From the NCBI GenBank assembly GCA_027623205.1, contig JAQBYC010000018.1, positions 1-52,055 of the forward strand: a stretch of 52,055 nucleotides of DNA, given 5' to 3'. This DNA is from Pseudomonadota bacterium (GTDB lineage: Bacteria > Pseudomonadota > Alphaproteobacteria > GCA-2731375). Numbering within the stretch: position 1 is the stretch's first letter; each line of letters begins with the position of its first letter. Position numbers and translations under genes: made by a program. Below, piece after piece: positions 1 to 52,055 of this stretch. Below the pieces are notes generated by a model. It made no database searches, was not told the origin of the DNA, and worked only from the letters and a program-made list of their open reading frames with translations.

Positions 1-92
1 GTGAACCTCCCTGAAACGATTCACCAACATTGATTCAGACTTCGCGACAATTGGAAAGGGCACATATGAGTCTCAATCAACGCAATCTGGTA

Positions 93-1583
93 TTAGGCGT
101 TGTTGGCCCGCCAGATGCTGTCGTCGTCAATGGGATAGGTGGCCTGGGTCAGCTGGGTATAGGTGAAGCGCCTCAGGTTGGAGGCACAGACGCCCGGCGT
201 GTCCACATAGATTTCACCCTTGGCGAAGGCGCGAAAATGGGCCTGCCAGGCGATGGCGGATTTCACCACAATAATTTTCTGCGCTTCAGCTACAATCCCA
301 GCCGCGGCCAGGTGATCGGCATCAAAGGGCATGGCTTTTGCCTCGGTCAGCATCACCGTCACCCCGTCGGCCTGAACAACTGCGACTTCGCCCAGATCGA
401 TCCGCTGTCCAGTCATATAGTCACCGCGGCGTTGATAACGGACCCGTTGCTGGAAGATGATTTCACCCACCAGGGGCACGGGCGGGCCGTGCAGATCATC
501 GGATTTTCCGCCTACCATGCCACTGAATATGGCGTCCACGCCAAGGGCCTTGGCGGCTGCGACCGCCTGACCGTCACACAGGACGATGACGGCATTGCGG
601 GCGGACTGATCAAGCAATTCGGCCAGGATGCTCGTGCCATCCGCTGGCGCTCCACCACCGGCATTATCGGCGACGTCGACCAGAATTATGGGACCCTCCG
701 GCGCTGCGATGGCGCTGCGCACGGCCTCTTCCACGCCGACCAGACCGGCATCGAAATCGCCGCGTTGGCGCCAGATGGTCGTCGCCAGATCATCGGCGAT
801 CCGTGAGGTGTGGTCGATATCGTCGCCCTGCACCAAGACACCGACGCCCAGATGCGCCACGTCCGCGTAGGGAAAACCCCAGGCGATCGAGGCAGACCAG
901 ATTTCGCCCCAGTTTTCCATATCGTGCATTTTCGCCATGATGGCCGCCACTGGCGCGGCCGCCGTACCTTGTACCTGCGGCGGCGGCGCAAAGGGCAGCT
1001 TGCGCAGGATTTTCGCCGGGCGTCTGGCGCTCCACAACATGCGATGCAGCAACCGCGCCGCTTCTGCGCCACGATCACCCATGTCGTTGTGGGGATAAGT
1101 GTCATAGCCCACCAGGGCATCGGCGCCCGCGATCAAGGCGTCGGACAAATTGGCGTGCAGGTCAAAGGTCGCGACCATGGGCGTGCCGTTGGGCAATTGC
1201 CGACGGATCGCGGCCAGAAAATCCGCGTCGGCCTCTGGCGCGCCTTCCGCTACACAGGCGCCATGCAGGTGGATCAGAACGCCGTCAATCGGGCCGGCGG
1301 CGGCAAGCAGGTCCAGGCTGCGCCGTACCAGGGTCTGGTAGGCTGCCGCCGCGATCAGGCCCGACGGTATCGCCCCGGCGAACAGGCCGGGTATCAGGTT
1401 CAGGTCAAGCTCCAGGGCGGCGCGCATGGCGCCGCCGATTTCGGTATTGGTATCGGCAAAAGCCGCGAACAGGGCATCGCCTTCGGCGTACTGGTAGGCA
1501 TGGAAAGCCTCCAGCCCGGTTCGTCCTTTGGCAAAGGTATTGGTTTCGTGCCAGATGCCAGTGATGAAAACGCGTTTTGCCAT
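93..1583 (-). CDS. M81 family metallopeptidase (MlrC/microcystinase C-like)
   Basis: The 496-residue protein opens with MAKRVFITGIWHETNTF, the N-terminal signature of the M81/DUF1485 family whose best-known member, MlrC, hydrolyses linear peptides in microcystin breakdown. Inside it are the family's acidic and histidine-rich stretches, including TFDLHANLSD (about 139-148) and VGYDTYPHNDMGDRG (about 158-172), which hold probable zinc ligands. The length is normal for the family, there is no signal peptide, and a cytoplasmic enzyme is expected. It lies 27 bp downstream of an MFS transporter gene on the same strand, so uptake and hydrolysis of a small peptide or amide may be coupled. Most family members have no known substrate, and the MlrC name should not be read as microcystin degradation. 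Confidence 0.85.
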   Translation of the reverse strand: MAKRVFITGIWHETNTFAKGRTGLEAFHAYQYAEGDALFAAFADTNTEIGGAMRAALELDLNLIPGLFAGAIPSGLIAAAAYQTLVRRSLDLLAAAGPIDGVLIHLHGACVAEGAPEADADFLAAIRRQLPNGTPMVATFDLHANLSDALIAGADALVGYDTYPHNDMGDRGAEAARLLHRMLWSARRPAKILRKLPFAPPPQVQGTAAAPVAAIMAKMHDMENWGEIWSASIAWGFPYADVAHLGVGVLVQGDDIDHTSRIADDLATTIWRQRGDFDAGLVGVEEAVRSAIAAPEGPIILVDVADNAGGGAPADGTSILAELLDQSARNAVIVLCDGQAVAAAKALGVDAIFSGMVGGKSDDLHGPPVPLVGEIIFQQRVRYQRRGDYMTGQRIDLGEVAVVQADGVTVMLTEAKAMPFDADHLAAAGIVAEAQKIIVVKSAIAWQAHFRAFAKGEIYVDTPGVCASNLRRFTYTQLTQATYPIDDDSIWRANNA

Positions 1584-1610
1584 GGCGCGAATATGGCGTG
1601 ATTTACGGCT

Positions 1611-2780
1611 TCATGACAAGTTCATACGCGCACCATCCCAGGTTTTAGCCAACAGCATTCCTGCCGACAGACTGCATGCGGCGATGCCGGCCATGAAGAA
1701 ATAGGCGCCGTTGGCGAATTCCTGATACAGCATGCCGGCTATGGCCATGACCAGACCAACGGCGATACCGGCGCCGACCGCGCCATGCAGGCTTTGTGCC
1801 GTGGCGGACATTTCCGGCGGGGCGGCGCGGGCGATGAAATGCATGGCGCCCAAATGCGCGGCACCGAAGGTAAAGGCATGCAATCCTTGGGTCAGCAGTG
1901 CCAGCCATAGGGCATCGGACAATCCCATGGCGGTCCAGCGCACCACCCCCGCCAGGGCGCCCAGGACCAGCAGGTTGGCCGCGCCAAAGCGCGCTAGCAG
2001 GCGATTGCCCAACCAGAACAGGATGATTTCCGCTGCCACCGCTTCGGCCCACAGGGCGCCGATCAGGGTATCGGAGAAACCGACGCTGCGCCAATGCAGG
2101 GTGGCGAAACCATACAGCACCGCGTGGCTGGCATTGCCCAGCCCTCCCGCCAGCAAAAACAACAGGAATACCGGTTGCCGCAATAACCGCCCCATGGCGC
2201 CCGTCCGCGCAGGGGTCAGGGGGGTTGCCCGGCGTTCATCGGGCAGCAGGGCGCAGGCCAGCAATACCACGGTCAGCAGGGTCAGTATGGCCCATAGCAC
2301 GGACCAGGAGCCAAAGGCCGCCAGCATGGGTCCGCCGGCGGCGGAGGTCGTAATGAAGGTGACCGAACCCCAGATCCGCAGCCGGCCGTAATCCAGGCCC
2401 AGGCGGTAGACCGCTCCCAGGACCACCGTCTCGCCCATGGGTATGATCGAAGAGAACGCCACCGAGGCGATCAGATTGACCATAAGGAGTCCCCAAAATC
2501 CCTTGGCGAAAAGGAAACAGAGAAAACCCAGCATGGCGGCTCCGGACAGTAACAACAGGGGCCGTCGCCGCTCGCCCCGGCGATCGGCCCATTGCGCGAT
2601 CAGAGGATTGGCCAGCACGCGGAGCCAAAGGCCGGCCGATAGCAGCAGACCGATTTCGGTGGCCGACAGGCCGCGCGCTTTCAGGAAAACCGGCCAGAAC
2701 GGCGCCATCACTCCAACCACGGCGAAGACCGCGCCGAAATAAAATGAGAGGTGCCAAGCCCGAAGCATTGTTACGCGCAT
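1611..2780 (-). CDS. MFS transporter, phenylpropionate permease (PPP) type
   Basis: A protein of about 389 residues with some twelve hydrophobic segments. The motif DYGRLRIWGS followed by VTFI is typical of the PPP/HcaT-like branch of the major facilitator superfamily, as is QWADRRGERRRP after the second span. An upstream in-frame GTG-type start would add 17 unconvincing residues. I prefer the ATG of MRVTMLRAWHL because the first membrane span (SFYFGAVFAVVG) follows directly; MLRAWHL, four codons on, is also possible. It is divergent from the crotonase at 2862, leaving about 80 bp for two promoters, and probably forms an operon with the M81 peptidase gene. Its substrate cannot be read from the sequence; an organic anion or small amide is likely. 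Confidence 0.82.
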   Translation of the reverse strand: MRVTMLRAWHLSFYFGAVFAVVGVMAPFWPVFLKARGLSATEIGLLLSAGLWLRVLANPLIAQWADRRGERRRPLLLLSGAAMLGFLCFLFAKGFWGLLMVNLIASVAFSSIIPMGETVVLGAVYRLGLDYGRLRIWGSVTFITTSAAGGPMLAAFGSWSVLWAILTLLTVVLLACALLPDERRATPLTPARTGAMGRLLRQPVFLLFLLAGGLGNASHAVLYGFATLHWRSVGFSDTLIGALWAEAVAAEIILFWLGNRLLARFGAANLLVLGALAGVVRWTAMGLSDALWLALLTQGLHAFTFGAAHLGAMHFIARAAPPEMSATAQSLHGAVGAGIAVGLVMAIAGMLYQEFANGAYFFMAGIAACSLSAGMLLAKTWDGARMNLS

Positions 2781-2861
2781 AGTTCCGATTTGACCTATCA
2801 CATTGCCAGCAGCGCGGCTGAATGTAACCATAAAGCAGTTTGGGTGAATGGAGGAACGTCA

Positions 2862-3656
2862 ATGAATTACGATAAGTATACTTGTTTCCAAGCCAGCCGA
2901 CTGGGCCGTGTTCTGACCCTGACCATGAACCGTCCAGACCAATTGAACGCCGTCAATAAGGACATGCATGACGAACTGGGCAGCATTTTCTATGACGCCC
3001 AACTGGATGATGATGCCGACGTTATCGTCCTGACCGGCGCCGGGCGGGCTTTTTCCGCCGGTGGTGACCTGGCAATGATGAAGCGCATCGCCGATGGTTC
3101 CGACGAGCCCATGTTGCGCCTGGTTGATGCCAAGCGGATTGTCTTTTCCCTGCTTGATCTGGAAAAGCCGATTATTGCCGCCGTCAACGGCCATGCCATG
3201 GGCCTGGGCGCCACCATAGCCTTGTTGTGCGATACCATCTTCATGTCATCGAAAGCCAAGATCGGCGATCCGCATGTCAAGATCGGTGTGGTGGCTGGTG
3301 ATGGCGGCTGTGTCATCTGGCCGCAATTGATCGGCTATGCCAAAGCCAAGGAGTACCTGATGACCGGCGATCCCATTGGCGCCGAGGATGCCGAGCGCTT
3401 GGGCCTGATCAACCATGTGACCTTGCCGGAGGAAACCCTGACGGCGGCCCAGGCCTTTGCCAAGCGCCTGGCCGACGGCCCCACGGCGGCGATCCGCTGG
3501 ACCAAGGTTTCCGCCAACATCGGCCTGAAGCAATTGGCCCATTCGATCATGGATACTTCGTTGGCCTATGAATGGCTGACCTTCCAATCGGCTGATCACA
3601 AGGAGGCGATCAGCGCCTTTCTGGAAAAACGCGAGCCGGTCTTCGGCAATACCTGA
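2862..3656 (+). CDS. crotonase-family protein (enoyl-CoA hydratase/isomerase fold)
   Basis: The start is the ATG at 2862, behind a strong GGAGG. The 264-residue protein has the crotonase fold: an N-terminal TMNRPDQLNAV strand-loop, the oxyanion-hole segment GRAFSAGGDLAMM, and the second oxyanion region NGHAMGLGATIALLCD. The two glutamates used by classical enoyl-CoA hydratase (rat Glu144 in GGGCE and Glu164 in QPE) are replaced here: the first position is Thr (GLGAT) and the second is His (DPHV). A standard hydratase reaction is therefore unlikely, and an isomerase, decarboxylase or thioesterase variant is more plausible. A GST gene follows about 85 bp downstream on the same strand. Confidence 0.85.
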   Translation: MNYDKYTCFQASRLGRVLTLTMNRPDQLNAVNKDMHDELGSIFYDAQLDDDADVIVLTGAGRAFSAGGDLAMMKRIADGSDEPMLRLVDAKRIVFSLLDLEKPIIAAVNGHAMGLGATIALLCDTIFMSSKAKIGDPHVKIGVVAGDGGCVIWPQLIGYAKAKEYLMTGDPIGAEDAERLGLINHVTLPEETLTAAQAFAKRLADGPTAAIRWTKVSANIGLKQLAHSIMDTSLAYEWLTFQSADHKEAISAFLEKREPVFGNT

Positions 3657-3741
3657 TAGGATTGCTGCAACAGATTGGCCTTTGCCCTGCCCGGCGTTTG
3701 CCTGGGCATCCAGGCCGCATTTTGGGAAAAGGAACGCCGTG

Positions 3742-4359
3742 ATGTTGAAAGTTTATGGCCGCAGCAATTCGGTCAACGTCCAGAAAGTCATGTGGGTGAT
3801 TGGCGAGCTGGGCCTGGACAGCGAGCGCCTGGACGTGGGCGGGCCGTTTGGCCAGAATGACCAGGATTGGTATCTGGCCCTGAACCCCATGGGCCGGGTG
3901 CCGGTGCTGGATGACGATGGATACGTCCTCTGGGAAAGCCATTCCATCATCCGTTACCTGGCGCGGCAGTATGGCAGCGATCTGTATCCCAGCGATGCCA
4001 AGGCCTGTGGCGACGCGGACAAGTGGATGGACTGGCAGATCGGCTTTCAGCAACCAGCCATAACGCCGGCGTTTTGGGGTTTGATCCGCACGCCCGAAGC
4101 TGACCGGGACATGGCCGCCATTCATGCTGCGTCAAAGGAAACCGCGGCGCTGCAAGGCATCGTGGACCGGCACCTGCAGGGACGCGACTTCATGGCCGGC
4201 AAGCATTTGACTCTTGCCGATATCCCCGTCGGCGCCATGACCTACCGCTGGTACGGCCTGGAGGTGGAGCATCCGAATTACCCGAACCTGCGCGCCTGGT
4301 ACGACCGCCTGACCCAGCGCCCGGCCTACCGGGAACATGTGATGTTGCCCATAACATAG
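3742..4359 (+). CDS. glutathione S-transferase family protein
   Basis: The 205-residue cytosolic GST begins at the ATG of MLKVYGRSNSVNVQK; an earlier in-frame start would add 20 residues that do not look coded. The thioredoxin-like N-terminal domain carries Ser8/Ser10 near the usual catalytic position, the cis-proline segment GRVPVLDDDG, and the glutathione-contacting WESHSIIRYLA. The all-helical C-terminal domain includes GKHLTLADIPVG, the conserved folding motif. It is probably cotranscribed with the preceding crotonase, so it may act on a catabolic intermediate or protect against an electrophile. It is convergent with the ureidoglycolate lyase gene. The GST class cannot be assigned with confidence. 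Confidence 0.88.
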   Translation: MLKVYGRSNSVNVQKVMWVIGELGLDSERLDVGGPFGQNDQDWYLALNPMGRVPVLDDDGYVLWESHSIIRYLARQYGSDLYPSDAKACGDADKWMDWQIGFQQPAITPAFWGLIRTPEADRDMAAIHAASKETAALQGIVDRHLQGRDFMAGKHLTLADIPVGAMTYRWYGLEVEHPNYPNLRAWYDRLTQRPAYREHVMLPIT

Positions 4360-4435
4360 GCTTACCTGAGGCTGCATGGGGCGGCTCTGCGCGCGTCGGC
4401 GTTGAGCAGCTCTAAAATACAATTACGTGGTGCTG

Positions 4436-4921
4436 TTACGCGACGTTGAGACGGAATGGTTCCGGCAGCGTGCTCCAATCCTCGTCCCGGGGTCCGCCGT
4501 CCATGTACATCAATAACGCAAATGTCGAGGGGCGGTCCAAACTGGTGAGGGGAAAATGCCAAGTGCCCGCGTTGTAGTTTATGCCGACCTGCCCCGGTAC
4601 AATGAAGGCACGTAAAGTTGACAAATCAGGCGGGCCGTCTTTGCCTTGCTGCGCGGCTGCGATCACTAAATAGCGGTCGCAGTCGAGCGGCAAAAACGCC
4701 TGCGACGACAACGGGTGCCGCTCCATCTTTATCACCTCGATGGGAAGTTTCTTGGGCGGCAAGGCCCGCACCACGCCAAGATTGATGGCAAGGCCGGGCC
4801 GGCCGTTGGATAGCTGGGCCACATAGTCGCTACGGTTATCTGGCCCCGGGTCGGACAACACCTGCCCATAGGGTTCAAACGCGGCTTCTTGAATCGGTCG
4901 AGCGACGAGTTCGCGCATCAT
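4436..4921 (-). CDS. allA: ureidoglycolate lyase family protein (AllA-like)
   Basis: A protein of about 161 residues matching the AllA family along its length: KMERHPLSSQAFLPL, then PDLSTLRAFIV, GINYNAGTWHFPL and a C-terminal MDGGPRDEDW. AllA releases urea from ureidoglycolate to give glyoxylate in purine/allantoin breakdown. The motif with the conserved glutamate and His (ERHP) and the Trp-His pair (GTWH) are both present. I place the start at the tandem ATGATG at 4921/4918 because AAGAGGAAC lies just upstream; the longer 185-residue reading adds 24 residues with no family match. The gene stands alone, but its role fits with the PuuE-like, amidase and aminotransferase genes at 39.4-43 kb. 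Some AllA-fold proteins act on other ureides. Confidence 0.8.
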   Translation of the reverse strand: MMRELVARPIQEAAFEPYGQVLSDPGPDNRSDYVAQLSNGRPGLAINLGVVRALPPKKLPIEVIKMERHPLSSQAFLPLDCDRYLVIAAAQQGKDGPPDLSTLRAFIVPGQVGINYNAGTWHFPLTSLDRPSTFALLMYMDGGPRDEDWSTLPEPFRLNVA

Positions 4922-5030
4922 GTTCCTCTTAGGGCCAGGGCCATAAATCATCGGGGATATCGACCCTCGCATACATTGACCATGGTCCTCCACTAAATTT
5001 GCCCATGGCCGCTACTGCTGGGTTTGCGAA

Positions 5031-6551
5031 TTACGGCGACTCGGTTTGCGTTTTGGCGCCGCCCAACTGTTCAATGATGCGGAATTTCTGCACTTTGCCC
5101 ATGGGGTTGCGCGGTAGTTCGCCGACGACTTCGATCCGGCGCGGGACCTTGAAGCCGGCCAGGCGTTCGCGGCAGAAGGCTTCCAGGTCCGCCCCGTCGA
5201 TGCGGGCGCCGGCGCGGGGCACCACCATAGCCGTGACCATTTCGCCCCAGCGCTGGTCGGGCAGGCCGACCACGGCGGCCTCCAGGATGTCCGGGTGTTC
5301 GTGCACGATGCGCTCCACCTCCGCCGTGTAGATGTTCTCGCCGCCCGAGATGATCATGTCCTTCTTGCGGTCGACGATGCACAGGCGGCCATCGGCCTGC
5401 CAGATGCCGATGTCGCCGGACATCACATAGCCCCGGTGCCGGACCGCCTCGGTCGCCTCGGGCCGGCCCAGATAGCCGTCAAAATGGGTCAGGCTTTTCA
5501 CCGCCACTTCGCCGGCCTCGCCCACGCCGCAGGGCTCGCCCGCTTCGTTGAAGACGGCGACCTCGTTGCCGAATGTGGGCCAGCCCACGGAATGGGCCAA
5601 CAGGGTGTCCGGGTCCTTCACCTCGAAGGTCACCCAGCCGCCCTCGGTCCAGCCATAGGCCTCGGTAACCCGGGCCCTGTGGAACATCGCCATGGCGGTG
5701 CGGGTCAAGGACAGCGGCCCCGGCGCACCGGACGAGAGCATCAAGCGGAGGGCATCGACGGGCGGTTTGTCCAGGCGGCGCCATTCCTCTTCCAACATGG
5801 CGGTCATGGAGGGTACCAGGAAGGCGAACGTGCAATGCGCGGCTAACTCAGCCAGGGCCAGTTCGGCGCGGAACTCCGGCATGATGCGGACCCGGGCGCC
5901 GATGCACAGCGCCGCCATGGACAGCCCGGCATAGGACAGATGGAACAGCGGCCCCGGCACCAGCATGACCTGATCCGCCGTCAAACCGAACTCCCAGCCC
6001 CAGCGCATCAGGGCGGTCAGGTAGTGGTCGTTGGAATACAACGCGCCCTTGGGGAAACCCGTGGTGCCGGAGGTATAGCCGACCACGCAGGGTTCCGACC
6101 CGCGCCGGGCTTCACCCAATTCGGGCCGGGCAACGGTGGCGGGCGTGGCGATATCCTCGACCCGGAACACCTGGGCGCCGTGGGCGGCGCCGACCTTACC
6201 GGCGACCTTGGCGAAGGCGCCCCCGGTCAGGATCACTTTCGCATCGGCGTCCTGGACCACAAAGGCGATTTCCGGTTCCGCCAGGCGGGTAGAGATGGGC
6301 ACCGCCGCCACACCCGCCATCTGGCAGGCCAGATAGGCCAGAACCGCATCGGCGTTGTTGGGCAGCAGCAGGGCGGCCATACGGCCATGGCGCCCTGCCG
6401 GCGCCGCCGCAAGGATCGCCGCAAGCGCCACCACCCGGCACCAGGCCTGGCCATAGGTTAGGCTGGGACCACCCTCCAAAACTTCGATGGCGATGCGGTC
6501 AGGATGGGCCAGCGCCCGGATGGCGACATTTTCCGCAATGGAAAGGCGCAT
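5031..6551 (-). CDS. AMP-forming acyl-CoA synthetase/ligase
   Basis: A 506-residue ANL-superfamily adenylating enzyme that activates a carboxylic acid through an acyl-AMP, usually to a CoA thioester. The P-loop-like core A3 is YTSGTTGFPKG (159-169), followed by AYGWTEGG (A5), the SGDIG/DRKKDMIISGGENIY hinge segment (A7-A8) and the C-terminal PRNPMGKVQKF with catalytic Lys486 (A10). It is the last gene of a four-gene operon, 10 bp after the beta-ketoacyl synthase. That arrangement suggests it activates the acid that the synthase or downstream enzymes use. The chain length and aromatic versus aliphatic preference cannot be told from the sequence. Confidence 0.9.
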   Translation of the reverse strand: MRLSIAENVAIRALAHPDRIAIEVLEGGPSLTYGQAWCRVVALAAILAAAPAGRHGRMAALLLPNNADAVLAYLACQMAGVAAVPISTRLAEPEIAFVVQDADAKVILTGGAFAKVAGKVGAAHGAQVFRVEDIATPATVARPELGEARRGSEPCVVGYTSGTTGFPKGALYSNDHYLTALMRWGWEFGLTADQVMLVPGPLFHLSYAGLSMAALCIGARVRIMPEFRAELALAELAAHCTFAFLVPSMTAMLEEEWRRLDKPPVDALRLMLSSGAPGPLSLTRTAMAMFHRARVTEAYGWTEGGWVTFEVKDPDTLLAHSVGWPTFGNEVAVFNEAGEPCGVGEAGEVAVKSLTHFDGYLGRPEATEAVRHRGYVMSGDIGIWQADGRLCIVDRKKDMIISGGENIYTAEVERIVHEHPDILEAAVVGLPDQRWGEMVTAMVVPRAGARIDGADLEAFCRERLAGFKVPRRIEVVGELPRNPMGKVQKFRIIEQLGGAKTQTESP

Positions 6552-6561
6552 TGGCGGCGTC

Positions 6562-7821
6562 CTAATCGCGGCTCAACACGACCGAGGCATTCTGTCCACC
6601 GAAACCGAACGCATTCACCTGCAGGCAGCGGATCTTTACGTCTTTCGGCCGGCCGTGAACGATCTCGAAATCAGCTTCCGGATCGGGTTCGTCGGTATTG
6701 GCAATATGCGTCAGGCGGTCCTCGGCCATGCCCAGCAGGCCTGTAATGACCGCCATGGCGCCCGACGACGCGCCGGAATGGCCGATATGTCCCTTGATGG
6801 AGGCGACTGGCAGACCGCGCCCGCCATGCACCTTGTTGATGGCGCGAATTTCCGCCGTATCCCCCTTGGGCGTGCCGGTGGCATGTGCGAGGAGGGCGTC
6901 GATATCGCCCGCCCTCAGGCCCGCATCGCCCAGGGCCAGTTCCATGGCGCGGGCTTCCCAAATACCCGAAGGGTCCGGTGAAGATGGATGGAAGCCGTCC
7001 GCCAAAGAGCCATAGCCGCGCAAATAGCCAAAAATATGCGCGCCACGGGCCCGGGCATGTTCGGCCCGTTCCAGGACCAGCACCCCGGCGCCCTCTCCGG
7101 TGACGATACCGCTGCGTTTGACATCAAAGGGCAACATGGCCCGATTGGGGTCATGGGAGGGGGCCTCCATGCCGTAAAGGTTGGCGGTATGGAACAGCAC
7201 AGGCACGAAGTTCCCGTCCCGGCCGCCGCCCGCCAAGCTGATACCTCCTTCGGTGCCACCGGCTATGGCCACATCCGCTTCACCCCGTTCGATCAGGCGT
7301 GCGGCGGTGCCGATGGCATCCAGGGACGAGGCGCAGGCGGTCGTCACGGTCAGCGAAGGGCCGTGCAAGCCGTAGCGCATGGCGATTTGCGCCGCCGCCA
7401 TGTTCGGCCAGATCTGGATCATCGTCTTGCGCGGCACGGCATCGGGGCCGCCGGTGTCGAGGGCATACTGCGCCTTCATCACCGCCCGTACGCCGCCGAT
7501 CGAGGTGCCATTGACCACCGCCGTGCGCAGGGGATCCAAATCGCCCCAATCGCCTACACCGGCTTGACGCACCGCCTGTTCGGCCGCGGCAAGGGTGAAC
7601 TGGGCAAACAGATCAGTGCCGTCCTCCACCCGCCGGTCCATCCAGTCGCTGGGATCGAAATCCTGGATCGTGGCCTGCCAGGCGTCCCGCCCTGCAACCT
7701 TGTCGGCCCAGGGCGAGGCCTTGATGGCTGTTTCTCCCGCCAGCATGCGGCGATGAAAATCAGCTGTATCCGTGCCCAGGGCGGAAACGATGCCGGTCCC
7801 GGTAATCGCAATTTCGATCAT
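6562..7821 (-). CDS. beta-ketoacyl synthase (FabF-like, KAS II fold)
   Basis: The 419-residue condensing enzyme starts at MIEIAITGTGIVSALG, the usual beginning of the fold. The catalytic triad is intact: Cys163 in TTACASS, His313 in HATGTPKGD and His348 in KGHIGHSG. The gatekeeper region at the C-terminus (NAFGFGGQNAS) is also standard. It would perform decarboxylative Claisen condensation between an acyl thioester and malonyl-ACP or -CoA. No acyl carrier protein, ketoreductase or malonyl transferase lies nearby, and the flanking genes are an HpaB-type flavoprotein (10 bp upstream) and an acyl-CoA ligase (10 bp downstream). This is therefore probably a specialised synthase, not the housekeeping FabF. 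Confidence 0.9.
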   Translation of the reverse strand: MIEIAITGTGIVSALGTDTADFHRRMLAGETAIKASPWADKVAGRDAWQATIQDFDPSDWMDRRVEDGTDLFAQFTLAAAEQAVRQAGVGDWGDLDPLRTAVVNGTSIGGVRAVMKAQYALDTGGPDAVPRKTMIQIWPNMAAAQIAMRYGLHGPSLTVTTACASSLDAIGTAARLIERGEADVAIAGGTEGGISLAGGGRDGNFVPVLFHTANLYGMEAPSHDPNRAMLPFDVKRSGIVTGEGAGVLVLERAEHARARGAHIFGYLRGYGSLADGFHPSSPDPSGIWEARAMELALGDAGLRAGDIDALLAHATGTPKGDTAEIRAINKVHGGRGLPVASIKGHIGHSGASSGAMAVITGLLGMAEDRLTHIANTDEPDPEADFEIVHGRPKDVKIRCLQVNAFGFGGQNASVVLSRD

Positions 7822-7831
7822 TCTGGCGCTC

Positions 7832-9220
7832 CTATTCCGCGGCGGCCTGCGCCTCGATATGGGCGGATTGCAGGGCGCTGCTTTTGGCCCCTTCCAGGTC
7901 ATAGTGGCGTCGGGTCACGATGCGCTGGGCGTAAAGACCACCGCCGGCCTGCAGGTTGGTGACGAAGCGCCAACCGCCATAGGAATCCGCGGTGATGTCG
8001 CGAATGGCGTGGAACAGCTTCATCCGGTACTCGCCCGATGCCCCATTGCCGCCTGCCATGTATTTGCGCACCAGGGCGCCGACTTCGTTATTTTCCAGAT
8101 CAGCGATGCTCGGCGCGGTAACGATGGAGCCGCCGGAGATATCATGCAGATGGCGGACGATTTGGCTGTAGTTGGCGGCGCCATGGTATTTGCCGGCATT
8201 GATATACAGCTCGTTCGGAAAGGCTGCGCCGTCGGGACCGAAATCGCAATTGAATATCGCTGCTTCCAACGCGGCCCGGATCAAGGTGGCGTGAATGATC
8301 ATGTCCGAGATCTTTTCCCGCACATGACCGACCCGCTCCAGGCCATTGGCCTCGGCGATCAATTGCGCGAAGCCCACCAGCTTGTCCGCCTCGTCAGCCA
8401 GGGCCGAAAGGCTGCCCAGGCGTTCCCAAAGGCCAAGGGAATGGGCGAAGGTGGCGGCATACTTGATCTCGCCATCCAGAAAAATGCGATCATTCGGAAC
8501 AAAAACATCGTCGAAAATGACAAAGCCTTCAGGGCAATGATTTGTCGCGGAAATAGGGAAATCGCGCACATCCGCGTGCCGTGGCGCATACGAGGTGTTG
8601 ACGATTTTCACCCCCGGCGTGTTGACCGCGACGCAACAGGCGATGGCGTAGTCATCCTCTCCCGGTTTCATGGCCTTGGTGGGGATGGTCAGCAATTCAT
8701 GACCCAGCGAGGCACCGGTGATGTGCAGCTTGGCGCCACGAATGACCACGCCGTCCGCGCGTCGTTCCACCACCCGGCAGTATGAATCCGGATCAATTTG
8801 CTTGCCGGGCGGCAGGCTGCGGTCGCCCTTGGCATCGGTGATGCACTGGGTGATACGCCGATCCTGCCGCTGCATTGTCTCCACATAGGCCATGATGCGC
8901 TTGGTATAGACCGGCATGTCGGGCATGCGGCCGGCAGCAGTGATCAGGGTCATGATCGAACTGTAGGTGACGTGCGCCAGCATATCGGCGCTGTGCAACA
9001 GCGGGATGCGGTCTTTCAATTCCTGGGCCGAATGGGGAATGCCCATCAGGGGACTGCGGGCATCGGCCGCGGGCGAATAGAAACGGTCATAACAATCGGC
9101 GACCACATTGGTGGCAATGCCCAATATCGGATGGCCGGGGATATCATCGACCCGTTCGCCTTCGAAATAGGTGGCCCGGCCGTCGTCGAGGGACGCCCGA
9201 TACTGCTCGCCTGTCATCAT
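7832..9220 (-). CDS. 4-hydroxyphenylacetate 3-hydroxylase (HpaB)-family flavoprotein
   Basis: The 462-residue protein has the acyl-CoA dehydrogenase-like HpaB fold: an N-terminal YRASLDDGRATYFEGERV, a central DAKGDRSLPP and VIRGAKLHITGAS flavin/substrate region, and a C-terminal helical bundle. The central motifs (DxKGDR, RIVERRxDGVVIRGAK-type) resemble 4-hydroxybutyryl-CoA dehydratase as well as hydroxylases. The dehydratase holds its iron-sulfur cluster with three cysteines and one histidine; the corresponding stretches here (LLHSADMLAHVTYSS and HSLGLWERLGSL) have no cysteine. It is therefore more likely a reduced-flavin hydroxylase or an uncharacterised CoA-ester enzyme. It lies between the ICL-like lyase and the beta-ketoacyl synthase in one operon. 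No flavin reductase partner gene is adjacent. Confidence 0.85.
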   Translation of the reverse strand: MMTGEQYRASLDDGRATYFEGERVDDIPGHPILGIATNVVADCYDRFYSPAADARSPLMGIPHSAQELKDRIPLLHSADMLAHVTYSSIMTLITAAGRMPDMPVYTKRIMAYVETMQRQDRRITQCITDAKGDRSLPPGKQIDPDSYCRVVERRADGVVIRGAKLHITGASLGHELLTIPTKAMKPGEDDYAIACCVAVNTPGVKIVNTSYAPRHADVRDFPISATNHCPEGFVIFDDVFVPNDRIFLDGEIKYAATFAHSLGLWERLGSLSALADEADKLVGFAQLIAEANGLERVGHVREKISDMIIHATLIRAALEAAIFNCDFGPDGAAFPNELYINAGKYHGAANYSQIVRHLHDISGGSIVTAPSIADLENNEVGALVRKYMAGGNGASGEYRMKLFHAIRDITADSYGGWRFVTNLQAGGGLYAQRIVTRRHYDLEGAKSSALQSAHIEAQAAAE

Positions 9221-9286
9221 GATCGTTTCCTTCGCATAGTTTTTTGAATGATTTTTGGCAGGATATCATCCTTTGGCTGTAGGGGG

Positions 9287-10153
9287 TCAATCACCATAGG
9301 TTTTGTCGAATTCCCAAACCTCTTCAAAACCCATCAATTTGTTCATCTCCTCGAACGGGTACAGGCGGTCGCGCACCGCGGTGGAAACCCCATCCGTCTT
9401 CAAGGCGCCATAGGCGTCGTGCAGGGCCTGGGCGGTCGCCAGGAAGCCGGTGGCGGGAAAGATCGCGATGGCGAAACCAAGTTCCTGCAACTCCGCCGCC
9501 GAGAGCAAGGGGGTGCGCCCGCCCTCGACCATGTTGGCGAAACAGGGTTTGTCAAAATTGCGGCACACGGCCTGCATCTCCTCCACCGTCTCGGGGCTTT
9601 CGATAAAAATTACATCGGCGCCGGCCTTGGCAAAGGCTTCGCCCCGCCGCAGGGCCTCGTCCAGGCCCAGTGTGGTCCGGCTGTCGGTGCGCGCGATGAT
9701 CAGGAAATCATCACTTTCCCGGGCATCGGCTGCGACCTTGATCTTGGTCACCATATCTTCCAAGGGCACCACCAACCGGCCCAAGGTGTGGCCGCATTTC
9801 TTGGGAAATTGCTGATCTTCGATCTGGATCGCCTGAACCCCGGCTTTTTCATAGCCACGAACGGCGTGCTGTACGTTCAATGGTCCGCCAAAGCCGGTAT
9901 CCGCATCGGCGATCAACGGCGTGCTGGTTCGCGCCGCCACCTGGCCCGCGCGGCCGACCATATCTGTGTAGGTGGCATAGCCTGCATCGGGTTGACCCAA
10001 ATAGGATGCGGCGACACCATAGCCGGTCATGTATATGGCTTTGAAGTTCATGCTGTCCGCCATGCGGGCCGAGATCAGATCGAAAATACCCGGCGCCAGG
10101 ACGAATTCACCGTCCCGCAGGCACTGGGCGATGGTTTTTTTTTGCTCACTCAT
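9287..10153 (-). CDS. isocitrate lyase/PEP mutase superfamily lyase (methylisocitrate lyase-like)
   Basis: The start at MSEQKKTIAQCLRDG lies behind GGGAGAG; a longer frame reaching 10312 runs into the neighbouring crotonase remnant. The 288-residue TIM-barrel protein has YMTGYGVAASYLG near the N-terminus, DADTGFGG for metal binding, EDQQFPKKCGH with the catalytic Cys of the lyase branch, and a late ESPETVEEM. The Cys in KKCGH separates it from true PEP mutases and points to cleavage of a 2-hydroxy-dicarboxylate such as 2-methylisocitrate or a dimethylmalate-like acid. It is the first gene of the operon leading to the HpaB-like, ketosynthase and ligase genes. The exact substrate is open; oxaloacetate decarboxylase is an alternative in this family. 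Confidence 0.85.
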   Translation of the reverse strand: MSEQKKTIAQCLRDGEFVLAPGIFDLISARMADSMNFKAIYMTGYGVAASYLGQPDAGYATYTDMVGRAGQVAARTSTPLIADADTGFGGPLNVQHAVRGYEKAGVQAIQIEDQQFPKKCGHTLGRLVVPLEDMVTKIKVAADARESDDFLIIARTDSRTTLGLDEALRRGEAFAKAGADVIFIESPETVEEMQAVCRNFDKPCFANMVEGGRTPLLSAAELQELGFAIAIFPATGFLATAQALHDAYGALKTDGVSTAVRDRLYPFEEMNKLMGFEEVWEFDKTYGD

Positions 10154-10199
10154 ATCGAATTGCTCTCCCTTGATCGTGGCGTATCTTGTGCTGCCGTGT

Positions 10200-10614
10200 T
10201 TAATCGTTCCATTGCGGCGCGCGTTTATCCAGGAAGGCACGCGCGCCCTCGCGAAAGTTTTCTGTTCCGGCCAGACCGACGGCATTGTCCGCCGCCTGGG
10301 CCAGGGCTTCATTAGAATTCATGCTGCCGCTCAGGGTAATGCTTTGCCGGATCGCAGCCAACAGCGGTTTTTCGGATCGGCGCAGGGTCCATACCACGCC
10401 ATGCACCATTTCGACCGAGGCCCGCATGCCCGTTTCGTCCATACCGTCGAATTGGTCGTGGTCCGCGCCGGCCGTGGTCCGCCAGATGTTGCCGAAGGCC
10501 TTGATGGCATGCCTTCACCATCTCCCAATGAAAGGCATTGACCGGTGGCTTGGGGTCGTCCATCCAGCCGGCCCGGTTCACGATTTGCAACTGATTGTGC
10601 TGATGCGCGATCAT
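10200..10614 (-). pseudogene. truncated, frameshifted crotonase (enoyl-CoA hydratase) remnant
   Basis: Two reading frames together encode a crotonase-like C-terminus. The upstream frame begins MIAHQHNQLQ and runs through PKPPVNAFHWEMVKA. The downstream frame continues IKAFGNIWRT and ends with ENFREGARAFLDKRAPQWND, a typical enoyl-CoA hydratase tail. Removing four bases from the palindrome GGCATGCC at 10506-10513 restores a continuous reading (WEMVKAIKAFGN), so a 4-bp insertion at that point is the simplest explanation. Even when repaired, the product is only about 137 residues and lacks the N-terminal oxyanion-hole half. It sits between two opposite operons and is probably debris of an older arrangement. 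A sequencing error would explain the shift but not the missing N-terminus. Confidence 0.6.
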
Positions 10615-10705
10615 CGCTGTTTTGTCGAATTATCGCCAATGCCCTTTGACGCCATCGTCCCGGCTGCTAGTTTGAAGGCAATTGAAATGCCAATTGCGAG
10701 TAAAG

Positions 10706-11857
10706 ATGCATTCCTTCCGTTTTGAACCCGCTGATCTGCCGCCCGAAGCGGAGGCGGTGCGCGCCGATATCCGTGCGTTTTTGGATAAAAATCTAGCCGG
10801 CTACCCAGCCGCCATGCGTGCCCGTTCCTGGTCCGGCTTCGATCCTGACTTCAGCGCAAAGATGGGTCAGGCCGGTTTTCTTGGCATGACCTTTCCCAAA
10901 CAATATGGCGGCCATGGCAAATCGGCTTTCGAACGTTATGTGATGTTGGAGGAGGTCCTGGCGGCCGGCGCCCCGGTCGCGGCGCATTGGACGACGGATC
11001 GGCAAAGCGGGCCGCTGATCCTGGCCTTTGGCACCGAGGAAATGAAACAGCGCATCATTCCGCGTATCACCAAGGGAGAAATCCTTTTTTGCATAGGCAT
11101 GAGCGAGCCGGATTCCGGCTCCGATCTGGCCTCGATCCGCACGCGGGCGACCCGCACGGATGGCGGTTGGCTGATCAACGGCACCAAGGTCTGGACTACC
11201 GGGGCGCATTTGGTGGACTACATGATCGGCCTGTTCCGCAGCGACCCGAATGCCGAGCGCAAGCATGACGGCCTTTCCCAATTTCTGGTGGATCTGCGCC
11301 ATACCAAAGGTATTTCCATTCGCCCCATCAAGAACCTGGCGGGCGAGGAACATTTCAACGAATGCGTATTCCAGGATGCTTTCATCCCGGACGAGAACCT
11401 GATCGGGGTCGAGGGACAGGGCTGGTCCCAGGTGATGGCGGAACTGGCCTTCGAACGTTCGGGTCCGGAACGCTATATGTCCTCATACCAGTTGATCAAG
11501 GAATTGCTGATCGAAGTTTCCAAGGACACCACGCCCGCCGGCGCCATCGCGGTCGGCCGGCTGGTGGCTCATTTAGCTACCCTGCGCAACATGTCGATCT
11601 CGGTGGCGGCTAAATTGCAGGCCGGCGACGACCCAGCCCTGGATGGCGCCGTGGTCAAGGAGGTGGGCACTTTGTTCGAGCAGTCGGTGCCCCTGATCGC
11701 GCATCAGACACTGCAGCGGGAGCCCAGCCCGGATCAGGGCGATGATTTCGGCCAGACACTGGCTTATGTCACCCAGGCGGCGGCTTCTTTTGCCATACGC
11801 GGCGGCACCCGGGAAATTGTACGAGGCATTATAGCCCGGGGGCTCGGTTTGCGATGA
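10706..11857 (+). CDS. acyl-CoA dehydrogenase, catalytic-type subunit
   Basis: A 383-residue FAD acyl-CoA dehydrogenase. The flavin-binding CIGMSEPDSGSD motif lies near 129-140 and VWTTGAH near 162-168. Glu250 in AELAFERSG is at the isovaleryl-CoA dehydrogenase-type catalytic base position, whereas the alternative C-terminal base position reads GGTREIVRG without glutamate. I start at the ATG of MHSFRFEPADLP; an upstream TTG start would add eight residues without a family match. The following gene, another acyl-CoA dehydrogenase, overlaps by ATGA. The pair may form a heteromer as in steroid side-chain breakdown, with this subunit supplying the base. It is the first gene of a five-gene plus-strand operon. 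Confidence 0.9.
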   Translation: MHSFRFEPADLPPEAEAVRADIRAFLDKNLAGYPAAMRARSWSGFDPDFSAKMGQAGFLGMTFPKQYGGHGKSAFERYVMLEEVLAAGAPVAAHWTTDRQSGPLILAFGTEEMKQRIIPRITKGEILFCIGMSEPDSGSDLASIRTRATRTDGGWLINGTKVWTTGAHLVDYMIGLFRSDPNAERKHDGLSQFLVDLRHTKGISIRPIKNLAGEEHFNECVFQDAFIPDENLIGVEGQGWSQVMAELAFERSGPERYMSSYQLIKELLIEVSKDTTPAGAIAVGRLVAHLATLRNMSISVAAKLQAGDDPALDGAVVKEVGTLFEQSVPLIAHQTLQREPSPDQGDDFGQTLAYVTQAAASFAIRGGTREIVRGIIARGLGLR

Positions 11858-12930
11858 GTGGCGACGGCGAATTGCGGACCATCCTGGGCGACCAGGTCAA
11901 CCGTCTCCTATCCGATCGGGTGGGCAAGGAAAACCTGGAGACGGCAGAGGCGGGTGCGCCGCAAGCTCAGCTGTGGCAGGCCATGGAGGAGAATGGTCTG
12001 CCCCGGGTCCTGGTGCCCGAGGACCGCGGCGGCGTCGGTGGCGGCTGGGCCGAGGCTGAGGTGGTGATCCGCGCCGCCGGCAAGTACCTTGCACCGGTGC
12101 CTCTGGTAGAAAGCATTCTGGCGGGCTGGTTGCTGTCCAGTGCCGGGCTCGACATGCCCATGGGTCCCCTCTCGATTGCACCGGTGCGTGCGGACGAGGC
12201 ATTGACCATCGACAAGGATGCCAGCGGATATCGTGTCAGTGGCGAGGCCACACGGGTGCCCTGGGGACGCAGCGTGGAACACCTCGCCGTATTCGGGCGC
12301 TGCGACGGCGAACCGTATGTGGCCTTGTTGGCGCCGAATGCCTGGACGGTAGAGCTGGAGGACCGCAACATAGCGGCAGAGCCGCGCGATAGTTTGCGTT
12401 TCCATGGCCATGCGGTCGCCGCCGCGCCTCTGCCCACTAGCATGGATCCTGACGGCTTGTTGGCTTTTGGCGCCATGGCCCGGGCGGCGCAGATCGCTGG
12501 CGCCCTGGAAATGGCCCTGGAGCAATCGGTGCAATATGCCAACGACCGCAGCCAGTTCGGCACGCCTATCGGGAAGTTCCAGGCGGTGCAGCAGGAGCTG
12601 GCCCGCATGGCGGGTGAAGTGGCGGCAGCCGGGGCGGCGGTGGAGGCCGCATGCCGGGCCGCGGACCGGCTGGGAAGTGGCGCCGGCTTTGAATTGGCGA
12701 CGGCAAAGATCCGCGCCTCGGAGGCGGCCTCCATCGTTGCCGGCATCGCCCATCAGACCCATGGCGCAATGGGCTTTACCTACGAGCATACCCTGCATTT
12801 CGCCACACGGCGGCTGTGGTCCTGGCGGGCGGAGTTCGGTTCGGAAAGTTACTGGGCAGAGGCGCTGGGCCGGTCCCTGGCGGCGCACGGCGGTGATGCC
12901 TTGTGGTCCTATTTGGTAGAGAGAGCATAG
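11854..12930 (+). CDS. acyl-CoA dehydrogenase family protein, partner subunit
   Basis: The 358-residue protein is shorter and more divergent than its upstream neighbour, with which it overlaps by 4 bp (ATGA). The C-terminal ACAD helices are clear: YANDRSQFGTPIGKFQAVQ, then HQTHGAMGFTYEHTLH and a final WRAEFGSESYW. No glutamate is evident at either usual catalytic base position, and the N-terminal half is only loosely like the family. This pattern fits the non-catalytic, FAD-contact half of heteromeric dehydrogenases (alpha2beta2 types). The tight coupling supports a complex with the preceding subunit. The substrate is unknown; the MetE-core and amidohydrolase genes that follow do not match a standard fatty-acid module. 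Confidence 0.85.
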   Translation: MSGDGELRTILGDQVNRLLSDRVGKENLETAEAGAPQAQLWQAMEENGLPRVLVPEDRGGVGGGWAEAEVVIRAAGKYLAPVPLVESILAGWLLSSAGLDMPMGPLSIAPVRADEALTIDKDASGYRVSGEATRVPWGRSVEHLAVFGRCDGEPYVALLAPNAWTVELEDRNIAAEPRDSLRFHGHAVAAAPLPTSMDPDGLLAFGAMARAAQIAGALEMALEQSVQYANDRSQFGTPIGKFQAVQQELARMAGEVAAAGAAVEAACRAADRLGSGAGFELATAKIRASEAASIVAGIAHQTHGAMGFTYEHTLHFATRRLWSWRAEFGSESYWAEALGRSLAAHGGDALWSYLVERA

Positions 12931-12938
12931 GAATTTTC

Positions 12939-13946
12939 ATGTCATACAAGATAAAAACCACCGTGGTTGGCTCCTATCCCATGCCGGCCTGGCTTGTCGC
13001 CTCGCCTTCGGCGCAGGCATTGCAGGACGCGACCCGGGTGGTTCTGCATACCCAAGAGCGGGCCGGGATCGATCTGGTATGCGACGGCGAGATGTACCGG
13101 TTTGACGTCAACCATCCGGAAACCAACGGCATGATCGAATATTTCGTCCGCCCCATGTCTGGGATGCGAACCGATATACAATTCCATGAACTGCTGGATT
13201 ATCGCGATCAGGAAGGCATGGCCTTTCGCCGCCGCCCGCCCGCTGTCGTCGACGGACCCATCGGCAGCGGCAGCCTGGATCTGCCCGGTGCCTGCCAGGC
13301 GGCGAAGGCGCTGGCCAGCAAGCCGTTGAAGTTCACTTTGACCGGTCCGCATATGCTGGCCAAGACCGTGGTTGACCATCACTATGGTGATGTGGCGGCG
13401 GTGGCCGATGCCATCGCCGATGCCTTGGCCGAACAGGTTCGCCATTGCCATGCGGACGTGGTGCAATTGGACGAGGCCAATCTGCCCGGCCACCCGGACG
13501 AATGGGAATGGGCGGCGGCGGCCATCAACAAGGTGCTGGATGCGGTGCCGGGTCCGGGCGTTGGTGCGGTGCATCTTTGCTTTGGCAATTATGGCGGGCA
13601 GAGCATCCAAAAGGGCAGTTGGGACAAGTTGCTGGGCTATCTGAACGCCCTGCACGTCGATCACATCGTGATGGAGAACGCCCATCGCCCGATGGAAGAG
13701 TTGGCTGCCTTCAGGGAGTTGCGACCCGAGATCGGCATGGGCCTGGGCGTGGTGGACATCAAGCGGACGGATATTGAAAGTGCGGATGCCATCGCCGGGC
13801 AAATCGAACGGGCTGAAGGATTGTTGGGCGAGGGGCGCGTGAAATATATCCATCCCGATTGCGGCTTCTGGATGCTGCCGCGCAACGTCGCCGACGGCAA
13901 GATCCGCGCCCTGGTGGCCGGCCGCGATTTGTACGAAGGATCATAA
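12939..13946 (+). CDS. stand-alone cobalamin-independent methionine synthase (MetE) C-domain-like protein
   Basis: The 335-residue protein has the MetE/UROD-type TIM barrel and lacks the duplicated N-terminal half of true MetE. All four zinc ligands of MetE can be matched: His212 and Cys214 in VHLCFGN, Glu246 in VMENAH, and Cys308 in HPDCGF. The N-terminal TTVVGSYPMP is the usual homocysteine/folate-side loop of these short forms. Such proteins activate a thiol on zinc and may transfer methyl or another group to or from it. It begins 8 bp after the second acyl-CoA dehydrogenase, so the substrate thiol may be linked to that pathway. Simple methionine synthesis is less likely in this setting. 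Confidence 0.85.
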   Translation: MSYKIKTTVVGSYPMPAWLVASPSAQALQDATRVVLHTQERAGIDLVCDGEMYRFDVNHPETNGMIEYFVRPMSGMRTDIQFHELLDYRDQEGMAFRRRPPAVVDGPIGSGSLDLPGACQAAKALASKPLKFTLTGPHMLAKTVVDHHYGDVAAVADAIADALAEQVRHCHADVVQLDEANLPGHPDEWEWAAAAINKVLDAVPGPGVGAVHLCFGNYGGQSIQKGSWDKLLGYLNALHVDHIVMENAHRPMEELAAFRELRPEIGMGLGVVDIKRTDIESADAIAGQIERAEGLLGEGRVKYIHPDCGFWMLPRNVADGKIRALVAGRDLYEGS

Positions 13947-13962
13947 GAGACACGAGGTACGC

Positions 13963-14997
13963 ATGGGCAAACAGCACGACTGGCTGACCCGGACGACGGA
14001 GGTGGCATTGCTGCCGCAATTGCCTATTTGCGATCCGCACCATCATCTTTGGGATCATCGGGAGACTTTCGTGCGCCGCTATCTATTGGATGATTTCCTG
14101 GCCGATATCGGCGGCGGCCACAATGTGGTCAGCACCGTCTTCCTGGAATGCGAAGCTTTCTATCGGGCGACGGACCGTTTTGGTGGTGACCCGGCCATGG
14201 CCCCGGTGGGCGAGACCGAATTTGCCAACGGCATCGCCGCAATGGCCGCTTCGGGCCTGTACGGCAAGACCCAGGTGGCTGCCGCCATCGTTGGCTTTGC
14301 CGACCTGCGTTTGGGCGAACGGGTTGGAGACGTCCTGGCGGCTCATGTCCAAGCGGGTGGCGGGCGGTTTCGCGGCATTCGCCATTCCACTGCCCATGAT
14401 GACGATGACAGGATCATCGGGGCCCATAATACCAGTCCCAACAAAGGTTTATATTACGAAACGGCGTTTCGCCGGGGTTTCGCGCAATTGGCGGCCATGG
14501 ATATGAGCTTTGATGCTTGGTTCTATCACCCGCAAATTCCGGAGTTGGAGGATCTGGCCCAGGCTTTCCCCGAAATTCCGATTGTCATGGACCATGTAGG
14601 CGCACCCTTGGGCATTGGCCCCTATGCCGGCCGGCGGGATGAAATATTTGCCGGCTGGTCCGGGAATATCACGACCTTGGCCCAGTGCCCCAACGTGCAC
14701 GTGAAACTGGGCGGTCTGGCCATGAAATTGACCGGCTTCGGCCATCACAAGCTGGACCGGCCAGCGTCGTTGGAAACCCTGGCCGAGGCTTGGAAACCCT
14801 ATTTACTGCATTGCATCGAAGCGTTCGGGCCGGAACGCTGCATGTTCGAAAGCAATTTCCCCGTGGACAAGGCTTCGTGTGGGTATACAACCCTGTGGAA
14901 TGCTTTCAAACGGCTGGTGGTTGGCTTCAGCGAGGCTGAAAAGGCGGCACTGTTTCACGATACCGCGGCACGATTTTATCGTATCCAGGGGAATTAG
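13963..14997 (+). CDS. amidohydrolase (PF04909, TIM-barrel metal-dependent hydrolase)
   Basis: A 344-residue member of the amidohydrolase_2 group. The metal site begins with CDPHHHLWD (residues about 23-31), which includes the HxH pair, continues with IVMDHVGAP about two-thirds along, and ends with [10 protein letters not shown], which supplies the late aspartate. Relatives include 2-pyrone-4,6-dicarboxylate lactonase, amidohydrolases and gamma-resorcylate decarboxylase-type enzymes. The gene lies 16 bp after the MetE-like gene, and its stop is 1 bp before the start of the GST gene, so it is in the same operon. The reaction could be lactone or amide hydrolysis or decarboxylation. Confidence 0.88.
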
Positions 14998-14998
14998 G

Positions 14999-15685
14999 AT
15001 GATCGATCTCTATACCGCCTCCACGCCGAACGGCTGGAAGGCCTCGGTCACGCTGGAAGAGTTGGGGATACCTTATGCGGTGCATGCGATTAATTTGAGC
15101 GAGGGCGAACAGAAGACGGAAAGTTTTCTGGCGATGAACCCGAACGGCCGCATTCCGGTCATCGTCGATCGCGAGGCAGAAAATTTCGTAGTGTTCGAGA
15201 CGGGCGCCATCATGGTCTATCTGGCGGAGAAGACCGGCCGCCTGCTGCCCACCGACGTCAAGGCCCGCAGCAGGGTGATGCAATGGTTGATGTTCCAAAT
15301 GGGCGGCATCGGTCCCATGATGGGACAGGCGAATGTCTTCCACCGTTACTTCCCGGAAAAGATCCAACCGGCCATTGACCGTTATCAAAACGAATGCCGC
15401 CGTCTGTTCGAGGTGCTGGAACGTGGCTTGACGGACCAGGAATATCTGGCCGGAGACTATTCCATCGCCGATATCGCCAACTGGTGCTGGGTCAGGACCC
15501 ATAAATGGTCCGGTGTTGAGGTCGATGGCCTGCCAAATTTACAGGCCTGGTTGGAACGTCTGGCGCAACGGCCGGCCTGTCAGAAGGGCACAAAGGTGCC
15601 TTTCGACATGGCCAAATTGCGCCAGGGGGAAGGCAAGGGCGCCAAGAAATTTTCTGAGGATGCTCTGAAAATGGTCACCCGCTAG
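14999..15685 (+). CDS. glutathione S-transferase, YfcG/nu-class-like
   Basis: The 228-residue GST starts at the ATG at 14999, overlapping the GGATG region right after the amidohydrolase stop. The N-terminus [14 protein letters not shown] and [14 protein letters not shown], with [10 protein letters not shown] for glutathione contact, match the YfcG/GstB-like class, whose members show disulfide-bond reductase and peroxidase activity. [15 protein letters not shown] in the helical domain is also typical of this class. It closes the operon of two dehydrogenases, the MetE-core protein and the amidohydrolase, and may handle a thioether or disulfide intermediate. The MetE-like thiol chemistry next door would fit such a role, but this is inference. 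Confidence 0.9.
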
Positions 15686-15793
15686 CCCATCCGGCCCTGG
15701 CAAACTTGCCGGCGAACGCGCGCAAGACGATGTACCTCGTTCAAAAAAGAACTTCGGTGGGCGCGAGGATAGGTCTCCGAAGGGGCAGCGGTG

Positions 15794-17056
15794 CTAGTCG
15801 CCTGCGGCGGTCGATACCAGTTCAACGTTTGGTACGGCTGATGCCGCGGCGTTCCTGGCACGCCCGCTGCGGCTGGCCGGCCAGCGATCGGGCCGGACCT
15901 GATCGCGGATCTTCGAACAGACCTCGAGGATGTGGTCGATGTCCGCTTCCACCAAGCCGCAGTGGACACATAGCCTGACCATGGATCGGTTGCGCGGTGT
16001 GGCCGGTGCGCAGAACACCGCGCCGATGACGCCGTTCGCCTCCAAGGCATCGCGCAGGCGGGCGGTTTCGCTTTCCGGGCCGGCGATCAACGGGATGATC
16101 TGACTTTCGCTGCAAGATACGTCATATCCCCGCTGCAGCAGGCCGGTGCGCAGGCGTTCACTTAGCCCCGATACCCGGGCGCGCCGCTGCCCTTCGCCGC
16201 GCACCACGGCCAGGGTTGCTTCAAAACGCGCTATTTCGTTCGGGAAGACAGCGGAGGAAAATATCGCCGGTGTGGATTCATAGCGAAAATACTCGGCAAA
16301 GCGCGCCGGTCCGGCGACGACGCCGCCCCGCCCCACCATCGCCTTCGACAGGCTGAAGACCCGGAACGGCACGCGCCCGGCGAGACCAAGATGGCCGACC
16401 AATCCTTCTCCCCGCAAACCAATGACGCCGATGGCATGGGATTCATCGACAATCAGCATGGCGCCGGTCTCTTCGCAAACCGCAAGAATATCATGCAGGC
16501 GGCAGAAATCGCCGATGGTGCTGTAGATCGATTCAACCGCGACGACGCCTGGGCCGTGTTGGGCGATCTGACGGCGCAGATGATCGGCGTCATTATGCCG
16601 GAAGGCGTACGCCGGTGCGTCGGCGACCGCGGCGCCTTGCCAGACCGAGGCATGCGCGAACATATCGATGTAGGCCGGCGTTTCGGGGCCCGTGGTGGCC
16701 TGCATCAAGCCTTCATTGGCGGCAAAGCCGGATTGACACAGCACCGTCGCCTCCGCACCCAGCCAGGCGGCGTAGTCGTTTTCCAACCGTAGTTGCCGGT
16801 CCAGGTACTGGACATAGACACCGGACATGAAGATGTCGTCGTTCCCCTCCGCAAAGGCATCAAGCTGGCGGCGCACAATTCTTGGGTCGCTGCCAAGGGC
16901 AAGATAATCGTTGCCTGATAGTCTGACGTCGGACGCCGTCGCGGCCCGCCCACGAACCAGATGACCGCCGGGGTATTGTTCGAAATGATTGTCAATACGC
17001 CGGCGCAAAGACGGCAATGCCGCGCCCGAGGATTGCTCAATGAATTTAGAAGGCAT
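15794..17056 (-). CDS. cqsA: CqsA/LqsA-type alpha-hydroxyketone autoinducer synthase (PLP-dependent)
   Basis: The 420-residue PLP enzyme of the alpha-oxoamine synthase group has Lys238 in FSLSKAM as Schiff-base lysine and LIVDESHAIG (Asp204, His207) for the cofactor. From memory it follows Vibrio CqsA closely over most of its length: GNDYLAL, FMSGVYVQ, CQSGFAANEGL, YIDMFAHASVWQGA, AQHGPGVVAVESIYSTIG, PAIFSSAVFPNE, SESQIIPL and NGVIGAVFCAPAT. The glycine-rich GSGGSR or AGSGGTR loop of BioF and ALA synthase is absent, which argues against biotin or haem synthesis. CqsA joins an acyl-CoA to an aminobutyrate unit to make CAI-1 precursors. The C-terminal 35 residues are an unmatched tail. It is divergent from a multi-span histidine kinase gene, as in vibrios. 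Confidence 0.85.
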   Translation of the reverse strand: MPSKFIEQSSGAALPSLRRRIDNHFEQYPGGHLVRGRAATASDVRLSGNDYLALGSDPRIVRRQLDAFAEGNDDIFMSGVYVQYLDRQLRLENDYAAWLGAEATVLCQSGFAANEGLMQATTGPETPAYIDMFAHASVWQGAAVADAPAYAFRHNDADHLRRQIAQHGPGVVAVESIYSTIGDFCRLHDILAVCEETGAMLIVDESHAIGVIGLRGEGLVGHLGLAGRVPFRVFSLSKAMVGRGGVVAGPARFAEYFRYESTPAIFSSAVFPNEIARFEATLAVVRGEGQRRARVSGLSERLRTGLLQRGYDVSCSESQIIPLIAGPESETARLRDALEANGVIGAVFCAPATPRNRSMVRLCVHCGLVEADIDHILEVCSKIRDQVRPDRWPASRSGRARNAAASAVPNVELVSTAAGD

Positions 17057-17595
17057 TTGTCGAATTTACCCCGTTTTCGCACCTACTTTACAGAGGGCAA
17101 TTTAGCGCCTCGAGTCATAATTAATAATTGGAGCCTAAAATTATACATAAAACTATAGGGTTAAGGCGACATCTTAGCAACAATTCTTATGACGAATTCC
17201 TGGGAAAAGAAAGCGAATCGGACGTAAAATCGTCACAGTATTTGCCAAAAAAAATCAAATCAGAAGTATTGGGATTTGAGTTGAAAATAGTTTTCGACCA
17301 TTAATAAATTCCGATTACAAACAATTAAATTTGATAATGTCATAAATTTACTGTATTTTCTATATTCTATTCTATATATTTTACGCATATTTGGGAGTTC
17401 TTTTAGTATAAAAAATTATATAAGAGATTGATATTCCCGTATTTTTAAATAATTGTGGAAAAACTGGAATTTTATCCACAGTTTGTACATGTCTAACATT
17501 TATAAAAGCCTCTAAAATTAACGATTTGTAAATCATTTACTGACAGATTCGATCATCACGTCATGAAGAATTTTTGGCGAGGGTGAGGTCGAAAA
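17057..17595. promoter_or_regulatory. 539-bp AT-rich divergent intergenic region between cqsA and the sensor kinase
   Basis: The stretch is strikingly AT-rich compared with the G+C-rich genes on both sides, above all between about 17100 and 17530. I see no convincing gene in it. It holds runs of A and T, TATATA-like tracts (about 17360-17420), a promoter-like TTGAAA at 17281 followed 17 bp later by ATAAAT, an inverted pair of DnaA-box-like sequences (17454-17480), and a small inverted repeat GATTT-GT-AAATC at 17523-17534. The kinase start is preceded by GAGGGTGAGGT. Both divergent promoters and probably the control sites for the quorum-sensing genes must lie here. AT-rich DNA of this kind is a common target of silencing proteins. 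Confidence 0.75.
17454..17480. promoter_or_regulatory. inverted pair of DnaA-box-like sites
   Basis: TTATCCACA at 17472-17480 is a perfect match to the strong DnaA box, and TGTGGAAAA at 17454-17462 is its inverted partner (TTTTCCACA on the minus strand, allowed by TTWTNCACA). They are 9 bp apart in an AT-rich setting. The pair could be a DnaA-controlled regulatory site, part of a replication origin, or an imperfect hairpin with no link to DnaA. No other full boxes, partition genes or replication genes are nearby. Confidence 0.35.
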
Positions 17596-18993
17596 ATGAC
17601 GCTATGCCACCCAATGGTTAGTCGCTTTCTCGATTTCCTGGATTGGTTCATCCCGGAGGAATTGAGGATTAGTGAGGAGGAGCATCGCCGGCTGCGCGCT
17701 TTTGTGGTCAGCCACGTCTGCGGCCCGCCTTTAGGCGCGACCATTGCACTGGCGCTGATCATACTAGCTCCCAGCCCGGCAGCGTGGATCATGCTGGTCG
17801 CTGATCTGCTATTTTTCGTTTTCCCTTTCTTGCTGCGCTGGACAAAAGCTAAGCGCAGGGTTGGTTTAGGCTCGTTGTTACATTTCATGAGCCTGATTCT
17901 TTTCGTTTCCTACCACTACGGCGGCCTTCAATCCCCGGCCCTGTCGTGGATGCTGACGGTGCCGATCGTTGCCATGTTCTTCGTCGAAGGTGTTTACCGC
18001 CTGATTGCACTTTCGTGTTACGCCTTTGGCTTCGTGGTCCTGGGCGCACTCCATTTTTCCGGCCATCAGTTCCCCGCTAGTTTGGGCAACGGCGACGTCG
18101 GCGCGATCACATTGATCTCGCTCATCAGCGCGGCCGGGTATGTCACCGCCATGGCGCTTACCTACATCGGACTTTACGAATTCTCCATCGCGCGGATCAG
18201 TTTGGCAAAGGAACAGGCGGAAGCCGCCAACCATGCCAAGTCCGAGTTCCTGGCAACGATGAGTCACGAACTGCGTACGCCATTGAACGCGATTATCGGC
18301 TTCTCGCAAATGATCAACATCCAGGCGATGGGTCCGATCGAAAATCCACGATATGTCGAATATGGCGGCGACATCGAAAAAAGCGGACAGCATCTTCTGC
18401 AAATTATCAATGACATCCTCAACATCGCGAAGATTGAAGCCGGCAAGATCGATCTCGATGTTGATGACATCAGTTATGCGGCATTGACAAACGAGGCCGC
18501 CGCCATGCTCCGAAAGGACATGGAAGACAAACAAATCTCCTTCATCAACGAAATACCCGAGGGAGATCTGATTATCCAAGGCGATCATCAGCTGCTGAGG
18601 CAGGTGCTGATCAACCTGATTTCCAATGCGGTCAAGTACACGCTGGAGGAAGGTACAATATCGCTCACCGTGGTCGCATCCGATGACGCATCCATCGAGA
18701 TCGCGGTGATCGATAACGGCATCGGAATTGCCGAAAAAGATATCCTCCGGGTCATGCAGCCATTCGAACAGGTCGAAACCTCGTTGGCGCGGCTTCACGG
18801 CGGCGTCGGCCTGGGCCTGCCCCTGACCAAAAAGATGATCGAGGCACACGGCGGCAGGTTGACCCTGAACAGTACCGTCGGAGAGGGCACCACGGCCAGG
18901 ATTTGGTTGCCGTTGGACCCCGTCGGTCGAAACACAGCAATGGCGGCTCGGCCCACCCGGACGCAGCACAATGTTGAACGATCAGCAGCTTAG
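17596..18993 (+). CDS. membrane sensor histidine kinase (CqsS/LqsS-like arrangement)
   Basis: The 465-residue kinase has an N-terminal block of about six hydrophobic segments (roughly 40-195, containing [15 protein letters not shown] at 107-121), a short linker and a HisKA domain with phospho-acceptor His224 in [10 protein letters not shown]. The ATPase domain has the N box [11 protein letters not shown] (Asn344), G1 DNGIGIAE (373-380) and G2 GGVGLGLPL (402-410). There is no extracellular loop domain and no receiver domain, so the multi-span membrane block itself is the likely sensor, as in CqsS and LqsS. The gene is divergent from the CqsA-type synthase. A strong GAGG ribosome site precedes the ATG. 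No response regulator gene lies in the window, so the phosphorylation target is unknown. Confidence 0.85.
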
Positions 18994-19314
18994 GTGGATG
19001 ACACCGTGAAACTATTACTTGCCCAACAGCCAAATCAAACGTCGCGTGAGCGTTTCTTGTCTGGCAACGAAGTTCTGCGCCTGGCCGCGGAACTGTTGGA
19101 AGGCGACGGACACTGGGCCGCCATTGATGTTCGTAACGCACGGCTCAAGCATTGGAACGGCCGTAGGGTCTCGATCGCCAGATCGGATATCGCTGATCTG
19201 ATCGATCGCTGCCTGCTGGACCGCAATGGCCGCTGGACCGCTTATGGCCGCCGCGAACTGGCCCGGCACGCCGGCATGGAGGCGCCAGCCGCTCTGCTCA
19301 AACAGTTACCGTAA
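18994..19314 (+). CDS. small hypothetical protein downstream of the sensor kinase
   Basis: A 106-residue protein that begins with GTG immediately after the kinase TAG stop (0-bp gap), so it is translationally coupled to the kinase. It is rich in Arg, Leu and Ala, has no signal peptide or membrane segment, and contains the stretches WNGRRVSIARSDIADLIDRC and TAYGRRELARHAG, which look like a short helix-turn-helix or winged-helix ending but are not decisive. It has no phospho-acceptor domain. I do not recognise the family. Its position suggests a role in output or control of the kinase pathway, but this is inferred from location only. Confidence 0.6.
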   Translation: MDDTVKLLLAQQPNQTSRERFLSGNEVLRLAAELLEGDGHWAAIDVRNARLKHWNGRRVSIARSDIADLIDRCLLDRNGRWTAYGRRELARHAGMEAPAALLKQLP

Positions 19315-19337
19315 TATTGTCCGATCAAGGCAGCTAC

Positions 19338-19379
19338 AGCACATTAGATCCAGATGTGCTCGGACTCTTTAATGAAGAG
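19338..19379 (+). terminator. possible terminator hairpins behind the kinase operon
   Basis: Two successive inverted repeats follow the small gene: AGCACAT (19338-19344) with ATGTGCT (19354-19360), loop 9 nt, and CTCTT with AAGAG (19365-19379). A short T run (CTTT) lies between them. They could end the kinase transcript, but the U-tract is weak. Confidence 0.35.
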
Positions 19380-19585
19380 CAATGGCACCAATTGCCTAAG
19401 TCGCCATAGCAACTCCAAGTGATTTAAAATTTCTCTTGGTTGCGGAATTCAGAACGCCACCTGCCCCATAGCCGGGTACATTATGCCGTTGCGTGCCGAT
19501 TTCCGGAAGGGACGGTGTTTCGCATTGGGATGCGAAGAAGACATGATCCGCCCTGCCGGGCCGCCTATGCAAATGGCCCTTGAAT

Positions 19586-20386
19586 TTACTTCAGAGGTGG
19601 CAGCTCTTCCGGCGAGGCCGCATGCATGGCCGCTTTGCTGCGCAGGTTGAAGCGGGGGCTATCATCGAGATAACTATGAGGATTGATCACCACGTTGCCG
19701 TTGACCAGGTTCACCGCGGCAAAAGTGGGCGGTTCGTGGCAGCCCTGCATGATGGCACTACCGAAGGTGTATACGAATTGATGCAGAGTGGAATGCTGGC
19801 TGGAGATGGGGATGCCGCGCCAACTGCCGTGCAGGGGACGATGCACGTGGCCAAAGAACAGATGTTTGACCCGGCCACCGTCAATCATCCCGGCCAGGGC
19901 CTCGCCACCTTCAAGGCGTAATGGTGGGTGATGCAGAAATAGGAATGTATCCTGCGCCGACCGGGTGTCCAACTGCCTGGTCAGCCATTCCAGGCGCTGG
20001 TGGCAGAGCAGGCCGCCGACCTTGCCTTCGTCCAAGGTGTCCATAACGATGAAGCGTTTGTCTTCTACCTGGAAGGCGTATTGCACGAAACCGTTGTCGT
20101 CCACCGGTACCTCGGTGAATATTTGCCGAAAGGCTGCCCGGCCATCGTGGTTGCCCAGCAATAAGTAGTGCGGCGCCTGCAAATTGTTCAGGATGGCGCG
20201 CAACGCCTTGTACTCGGCCACTGTGCCCCGATTGACCAAATCCCCGGTCATCATGACGAAGGCCACGTCCGTGAAATCTTGATTGATGCAGGCGATGGCC
20301 GCTTCCAACCGGCTGCGTGGCGACAGTCCGTACAACGGCCGATCTTTGGCCGTGATGTGCATATCCGTCATATGAATAAAACGCAT
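19586..20386 (-). CDS. metallophosphoesterase (CpdA-like phosphodiesterase)
   Basis: A calcineurin-type phosphoesterase of about 266 residues with all dimetal motifs in order: TDMHI near the N-terminus, GDLVNRG, GNHDG, LHHPPL and GHVHRP. This set and length are those of the class III cAMP phosphodiesterase CpdA and related enzymes. I prefer the ATG of MRFIHMTDMH because the fold begins there; a start seven codons earlier is possible and lies 6 bp after the stop of the upstream phosphatase gene. The two genes form a minus-strand operon of phosphate-ester hydrolases. The substrate, whether cyclic nucleotide or another diester, cannot be decided. Confidence 0.85.
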   Translation of the reverse strand: MRFIHMTDMHITAKDRPLYGLSPRSRLEAAIACINQDFTDVAFVMMTGDLVNRGTVAEYKALRAILNNLQAPHYLLLGNHDGRAAFRQIFTEVPVDDNGFVQYAFQVEDKRFIVMDTLDEGKVGGLLCHQRLEWLTRQLDTRSAQDTFLFLHHPPLRLEGGEALAGMIDGGRVKHLFFGHVHRPLHGSWRGIPISSQHSTLHQFVYTFGSAIMQGCHEPPTFAAVNLVNGNVVINPHSYLDDSPRFNLRSKAAMHAASPEELPPLK

Positions 20387-20413
20387 ACCCGTCCGACCCG
20401 TCCCCATGATCTA

Positions 20414-21199
20414 TTAGCCGTCTGGAAATTCATCAATGGTCTTGCCCGGCTTTGCAAGCGGAATGTGACCATAGCTATCTTGGACACCCGCCAGGATCTG
20501 GCGGCGATAGTCGAATACCTGCTCCATGCTGGTCAGGTGATTGCCCAGCTTGCTGTGATTGGTCGGTGTCAGGTTGGTCAGCTTGAGTAGCCGGCGCAAA
20601 ATTTCACCATTCACCACATCCGCATCGATCACGTTCAGGCAACCAGGGTCCTGTTCGAAAGCGCGGGCCGATGCCAGGCCGCCGTAACTGGCCCAGGCCA
20701 GCAACATGCGGTTGGTACCGTCATGGGCCACCAGTAACAGATTACGCCAACCCGGCTGCAACAGCAGGCCTTCCAGGGCGCCGGTTACCCGTTCATAGAA
20801 TTCCTGATAAAGATCACCTCCGGCAAACCGGGCGCCTGGCTGGTCGGCCGTTTCCATGCCGTAGATGAACTCGGCATCACGCCGGGCTTGAGATTTCCCC
20901 GATCCGGGACCGGAGTGGATTTCCTTTAAAAGCGGAATTTCCTCCAACGCCAGATTGCGGCCCGTCAGCACGCCCTGGGCCGTCTGCCTGGTTCGCGGCA
21001 GCCCGGTGCACAAGGCGCGGTCAAAGGGTACTGCCGCCAGCAATTCGCCCATCCTGGCGGCTTGCGCCTTGCCCTGATCCGTCAAATCCACGAATTTCGG
21101 GTGCACCGCTTGGCCTTCGGCATCGAAATAGCGCACCTCGCCGTGGCGCATTAAATAGATCCGGCGGCGGCCGGCGGTGCCGGCAAGAGCATCACTCAT
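20414..21199 (-). CDS. histidine phosphatase family protein (phosphoglycerate mutase-like)
   Basis: A protein of about 261 residues with the phosphohistidine loop YLMRHGEVR close to the N-terminus, the arginine-bearing CTGLPRTRQTA and the second catalytic His in LLVAHDGTNRML. This is a branch-1 histidine phosphatase. The ATG at 21199 is chosen over the GTG one codon earlier because GGGAGA sits 8 bp upstream. Members act on sugar phosphates, alpha-ribazole phosphate or proteins. Its neighbours are a sugar kinase gene (18 bp upstream on the same strand) and a metallophosphoesterase gene downstream, which suggests a sugar- or nucleotide-phosphate role. Confidence 0.85.
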   Translation of the reverse strand: MSDALAGTAGRRRIYLMRHGEVRYFDAEGQAVHPKFVDLTDQGKAQAARMGELLAAVPFDRALCTGLPRTRQTAQGVLTGRNLALEEIPLLKEIHSGPGSGKSQARRDAEFIYGMETADQPGARFAGGDLYQEFYERVTGALEGLLLQPGWRNLLLVAHDGTNRMLLAWASYGGLASARAFEQDPGCLNVIDADVVNGEILRRLLKLTNLTPTNHSKLGNHLTSMEQVFDYRRQILAGVQDSYGHIPLAKPGKTIDEFPDG

Positions 21200-21217
21200 C
21201 ACACTGGTCTCCCGCGC

Positions 21218-22171
21218 TTAAATTGGTGGCGGCATGGCATGGACGGGGATCACCGCACCGGGATATTGGATTACCTGCGCTGCCAGACGATGGCCGGCCC
21301 GGGCTGCGTCCTGAGCGCTTTCGCCCACCAGGCGATGATAGAGATAGGCGGCGTTGAAGCTGTCACCGGCGGCGGTGGTGTCGATAGGTATGATACCTGG
21401 TTGCGCCGGCGTGAATTCAACCTCCAGACCGCGGCGCAGCAAGCATCCGCCGCCGCCGTTTTTCAGGCAAATTTCGCCGACCCCCAGATCCGCGATGCGC
21501 TGGGCCGCGGCGGCCGGATCCATGACCCCGTGCAGGGCGCATTCATCGTCGAGGCCGGGTAGTGCGATATGACTGAGCCGATAGACATGGTCCATGGCCT
21601 GGCGGGCCGTTGCGGCATCGGGCCAGCCTCGTGGGCGGTAGTTGCAGTCAAAGGCGATCCGGGCGCCGGCTGCCCGGGCTCGCGCCAGGGCGTCCAGCAA
21701 TATGGCGCGGTCCGCATCCGTCAGAATGGACAGGGTGATGCCCGAAAGATAGACCAGATCATACTGACTGAGTGCGGCGCCCAGCTTGGCGCCCTGTTCC
21801 CCCCGCAGCATCTCCCGCGCGGCGGCTTCGGCGCGCCAATATTGGAAACTGCGCTCCCCCCGCCGGTCCGTGCGGATCGTATACAGCCCCGGCAAGCGGC
21901 CCGGCAGACGCAGCACCTGTTCCGTGCCGATACCTTCCCGTTGCCAGAACGCGACCATCTCGTCGGAATAGTTGTCGTCCCCCAGGGCAGTCAGGTAATC
22001 GACGCCAATTCCGCCGCCGTTTCCGCCGCCTCTGCTTCGGCCCAGCCGCGCCAGATAGACCGCCGTGTTCAAGGTATCGCCGCCATAGGCCAACGACATG
22101 GCGCCGTCGGCGCGGGCGCTCAACTCGATCATACATTCGCCGATTGCGGCGATTTTCATCTCTTCCATCAT
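21218..22171 (-). CDS. kdgK: 2-keto-3-deoxygluconate kinase (PfkB family)
   Basis: The 317-residue ribokinase-fold protein has the N-terminal IAAIGECMIELS and YGGDTLNTAVYLARLG sugar-binding segment typical of KdgK, and the ATP/anion-hole motif DTTAAGDSFNAAYL with the catalytic Asp. KdgK makes 2-keto-3-deoxy-6-phosphogluconate, which the KDPG aldolase encoded divergently 59 bp away splits to pyruvate and glyceraldehyde 3-phosphate. This partnership supports the assignment over a generic sugar kinase. Three ATGs in the first five codons leave the exact start uncertain. The histidine phosphatase and metallophosphoesterase genes follow on the same strand. Confidence 0.88.
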   Translation of the reverse strand: MMEEMKIAAIGECMIELSARADGAMSLAYGGDTLNTAVYLARLGRSRGGGNGGGIGVDYLTALGDDNYSDEMVAFWQREGIGTEQVLRLPGRLPGLYTIRTDRRGERSFQYWRAEAAAREMLRGEQGAKLGAALSQYDLVYLSGITLSILTDADRAILLDALARARAAGARIAFDCNYRPRGWPDAATARQAMDHVYRLSHIALPGLDDECALHGVMDPAAAAQRIADLGVGEICLKNGGGGCLLRRGLEVEFTPAQPGIIPIDTTAAGDSFNAAYLYHRLVGESAQDAARAGHRLAAQVIQYPGAVIPVHAMPPPI

Positions 22172-22230
22172 ATGACGGGACTATAGTAGCCGCCCAGCCA
22201 TCGGACAAATGCGGAGGCCAAGGCCGATTT

Positions 22231-22860
22231 ATGACCAATTTGACAATTGAACAGGTGATGGGTCTCGCGCCGGTCATTCCGGTGCTGACCATCGAACGTC
22301 GGGAGCACGCGGTACCCCTGGCTCAGGCTTTGGTCAAAGGTGGATTGCGCGCCCTGGAAATAACCCTGCGGACTGATGCCGCTCTGGCGGCCATTGAGGC
22401 CATAGCCAGGGCGGTGCCCGATGCGGTGCCCGGCGTCGGCACCGTCACGACGCTGGCGGATATAGTCAACGCCCGGGCGGCGGGCGCTCGCTTTGCCGTC
22501 TCGCCCGGTTTCGCCGTCGACCTGGCCGAGGCTGCGGCTGATATGCCTTTTCTGCCCGGCATCGCCACGGCTAGCGAAGCGATGGCGGCCCAGCGCGCGG
22601 GTCTGCGGCATCTGAAATTCTTCCCCGCCGAGGCCATGGGCGGGCGGGCGGCGTTGCGGGCCCTTGCCGGACCCTTTGCCAGCCTGGTCTTTTGTCCCAC
22701 GGGTGGGATTGGCCGTGATAACGCCGGCAGCTATCTGGAACTGAAAAATGTTCGCTGTGTCGGGGGTAGCTGGGTTGCCCCGCGAGACTTGGTGCAGCGC
22801 GGGCAATGGGATGTCATTACTGCTTTGGCGGCAGAGGCCGCCGCCCTGACGCCGCTGTAA
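22231..22860 (+). CDS. eda: KDPG aldolase (2-dehydro-3-deoxy-phosphogluconate aldolase)
   Basis: The 209-residue class I aldolase has Glu43 in LEITLRT, GVGTVTT (69-74), the Schiff-base Lys129 in HLKFFPAE and the phosphate loop FCPTGGI. These are all the landmarks of Eda, the second Entner-Doudoroff step. The start is the ATG at 22231 with GGAGG about 13 bp upstream; an earlier in-frame reading overlaps the divergent kinase and has no family match. It shares a 59-bp divergent promoter region with kdgK, so both are probably induced together by sugar acids. No regulator gene is adjacent. Confidence 0.93.
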   Translation: MTNLTIEQVMGLAPVIPVLTIERREHAVPLAQALVKGGLRALEITLRTDAALAAIEAIARAVPDAVPGVGTVTTLADIVNARAAGARFAVSPGFAVDLAEAAADMPFLPGIATASEAMAAQRAGLRHLKFFPAEAMGGRAALRALAGPFASLVFCPTGGIGRDNAGSYLELKNVRCVGGSWVAPRDLVQRGQWDVITALAAEAAALTPL

Positions 22861-22987
22861 CGGCATGATGGTGCCAAGCTATAATTGCAGATGTTTATTG
22901 CAAATGAAACATTTCCGGTTTCAAACCGCAGCCGTTCTTGCCACAATGGGTTTTTAGAAAAGGTTATACGTAATAGGGGAGACTCGC

Positions 22988-23833
22988 ATGCAAACGATCC
23001 TGGTTCCTTTCTGTGACGATGACCGGGCAGAGGTTGCGCTACGTACCGCCCTGTTGATCGCGCAACGTTATCGCAGCCACGTGGAGGGTCTGCACGCGTG
23101 GCGAACACCACAAATCATTGCCGGGGAGGGGGTGGTTTTCCCATCTGAATCCCTGGCCCGATTGACCGATGAATCGAAGCAGTTCGCGGCATCCGCCCAT
23201 GAGCGTTTTGATCGGGTGGTGAAGGCGCAGGACGTGCCCTACCGCGACATCGGCACGGCTGCCGACGGCGTCACTTGCAGCTGGCGCGAGGGCGAAGGGG
23301 TGGAAAGCGAAATCGTTGGCGATTATGGCCGGCTGTTTAACCTGATCGTCATGGGACGTAGCGAGTTGGGCACATCCGTGGATTGGAAAGCCACGCTGGA
23401 AGCCGCCTTGTTCGAGAGTGGCCGGCCGATTATTCTGGCCTCGGCGGAGGTGCCGGAGGCTATAGGCCGGCACGCGGTCATCGCCTGGAACGGCGCGACC
23501 GAAACGGCCCGCACCATTGCCGTCGCCATGCCCTTTTTGCGCAATGCCGAGCGGGTCACGGTATTGACGGTGGAGGGCGGTTTCGTCCCTGGACCGTCTG
23601 CGGAAGACGTCGCGCGGCATCTGGGCCGCAATGGTATCGACACCACGACCATGACGGCCGCGCCGGGACGGCGCAGCATCGGCGAGGCCATGGTGGCGGA
23701 AGCCATTTCGGCGGGGGGGGATATATTGCTGAAGGGGGCCTTCACCAATAGCCGCCTGCGGCAGATGATCTTTGGCGGCGCCACGCGGGATATCATCAGC
23801 GGTTCGGCTCTGCCTGTGTTGTTGGCCCGCTAG
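22988..23833 (+). CDS. universal stress protein, two-domain
   Basis: The 281-residue protein consists of two UspA-like halves. The first starts TILVPFCDDDRAEVALRTAL. The second holds HAVIAWNGATETARTI and ends with the nucleotide-binding type signature of KGAFTNSRLRQMIFGG and ATRDIISGSALPVLL. A GGGGAG site lies 6 bp before the ATG. Such tandem-Usp proteins are cytoplasmic, ATP-binding and stress or starvation induced, although their molecular job is mostly unknown. It is probably monocistronic, with about 55 bp to the following ureohydrolase gene. Confidence 0.9.
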   Translation: MQTILVPFCDDDRAEVALRTALLIAQRYRSHVEGLHAWRTPQIIAGEGVVFPSESLARLTDESKQFAASAHERFDRVVKAQDVPYRDIGTAADGVTCSWREGEGVESEIVGDYGRLFNLIVMGRSELGTSVDWKATLEAALFESGRPIILASAEVPEAIGRHAVIAWNGATETARTIAVAMPFLRNAERVTVLTVEGGFVPGPSAEDVARHLGRNGIDTTTMTAAPGRRSIGEAMVAEAISAGGDILLKGAFTNSRLRQMIFGGATRDIISGSALPVLLAR

Positions 23834-23887
23834 GCCTGTTCACGGCGCTCAATAGCACGCCGATTGGCGATTAAGAGGAATTGGTCG

Positions 23888-24835
23888 ATGTTTGACGATC
23901 CTATGATCCGGCCCCGCTATACGGGCCTGGCCAGCTTTATGCGGGCCCCCTATAGGGAGAATTGGGAAGGGGTCGAAATTGGCCTGATTGGTGTGCCCTA
24001 CGATGGCGGTGTGACCAACCGGCCCGGCGCCCGCCATGGCCCGCGCGAGATTCGCAATCAATCCAGCCTGATCCGCCGGATCAACCAGGCGACGAAAATT
24101 TGTCCCTACGATTTGTGCGAGGTTGCCGACCTGGGCGACGCCTGGGTCGAAAAGCCGTTCGAACTGGAAAGCGCCCTGGCTGAAATCCACGGGTTTTTTA
24201 GCCGGGTGCATGCACAAGGCATCGTCCCTCTCTCAGCGGGTGGCGACCATTCAGTGACCCTGCCCATATTGCGCGCTATTGCCGCCAAACCCACCGGGCC
24301 GCTTGGATTGATTCATTTCGATGCCCACTGTGATACCGGCGATGACTATCTCGGCTCTAAATTTCACCATGGCGCACCATTTCGCCGGGCTGTGGAGGAA
24401 GGCCTGCTGGACCCCAAACGCTGTATCCAAATCGGCGTTCGCGGCTCGTTGAATGATTTGGACATCTGGTCGTTCAGCCACGATAGCGGTATGCGGGTGA
24501 TCTATATCGAAGAGTTTTACGAACTTGGCGTACAAGGCGTGATCGATGAGGCGCACCGGGTCGTCGGATCCGGCCCGGCTTACGTCAGTTTCGATGTGGA
24601 CGGCCTGGATCCGGTCTATGCGCCGGGCACCGGCACGCCTGAAGTGGGCGGTTTTTCAACTTTGGAGGCGCAACTGATGCTGCGCGGCCTGGCGGGCCTG
24701 AACCTGGTCGGCGGCGACGTGGTGGAAGTCTCGCCGCCCTTTGATCCCAGTGGCAACACCGCCCTGGTCGGTGCCACCATGATGTTCGAGATTCTCTGCC
24801 TGTTGGCGCAATCACGTTCTGCGCAGAGAAATTGA
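23888..24835 (+). CDS. agmatinase/ureohydrolase family protein
   Basis: The 315-residue arginase-fold enzyme has its manganese ligands in GGDHSV, DAHCDT and SFDVDGLDP, with the family tail PGTGTPEVGGFS. These proteins remove urea from guanidino compounds. The order and length resemble agmatinase, guanidinobutyrase and guanidinopropionase, which sequence reading alone cannot separate. The start is the ATG at 23888, 9 bp after AAGAGGA; an earlier TTG start would add eight residues. It is convergent with the cupin gene. The product urea or an amino acid could feed nitrogen metabolism. No polyamine gene lies next to it. Confidence 0.88.
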   Translation: MFDDPMIRPRYTGLASFMRAPYRENWEGVEIGLIGVPYDGGVTNRPGARHGPREIRNQSSLIRRINQATKICPYDLCEVADLGDAWVEKPFELESALAEIHGFFSRVHAQGIVPLSAGGDHSVTLPILRAIAAKPTGPLGLIHFDAHCDTGDDYLGSKFHHGAPFRRAVEEGLLDPKRCIQIGVRGSLNDLDIWSFSHDSGMRVIYIEEFYELGVQGVIDEAHRVVGSGPAYVSFDVDGLDPVYAPGTGTPEVGGFSTLEAQLMLRGLAGLNLVGGDVVEVSPPFDPSGNTALVGATMMFEILCLLAQSRSAQRN

Positions 24836-24875
24836 ACCAATTACCTCTATTCTGAAAATTCCGGGCACATTCGGA

Positions 24876-25253
24876 TCAACTGTGTTCTCTGGGGTCTTCC
24901 GGAAAATGTTCGACCATGCGGTCGGGTGAGGCGTGCACGCCATAGGTCTGTAGCGGTTCGCTGCCCGTAACGCGAAAGCCGTGCTTGACGTTTGGCGGCA
25001 ACACCAGGGTGATGCCGGGGCCGATGACGGTCATCCCTTCCTGACCTTCAACCCAGGCCTCGCCCGTCCCCGCCACCACGGTCACGACTTCCATGTAGGG
25101 ATGGGAATGGGTGCCCGTGGAATAGCCCGGTTCAGACACCTGCAGACCCAGGCGAATGGGCGTGGAGCCTTGTTCATCCCCGACAATGGTTTGATAGGTG
25201 GCGCCGCCCGGAAACGCCTGTTTCGGGACGTTCTTTACATCGATAATTGGCAT
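24876..25253 (-). CDS. small cupin-domain protein
   Basis: A single cupin barrel of 125 residues. The metal-binding motif 1 is GTHSHPYMEVVTVVAGTGE (two histidines and the glutamate), and the second motif is VLPPNVKHGF with its histidine. The start ATG at 25253 has GGAGAG 5 bp upstream. It ends an apparent three-gene minus-strand operon after a PaaG-like isomerase and a haloalkane dehalogenase. Small cupins of this type are often dioxygenases, isomerases or sugar-binding proteins. The context hints at a catabolic role, but no substrate can be named. Confidence 0.85.
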   Translation of the reverse strand: MPIIDVKNVPKQAFPGGATYQTIVGDEQGSTPIRLGLQVSEPGYSTGTHSHPYMEVVTVVAGTGEAWVEGQEGMTVIGPGITLVLPPNVKHGFRVTGSEPLQTYGVHASPDRMVEHFPEDPREHS

Positions 25254-25273
25254 GTCACTCTCCAATCCCAGTT

Positions 25274-26158
25274 CTATCCGCGAATGCCTTTTACGAAGGC
25301 CGCCACAGCCTCGCCGATCTCGTCGGGGCTGTCTTCCTGCACGAAGTGCGTACCCTTGACGGTGACTTCGGCCTGGTTTGGCCAGGCACGGCAGAATTCC
25401 CGCTGCGGGCCGGTCAGAATCGAACCTGGATCGGCATTAATGAACAGTTTCGGCGTATCACATTGCGAGAGCCAGGCGCCGTAGTCATCGACGATTTGGC
25501 AAACCTCCGGTGGTTCACCTTCGATCGGGATCTGCCGGGGCCAGGTCAGCGTGGGGCGGCGATCTTCGCCCGGCTCCAAATAGGGTTTGCGGTAGTGGCT
25601 CATTTCCTCCTCGCCAAGGCCGCGGATGACGGCGCCGGGCAGCACCCGTTCGACAAATATGTTCTTATCCAGAACCATGTTCTCCCCGCCTTCGGAACGG
25701 AAGCCCTGAAAGGCGCCACGGGCGTTTTCCGGGAAATCCGCCCAGTTCATGGGTTTGACCACCGCTTCCATGTAGGCGATGCCCTGCACCTTATCGCGGT
25801 TCTGGTTGGCCCAATCGAAACCCAGGGCCGAGCCCCAGTCATGGATTACGAAGATCACATTATCAGTGACGCCGATCTGCCGCCACAGGGCAAACAAATA
25901 TTCCCGCTGTTCGGTGTAGCCGTAGCGACCAGGCCCTGAATTATCGAGTTTTTCTGAATCGCCCATGCCGATCAGATCACAGGCGATCAGACGGCCCAGG
26001 CCGGCGCAATGGGGCATGATATTGCGCCACAAATATGACGAGGTGGGGTTGCCATGTTGAAAGACGATCGGGTCACCTTCGCCTTCGTCCACATAGGCCA
26101 TGCGCTTGCCGTTGACGGTACAGAATTTTCGTTCGTATCGGGGATCAGTGGATATCAT
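25274..26158 (-). CDS. haloalkane dehalogenase-like alpha/beta hydrolase
   Basis: The 294-residue alpha/beta hydrolase has every residue of the catalytic pentad known from LinB/DhaA-type dehalogenases: nucleophile Asp107 and halide-binding Trp108 in HDWGS, Asn37 in [10 protein letters not shown], Glu131 in YMEAVV and His271 in GTHFVQED. Size and spacing match subfamily II. It would replace a halogen on an alkyl chain with hydroxyl, without cofactor. The cap domain (about 135-215) sets substrate range and cannot be judged. It lies 33 bp after a PaaG-like isomerase gene and 20 bp before a cupin gene. Some relatives act on other substrates, but the complete halide-binding set makes a dehalogenase likely. 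Confidence 0.88.
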
Positions 26159-26191
26159 TGTCCGTTTCCCATTGATTTCGTCCCGGTGCCG

Positions 26192-27004
26192 CTACTTGCC
26201 GGCGAAGGATGGTTTGCGCTTGCTAACGAATGCATCAATGCCTTCCCGGCCATCGGACGTCCGGGCCAGAATGGAAATGCTGCGGGTTTCGCGCTCCATC
26301 TGGGACTCCAAGGTATCGTTGGGCGACATCAACAATAACTTTTTGACCGCGCCCAAGGCTTCGGTGGGGCCATTCGCCAGTTTGCCGGCCAGCGCACCGA
26401 CCGTATCGGTCAGTTCGTCCGCCGCAACGACCTGGTTGATCAGGCCCCAGTCCAAGGCTTCCTGCGGGCTCAACACCCGGTTCGTCATGTAAAGTTCCAT
26501 GCTGCGGCGGACGCCGATGATACGGGGCAGAAAATAGGTGGAACTGCCGTCCGGCGACAGCCCGATCTTGGTATAAGCCGAGGTAAAACTGGCCCCCTCG
26601 GCGGCGACGGCCAGATCGGCGCAGGCAACCAAACTAAGGCCGGCGCCGGCGGCAACGCCGTTGACGGCGGCGATCACGGGCGCCCGCATCCAGGCGAAGC
26701 GCGAGATCGCCATGTGCAGATAGGTGGTCATTTCCTTCAACAGGGCGGGCAGGGCATCCAGCTTGGCGGCGAAGCCCGGTACATCGCCACCCGCGCAAAA
26801 AGCGGCTTCCCCACTGCCCGTTATCACCACAGCCCGGACGGCTTCGTCTTCGCCCAGGCGGATGCTCAGTTCGCACAATTCCTTGGCCATGGTCAGATCA
26901 AGGGCGTTGAAGGCTTTTGGCCGGTTGAGGGTCAGCCAGGCGACGGCGTCCCGCATCTCCAATTGAATTGTTTCGTAGCTCACCTTGTTCTCCGTTCGTG
27001 CCAT
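26192..27004 (-). CDS. crotonase-family isomerase (PaaG-like)
   Basis: A 270-residue crotonase. The oxyanion-hole regions are AAFCAGGDVPGF and NGVAAGAGLSLVACAD. The segment FTSAYTKIGLSPDGSSTYFLPRIIG closely follows PaaG and related isomerases, in which the Asp of the PD pair is catalytic; the hydratase glutamates are absent. It is first in an operon with the dehalogenase and cupin genes. Start choice: the ATG at 27004 lacks a clear ribosome site, whereas an in-frame GTG at 26983 follows GGAGAACAAG and gives VSYETIQLEM, so the shorter form (263 aa) is possible. It is divergent from the GDPD gene. Confidence 0.85.
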   Translation of the reverse strand: MARTENKVSYETIQLEMRDAVAWLTLNRPKAFNALDLTMAKELCELSIRLGEDEAVRAVVITGSGEAAFCAGGDVPGFAAKLDALPALLKEMTTYLHMAISRFAWMRAPVIAAVNGVAAGAGLSLVACADLAVAAEGASFTSAYTKIGLSPDGSSTYFLPRIIGVRRSMELYMTNRVLSPQEALDWGLINQVVAADELTDTVGALAGKLANGPTEALGAVKKLLLMSPNDTLESQMERETRSISILARTSDGREGIDAFVSKRKPSFAGK

Positions 27005-27115
27005 GCTGTCCGGACTGTACCGACAATGTGCCAGTAAAGCGGCGCTTTTTCCAATGCTCTGTTTTCGCCCTGTTTTCTGTCCGCTATATTATCGGGCAAT
27101 AAGGAGGACGCTTGC

Positions 27116-27196
27116 ATGAGTTGGTTCAATGCCGCCGCCGTCATAGTCGCGCCGGCGCGACTTCGCGATCCCGGCGAGCGGGCGGTGAAGGCATAG
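27116..27196 (+). CDS. 26-codon leader-like ORF coupled to the GDPD gene
   Basis: This ATG-initiated ORF (begins MSWFNAAAVIVAPARL, ends ERAVKA) has the best ribosome site in the region, AAGGAGGACG 5 bp upstream. Its TAG stop overlaps the GTG start of the glycerophosphodiesterase by one base (TAGTG). The arrangement suggests translational coupling or a leader peptide. There is no family match and the coding reality is uncertain. An in-frame TTG at 27112 would instead extend the GDPD through the same bases in another frame. Confidence 0.4.
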   Translation: MSWFNAAAVIVAPARLRDPGERAVKA

Positions 27197-27966
27197 TGTC
27201 TCGCTTTCCCTATTTGGATGCGCCGCACGCGGTGGCCATTGCCCATCGCGGCAGCGCCGCGTCGCATCCCGAAAATACCATGTCTGCGTTTCAGGATGCG
27301 GTAGATCTGGGCTATCGCTATATCGAGACGGACGTCCATGCCACCCGCGATGGTGTCCTGGTCGCCTTTCACGACGACCGCCTGGACAGGATGACCGACC
27401 GCAAGGGCCGGATCAACGAACTGGATTGGGCGCAGGTCGCCCAGGCCAAGGTGCATGGCCGCGAGGCGATACCGCTGTTCGATGACCTGCTGGCCGCCTG
27501 GCCGGACCTGAAAATCAATATTGATCCCAAGGCCGATGATGCTGTCATGCCTTTAATCAAGGCGCTGGCGCGGCCGGGAATATTGGCGCGGGTCTGTGTT
27601 GGCAGCTTTTCAGGCCGCCGCCTTGCAGCCGTGCGGGCGGCGCTGGGCCCGGAATTGTGCACCTCCATGGCGCCGGCAGAGGTATTGCGTCTGCGTCTGG
27701 CCAGCCTGGGCCGGACGGCGCCTTCATCCTCCGCGCCCTTGGCGGCGGCAGCGGCTCAGGTGCCGCTGCGCCACTTTGGCCTGCCGGTGCTTGATGGGCG
27801 CTTCATTCAAGCCGCTCACGCACGGGGCCTGAAGGTGCATGTCTGGACCATCAATGATGGCGATACCATTACGAGGCTGCTGGATCTTGGCGTCGATGGT
27901 ATCATGAGCGATGAAACGGCCCTGTTGAAAGCCATCTTCACCAGGCGCGGCCTATGGCCAGGTTAA
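27196..27966 (+). CDS. glycerophosphodiester phosphodiesterase (GDPD family)
   Basis: The 256-residue TIM-barrel phosphodiesterase has the signature AIAHRGSAASHPENT, then ETDVHATRDG for metal binding and FHDDRLDRMTD. It ends WTINDGDTITRLLDLGVDGIM, the standard closing segment (HVWTIND). It splits glycerophosphodiesters to glycerol 3-phosphate plus an alcohol. There is no signal peptide, so a cytoplasmic enzyme is expected. I start at the GTG at 27196; a TTG at 27112 would add 28 low-complexity, Arg-rich residues. An NTF2-like gene follows 16 bp downstream. Confidence 0.9.
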   Translation: MSRFPYLDAPHAVAIAHRGSAASHPENTMSAFQDAVDLGYRYIETDVHATRDGVLVAFHDDRLDRMTDRKGRINELDWAQVAQAKVHGREAIPLFDDLLAAWPDLKINIDPKADDAVMPLIKALARPGILARVCVGSFSGRRLAAVRAALGPELCTSMAPAEVLRLRLASLGRTAPSSSAPLAAAAAQVPLRHFGLPVLDGRFIQAAHARGLKVHVWTINDGDTITRLLDLGVDGIMSDETALLKAIFTRRGLWPG

Positions 27967-27982
27967 ACCAAGGAGAACGGTA

Positions 27983-28369
27983 ATGAGTCAGTCACGGGAC
28001 GAGGCCATGGCCCTTTTGGGGCGCTTCGGCAAGGCGTTCAATCGTAGCGATGTGGATGAAATTCTAGCCTGTGTCACGGATGATTTTGTCTGGGTCCTGG
28101 CCGCCGGCAGCGAGGCGCCCGATGGTCGTATCTGCCGCGGCGCCGATCAGGTTCGTCAGGCCCTGGCGGGGCGGGCGGCGTTGGTCCGCGATGTCCGCTT
28201 TTCCGAAACCGCGGTGCATTTTGCCGACGACTGTATCGTAGGAACGTTTCGCGCCACGGGGACATATGTGGCGAATGGCAGTCCTTATGACGTTCGCGGC
28301 GTGGATATCTATACTCTGCGCGACGGTCTGATCGCCAGCAAGGACAGCTATTCCAAGCAGATTACCTAA
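27983..28369 (+). CDS. SnoaL/NTF2-like domain protein
   Basis: A 128-residue single-domain protein of the SnoaL-like/ketosteroid-isomerase fold: an N-terminal helix pair (LGRFGKAFNRSDVDEILACV), then TDDFVWVLA, and a strand-rich half ending VDIYTLRDGLIASKDSYSKQ, the typical tail of these proteins. AAGGAG precedes the ATG. Such folds act as isomerases, dehydratases, cyclases or binding modules. It is probably cotranscribed with the GDPD gene 16 bp upstream. Its function is not known. Confidence 0.82.
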   Translation: MSQSRDEAMALLGRFGKAFNRSDVDEILACVTDDFVWVLAAGSEAPDGRICRGADQVRQALAGRAALVRDVRFSETAVHFADDCIVGTFRATGTYVANGSPYDVRGVDIYTLRDGLIASKDSYSKQIT

Positions 28370-28483
28370 ACACGGCATTGGTTTGCCGCGTGGTCGTTGC
28401 GTTGGCCGTCCCAATCACGCTGCCTGGAAATGATGTTATGTATTGCAGACTTAAAACGGCTCTTCCATCACTTCCCGCCGGGG

Positions 28484-28510
28484 CCGGCTTGATCGCCGGA
28501 GTCCGTTTTT
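28484..28510 (+). terminator. candidate Rho-independent terminator
   Basis: CCGGC at 28484-28488 pairs with GCCGG at 28495-28499 around a 6-nt loop, followed by AGTCCG and a run of five T. It would end the GDPD/NTF2 transcript just before the meaB gene, which then needs its own promoter. The stem is short and the T run is offset by six bases. Confidence 0.35.
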
Positions 28511-28533
28511 GTCGATGTTGACGGTGGTTTAAA

Positions 28534-29505
28534 ATGGGCGCGCCACAATCAGGTACTCTATTGCAGCGTTTGCTGGCCGGCGAAACCATCGCGCTGGCGA
28601 AATCGATCACCGCGGTGGAAAACAGCACGGATCAGGCGGCGGCGTTGCTGGCAGGAATACAACCGCATTTGGGCCGCGCCCTGGTCGTCGGCATTACCGG
28701 GCCGCCGGGGGCGGGCAAGTCCACGCTGGTGAATGCGATGGTTGCTGAATGGCGCCGCCGTCAACGTAGCGTCGGCGTGGTCGCTGTCGACCCATCCAGC
28801 CCGCTGACCGGCGGCGCCATTCTGGGTGATCGGATCCGGATGAGTGAACACACCCGTGATCCGGGGGTTTTCGTCCGTTCCTTGGCGGCGCGGGGCCAAC
28901 TGGGCGGGCTATCGCCAACCGCGGCGCGGATCATAGATGTGATGGATGCGGCGGGCCGGGACGTGGTGGTGGTGGAAACTGTCGGTGCCGGACAGTCGGA
29001 GGTGGAGATCGCCGAGGTCGCCGATGTTCGTGTCGTCGTCTGCGCGCCCGGTCTGGGCGACGATGTCCAGGCGATCAAGGCCGGTATTCTGGAAATCGCC
29101 GATATTCTGGTCGTCAACAAAGCGGATCTGCCTCTGGCAGAGCGTACCGTCAGCCAGTTGAAAGGCATGCTGTCACTGCGAGCGGCAGCGCTTGAGCCCT
29201 TGGCGGCCCAGGTGCCGGTGCTTCCCATAACGGCTACCAGTGGCCGGGGTGTTGGCGCGCTGGTGGACGCAGTTGAAGAACGCGCAGGCGTGGCCCTTAG
29301 GGGCGATGAACGCGCCGCGCGGGCGCGGCAACGGGTAAGGCGTTTGCTGGCCGATGCCGCTGCCCGGCACGTGCGCCGGTTGATCCGCGAGGCAGGCGGT
29401 GACAGTGTTGATGGATTATGTGACCGGGTGCAAAGAGGCGAACTGAGCATCGATGCCGCCGTAGCCCTTGTTTTGCCGGAATTGCAAGGCGGCGATAAGA
29501 ATTGA
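28534..29505 (+). CDS. meaB: MeaB/ArgK-type G3E GTPase
   Basis: The 323-residue P-loop GTPase has Walker A GPPGAGKST (56-64), AVDPSSPLTGGAILGDRIRM (the metallochaperone switch region), ETVGAGQSE and the guanine-specific NKAD. MeaB protects and repairs adenosylcobalamin-dependent methylmalonyl-CoA mutase and its relatives by gating cofactor transfer. No mutase or cobalamin gene is in the window, so the partner is elsewhere. A VOC protein gene begins 16 bp downstream on the same strand; it is not a clear methylmalonyl-CoA epimerase. Confidence 0.93.
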   Translation: MGAPQSGTLLQRLLAGETIALAKSITAVENSTDQAAALLAGIQPHLGRALVVGITGPPGAGKSTLVNAMVAEWRRRQRSVGVVAVDPSSPLTGGAILGDRIRMSEHTRDPGVFVRSLAARGQLGGLSPTAARIIDVMDAAGRDVVVVETVGAGQSEVEIAEVADVRVVVCAPGLGDDVQAIKAGILEIADILVVNKADLPLAERTVSQLKGMLSLRAAALEPLAAQVPVLPITATSGRGVGALVDAVEERAGVALRGDERAARARQRVRRLLADAAARHVRRLIREAGGDSVDGLCDRVQRGELSIDAAVALVLPELQGGDKN

Positions 29506-29521
29506 TCGAGAGGAATGCGCG

Positions 29522-30283
29522 ATGTTGCGACTACGACAGATTTGCCTTGTTGCCCGGGAATTGGCGCCGACCGTTGCAACGTTGAGCGATGTCTTCGGCC
29601 TGGCCACCTGTTTTCACGATCCCGCCGTCGGTGTCTACGGCCTGGAAAATGCCTTGTTGCCCGTGGGCACGAATTTTCTCGAGGTGGTGGCGCCCACCCG
29701 GGAAGGTACCGCCGCCGGCCGCTATTTAGAGCGCCGGAGCGGCGACGGCGGTTATATGGTCATTCTGCAATGCGACGATGTAGAGGCGCGCCGCGCCCGT
29801 ATGGGGGATTTGGGCGTGCGCATCGCCAATCCTCTGAATTACGGCGATTTTACAGGCATCCAGTTGCATCCCAGTGATACTGGCGGGGCGATGTTGGAAA
29901 CCGATCAGAACGAGGGCAGCTTGGCTCCGGACGGACCCTGGCATCCGGCTGGCGGCGATTGGCATGACGCGGTTCGCATGGATCGAACCACGGCGATGGT
30001 AGGGGCTGAATTACAAAGCCCCGATCCGACCGCCCTGGCCGACCGCTGGGGACGGATTCTGGACCGCCCCGTCGTAGTCGGCATATCCGGCGCCCGGCAG
30101 ATTGTCCTGGACAATGCCACCCTTGGCTTTGTCGAGGTCAGGGACGGCCGCGGCGAAGGCCTGGGCGGCGTCGACCTCGAAGCCGCCGATCGGGGCGCCA
30201 TCCTGTCCGCCGCCAAGGCGCGGGGACTGACGGTCAACGATGATACTGTTGACGTTTGCGGCACCCGTTTCAGGTTGCTTTAA
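29522..30283 (+). CDS. VOC/glyoxalase-like domain protein
   Basis: The 253-residue protein consists of two vicinal-oxygen-chelate half barrels. The first has LRLRQICLVARELAPTVA and VGTNFLEVVAPTREGTAAG with ERRSGDGGYMVILQCDDVE. The second has a weaker repeat ending TVDVCGTRFRLL. GAGAGGA lies 9 bp before the ATG at 29522, and the upstream GTPase stop is 16 bp away, so an operon is likely. The family includes epimerases, dioxygenases and antibiotic resistance proteins. The known metal-ligand pattern is incomplete here, so the activity is open. Confidence 0.8.
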   Translation: MLRLRQICLVARELAPTVATLSDVFGLATCFHDPAVGVYGLENALLPVGTNFLEVVAPTREGTAAGRYLERRSGDGGYMVILQCDDVEARRARMGDLGVRIANPLNYGDFTGIQLHPSDTGGAMLETDQNEGSLAPDGPWHPAGGDWHDAVRMDRTTAMVGAELQSPDPTALADRWGRILDRPVVVGISGARQIVLDNATLGFVEVRDGRGEGLGGVDLEAADRGAILSAAKARGLTVNDDTVDVCGTRFRLL

Positions 30284-30542
30284 ATCCGCATGCATTGGCC
30301 GCGCACCGGCAATCGGGATGGTGTCGACCCCGCTGCGCTAAGACCCCTGTCCGAACAGGCGGGTTTTGGGGGCGCGGCGCATGGGAATTGACGATAACGC
30401 CGATGCCTGGGTATGAGCGGCCCATGCCCCCTGGTTCGAAGGGCTCTTGCCATTGCCTTATGGGACGGCATTCCCTACATATCGGCCTTTCCCATGGTGC
30501 GGTTCCCACCGCCCCGGCAGTTTCATGATTCGAGGCCAATCC

Positions 30543-31874
30543 ATGCGCATGTCGCAATTTTTTCTACCCGTGTTGAAGGATACCCCCGCCGAGGCACAGA
30601 TTGTCTCGCACCGTTTGATGTTGCGGGCCGGGATGATCCGGCAATCGGCGGCGGGGATCTATTCCTGGCTGCCCCTGGGTTTTCGCGTCTTGAAAAAGAT
30701 CGAACAAATTGTGCGCGAGGAGCAGGACGCCACGGGGGCACAGGAGTTGCTGATGCCGACCATTCAACCAGCGGACCTGTGGCGGGAAAGTGGGCGCTAT
30801 GACGATTATGGTCAGGAGATGTTGCGCATCACCGACCGCCACGACCGGGACATGCTGTTTGGCCCGACCAACGAAGAATTGATAACTGATATCTTTCGCA
30901 GCTCTATCCGCAGCTACCGCCAATTGCCGCACAATCTCTACCACATACAATGGAAGTTCCGGGACGAAGTGCGGCCGCGTTTTGGTATCATGCGGGGCCG
31001 CGAATTTTTGATGAAGGACAATTATTCCTTCGACCTGGATAAGGATGGGGCTCGCCGATCCTATAATAAAATGTTCGTGGCCTATTTACGGACCTTCGAC
31101 CGTCTCGGCCTGAAGGCCATTCCCATGGTTGCCGACACGGGGCCCATCGGCGGCGATATGAGCCACGAATTTATCGTGCTGGCGGATACGGGCGAGAGCG
31201 AGGTGTATTGTCACGCCGACTACCTGGATTTTGTTGTTCCCGATGCATCCACCGACTATGAAGGCGATCTATCTCCGATTATAGAGCATTGGACTTCCCG
31301 CTACGCTGCAACGGATGAAAAACACGACGCGTCCCGCTTCGAGGCGGAAGTGCCCAGCGATCGCCGGATCGCCACCCGCGGCATAGAAGTCGGCCATATC
31401 TTTTATTTCGGCAGCAAATATTCCAAACCCATGGGCGCCACGGTGATGGGCGCCGACGGCGTCGAAGTGCCGGTTGAAATGGGTTCATACGGTATTGGCG
31501 TCTCGCGGCTGGTCGGCGCCATTATCGAGGCCAGTCATGACGATGACGGCATTATCTGGCCGGCCTCGGTGGCGCCGTTCCATGTTGGTTTGATCAATCT
31601 GAAAGTCGGCGATGCGGACTGTGACCGGACCGTGGCGAATATTTACGAAACTTTGCGCCGTGCCGGCGTCGAAGTTTTGTTGGACGACAGCGACGGCCGT
31701 GCGGGCGGTAAATTCGCGACCATGGATTTGATTGGCCTGCCCTGGCAGATGATTGTTGGTCCTCGGGGTTTGAAATCCGGCGTGGTCGAAGTCAAGGAAC
31801 GATGCACCGGTGTGCGGCAGGAGTTATCCATCGAAGCCGCCATGACCACCGTTATCGGCGCGCCGGAAGCTTAA
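30543..31874 (+). CDS. proS: prolyl-tRNA synthetase, short alphaproteobacterial type
   Basis: The 443-residue class II synthetase has [12 protein letters not shown] at its start, the proline/ATP-site motif 2 with [21 protein letters not shown], and the motif 3 region [12 protein letters not shown], followed by the anticodon-binding domain with [15 protein letters not shown]. It lacks the inserted editing domain of the long bacterial form, as usual for alphaproteobacteria. The ATG at 30543 is chosen over an in-frame start 32 codons earlier because the protein begins there in this family. lolC follows 8 bp downstream, a characteristic order. Confidence 0.96.
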
Positions 31875-31882
31875 ACTGAACG

Positions 31883-33124
31883 ATGTTCGGCTCGCTTGAA
31901 TGGACCATTGCCGCCCGTTATCTGCGGTCGCGCCGGCGCGAGGGTTTCATCTCGATCATAGCCTGGTTTTCCCTGATCGGCATTGCCCTGGGCGTCGCCA
32001 CGCTGATTATCGTCATGAGCGTTATGAACGGCTTCCGAACGGAATTGCTGGATCGCGTGTTGGGTCTGAACGGTCATATGGTGGTCCGGGGACTGGATAC
32101 GCGGCTGACCGGGTTTGACCCCATCGCCAAGGCGCTGCTTACCATCGACGGTATACGGGCGGCGGCGCCCTTGATAGAGGGGCAGGTAATGGCGACCGCG
32201 AACAAGCAGGCCTCCGGCGCCTTGGTGCGGGGCATGTGGGCCAGGGATCTGCGCGCCCGCGCCATCATCGCGGATAATTTGTACAGTGGCTCGTTGGCCG
32301 ATTTCCAAGGCAAGAACAACGTTGTCATCGGCCACCGGCTGGCGGTCAAGCTGGGCCTGCGAATTGGCGACGGCATCACCCTGGTTTCGCCACAGGGCAC
32401 GGCCACCGCGTTCGGCACGGTGCCGCGCATGAAGACATATCGCGTTGCCGCGACCTTCATGGTTGGCATGTATGAATATGATTCAACTTTTATTTATATG
32501 CCTTTACCGGCTGCACAGGTGTTTTTTCGTCTGCCAGACGCCGTTAGTGGCGTGGAGATGTTTTTAGATAACCCCGACGATGTGCATCGCCTGCGTGGCG
32601 CCGTTCAGTCCCTGCCAGGTGTAGCCAGGGTGGTGGATTGGCAACAGGTCAACAGCCACTTTTTTCAGGCTTTGCAGGTGGAACGTAACGTGATGTTCCT
32701 GATCCTGACCCTGATCATCCTGATTGCCGCATTCAATATCGTTTCCTCGCTGATCATGCTGGTCAATGACAAGGGCAAGGCGATCGCCATCCTGCGCACC
32801 ATGGGGGCGACCCGGGGCATGATCATGCGCATTTTCATGATTTCCGGCACTTCCATTGGGGTCACTGGCACCATCGCCGGATTTGTTCTGGGGGTCGCCT
32901 TTTGCGTCAAAATCGATAGCATCCGACGCTGGCTGGAAAGTTTGACAGGCACGGAATTATGGTCGCCGGAAATTCGTTTTTTAAGCCGGATCCCGGCAGA
33001 GGTGAATAACAGCGAGGTTCTGTCGGTGGTTTTAATGGCCCTGGCGCTGTCATTCCTGGCAACCTTGTATCCGGCTTGGCGCGCCACGCGCATCGATCCG
33101 GTCGAGGCGTTGCGTTATGAATGA
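31883..33124 (+). CDS. lolC: lipoprotein-releasing ABC transporter permease (LolC/LolE type)
   Basis: The 413-residue membrane protein has the LolC/E plan: an N-terminal cytoplasmic helix EWTIAARYLRSRRREGFIS, the first span, a long periplasmic domain (about 60-270) with GTVPRMKTYRVAATF and FMVGMYEYD, and three C-terminal spans from about residue 270. FtsX-like conserved pieces include MGATRGMIMRIFM and AWRATRIDPVEALRYE at the end. It extracts lipoproteins from the inner membrane to the Lol chaperone. It lies between proS and lolD, overlapping lolD by 8 bp. As in most alphaproteobacteria, one hybrid LolC/E gene seems to do for both subunits. Confidence 0.93.
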   Translation: MFGSLEWTIAARYLRSRRREGFISIIAWFSLIGIALGVATLIIVMSVMNGFRTELLDRVLGLNGHMVVRGLDTRLTGFDPIAKALLTIDGIRAAAPLIEGQVMATANKQASGALVRGMWARDLRARAIIADNLYSGSLADFQGKNNVVIGHRLAVKLGLRIGDGITLVSPQGTATAFGTVPRMKTYRVAATFMVGMYEYDSTFIYMPLPAAQVFFRLPDAVSGVEMFLDNPDDVHRLRGAVQSLPGVARVVDWQQVNSHFFQALQVERNVMFLILTLIILIAAFNIVSSLIMLVNDKGKAIAILRTMGATRGMIMRIFMISGTSIGVTGTIAGFVLGVAFCVKIDSIRRWLESLTGTELWSPEIRFLSRIPAEVNNSEVLSVVLMALALSFLATLYPAWRATRIDPVEALRYE

Positions 33125-33821
33125 TGGGCCGGTGTTGGAGATCACGGGGCTGGGCCGTGCCTTTCAGCAAGGCGACCGGCGGCTGCAGGTTTTGCAAAAT
33201 CTTGATTTGCGTATTCGCGCGGGGGAAGCCGTGGCATTGGTTGGTCCGTCGGGGTCAGGCAAGTCAACTCTGTTGCACGCCGCCGGGCTGCTGGAAAAGC
33301 CTGACGCGGGCGAGATTGTGATTGCAGGACGCAACTGTTCCAGCATGAGCGACCGCCAACGCACCGCCATGCGCCGTGAATTTCTGGGCTTTGTCTATCA
33401 ATTCCACCATCTTTTGCCGGAGTTCACGGCCCTGGAAAACGTCATTATGCCCATGCGGCTGGCAAGGTTGCCCCGGGCGGAGGCAAGCGACCGGGCCACG
33501 CGTTTATTGACGGAACTTGGTCTCGGGGACCGCCTGGAGCACACCCCGGCGCAACTATCGGGTGGCGAGCAGCAACGCGTCGCCGTGGCCCGCGCTCTGG
33601 CCAATCAACCTGTACTGTTGTTGGCGGACGAACCGACGGGAAACCTTGATCAGGCTACGGCGGAGGTTGTTTTGGCGGAGTTGTTGGAACAAGTGCGCGC
33701 ACGTGGCCTTGGCATCCTGATTGCCACCCATGACCCGATGGTAGCCGGGCGTCTGGATCGTGTGGTGCGGCTCCACGACGGTCGATTGGTGGCTGATCAG
33801 ACTTTTTTATCCGTGACTTAG
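33117..33821 (+). CDS. lolD: lipoprotein-releasing system ATP-binding protein LolD
   Basis: A 234-residue ABC ATPase with Walker A GPSGSGKST (43-51), Q-loop FVYQFHHLLPEFTALENV, the signature LSGGEQQR (147-154), and Walker B LLLADEPTGNLD (167-178). The FHHLLPEFTA segment is characteristic of LolD. It overlaps lolC by 8 bp and completes the exporter. The usual following dnaE is not present; instead a short convergent membrane ORF and an MlaC-like gene follow. Confidence 0.94.
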   Translation: MNDGPVLEITGLGRAFQQGDRRLQVLQNLDLRIRAGEAVALVGPSGSGKSTLLHAAGLLEKPDAGEIVIAGRNCSSMSDRQRTAMRREFLGFVYQFHHLLPEFTALENVIMPMRLARLPRAEASDRATRLLTELGLGDRLEHTPAQLSGGEQQRVAVARALANQPVLLLADEPTGNLDQATAEVVLAELLEQVRARGLGILIATHDPMVAGRLDRVVRLHDGRLVADQTFLSVT

Positions 33822-33920
33822 GGTAAAATATAGTTGCACTAGAACGGCGGTCGTGGCCAACCAGAGTAGGCCCAGGACCATGATATTGCGCATTTTTCCA
33901 TCACTCCTGTCCGGTCGCAT
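33807..33920 (-). CDS. 37-residue single-span membrane peptide
   Basis: The short ORF begins MRPDRSDGKMRNIM, has one hydrophobic span (MVLGLLWLATTAVLVQLYF) and ends TLSHG. GGGGAGGCAACAGG before the ATG is an excellent ribosome site, with a 7-nt spacer, and is the main evidence for translation. A longer reading to 33995 has no such site. Its 3' end overlaps lolD by 15 bp, tail to tail. No family is recognised. Small single-span proteins like this often modulate larger membrane complexes. Confidence 0.5.
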   Translation of the reverse strand: MRPDRSDGKMRNIMVLGLLWLATTAVLVQLYFTLSHG

Positions 33921-34098
33921 CCTGTTGCCTCCCCACCGATCATCTCGGTAATGACTATGGCGTCGAAACGCGATCTGCACTGTGATCACGGTCACAAACC
34001 GTCATTTACTGAATTTTTTCTTAATCATAATTCCTAACCAGAGATTAATTGGTTGCTGGCAGAGTGCGTGGTGAGGTTTTAGGTTGGGAGAGGAAAAT

Positions 34099-34905
34099 AT
34101 GCGCAAAAGCACGATCCTGGCGGGAAGCATCGCCGTCTTTGGCCTGTTGACCGGCATTGCGGTTCAGGTCGGGCAGGCTGCCGACAGCAGCACCAAATTG
34201 CCCCATCTGACGAATGGCGACGGCACCTTGTCTGCACGGCAGGCGGACCTGGCCTGGCGCGGTGCCGGTATGGACAGTGACACCGACCTTGAATTGATTC
34301 TGAATTCGGGACAAGTATTGAGTGAAAGCCTGGTGGCGCGGCTGACGGATATATCGCCGGCGGCCGGGCCCGAATTCGTCGATCCCGACCGTGCCGTGTT
34401 GGCGTTGAGGCAATTGGGCAGTGATGCGGTCGGCATCCTCAATGACGGACGAATGGACCAGGCGCAGCGTGTCGCCGAATTTCATGCTTTGATGGCCCGC
34501 GAATTCGATATTCCGCTGATGGCGCGATTTGCCCTGGGCAACCATTGGAAGCGCGCGAGCGCCGAACAACGGGTTGCCTATTTGGAGGTCTTTGGCAAAT
34601 CCCTGTTGAACCAATACGCAGCGAAGATCGCCGGCGCCAAGGTAACCGGTTTCGATGTCCTGTCCGCCCAGCAGGCGGGCGGACGGGATGTCATGGTGCA
34701 AAGCCGCATTACCCAAAGCAATGGCCAGATATTGAAACTGGTTTGGCGCATGCGCCAAAGCAATGGCCAATTCAGGGTTATCGATGTGGTCGCGGAAGGC
34801 ATCAGTCTCGCGCTGACCAAACGCCAAGAGTTCGCCGCCATAATTAAATCCAGCGGCGGCGATGTGGCCCAGTTGATTGCTCGTTTGCGCCATATTTCGG
34901 CTTAG
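34099..34905 (+). CDS. MlaC/Ttg2D-family periplasmic lipid-binding protein
   Basis: The 268-residue protein starts with a signal peptide (MRKSTILAGSIAVFGLLTG with a likely cut after GQAAD). From about residue 125 it shows the MlaC family: EFDIPLMARFALGNHWKRAS, EQRVAYLEVFGKSLLNQYA, and the closing VIDVVAEGISLALTKRQEFAAI. MlaC carries phospholipids between outer and inner membranes. About 95 residues between the signal peptide and the domain are unusual and unrecognised. No mlaD, mlaE, mlaF or vacJ lies nearby, so it is an orphan component or a paralogue with another lipid ligand. The ATG follows GGGAGAGG. Confidence 0.82.
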   Translation: MRKSTILAGSIAVFGLLTGIAVQVGQAADSSTKLPHLTNGDGTLSARQADLAWRGAGMDSDTDLELILNSGQVLSESLVARLTDISPAAGPEFVDPDRAVLALRQLGSDAVGILNDGRMDQAQRVAEFHALMAREFDIPLMARFALGNHWKRASAEQRVAYLEVFGKSLLNQYAAKIAGAKVTGFDVLSAQQAGGRDVMVQSRITQSNGQILKLVWRMRQSNGQFRVIDVVAEGISLALTKRQEFAAIIKSSGGDVAQLIARLRHISA

Positions 34906-35071
34906 ACCGTTTTCAGGTATTGCCGGCTGTTTGTCGGCCGTCCGGCTACTGGGGAAACCACGGCCTATTTTCCGAATTGAACGCTGTTTTACTCTACAAT
35001 ACGCTGAAACCTGATGCAGCGGCGGATCGCTGCCTTTGACACAAGCGTTTTAGAGTAAGGGCGTCGGATCA

Positions 35072-36316
35072 ATGGGCCAGAAGATCTATTTCGGCTGGTT
35101 CGTGGTCGCCGCCGCGTTCCTGGTTCTGCTGCTCTGTTTTGGTATTGCCTATTCCTTCGCCTCGTTCTTTGACGGCTTGGAAATGGACTTCCAGGCATCG
35201 AGAGGCGATGTCTCGCTGGTCTTTTCCATCGCCGGATTCTTGTATTTTTCCCTGGGCGCCCTCAGTGGGCCGCTCAGTGATCGGCTGGGCTCCCGCCCCG
35301 TAGTCGCCTTTGGCATGTTGTTGGTTGCCGGCGGCCTGCTGGCCTCCAGCTTTGCCCAAAGTCTGTGGCAGGTCTACCTGGGTTATGGCGTGGCGGTGGG
35401 TGTGGGAATCGGATTTGCCTATGTCCCTTCGGTCGGCGTGTTGCAACGTTGGTTTGTACGCCGGCGCGGCCTCGCCACGGGGTTGGCCGTGGCTGGCATC
35501 GGTGTCGGTACCTTGGTCGCGCCGCCGATCAGCCGTTTTCTGGTCGATATCCTTGGTTGGCGGGGCGCTTTTCAAGTCCTTGCCGGCGTAACCATCATAA
35601 TCGGCTTGGCCGCTGCCTGGATGCTGTATCCAAATCCCGGCGCACGAGGGCTTTATCCAGACGGCGACGGGACGCCGGTAGGTGAAGGGGCATCGATGTC
35701 GGGGCTGCCGCTTGGCGCGGCCCTGGCTTCGCGTCCATTCTGGCTGCTGTTCACGGCATCCTCCATCGTTTCCCTTGGCCTGTTCGTGCCATTCGTGCAT
35801 CTGGCCAAATTTTCCGTGGATCATGGTCAAGATGAAAGCTGGTCCATTCTGTTGATCAGCCTGATTGGAATTGGATCCATGTCGGGCCGCTTGACCCTGG
35901 GCGGCGTGGCGGACCGGTTTGGCCGGCACCGGGCGGTCGTCGCCATGTTCCTTGGCATGGCCCTGATGCAAAGCTGGTGGTACCTCTCCACTTCGTTCTG
36001 GGCCCTGGCGGTCTATGCGGTTTTGTTCGGTTTGTTTTACGGTGGCTATGTCGCCCTGGCGCCGGCACTGGTCGCGGATTATTTTGGCGCCAGGAATGTG
36101 GGTGGCATCCTTGGGGTGCTGTATTCGGGAACCGCGCTGGGCAATCTGTTCGGGCCGGTGGCGGCGGGTGTCGCCTTTGATCTGACCGGAGCCTATGAGT
36201 TGCCCATTGCCGCCTCCGCCTCGACCGCATTTCTGGCGGTGGCGGTGATATTGATGCTGCGTTCGCCGGCACAATGGCGGCGGCAACAAATCGGGAGAAG
36301 CCCTGACGCGCACTGA
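35072..36316 (+). CDS. MFS transporter, oxalate/monocarboxylate (OFA/MCT)-like
   Basis: The 414-residue carrier has about twelve membrane spans. KIYFGWFVVAAAF at the N-terminus, FASFFDGLEMDF, LSGPLSDRLGSRPVV (motif A region) and LQRWFVRRRGLATGLA are characteristic of MCT/OFA-type uptake carriers for short organic acids. LTLGGVADRFGRHRAV is the second-half motif A. The start is the ATG at 35072. It is not in an obvious operon and is convergent with the MscS-type channel gene. A monocarboxylate or dicarboxylate substrate is likely from family only. Confidence 0.85.
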   Translation: MGQKIYFGWFVVAAAFLVLLLCFGIAYSFASFFDGLEMDFQASRGDVSLVFSIAGFLYFSLGALSGPLSDRLGSRPVVAFGMLLVAGGLLASSFAQSLWQVYLGYGVAVGVGIGFAYVPSVGVLQRWFVRRRGLATGLAVAGIGVGTLVAPPISRFLVDILGWRGAFQVLAGVTIIIGLAAAWMLYPNPGARGLYPDGDGTPVGEGASMSGLPLGAALASRPFWLLFTASSIVSLGLFVPFVHLAKFSVDHGQDESWSILLISLIGIGSMSGRLTLGGVADRFGRHRAVVAMFLGMALMQSWWYLSTSFWALAVYAVLFGLFYGGYVALAPALVADYFGARNVGGILGVLYSGTALGNLFGPVAAGVAFDLTGAYELPIAASASTAFLAVAVILMLRSPAQWRRQQIGRSPDAH

Positions 36317-36441
36317 TCGCGAGCCAGTGAGATCGCCCGCGCGCACCCTCGGGCAGGCGCGACGCCGCCAATGATGTTGAGCCGGGGGCACGACGCGATC
36401 AAACCCACATGGGGTCTATCAACGCGGGTTGGTATAATGGC

Positions 36442-38715
36442 CTATTCGCGTTTTTCCGGCCCAGGATCCTCGTCGAAATCAGCGCGTTCACCTTCGGGTG
36501 CCTTGACGAGAGTTGCCTTCGGCCGCCGTTCCGGCGATGTGGAAGTTTCGTGAAACTGGACGTGGGCGGACGGCGCGTTACCCTGGCTGTCGGCACCGAA
36601 ATATATGGTTCGGTGCGGAAACGGGATTTCAATGCCTTCCGCGTCGAAACGGTTCTTTATCAGGCGGTTGAAGGCGCGTTGGATGCTCAGTTGCTTGCCC
36701 GGCGCGACCTTGAATCGGGCACGGATGATCACGGCGGAATCATCGAAGCTCTGGACGCCCATGACTTCGATATCTTCCATGATCATGGAACCAAAGTTTT
36801 GATCCTCGCGCATTTCGGCACCGACCTCGCGGATGACGTTCATGCAGTGATCGACATCCTCCCGGTAGGCGACGCCGATATCAAAAAAGGCGAAGGAAAA
36901 TACCTTACTGCGATTGGTCGTTGACGTTACCTCGCTGAAAGGAATCCGATGCACATCGCCCTGTAGGTCGCGAAGCTGGATCGAACGGATCGAGATCGCC
37001 TCCACCTTGCCCTTGTATCCGCCGAGCACCACGAGATCGCCGACCCCGACGGAATCCTCAATCAGTATGAAAAATCCCGTGATGACGTCTTTGACGAAGG
37101 TCTGGGCTCCGAAGCCGATCGCCAACCCGAAAATCCCGGCACCTGCAATCAGCGGCCCGATATTCACCCCGATTTCCGACAGAATCGTCAGCGCAACAAG
37201 CACCGCCAGTGCGATCATCACAACATTGCGCAGCAGAGGAAGAAGCGTTAGAGCCCGCTGCCCGCCCGCCACGTCAGCTACGTCGTTGTCGCGCGCAGCT
37301 AGGTAGCGTTCGATACCGGCGCTGATCAGTTCCCAGACCAGCAGGGCAATCAGGCTAATGACCACAATATTGGCGACACCCTTGGTTATGGCCACGCCGG
37401 CCGGGGTCGATATCCAACCCAGGGCATCAAGTCCCCAAACTCTGAGGCAGGCGATTGCGGCCGCGCCGTAAAGTACGAACTGGGCCCCGCCGCTCAGAAC
37501 AGGGAGATAGCGGCCGGCCCGTGCCTCCAGCCCGGGGAAACGGGATTTCTGTTCCTCACTTATCGAGAAGACTTTACGCAGAACATTCCGTAGCAGCAAT
37601 ACCAACGCGTGGGAGACACCAATTATTAATAGGCTCAAGCCGGTAGATTTAACTACAAAATCGAACCCACCCGGCACTTCCAGCGCCCAGACTCCGTAGA
37701 TGGCTATCACGTATAGGATCGCCACTAGATGCCATAAATCGGCCACGCGGCGACGAAACTGGCCAATGACTCGGGTGGCGTTGCCGCGAACCTTATCGGC
37801 AATATCCTGCCGGTTCTGCAGCACGAGAACGATCAGCATCAGCGCAACAACCAGGCCGACCAGTTTCGCCGCCAAGCCATGCACGATCTCGGATGCGCCG
37901 AGCACTGGCATCACCTCGGTCAGGAAGTAACCATACGCCAGGACATAGACCAGGCGAACGATCCAGAGGAAAATGTAATTCGCCACCTCGTCGGCTATTG
38001 GCAACAAGCGCATCGCCGACACATGTGGGGCGAGGAACATTTTCCCAATCGCCAACACGATGCGGGCAAGGACGTTCGCATTGATCAATGCCAGCGCCAC
38101 AACCCGACCGCCATAGGCAGGCGTCAATAGCGTCATCGTGGCATAGGCTGCGGTAATGAACGCCGCGACGGCAATGAGATCGAGGAAGGTCCGCAAGACG
38201 GCAAAAAACAATCGTAGACCGAATCCATCCGAGACCTGCGCCTCAATTGAAAGGTGGAAACGCTGCAACAATCGCTTTGTCAGCCACTCCGCGGCCACTC
38301 CGGCAACGAGGATAAGCGCAAGCTGGCCGAAGAGCCACAGCAAGGCGGTGCGCGATCCGGGATTGGTAAAATATGCGCGGGCAGAAGTGAACAGCGCAGG
38401 AGCATCGCCGAGTTTCTTGGCTAGGCTTGCCAGTTCGCTGCCGGCAACGTCCATTTTTCCGGAAATCATTTCCAGAAAACGCGTGCCCATGGACTTCTCG
38501 GCCTCTGCGTCACGCAGTTTCTGCGCCGCGACCAGCGTTTCCAGAACCCCGACAAAAGCCTGACGTTTGCCATCGTCCTTCAGGGTTTCCAGCAGCCGTT
38601 CCATTTCGACTGGCGCCAGCGTTGCCCGGCCAGAGGAATCCTGAGCCATAACCGGGCCAGCCAGCAGGGTCAGCATCACAACCAGTGATCGGAATATCAA
38701 AAAATAGTTTCCCAT
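36442..38715 (-). CDS. large MscS-family mechanosensitive channel
   Basis: A protein of about 757 residues with an N-terminal signal peptide (MGNYFLIFRSLVVMLTL, ending near VMAQDSS), a periplasmic helical stretch up to about 120, many membrane helices, and a C-terminal MscS core. The pore helix is in AGAGIFGLAIGFGAQTFVKD, followed by GFFILIEDSVGVGDLV and the cytoplasmic cage (RDLQGDVHRIPFSEV). I begin at the ATG of MGNYF because the signal peptide starts there. The channel would open under hypo-osmotic shock. The size resembles the larger MscM/YbdG-like homologues. It has its own transcript, upstream of nothing obvious. Confidence 0.9.
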   Translation of the reverse strand: MGNYFLIFRSLVVMLTLLAGPVMAQDSSGRATLAPVEMERLLETLKDDGKRQAFVGVLETLVAAQKLRDAEAEKSMGTRFLEMISGKMDVAGSELASLAKKLGDAPALFTSARAYFTNPGSRTALLWLFGQLALILVAGVAAEWLTKRLLQRFHLSIEAQVSDGFGLRLFFAVLRTFLDLIAVAAFITAAYATMTLLTPAYGGRVVALALINANVLARIVLAIGKMFLAPHVSAMRLLPIADEVANYIFLWIVRLVYVLAYGYFLTEVMPVLGASEIVHGLAAKLVGLVVALMLIVLVLQNRQDIADKVRGNATRVIGQFRRRVADLWHLVAILYVIAIYGVWALEVPGGFDFVVKSTGLSLLIIGVSHALVLLLRNVLRKVFSISEEQKSRFPGLEARAGRYLPVLSGGAQFVLYGAAAIACLRVWGLDALGWISTPAGVAITKGVANIVVISLIALLVWELISAGIERYLAARDNDVADVAGGQRALTLLPLLRNVVMIALAVLVALTILSEIGVNIGPLIAGAGIFGLAIGFGAQTFVKDVITGFFILIEDSVGVGDLVVLGGYKGKVEAISIRSIQLRDLQGDVHRIPFSEVTSTTNRSKVFSFAFFDIGVAYREDVDHCMNVIREVGAEMREDQNFGSMIMEDIEVMGVQSFDDSAVIIRARFKVAPGKQLSIQRAFNRLIKNRFDAEGIEIPFPHRTIYFGADSQGNAPSAHVQFHETSTSPERRPKATLVKAPEGERADFDEDPGPEKRE

Positions 38716-38793
38716 GCATCCGACTTTAGACGTAAGGCGCAGCGCCGACAATAACGGCGCGCGGCGCTCGAATCCCTACCCAGCGGAATTATG

Positions 38794-39426
38794 CTATGGA
38801 CAAGAGACGGCGGGTTTTCTGGCGACGATGTGGTAGATGTGCCAGTGTTTGGCTTTGCCCCGCGGGGTCGTCGAGACGGCTTCTTCCTCCCGAAACATTT
38901 CGACGTCGAAAGCCTTTAATAGATCCTCAACTTCGCGCAAGCTGAAATGGCTGATGCTGGGATCGTTGGCCCAATCGTCCCGGTCGCCAAACAATTGTCC
39001 GCTAAACCGCCCGCCTGGCGTCAGACTGTCATGGATCCGCCGCCAAACGATCAGGAAATCCGCCTTGGGGCAGAGGGGCAGGGCAAAACTCGAATTGACC
39101 AGATCGGCGGCCGGCCAGCAGGCCTCTTCAAAACGCGCCACCTGGGTCTCCGGGCGCCTGCCGAATTCGACCAGCTCGGGCCGGGCCAGCAGGGCCTCCA
39201 TGGCCGTGGCCTGGGCATCAATCGCCAGGACCGGCCAGCCCCGGCGTAAAATCTCGATCGTGTCGCAGCCGCCGCCACAGCCCAGGTCCACGGCCTGACC
39301 CACCCGGTTCTCGCGCTCGAACCGGGCCAGGGCATCCAGCACGGTTTCCCGGGGTTGGCGCCGGCCCGTGCGCTGATAGTAATCGCGCCAGCCTTCGGCT
39401 TTGTTGGTATTGGTTGCGTTGCTCAT
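38794..39426 (-). CDS. class I SAM-dependent methyltransferase
   Basis: A 210-residue Rossmann methyltransferase with SAM motif I VDLGCGGGCDTIEIL near residue 40, followed by an acidic LAIDAQATAM. It resembles small TehB-like enzymes. It is the last gene of the long hyu operon, 15 bp after the class V aminotransferase. Its role in the operon is unclear; it may detoxify a product or be a passenger. The C-terminus (HIYHIVARKP) is the usual last strand. Confidence 0.85.
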   Translation of the reverse strand: MSNATNTNKAEGWRDYYQRTGRRQPRETVLDALARFERENRVGQAVDLGCGGGCDTIEILRRGWPVLAIDAQATAMEALLARPELVEFGRRPETQVARFEEACWPAADLVNSSFALPLCPKADFLIVWRRIHDSLTPGGRFSGQLFGDRDDWANDPSISHFSLREVEDLLKAFDVEMFREEEAVSTTPRGKAKHWHIYHIVARKPAVSCP

Positions 39427-39441
39427 GGCTGCGAATGCATG

Positions 39442-40623
39442 CTAGTGCGCCACCAGATAATCAATCGCGGCGGTGACGCCGCCACGGCCGTGGGGGATTT
39501 TCAGGGCCTGCAGGGTTGCCTCGACGCCGGCCAGGGCGCCCAGGATCATGGGATCGTTCAAATCGCCCATATGGCCGATGCGGAAGACATCCCCCCGGAG
39601 GCGGTCCAGGCCGCCACCCAGGCTGACCTGAAAGCGTTCCCTGGACAGGCTGCGTACCGCCTCGCCGTCGAAGCCCGCGGGAACGCGAATGGCGGTAACC
39701 GAGTTGGCCCGCTGGGCCGGCACAACAGCGTTGAATGCCATGCCGCCTTCGCTGGCCCAGACTTCTACCGCCTGCCGGACGGCGCTGGCCAGCCGGTGGT
39801 GGCGGGCGAAAATCGCCGGCAGGCCCTCTTCCGCCAGCATGTTCAGGGCCTCGCGCAGGGCAAAGATCAGGTGTTCCGGCGCGGTGCCGCAAAAGCGGAT
39901 GTATTGCTCCTCCGACATGCGTTCCCGCCAGTCCCAATAATTGCGCGGCAATCTGGCGCTTTGCCCGGCCCGCAGCGCCTTTTCGCTACAGGCGGTGAAG
40001 CCGAGTCCCGGCGGACACATCAGACCCTTCTGCGCGGCGGCAAGGGCCACGTCGACGCCCCAGGCATCCATCTGAAAATCCACCGTTGCCAGCGAGGCGA
40101 TGGTGTCAACCATCAGCAAGGTGCCATGATTGGCGTTGTCGATCGCCCGGCGCACAGCGGGCACGTCCGAGATGATCCCGGTTGCCGTATCCACGTGGAT
40201 CATCAGCACCGCCCGGATCCGGCCCTCGCGATCCTCGCGCAAATGTTGCTCCACCGCGTCCGGGTCGATGGCATGGCGCCAATCGCCGGGCAGATGCTCG
40301 ATCACCAGGCCGAGAGATTCCGCCATCATGCCCCATTTGAGGGAAAAATTACCGGTTTCCGGCAGCAGAATATGATCGCCGGGGGACAGGGTATTGGTCA
40401 GGGCCGCTTCCCAGGCCCCGTGGCCGGAAGCGGCATAGATGAAGACCGGCCCCTGGGTTTTGAAAATCGGCTTCATATCCTCGAAACAACCACGCGCCAT
40501 ATTGAAAAATGGCGGCGCCGCGAAGTCCACGGCCGGCTGGTGCATGGCGTTAAGGACACGGTGGGGAATATTGGTTGGCCCGGGGGTGTGGAGGAACTCC
40601 CGGCCACGCTTTACATCACTCAT
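39442..40623 (-). CDS. class V aminotransferase (serine/alanine/ureidoglycine-glyoxylate type)
   Basis: The 393-residue PLP enzyme begins with FLHTPGPTNIPHRVLNAM and has the cofactor lysine in AAQKGLMCPPGLGF, MVDTIASLATVDF and SLGGGLDRLRGDVFRIGHMG, as in serine-glyoxylate and ureidoglycine-glyoxylate aminotransferases (PucG). It is preceded by a PuuE-like gene (18 bp) in an operon of amidases, which favours a ureidoglycine or a glyoxylate-linked amino-donor role. Serine-glyoxylate activity cannot be ruled out from sequence. It follows the pattern of purine catabolism but no xanthine or uricase genes are in the window. Confidence 0.87.
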   Translation of the reverse strand: MSDVKRGREFLHTPGPTNIPHRVLNAMHQPAVDFAAPPFFNMARGCFEDMKPIFKTQGPVFIYAASGHGAWEAALTNTLSPGDHILLPETGNFSLKWGMMAESLGLVIEHLPGDWRHAIDPDAVEQHLREDREGRIRAVLMIHVDTATGIISDVPAVRRAIDNANHGTLLMVDTIASLATVDFQMDAWGVDVALAAAQKGLMCPPGLGFTACSEKALRAGQSARLPRNYWDWRERMSEEQYIRFCGTAPEHLIFALREALNMLAEEGLPAIFARHHRLASAVRQAVEVWASEGGMAFNAVVPAQRANSVTAIRVPAGFDGEAVRSLSRERFQVSLGGGLDRLRGDVFRIGHMGDLNDPMILGALAGVEATLQALKIPHGRGGVTAAIDYLVAH

Positions 40624-40641
40624 ATGGATTTGGTCCGTCTT

Positions 40642-41532
40642 TCAGCATCCCGGCACGACGCCGGGGGGCAGGCTTTCAATATGGCGGCAGATGTCGCCGG
40701 GCCGGGTCAGCCAGATTTTATCACGCTGTGCGACGATATGCTTCAGGGCCCGGCGCAATTGCCGCAGACGAAAGGGCTGGCCAACGATGAAGGTATGCAA
40801 CGAGATCGGGAAGACCAGGGGTTGGCGGACGGATTGTTCCAGCATCTCATCAAAATTGTCGATGATGGCGTCGGCGAACTGGGTTGGCGTCATTTTGTGC
40901 AGAACGATGGCCCGGTTGTCGTTCAATTCCACCGGGTAGGGCATGGCCAGGATCGGCTTGCCGCGGGTTTTCATCCAGATCGGCTGATCGTCGCAACACC
41001 AGTCCATCTGATAGTGATAGCCGGCCTCGCGCAGCAGATCCAGGGTCTGGGCGCTTTGCGACAGCCAGGGGCTCATCCATCCGGTGGGTGCTCTGCCTTC
41101 GTTTTGGCTGATGGCGTCGGTCGTCGCCTTGATCAAGGCGCGCTCGGCGTCTTCGTCCAGGGCGCCTTGTTCCTGCGAGTTGGAGATGCCATGGCCCAGG
41201 AATTCATCACCACGTTGGCGCAGGCGCGCGGCCACCTGCGGCGCATGCTCATAAATCGATGTGTTCAATTGCGCCTGGATCGGGATGTCCAATTCATCAA
41301 ACAGCTCCATCAGGCGCCAGAAACCTACCCGGTTGCCATAGTCGCGCCAGGCATAGACGCTTTGCTTGTTGTGCATGCCGGATGGGGCAATGGCGGATTC
41401 GATGCTTTCATCCCAGGCGAACTGTTCCACGTTCAGGGCCACATAGACCGCCAGGCGTTTGCTCTCGGGCCAGGAATAATCGGGCCGTTGGCTGATTGGG
41501 GAATACTCGTAACGTCCATGGGTCGATAGCAT
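40642..41532 (-). CDS. polysaccharide-deacetylase-fold hydrolase, PuuE-like
   Basis: A protein of about 296 residues of the NodB fold. Pieces such as SWPESKRLAVYVALNVEQF, DYGNRVGFWRLMELFDELD, GHGISNSQE and PTGWMSPWLSQS are those of the PuuE allantoinase branch of this fold. The metal-binding TFDDG of true deacetylases is absent; known PuuE enzymes work without bound metal. A ring-opening amide hydrolysis (allantoin or a related ring) is the likely chemistry. I start at MLSTHGRYEYS (ATG 41532). It lies between an amidase and an aminotransferase gene in the operon. Confidence 0.82.
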   Translation of the reverse strand: MLSTHGRYEYSPISQRPDYSWPESKRLAVYVALNVEQFAWDESIESAIAPSGMHNKQSVYAWRDYGNRVGFWRLMELFDELDIPIQAQLNTSIYEHAPQVAARLRQRGDEFLGHGISNSQEQGALDEDAERALIKATTDAISQNEGRAPTGWMSPWLSQSAQTLDLLREAGYHYQMDWCCDDQPIWMKTRGKPILAMPYPVELNDNRAIVLHKMTPTQFADAIIDNFDEMLEQSVRQPLVFPISLHTFIVGQPFRLRQLRRALKHIVAQRDKIWLTRPGDICRHIESLPPGVVPGC

Positions 41533-41548
41533 TTCAGGTGCCTCGTGG

Positions 41549-42955
41549 TTAAAGGGGAGGGTGGCGGTTGTGCCAGTCCGTGGCGCCTTCATAGGCGGCG
41601 GCAATACGATAGATCATGGCCTCCTGGAAATTCCGGCCGACGATCTGCATCGCCAGGGGCAGGCCGTCGCCATCGAAACCGATGGGCAATGACAGCGCCG
41701 GGTTGCCGGTCAGATTGAAGGGCGCGCGGGCCTGGCGGGCGTATTTCAGGGCAATTTCCGCCGCATCGTCAATCACAAAGGGCGGGTCCATGGAGGAGGC
41801 GACAATGACCCCATCCAGCGCCCGGATGGTCTGATTGAAGCCAGCGGTCAGTTGCCGGCGCAGGCGCAGGGCATCCACATAGTCATCCGCTGTCAGAAAG
41901 GCGCCGGGCAGGACCCGTTGCAGGAACGAGGCGCTGTAGTCACCGGGCCGTTCCGCGAGCCAGCGGCGGTGGATGGCATAGGCTTCCGATACCAGGATCA
42001 CCCGGTTGCAGGTGCTGTAGGTGGCCAGGGGCTCGGTCTCTATCTCGGCCACCCCGGCGCCCAGGTCCTGCAATACCCGCACCGCGTCTTCGATGGCCGC
42101 GGCCACTACGGGATCGGCGATCATGTCACGGTTGTGGAAATGGCGAATGACGCCAAGGCGCAACCCCTTGACGCCCTGGTCAAGCTGGGCGGTAAAATCG
42201 GGGACCGGCACATCGGCCGAGGCCGGGTCGGCGGGGTCATGACCGGCCAGGGCATTCAACATCAGGGCATTGTCGGCCACCGTGCGGGTCATCGGCCCCA
42301 CGTGATCCAGGGAATAGGACAGGGGCGTCACGCCATGGCGGCTGACCCGGCCATAGGTCGCCTTCATGCCGACGATGCCGCAGGCCGTGGCCGGATTACG
42401 GACCGAACCGCCGGTGTCCGTGCCCAGCGCCATGGGCAGGAACCCCGCCGCGACCGCCACGCCGGAGCCGGACGAGGACCCGCCGGGAAAACGCTCCCGG
42501 TTCCACGGATTGCGGGCCGGCGGCCAGGGCAGATCGAACGATGGTCCGCCCAGGGCGAATTCGTGGGTTGCCATTTTACCCAGCAGGATCCCGCCCGCCG
42601 CCCGCAGGCGTCTGGTCACCGCGGCATCTGCGGTCTTGGGCGGCTGCTGGGCCAGGATTTGCGAATGCGCCGTGGTCGGCAGGCCCGCGGCATCGATAAT
42701 ATCCTTCAGGCCAAAGGGCACGCCATGCAAGGGGCCCAAGGGCCCGCCGGTCCGCACCGCCCGCGCGGCGGCCTCCGCCTCCACCAGGACGCTTTCGGAC
42801 AGGACCCGCAGGAAGCTGTCCAACCGCCCGTCATGCGCCCCGATCCGGTCCAGCAGGCATTGCGCGTAGACCACGGGCGACAGCGCGCCGGTGCGGATCC
42901 GCGCCGCGACCTCGACCAGGCTTAAAAAAGCCAGTTCCTCTCCGGGCTTAGACAT
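41549..42955 (-). CDS. amidase signature enzyme, AtzE/GatA-like
   Basis: A 468-residue amidase with the Ser-cis-Ser-Lys triad: Lys in GVPFGLKDII, cis-Ser in FPGGSSSGSGVAVA, and nucleophile Ser in GTDTGGSVRNPA. I choose the start MSKPGEELAF because it overlaps the end of the small upstream gene by 8 bp. That small gene encodes an AtzG-like subunit. In s-triazine degradation AtzG binds amidase AtzE (1-carboxybiuret hydrolase), so this amidase is best read as its AtzE-like partner. Whether the substrate is a carboxybiuret, an allophanate or another ureide is open. Confidence 0.85.
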   Translation of the reverse strand: MSKPGEELAFLSLVEVAARIRTGALSPVVYAQCLLDRIGAHDGRLDSFLRVLSESVLVEAEAAARAVRTGGPLGPLHGVPFGLKDIIDAAGLPTTAHSQILAQQPPKTADAAVTRRLRAAGGILLGKMATHEFALGGPSFDLPWPPARNPWNRERFPGGSSSGSGVAVAAGFLPMALGTDTGGSVRNPATACGIVGMKATYGRVSRHGVTPLSYSLDHVGPMTRTVADNALMLNALAGHDPADPASADVPVPDFTAQLDQGVKGLRLGVIRHFHNRDMIADPVVAAAIEDAVRVLQDLGAGVAEIETEPLATYSTCNRVILVSEAYAIHRRWLAERPGDYSASFLQRVLPGAFLTADDYVDALRLRRQLTAGFNQTIRALDGVIVASSMDPPFVIDDAAEIALKYARQARAPFNLTGNPALSLPIGFDGDGLPLAMQIVGRNFQEAMIYRIAAAYEGATDWHNRHPPL

Positions 42956-43145
42956 TGTTGTCGGGCTGAAAAATATGGCCTGGTTCGTCGGCAATATCCG
43001 CTGGCCGGCGCAGGCGCCGGGCCATGGCGCGGCCGCCGTCATAGGCCTGGCGCAGCAACGCCGGCTGCGCGTCATACAGCGTCCCCAGGCCCAGTTGCCG
43101 GGCCAGTTGTTCCAGGGCGGCGTCGTCCAGATTGTCGTTGCTCAT
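42948..43145 (-). CDS. AtzG-like small amidase subunit (DUF4089 type)
   Basis: The 65-residue protein begins MSNDNLDDAALEQLARQLG, continues with a helix TLYDAQPALLRQAYDGGRA and ends with EPGHIFQPDNNV. The pattern of two helices followed by a Glu-Pro-x-x-x-Phe-x-Pro tail is the AtzG/DUF4089 pattern. The start ATG overlaps the HyuB stop (ATGA), and its end overlaps the amidase start by 8 bp, so the three proteins are made in step. AtzG stabilises the amidase AtzE. The match is from pattern, not alignment. Confidence 0.65.
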   Translation of the reverse strand: MSNDNLDDAALEQLARQLGLGTLYDAQPALLRQAYDGGRAMARRLRRPADIADEPGHIFQPDNNV

Positions 43146-44767
43146 ATCCCGTCCTTCGTCACATAGCCCTGCCGGTGGTCCCAGGCGGCAGCGTCCTTGC
43201 CGCGGGCCTTGGCTGAACCATAGCCGCCCCCGCCCGGCGTGGCGATCAATATGCGATCGCCAGTTTGCAAATGATGCTGGGCCCGGTTGTCCGCTTCCAC
43301 GCCGTTGATCCGCACGGCGCCGACTTCGCCTTTTCCACCCCCCGCCAGCCCCGGCGCCCCATAACGGGTACGTTCCGCCATGAAGGTGACGGCGATGGGG
43401 CTTTCTGACAGGCTTTCGATCAACATATCCTGGCCCAGACCGCCGCGATGCTGCCCCGCGCCGCCTGAATTGGGACGCAGGCGCTTGTAGTGAAACAGCA
43501 GGGGCGCCGATTGTTCCGCGACCTCCACCGGCGTGGATGACAGATTGGATGGCCAGGAAATGGCGTGCTCCCCATCGGCAGCCGCGGTCGCGCCCATGCC
43601 GCCGTTGAAGAACAGATTGGTGGCATAGGGCTGGCCATTGGGCCGCACCCCGGATTGCGTGCAGTTCCACAAGGGCGAGCCGGCCGCCGCCATGACCCGG
43701 TCCGGCAACACGCCGGCCAAGGCGCCGAAGGCCAGGATGGGGACATAATGGCCGGTGCTGGCCCGCGCCCCGACAGCGGCCGGGGGCAGGGGGTTCAACA
43801 GGCTGTTCTCGGGCGCCGTTACGGTAATGGGCCGCAACATGCCGGAATTGTTCGGCACCTCGGGCAACAGCGCGCATTTTATGGCATAGGCGGACATGGC
43901 ATAGGTATAGCAGAACGGGCAATTGATCGCCCGGGGCTGCACGGGCGAGGTCCCGGTAAAATCGAAATGCGCCTGGTCGCCCTTGATGGTAAGGCGCAAG
44001 GCAAAGTTGAAGGGCGCATCGGCCCGCAGCCCGTCGGTCAGCATCTGGTAGGGGTAGGTCCCGTCGGGAACCGCTGTCAGGGCGGCCCGCATGGCGGCCT
44101 CCGTGCGGCCGTTCAATTCCCGTGACAGCTCAACCAGATCGTCCAGGCCATATTCCCCCAACAGGGTCAGCAGCCGGTCTTCGATCAGATAGTTGGCGGT
44201 GATCTGGGCGTGAATATCGCCTTCGGTCTGCTCCGGCGTGCGGACCTGGGCGCGCAATAATTCAAAGAAGGTCTGGTCCTCTTCCCCGCCGCGAAAGATC
44301 TTCAACAGGGGAATATGAAAGCCTTCTTCGAAGATTTCCCGCGCCTCGACGGATCGGATGCGGCCACCGATATCGGGCATGTGGGACGCCGTGGCGGCAA
44401 ATGCGACCAGGCGCCGGTCCTGGAATATGGGGCGCACGATGCTGCAATCGTTCAGGTGCCCGGTGCCCAGCCAGGGATCGTTGGTGCAGATCACATCGCC
44501 GGGGTTCAGGCCATCGCGCCCGAAACGGTCCAGGGTGTGGCGGACGGTGGCGGGCAGGGTGCCGATGAACGAGGGAATGGAGCCGCTGTTCTGGGCCAGC
44601 AGCTGGCCGGCGCTATCGCACAGAACACAGGCGAAATCATTGGCCTCGTTGGACAGGGTGGAAAACGAGGTGCGCACGATGGCCTTGGCGGCCTCGTCAA
44701 CGCTGGCGATCATCCGGTTCCAGATTATTTCCAGGGTCACGGCATCGAAAGCGCGTGGGCTGTTCAT
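43142..44767 (-). CDS. hyuB: hydantoinase/oxoprolinase subunit B (HyuB)
   Basis: The 541-residue HyuB-family protein carries VICTNDPWLGTGHLNDCSI, HMPDIGGRIRS and the late RYGAPGLAGGGKGEVG and IATPGGGGYG. With HyuA it forms an ATP-dependent ring-opening enzyme for hydantoins, 5-oxoproline or acetophenone-type carboxylations. It overlaps HyuA by ATGA upstream and the AtzG-like gene downstream by ATGA. The strongest clue to its substrate is the neighbourhood of amidases and a PuuE-like enzyme, which points to a cyclic amide. Confidence 0.93.
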   Translation of the reverse strand: MNSPRAFDAVTLEIIWNRMIASVDEAAKAIVRTSFSTLSNEANDFACVLCDSAGQLLAQNSGSIPSFIGTLPATVRHTLDRFGRDGLNPGDVICTNDPWLGTGHLNDCSIVRPIFQDRRLVAFAATASHMPDIGGRIRSVEAREIFEEGFHIPLLKIFRGGEEDQTFFELLRAQVRTPEQTEGDIHAQITANYLIEDRLLTLLGEYGLDDLVELSRELNGRTEAAMRAALTAVPDGTYPYQMLTDGLRADAPFNFALRLTIKGDQAHFDFTGTSPVQPRAINCPFCYTYAMSAYAIKCALLPEVPNNSGMLRPITVTAPENSLLNPLPPAAVGARASTGHYVPILAFGALAGVLPDRVMAAAGSPLWNCTQSGVRPNGQPYATNLFFNGGMGATAAADGEHAISWPSNLSSTPVEVAEQSAPLLFHYKRLRPNSGGAGQHRGGLGQDMLIESLSESPIAVTFMAERTRYGAPGLAGGGKGEVGAVRINGVEADNRAQHHLQTGDRILIATPGGGGYGSAKARGKDAAAWDHRQGYVTKDGI

Positions 44768-46863
44768 GACGCATCCTCCGGCAGTTCAATGATCAGATTG
44801 CCGCTGGCGGAAAGCTGAAAGCGTCCGCCGGGTCCGATGACCATGGTCGATTCCGCTTCCTCGACCACGGCGGGGCCGTTAAAGGTTTCCCCGGCGGTCA
44901 GGGCGGCGCGGTCATGGATCGCAGTGGCCACGGCGCCGTTGGTCTCGGGGAAATAGACCGCACGCTGGCGCTGTCTCGCCGGGGGGCGATCCGGACCCTG
45001 ATCCGGTCTCTGGGCCGGATCATCCACAACCGGCACGCCCCTGGCCGTCAGGCGGACCCGGATAGCCGCGATGGCGACGGGAACATGTGGCGGTGGCCGG
45101 GTGAAATGAAGCCGATAAGCCTGTCCATAGGCGTCCAACAATCTATCGTGGCTGGCGGCGGTGTAGGGGCCGGGGGGCAGGGTCACCACCAGTTCAAAAC
45201 CCTGGCCGATGTTGCGCAGATCGGCCAGCCGCTGCACCTGGGCGCTGGCCGCATCGGCGCCGGTGTCGGCGATGACCTGGCGGGCGGCGGCCTCCAACTC
45301 TTCATAGGCGGTTTCCAGGGCCGCCCAGTCCAGCGCGTCCAGGGCGGCGGCGAAGGCGGCGGTGCGGTCCACCCGGGCCGGGGCCAGCAGCAAACCAAAG
45401 GCCGAGGCGACACCGGCATTGCGGGGACAGACGATGCGTTTGATGCCCAGCTTGCGGGCCAGATAATAGGCATGCACCGGGCCGGCGCCGCCCGTCGCCA
45501 CCAGGGTGTAGGCGCGCGGATCGCGGCCTTTTTCGGCAATATGAACCCGCGCGGCCGAGGCCATGTTCTCGTTCACCAGATCATGGATGCCCCAGGCCAG
45601 TTTCTCCCCGTCCAGGCCCGCCTGGCCGGCCAGGTCCTGAATGGCGGCGCGGCTGCCGGGCAGGTCCACATCGATGGCGCCGCCGGCAAAGCCTTCCGCC
45701 GCCAGATAACCCAGGACGAAATCCGCATCGGTGACCGTGGGCGCGGTGCCACCCCGGCCATAGGCCACGGGTCCCGGCACGGCGCCGGCGCTGTCCGGTC
45801 CGGCCTTCAACAGACCCAGCGCATCCAGGCGGGCGATGGAACCGCCGCCCGCACCGATCTCGATCAGTTCGACGGCCGAGATACGAATGGGCAGGCCGCT
45901 GCCTTCGGCGAAGCGGCGTTCCCGGGCCGCCTCGAAGCGATAGGCGATGGCGGGTTCCGCGCCATCGATCAGGCACAGTTTCGCCGTGGTGCCGCCCATA
46001 TCGAAGGCCAGGATATGCTCCAGCCCTTCGGTCCGGCCAATATCGGCGGCGGCCAGGGCGCCGGCGGCGGGACCGGATTCCAGCATGTGCACGGGCGCGC
46101 GGCGCACCTCGCCCACATGGGTCAAACCGCCGCTGGACAGCATCAATAACAAGGGCGCGGTAATCCGCCGCGCGCCCAGACGGCTGTTCAGGGCGTCCAG
46201 ATAGTCCCGCGCCAGAGGTTTCACATAGGCATTGGCAACGGTGGTCGAGGCCCGCTCGAACTCGCGGATTTCCGGCGCCACATCGCTGGACAGGCTGATC
46301 GCCAGATCGGGCAGCAAGGCCGCCAGACGGGCGCCGGCGGCCTGTTCGTGGCAGCCGTTGCGATAGGCATGCAGGAAGACGATGGCCAGCGAGGTAACGT
46401 GCGCCGATTGCAGCGCGGCGGCGATCCCCGGCAGGGCATCGGTGTCCAGGGCCTGATGGACGCTGCCGTCCGCCAGCAGGCGTTCGCCCACCTCGAAGCG
46501 CAGCTCCCGGGGCACCAGGGGGCGGGGCTTTTTCGCCGCCAGATCGTAAAGGTCGTATTTCCGCTCGCGCCCGATCTCCAGACTGTCGCGGAAACCCGCC
46601 GTGGTCAAAAGCGCGGTTTTGGCGCCTTTGCGTTCAATAAGGGCGTTGGTGAACAGGGTCGTGGCGTGGACCACCCGTTCGATGTCATCGGCGGCAACGG
46701 CTTCATCGCGCAGTACCTGGTCCACCGCCGCCAGAACGGCGGCGGCCGGATCGCCCGGCGTGGTCAGGATCTTGCGGGTCAGGCGCCGGCCCCCGTCGCG
46801 GCTATACAGGACCACGTCGGTGAAGGTACCGCCAATATCGATGCCCAGGGCGTAACGGCTCAT
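44764..46863 (-). CDS. hyuA: hydantoinase/oxoprolinase subunit A (HyuA)
   Basis: The 699-residue ATPase subunit has the ASKHA-type phosphate-1 motif LGIDIGGTFTDVVLY at the N-terminus, the conserved VVHATTLFTNALIERKGAKT, FDMGGTTAKLCL (phosphate-2), IGAGGGSIAR, and a C-terminal HyuA domain. It activates the ring amide by ATP for hydrolysis with HyuB. The start region is duplicated by 13 bp (see repeat at 46857-46880), so an extra ATG lies upstream out of frame. It is 92 bp after the TPP subunit gene, the largest gap in the operon, and might have an internal promoter. Confidence 0.93.
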   Translation of the reverse strand: MSRYALGIDIGGTFTDVVLYSRDGGRRLTRKILTTPGDPAAAVLAAVDQVLRDEAVAADDIERVVHATTLFTNALIERKGAKTALLTTAGFRDSLEIGRERKYDLYDLAAKKPRPLVPRELRFEVGERLLADGSVHQALDTDALPGIAAALQSAHVTSLAIVFLHAYRNGCHEQAAGARLAALLPDLAISLSSDVAPEIREFERASTTVANAYVKPLARDYLDALNSRLGARRITAPLLLMLSSGGLTHVGEVRRAPVHMLESGPAAGALAAADIGRTEGLEHILAFDMGGTTAKLCLIDGAEPAIAYRFEAARERRFAEGSGLPIRISAVELIEIGAGGGSIARLDALGLLKAGPDSAGAVPGPVAYGRGGTAPTVTDADFVLGYLAAEGFAGGAIDVDLPGSRAAIQDLAGQAGLDGEKLAWGIHDLVNENMASAARVHIAEKGRDPRAYTLVATGGAGPVHAYYLARKLGIKRIVCPRNAGVASAFGLLLAPARVDRTAAFAAALDALDWAALETAYEELEAAARQVIADTGADAASAQVQRLADLRNIGQGFELVVTLPPGPYTAASHDRLLDAYGQAYRLHFTRPPPHVPVAIAAIRVRLTARGVPVVDDPAQRPDQGPDRPPARQRQRAVYFPETNGAVATAIHDRAALTAGETFNGPAVVEEAESTMVIGPGGRFQLSASGNLIIELPEDAS

Positions 46864-46880
46864 CTCAGGGGCTCATCTCA
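46857..46880. repeat. 13-bp direct duplication at the hyuA start codon
   Basis: GGCTCATCTCA occurs at 46857-46867 and again at 46870-46880, a 13-bp period. On the coding strand this duplicates TGAGATGAGCC, so a decoy ATG lies 13 bp upstream of the true one, out of frame and closed after three codons (Met-Ser-Pro-stop), its stop reading TGAGATG into the real start. Confidence 0.9.
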
Positions 46881-46955
46881 ACGTCTCATTCTTTGAGATT
46901 TTCACGGGCGGCGTGAAGGCGGGCGGCCAAGGCGACCGCCGGGGGGACAATGCCG

Positions 46956-47579
46956 TCATGGATGTCCCAACAGGGCCTCCCGGAAGCGGGTCTTGTGCCA
47001 GGAGGCGTCCCAGACGGTGCGCATCTTGGGCGGCTCGTTCACCGCGACCTTCAATAGAACAAAGGCGGCGCCGTTGCTGTTGCGCAGCATCTCACCCGCA
47101 TCGTGCAGTTCGGCTGTCTCGCGCACCGTGCGCACGGCGCCGATGCCGCCGCCCTGGGCCATGACCGCCAGATCCGTGCCCAGGCCGGTGTGGCTGCGCT
47201 GAAAGCCGGTCTCGCCATAATGTTCGTTGTCGACACAGATGATGCCCAGATTGGCCGGATTGGCCACCGCGATGGTGGCCAGGGTGCCTACGTTCATCAG
47301 CAATTCGCCATCGCCGGTCACCACGATGACGCGTTTGTTGGGCTGCGCCAGGGCCAGGCCCAGGCCCATGGAAGCGGCCGCGCCCATGGCGCCGCCAAAG
47401 CCGAAAACCCGCGGGTCGTCGCCCACGGCGGCCGTCACATCACCCTTGGCGCCGGCCAGGCCGGCCACGATCAGGACATCGCCCTGCATGTCCAACAGGG
47501 TTTTTACCGCGACGCGCCGGTCCAGATGGCCGGTCGCTGTCTTGCCGGCGGCGCGGGTGCCTTCATTCGGATCTGCCAT
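46956..47579 (-). CDS. TPP-dependent decarboxylase, beta-type (cofactor-binding) subunit
   Basis: The 207-residue protein has the TPP/Mg motif VVTGDGELLMNVGTL running to VDNEHYGETG, and GFGGAMGAAASMGLGLALA before it. It is the C-terminal half of a split 2-oxo-acid decarboxylase such as sulfopyruvate or phosphonopyruvate decarboxylase (ComE-like). The partner half is encoded 9 bp upstream. The two would make one active enzyme. The substrate is a 2-oxo acid, unknown here, perhaps the carbon product of the amide-degrading operon. Confidence 0.87.
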   Translation of the reverse strand: MADPNEGTRAAGKTATGHLDRRVAVKTLLDMQGDVLIVAGLAGAKGDVTAAVGDDPRVFGFGGAMGAAASMGLGLALAQPNKRVIVVTGDGELLMNVGTLATIAVANPANLGIICVDNEHYGETGFQRSHTGLGTDLAVMAQGGGIGAVRTVRETAELHDAGEMLRNSNGAAFVLLKVAVNEPPKMRTVWDASWHKTRFREALLGHP

Positions 47580-47588
47580 AATTCACCT

Positions 47589-48098
47589 CTAAAATTTCTT
47601 GGCGCCAAGCAGCTTTTGCCCCAGCAGGACAGCCACCGGCATTTCGTTTTGGAAGGCCATGGTGAGGGCCGCGCCGATGGTGCGGGCGACCTCGCCGGGC
47701 TCGTCGATCCGCAGGCAGATCACATCACAGGCTTCCAGTACGGGCTGGGTCGATTGGCCCATGGGCATTTGCCAGGGATTGCCCTCGCCGAAATCGCCCC
47801 GCATGGAGATCAGGGTCAGAAAGGGAAACCGTCCGGCCCGGATCAGGGACAACAGGTTGATGCAGTTGCCCACGCCGCTGCTTTGCATCAACAGGACGCC
47901 CCGGCTGCCGCCCAGATGGGCGCCCGCCAGCATGCCGACGCCCTCTTCCTCGGTGGTCAGGGCAATGGAATGCACCTCCGGGTCGGCGATGGATCGATCG
48001 ATCAGATGTTGGTGGCCCGCGTCGGGCACATAGGCGAACTGGTCGACGCCGCCCTCGCGCAACAGGCGGTAGGCTTCTTCCGGCCATTCAGTACTCAT
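47589..48098 (-). CDS. TPP-dependent decarboxylase, alpha-type (PYR domain) subunit
   Basis: A protein of about 169 residues with the catalytic Glu in LTTEEEGVGMLAGAH and LLMQSSGVGNCINLL, the PYR-domain marks of the split decarboxylases (ComD-like). I start at MSTEWPEEAYRLL; its ATG overlaps the stop of the upstream amidase (ATGA). The beta subunit follows 9 bp downstream. Fused forms of this enzyme type include phosphonopyruvate and sulfopyruvate decarboxylases, so a substituted pyruvate is the likely substrate. Confidence 0.85.
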   Translation of the reverse strand: MSTEWPEEAYRLLREGGVDQFAYVPDAGHQHLIDRSIADPEVHSIALTTEEEGVGMLAGAHLGGSRGVLLMQSSGVGNCINLLSLIRAGRFPFLTLISMRGDFGEGNPWQMPMGQSTQPVLEACDVICLRIDEPGEVARTIGAALTMAFQNEMPVAVLLGQKLLGAKKF

Positions 48099-49507
48099 GT
48101 TCGGCTCCATAGTTGTTGCGTCAGGATGCCCGTGCCGCGCTCCACCGCCTCGGCCGCATCCAGACATAGGTCTTCCCGCAGACGCGGGCCGATGATTTGC
48201 ACCCCCATGGGCACGCCATCGTGCAATCCGGTGGGGACGGCGGCGCTGGGCAGGCCCAAGGCGTTCACACCATACAGCATACTCTGCTCGTCCAGCATCT
48301 GCTTTACCCGCGCCGCGCCCTTCAGGTCCTCGCCTTGCGGGAAGGGCGGCACTTGGCTGACCGGCGCCAGCACCAGGGGATAATCTTCCATGAACACGCT
48401 CCAGGCCCGCAATAGACGGGTACGGTCGGCCAGGGCGCGCATATAGCCCTCGCCGTCGCGGGTGTTGGAGGCGGCCAGATAGTCACCGATAACCTGATTG
48501 ACATCCCCAGAGCCATATTCGCGGATCCCGGCCATCATCATCACCTTGGTGTCGGTCATCAGCAGGGTGCGCCAGTTTTCGGCGATCTCGGCCACCAGGG
48601 GCGGGTCCACGGTTTCGACGGCGTAGCCGGCATCGGCCAGCAGGCCGGCGGCCCGATCGATCGCCGCGGCGACCGCCCCATGACAGGCAATGCCGGCGGG
48701 CGTCTTGCTTACCGCCACCTTGAGCGGCGGGGCCAGGCGGGGGCCGTCCAGGGGGGCGGGCACCCACCAGGGGTCGCGGGCGTCGCGCCGGGCCATGACG
48801 GCCAGGGCCAGACGGACATCGCGGACTTCCCGCGCAATGGGCCCCTGCACGGACATCAATTGCAGGGTCGGCGGCCGTTCTTCGACCGCGGTCGGATTAT
48901 AGGCGGGCACCCGGCCCAGCGAGGGGCGGATCGTCGCCAGACCACAGGCATAGGCCGGATAGCGCAGCGAGCCGCCCAGATCGTTGCCGTGGGCAATGGC
49001 GCCCATGCCCAGGGCGACGGCGGCCGCCGCCCCGCCCGAGGAACCACCGGGGGTAATGTCGTGGTTCCAGGGGTTTTTGCTCAGCCCCCGCAGGGGGTTG
49101 TCGGTGAACCAGCGCAGGCTGAATTCCGGTGTATTGGTGCGCCCGATGATGATGGCGCCGGCCTGGCGCAGATTGGCGACCACGGGCGAATCCTCCGTCG
49201 CCACCACGTTGGCGAAGCCGGGCACGCCGTTGGTGGTGGCCTGTCCTCTTTGATCGACATTTTCCTTGATGGTGACCGGCACGCCGTGCAGCGGCCCCAG
49301 GGCCACCCCGCTGGCCGCAACCTCATCGGCCCGCCGGGCGGCGTCCATGGCGTCTTCGGACAGATCAACGGTCACCGCGTTGACGGCGGCGTTGGTCGCC
49401 GCCATGCGCTGGATCGCCGCATCGACGGCGTCCCGGGCGGTGATCCTGCCGGCGCGTATGGCGGCGGCGGTATCGGTGGCGCTCCATTGCCAGATCGGTT
49501 GGGACAT
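48095..49507 (-). CDS. amidase signature enzyme (second amidase of operon)
   Basis: A 470-residue amidase with Lys in GVPVTIKENVDQ, cis-Ser in TPGGSSGGAAAA and nucleophile Ser in GNDLGGSLRYPA. The start MSQPIWQWSATDTAAA is favoured, with GAGAG upstream; a longer frame has no family match. Compared with the amidase at 41.5 kb, it lacks an AtzG-like partner next to it, and its sequence is more like general aliphatic or aryl amidases. It lies 11 bp after the crotonase gene and overlaps the TPP gene by ATGA. The two amidases may act on successive amide bonds. Confidence 0.88.
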   Translation of the reverse strand: MSQPIWQWSATDTAAAIRAGRITARDAVDAAIQRMAATNAAVNAVTVDLSEDAMDAARRADEVAASGVALGPLHGVPVTIKENVDQRGQATTNGVPGFANVVATEDSPVVANLRQAGAIIIGRTNTPEFSLRWFTDNPLRGLSKNPWNHDITPGGSSGGAAAAVALGMGAIAHGNDLGGSLRYPAYACGLATIRPSLGRVPAYNPTAVEERPPTLQLMSVQGPIAREVRDVRLALAVMARRDARDPWWVPAPLDGPRLAPPLKVAVSKTPAGIACHGAVAAAIDRAAGLLADAGYAVETVDPPLVAEIAENWRTLLMTDTKVMMMAGIREYGSGDVNQVIGDYLAASNTRDGEGYMRALADRTRLLRAWSVFMEDYPLVLAPVSQVPPFPQGEDLKGAARVKQMLDEQSMLYGVNALGLPSAAVPTGLHDGVPMGVQIIGPRLREDLCLDAAEAVERGTGILTQQLWSRT

Positions 49508-49518
49508 GCTGCTCTCTC

Positions 49519-50259
49519 TCAATTCTTGACGAAGGCCTGCAGGCGTTCCTGGATGTCGGGGCCGCGGCCGGGGCTTTCCGCCATCTCGAACGCCAGGCCC
49601 TCGTGGAAGGTGAAATCCTGGCCGCGATTGTACAGCATCTTGTTGCCGCGCAGGGAGTGCCACGAGGTGGCCACGATGTCGGCCGCCAGTGCCCGCACCA
49701 TCGTTTCCAGCTCGTCATCCCCGACGCAATAGTTGGCCAGGCCCATGGCCGCCGCCTCGGCGCCGCTGTAGGCGCGCGCGGTAAAGCTCATTTCCTTGGC
49801 CTTCAGCGGCCCGATCCGCCGGGGCAGGCGCTGGCTCATGCCCCAGCGCGGGGTCATGCCCCATTTGCCGTGGGTATCGGAAAACGTGGCGGTGGTCGAG
49901 GCGACCAGCAGATCGCAGGCCAGGGCCAGTTCCAGACCGCCCGTATAGCAATGGCCCCGGATCTCGGCGATCACCGGCTGGGGCAGGTTTTCAAGCATAT
50001 TAATGGTGTCGGCCTGATAGGTGGGGGACGGGGCCTCCTGCCCCGCCTGGATGGCTTTCAGATCGTTGCCGGCGCAAAACGACCGCCCCGCGCCGCGCAG
50101 CACCACACAGCCTACATTGTCCACGTCGCCGGCGATGCTTTCCACATGGCCGCGCAATTCCACGAACAGATCCGGGCTCAGGGCATTCAACGCCTCCGGC
50201 CGGTTCAGGGTCAAGGTCGCGATCCCCCCTGCATCCGTGCGCAAGACCAGTTCCGTCAT
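49519..50259 (-). CDS. crotonase-family protein (enoyl-CoA hydratase-like)
   Basis: The 246-residue crotonase starts MTELVLRTDAGG behind GGAGAC. Oxyanion-hole parts are GRSFCAGNDLKAI and GHCYTGGLELALACD. The first catalytic glutamate is present (GGLELA, equivalent to rat Glu144), while the second position is changed to His (SDTHGKWG), so activity may be altered from hydratase. It is the first gene of the long minus-strand operon, with a 281-bp promoter region before it. Its presence suggests that the carbon skeleton of the ring substrate is processed as a CoA ester. Confidence 0.88.
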   Translation of the reverse strand: MTELVLRTDAGGIATLTLNRPEALNALSPDLFVELRGHVESIAGDVDNVGCVVLRGAGRSFCAGNDLKAIQAGQEAPSPTYQADTINMLENLPQPVIAEIRGHCYTGGLELALACDLLVASTTATFSDTHGKWGMTPRWGMSQRLPRRIGPLKAKEMSFTARAYSGAEAAAMGLANYCVGDDELETMVRALAADIVATSWHSLRGNKMLYNRGQDFTFHEGLAFEMAESPGRGPDIQERLQAFVKN

Positions 50260-50427
50260 CTGCCGTCTCCTCCCAAAATTCGCCGCTCTGATCGTCACGT
50301 CCTATGATACCCTCACGCGGGCCTAAAATGGCTTGGGAATTAGACGGATTTTTACAACTTTTTGCAAATGCGCAGGTGTGTTTCAGTCAATTTTCCGCGA
50401 AAGGCGCCAGCGGATAGAACAATAGCG

Positions 50428-50455
50428 AAATTGTTTGTGGCAAATTGTTTGTGGC
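50428..50455. repeat. perfect 14-bp tandem duplication upstream of the FGE-like gene
   Basis: AAATTGTTTGTGGC occurs twice head to tail at 50428-50441 and 50442-50455, within the 281-bp divergent gap between the hyu operon and the lectin-fold gene. It may be a binding-site duplication or replication slippage. No match to a known operator is apparent. Confidence 0.9.
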
Positions 50456-50540
50456 AGGTTGCGACAGGGCTGGTTGCGCGGTACTTTTATCAAATCGCTT
50501 GTTCGCCAACGCCCGTTGATAGCGCCAGAGATCATGCAGC

Positions 50541-52052
50541 ATGCCGGAATTTGAGACCCTGAAAAGCGCGGTCGCCGACCTGGGCGACGCGCTACGGGAC
50601 TCAAACGCGTTGCCGCCCCATTTTCCCTTAACCGAAGTTGGGGAACTTCTGGACGCCATCGCCCTGCTTTCGGAGAGCAGCGCGGATGAACTGCCGATCA
50701 AACTTCAGGCGGCTGAAAGCGCGCTGTCAGACCTGCGCCGAGCGTATGTGCCACGCGAAACGGCGCACAACGATGATGCGGAACTCCCGAGTTTCGCGCA
50801 GCTGCGACTTGCCACCAGCGACGTGATGGCCGAACTGCGGGGCGTGCTGTCGACCCTGGACCCGGTCGTTGTGGCGGCCGCGACGCCGACCGGCGATCAA
50901 CTCTCTGCTGCTGTGCCGGCGTTGGAAAACGATGCAATATTGGCCGAGATTGTCGGCGATACACGCCAGGCGGACGATGAGATCAAGCGTGGCCACACCA
51001 TAATTATCCAGCACGTGCAAAATTACGGTGTTATCGGCAGCATCAGCATCAAGTTGAATGATTTGACGATCAGCAATGCTCTTATCCGTATTACTGCCAA
51101 GCTTGATATGGTGCGGCTGCATTGGCTTGAGAAGCTGGCTGCGGGTTTGGCCAAGGCTCCCGATGCCATATTGAAGTTAGCTAAGGCTTTGCCGCTGGCA
51201 CTCGGCGCCATCGAGATTATCGCGCGGGAACTAAAGAAGGCGACGAGCCGGATTGTTGCCCATCTAGAGCAGTTTCTTGATAAATCGAAGCCGTCGCCGG
51301 TACGTAGGGACAGTCCCTACCTTTCCGTTTTCCGTGATGCTGATTGGTCGCCAGAGATGGTGGTGATCCCGGCGGGGACATTCCTGATGGGGTCGCCGGA
51401 GAAGGAAGATGATTACCATGAGAGGGAAGGTCCGCAACACCAAGTGACGATTGGGCGGCGTTTTGCCCTTGGCCTTTATCCTGTGACGTTTGAGGATTAC
51501 GAGCGGTACTGTGTCGCGAAGGAAAAGGAACCACCCGATGATCGAGGTTGGGGCCGAGGCCGGTGGCCCGTCATTAATGTCTCCTGGGACGATGCGCAGG
51601 CGTATATCAAATGGTTGAACGACGAATTGGATCTGCCCGGCGGTACCTATCGGCTGCCGTCGGAGGCGGAATGGGAATATGCCTGCCGGGCGGGGACGAC
51701 GAGCCGTTACTCGTTTGGCGACGATGAGGCGAAGCTTGACGCCTATGCTTGGCATGACGGCAACGCCGACGGTCAAACCCATCCGGTGGGCGAGAAGCTT
51801 GCCAATTCCTGGGGTCTTTTCGACATGCACGGCAATGTGTGGGAATGGACCGAGGATCGCTGGCATGCGGATTATACGGACGCGCCGCTGGACGGCTCCG
51901 CCTGGATTGACGGTAGCGACGAGAACCGTGTTCTCCGCGGCGGCGCCTGGTTCAACGATCCCGGGTACCTGCGCGCGGCCGTCCGCTACTGGCTCGGCAC
52001 CGGAAACCGAGACTACAACGGCTTCCGCCTTGCCAGGACGCTTTCGCGGTAG
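50541..52052 (+). CDS. FGE/C-type-lectin-fold protein with putative DGR variable C-terminus
   Basis: The 503-residue protein has a helical N-terminal region (about 1-250, low in aromatics, with TIIIQHVQNYGVIGSISI in the middle) of no recognised family, a linker, and an FGE-sulfatase domain from about 270: MVVIPAGTFLMGSP, WDDAQAYIKWLN, RLPSEAEWEYACRAG, and DMHGNVWEWTEDRW. The C-terminus VLRGGAWFNDPGYLRAAV, RYWLGTGNRDYN and GFRLARTL is where diversity-generating retroelement targets vary. The two cysteines of sulfatase-activating FGE are absent from the last 100 residues, so it is not a sulfatase activator. The gene ends three bases before the window edge. No reverse transcriptase is visible. 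Ligand-binding by the lectin fold is likely. Confidence 0.85.
   Translation: MPEFETLKSAVADLGDALRDSNALPPHFPLTEVGELLDAIALLSESSADELPIKLQAAESALSDLRRAYVPRETAHNDDAELPSFAQLRLATSDVMAELRGVLSTLDPVVVAAATPTGDQLSAAVPALENDAILAEIVGDTRQADDEIKRGHTIIIQHVQNYGVIGSISIKLNDLTISNALIRITAKLDMVRLHWLEKLAAGLAKAPDAILKLAKALPLALGAIEIIARELKKATSRIVAHLEQFLDKSKPSPVRRDSPYLSVFRDADWSPEMVVIPAGTFLMGSPEKEDDYHEREGPQHQVTIGRRFALGLYPVTFEDYERYCVAKEKEPPDDRGWGRGRWPVINVSWDDAQAYIKWLNDELDLPGGTYRLPSEAEWEYACRAGTTSRYSFGDDEAKLDAYAWHDGNADGQTHPVGEKLANSWGLFDMHGNVWEWTEDRWHADYTDAPLDGSAWIDGSDENRVLRGGAWFNDPGYLRAAVRYWLGTGNRDYNGFRLARTLSR
51951..52019 (+). other. putative diversity-generating retroelement variable region (VR)
   Basis: The codons between Trp470 and Gly494 give TTC AAC GAT, GGG TAC, GTC, TAC TGG CTC, AAC, GAC TAC AAC at the positions that vary in DGR targets. 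They are interleaved with constant CTG CGC GCG GCC, CGC, GGC ACC GGA and CGA. Most of the variable codons end in C or T, as expected if they came from AAC/AAT template codons by change of A only. The constant frame RGGxW-xxxP-xxLRAA-xR-xxxGTGNR-xxNGFR matches known VRs. The template repeat, needed as proof, is not in the window. Confidence 0.6.
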
Positions 52053-52055
52053 CGA

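Follow-up and report, generated by a model that had tools for sequence, protein, structure and literature searches.

Introduction

In the diversity-generating retroelement (DGR) of the Bordetella phage BPP-1, the sp sequence found 3' of the template repeat (TR) folds, recruits the complex of reverse transcriptase (RT) and Avd (bRT-Avd) and primes cDNA synthesis (PMC12875486). DGRs are also found in cells, where those of clade 5 diversify putative conflict-system sensors, as described by Dore et al. 2024 for Thiohalocapsa PB-PSB1 (PMC10907252), and where the targets of the Treponema and Legionella DGRs are described as outer-membrane lipoproteins (PMC10907252). For targets that are remote from their RT, Roux et al. 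2021 state that assembly fragmentation sets a limit (PMC8144416).

The window analysed here, a stretch of DNA of 52,055 nucleotides, is the entire contig C39 of G000, a draft genome in 228 contigs. The end of this window is, with a probability of roughly 0.93, the variable repeat (VR) of a genuine DGR target with a mechanism as in the known DGRs and, with a target, an Avd, an RT and a TR in one genome, it adds one more example to a type of system that was already known. It has in common with the BPP-1 DGR the TR, the VR, the Avd and the RT, an IMH-like C/G difference at the end of the repeat, a hairpin behind the VR and a structured RNA 3' of the TR, but the order is avd-RT-TR in place of the avd-TR-sp-brt of BPP-1, and the target is not a phage tail protein. 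The cellular DGR target TvpA of Treponema denticola (PDB 2y3c) has the FGE/CLec fold and a C-terminal VR as the target studied here; TvpA is described as a surface lipoprotein, whereas the N-terminus of the window target is helical. With the DGRs of Thiohalocapsa PB-PSB1 (PMC10907252), this locus and its relatives share FGE-type lectin targets, several targets per DGR, incomplete or trans-served loci, loci shaped by duplication, and partner domains of the caspase/TIR/peptidase type, a comparison with clade 5 that is based on shared features. Unlike Thiohalocapsa PB-PSB1, the system appears here as an inserted island in one species of its genus, with no close RT in the ten other members of the genus that were searched, and the helical N-terminal part of the window target has no named domain.

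Target gene and FGE domain

The gene at the right edge of the window (50541-52052, plus strand) encodes a protein of 503 amino acids. A first-pass annotation of this DNA had claimed that the gene stops three bases before the contig end and that its C-terminus has a pattern typical of the variable region of a DGR. The TAG stop codon is indeed at 52050-52052, and the constant frame RGGxW / LRAA / R / GTGNR / NGFRLAR is present at the C-terminus as it had been read; the claim of a DGR is borne out by a TR, an Avd and a DGR-type RT in the same genome, and by a VR that differs from the TR mainly at the adenines of the latter.

A single Pfam domain was detected in the target, FGE-sulfatase (PF03781, E=1.5e-55, residues 271-499). 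This C-type-lectin-like domain (51351-52037, plus strand), which displays the variable residues, is identified by the Pfam match, the structure model and the structural matches, and in the model it is mostly above a pLDDT of 90. The N-terminal part (50541-51320, plus strand) is mostly helical and is modelled with low confidence. The search of these N-terminal 260 amino acids gave no Pfam match and no homologue among 14 genomes of the same order, from which the target as such is also absent. When Foldseek was run with the target model, PvdO came first and T. denticola variable protein 1 was among the best matches; this protein (2y3c), a DGR target with this fold whose structure has been solved, is also the second-best match by sequence in the PDB. 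By the Pfam match, the model and the Foldseek search, the VR is located at the 3' end of a gene for a C-type-lectin-like domain. Two other contigs of G000, C163 and C129, also match the FGE domain of the window, and were rejected as FGE paralogues lacking a VR or TR anchor.

The catalytic pair of human FGE, Cys336 and Cys341, is found near the C-terminus of the enzyme. The HMMER alignment ends before the position of this pair, and in the target no cysteine occurs in residues 440-503, where the human enzyme has the pair.

Reverse transcriptase cassette

The search of the G000 genome with the RT_1 profile retrieved two RTs, on contigs C96 and C136. The RT of C96 was rejected as a partner, being of the group II intron type (TPQGGPLSP) and unrelated to the VR. 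The minus strand of C136 (4629 bp) carries, in this order, the 3' end of a target with its VR (VR136), the Avd, the RT and a TR of 117 nt (C136:2752-2868, minus strand), which is a near-copy of the VRs with adenine-restricted differences. In RTs of the DGR type, [LIV]GxxxSQ replaces QGxxxSP and is accompanied by xxDD. The RT of C136, which is above the RVT_1 cut-off, has IGNLTSQ at 213 and YVDD at 245 and is of this type. The Avd obtained 104.5 bits with NF033474, for which the NCBIfam cut-off is 80, is also above the cut-off of bAvd PF22296, and is the only Avd found in the genome. A sister target is found on C159, where a caspase-SH3-FGE gene ends in VR159.

The open reading frame of the RT continues through the TR. 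This was considered as a conserved coding extension and rejected, given that the frame differs among relatives and several RTs end before the TR. Between the TR and the right edge of the island, a gene (L040:1863-2585, minus strand) encodes a protein of 240 amino acids made of repeats of about 40 residues (GAVxxxKLADGAV), which are also seen in the DNA; the protein matches no family above cut-off. Short partial copies of the end of the TR and its 3' flank are found away from any TR at C136:1763-1804 and C127:5052-5089.

Variable repeat and adenine rule

The window VR (VR39; 51926-52041, plus strand) has changed at 14 of the 30 template adenines and at 4 of the 84 other bases when compared with the C136 TR (hypergeometric p=7e-7). 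For the sister repeats the bias is of the same kind, with 19/32 adenines and 1/85 other bases differing in VR136 (p=2e-12), and 18/32 and 1/85 in VR159 (p=1e-11). Given that the mismatches of the window VR concentrate on TR adenines (p=7e-7) and that the same positions are hypervariable in 33 related targets, this pattern is not due to chance. The hypervariable codons (51951-52019, plus strand) are those of residues 471, 473, 475, 476, 481, 483, 484, 485, 491 and 492, all of which differ from the TR. In the alignment of the 33 targets, invariant columns are interspersed with variable ones at exactly the positions that had been named from the window sequence.

Several expectations of the first-pass annotation were thereby confirmed in part. 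The near-copy that it had foreseen for 51940-52045 exists as the TR of C136, and the true VR turned out slightly longer than that region. Where the annotation had looked for the partners within 1-5 kb to the right, they are on a separate contig, with the unassembled interior of the probable island between them and the target. Of the eight codons that it had derived from AAC or AAT, seven are AAC in the template, and the exception, GAT, comes from AAA; two additional changed codons, GGG and TGG, come from AGG in the TR. The accessory gene, TR and RT that it had expected to accompany the target are all present in G000, on C136, but in the order VR-avd-RT-TR and not VR-avd-TR-RT.

The sole non-adenine difference common to all three VRs is found in their constant 3' end, which is IMH-like (52020-52041 in the window, plus strand). 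There, the C of the TR is replaced by G in GCCAG[G/C]ACGC in the window VR and in both sister VRs, and this difference sits where the difference between IMH* and IMH would be expected. This change, seen in 3/3 VRs, is accompanied by a hairpin behind the VR. On C136 and C159 the hairpin has 8 bp and follows the VR immediately; in the window (GCTTTCGC-GGTA-GCGA(AAGC), 52040-52055, plus strand) the first arm, the loop and half of the second arm are visible, the remainder being cut by the contig end. A hairpin immediately behind the VR was rejected as a general feature of the lineage, since it was found at that position in 1/39, and a perfect stem of at least 7 bp, forming a GC-rich hairpin, is found within about 100 nt behind the VR in 24/40, compared with 8% in random stretches. 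Behind many VRs of L046-L083, pyrimidine-rich TTTACCTC repeats are followed by a GC-rich hairpin.

Template of the window repeat

The window VR carries three non-adenine changes beyond those of the sister VRs (TCT to GCC and TCC to CCC), and it is shorter than the sister VRs and the C136 TR by one AAC codon, a 3-nt deletion. For this reason, it has not been copied recently from the C136 TR as this now stands. The CCC and the missing AAC mean that the C136 TR may not be its template at all, and that this may be an older or a second TR. A tentative proposal, which we regard as possible though not as the favoured one, is that this genuine DGR target has a second TR as its template, one whose 3' flank begins contig C105, perhaps within a collapsed avd-RT-TR copy right behind C39. 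Contig C105 opens with the final 7 nt of a TR and, behind them, another copy of the RNA element that flanks the TR, and is identical to C136 over 69 nt before it diverges; C39, however, matches C136 over its last 41 nt and not 69, so the assembly graph gives a C39-C105 join no direct support. The CCC of VR39 stands where the C136 TR, VR136 and VR159 have TCC, a position at which 29 of the 33 related DGR targets have proline, and one AAC codon is missing from VR39. Against a second TR, the assembly shows a single Avd and a single DGR RT.

The extra non-adenine changes and the 3-nt deletion that set the window VR apart from its sisters could also be read as those of a retired target, formerly diversified and now frozen, that is carried along in the island. 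This is unlikely, given that the reading frame is intact, that the changed adenines bring neither a stop nor a frameshift, and that the IMH-like end and the visible part of the hairpin are identical to those of the sister VRs. It is far less credible still that the gene encodes an ordinary FGE/PvdO-like protein with a C-terminus that merely resembles that of a DGR target. While the FGE family carries RGGxW...GFR regardless and PvdO is the best PDB match, the C-terminal 60 residues of the target hold no cysteine, and a 117-nt near-copy with adenine-restricted differences adjoins an RT and an Avd in the same genome. We keep to the reading of a genuine DGR target, on which the DGR would presumably act.

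On C105 (L148), the second RNA element copy is followed at 365-5430 by a row of genes of 560, 182, 219 and 203 amino acids with no family above cut-off, which continues with one of 519 amino acids containing DUF4384 and with the start of a caspase-like gene resembling that of C159.

Probable island and empty site

G002, which belongs to the same genus, gave no match to the DGR RT. In this genome, the enoyl-CoA hydratase gene to the left of the target and the amidohydrolase gene that follows the C136 cassette have orthologues (88% and 92% at the amino acid level, respectively) that are adjacent and divergent. The G002 site is colinear with positions 41835-50369 of the window on one side and, on the other, with C136 descending from 1634; only 37 nt of G002 separate the two alignments. 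The left edge of the island is placed at 50336-50370, the last stretch colinear with the empty site, where a 35-nt match (window 50336-50369) is followed 37 nt on in G002 by the match of C136 that descends from 1634.

Given that the flanking genes are adjacent in G002, which lacks the RT, a single inserted island most likely has the window target at one end and the RT cassette at the other. On the simplest reading, the alignments reflect one insertion with its left end about 170 nt before the target, its right end after the C136 cassette, and an interior that is unassembled. This reading rests on one empty site, because in the other genomes of the genus the two orthologues are on separate contigs or are not neighbours. 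Contigs C159 and C105, which have repeats in common with C136 and no real match in the G002 stretch, are for this reason candidates for the interior of the island.

Related loci and the RNA element 3' of the template repeat

The scan of the named genomes with the DGR RT yielded 56 loci. The repeat search with the adenine-bias test covered 41 of these, 32 of which proved to have a TR. For 30 of the 32, the TR is located at the end of the RT match or shortly behind it, and the VRs are upstream in most, so that most relatives show the order VR-avd-RT-TR; in L084 and L089, which have more distant RTs, the TR is before the RT. An FGE domain is present in 33/33 aligned targets of related DGRs, and at the N-terminus it is joined by, among others, caspase, TIR, ankyrin, kinase and WD40 domains. 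The order VR-avd-RT-TR and the FGE targets with caspase, TIR, ankyrin or kinase domains match known cellular DGRs, and such targets would fit the conflict-sensor proposal of Dore et al. 2024 (PMC10907252).

In a genome of the same family, the locus L149 (G012:C202) contains an Avd, an RT cut to approximately its first 50 residues that runs into an FGE target, and a caspase-SH3 gene; this reflects either the loss of the RT from a DGR or an error of assembly. Another genome of the family, G013, has about 20 near-identical RT genes of 487 amino acids, which similarity alone assigns to the group II intron type.

A structure of 21 pairs, common to 29 sequences, follows the TR directly on its 3' side. 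This covarying RNA structure, found by covariation and model search, is located at L040:2668-2760 (minus strand) and at L148:1-91, and related loci have it on the 3' side of their TR. The paired cells amount to 92.9%, compared with 75.9% in shuffles, 109 cells are changed on both sides compared with 35, and the covariation score is 0.521 compared with 0.196, with every slid control at or below 0.148. The element is laid out as an outer stem that closes on the last bases of the TR, an inner hairpin, and then GTCCAGGG..GGTCATGATGA. The model built from the 29 sequences retrieved 15 further loci outside the training set (E <= 2e-11), always near an RT match or at the expected place, one of which, L056, is a close sister of the model member L055. 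The model misses the distant RTs that have the TR in front. In G000 it finds two convincing copies, on C136 and C105, and a search of C136, C159, C105 and the end of C39 against Rfam gave no match.

Discussion

The proposed mechanism follows that of the known DGRs. The C136 TR would be transcribed jointly with the structured RNA behind it, and the RT-Avd complex would copy the TR RNA with misincorporation opposite adenines. The cDNA would then replace the VR between the 3' constant end, IMH-like and with the hairpin behind, and the 5' homology. As an outcome, about a dozen codons for the lectin-fold face of the protein would be rewritten, while codons that have no A in the template would stay fixed. 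By analogy with the caspase-bearing sister on C159, the target is probably a binding sensor that can be diversified, with an N-terminal part that serves for signalling or as an effector.

The RNA element, rather than the target, is the strongest of the new leads. Its likeness in position to the sp of BPP-1 suggests the same role for the RNA that flanks the TR. We lean, by a modest degree, towards the view that the element of this TR-last lineage is a distinct and as yet unnamed RNA family that would recruit RT-Avd and prime cDNA synthesis as sp does, in another gene order. The element gives access to the question of how RT-Avd locates its template in TR-last DGRs, and may provide a new search model for them.

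The present case also shows that a DGR target can be recognised at a contig edge from its last 35 residues, and that fragmented assemblies hide DGRs, given that three contigs break here at or near VR/TR repeats. The island adds a caspase-FGE target and an FGE target with a novel N-terminus to the cellular DGRs that have been proposed as variable immune sensors.
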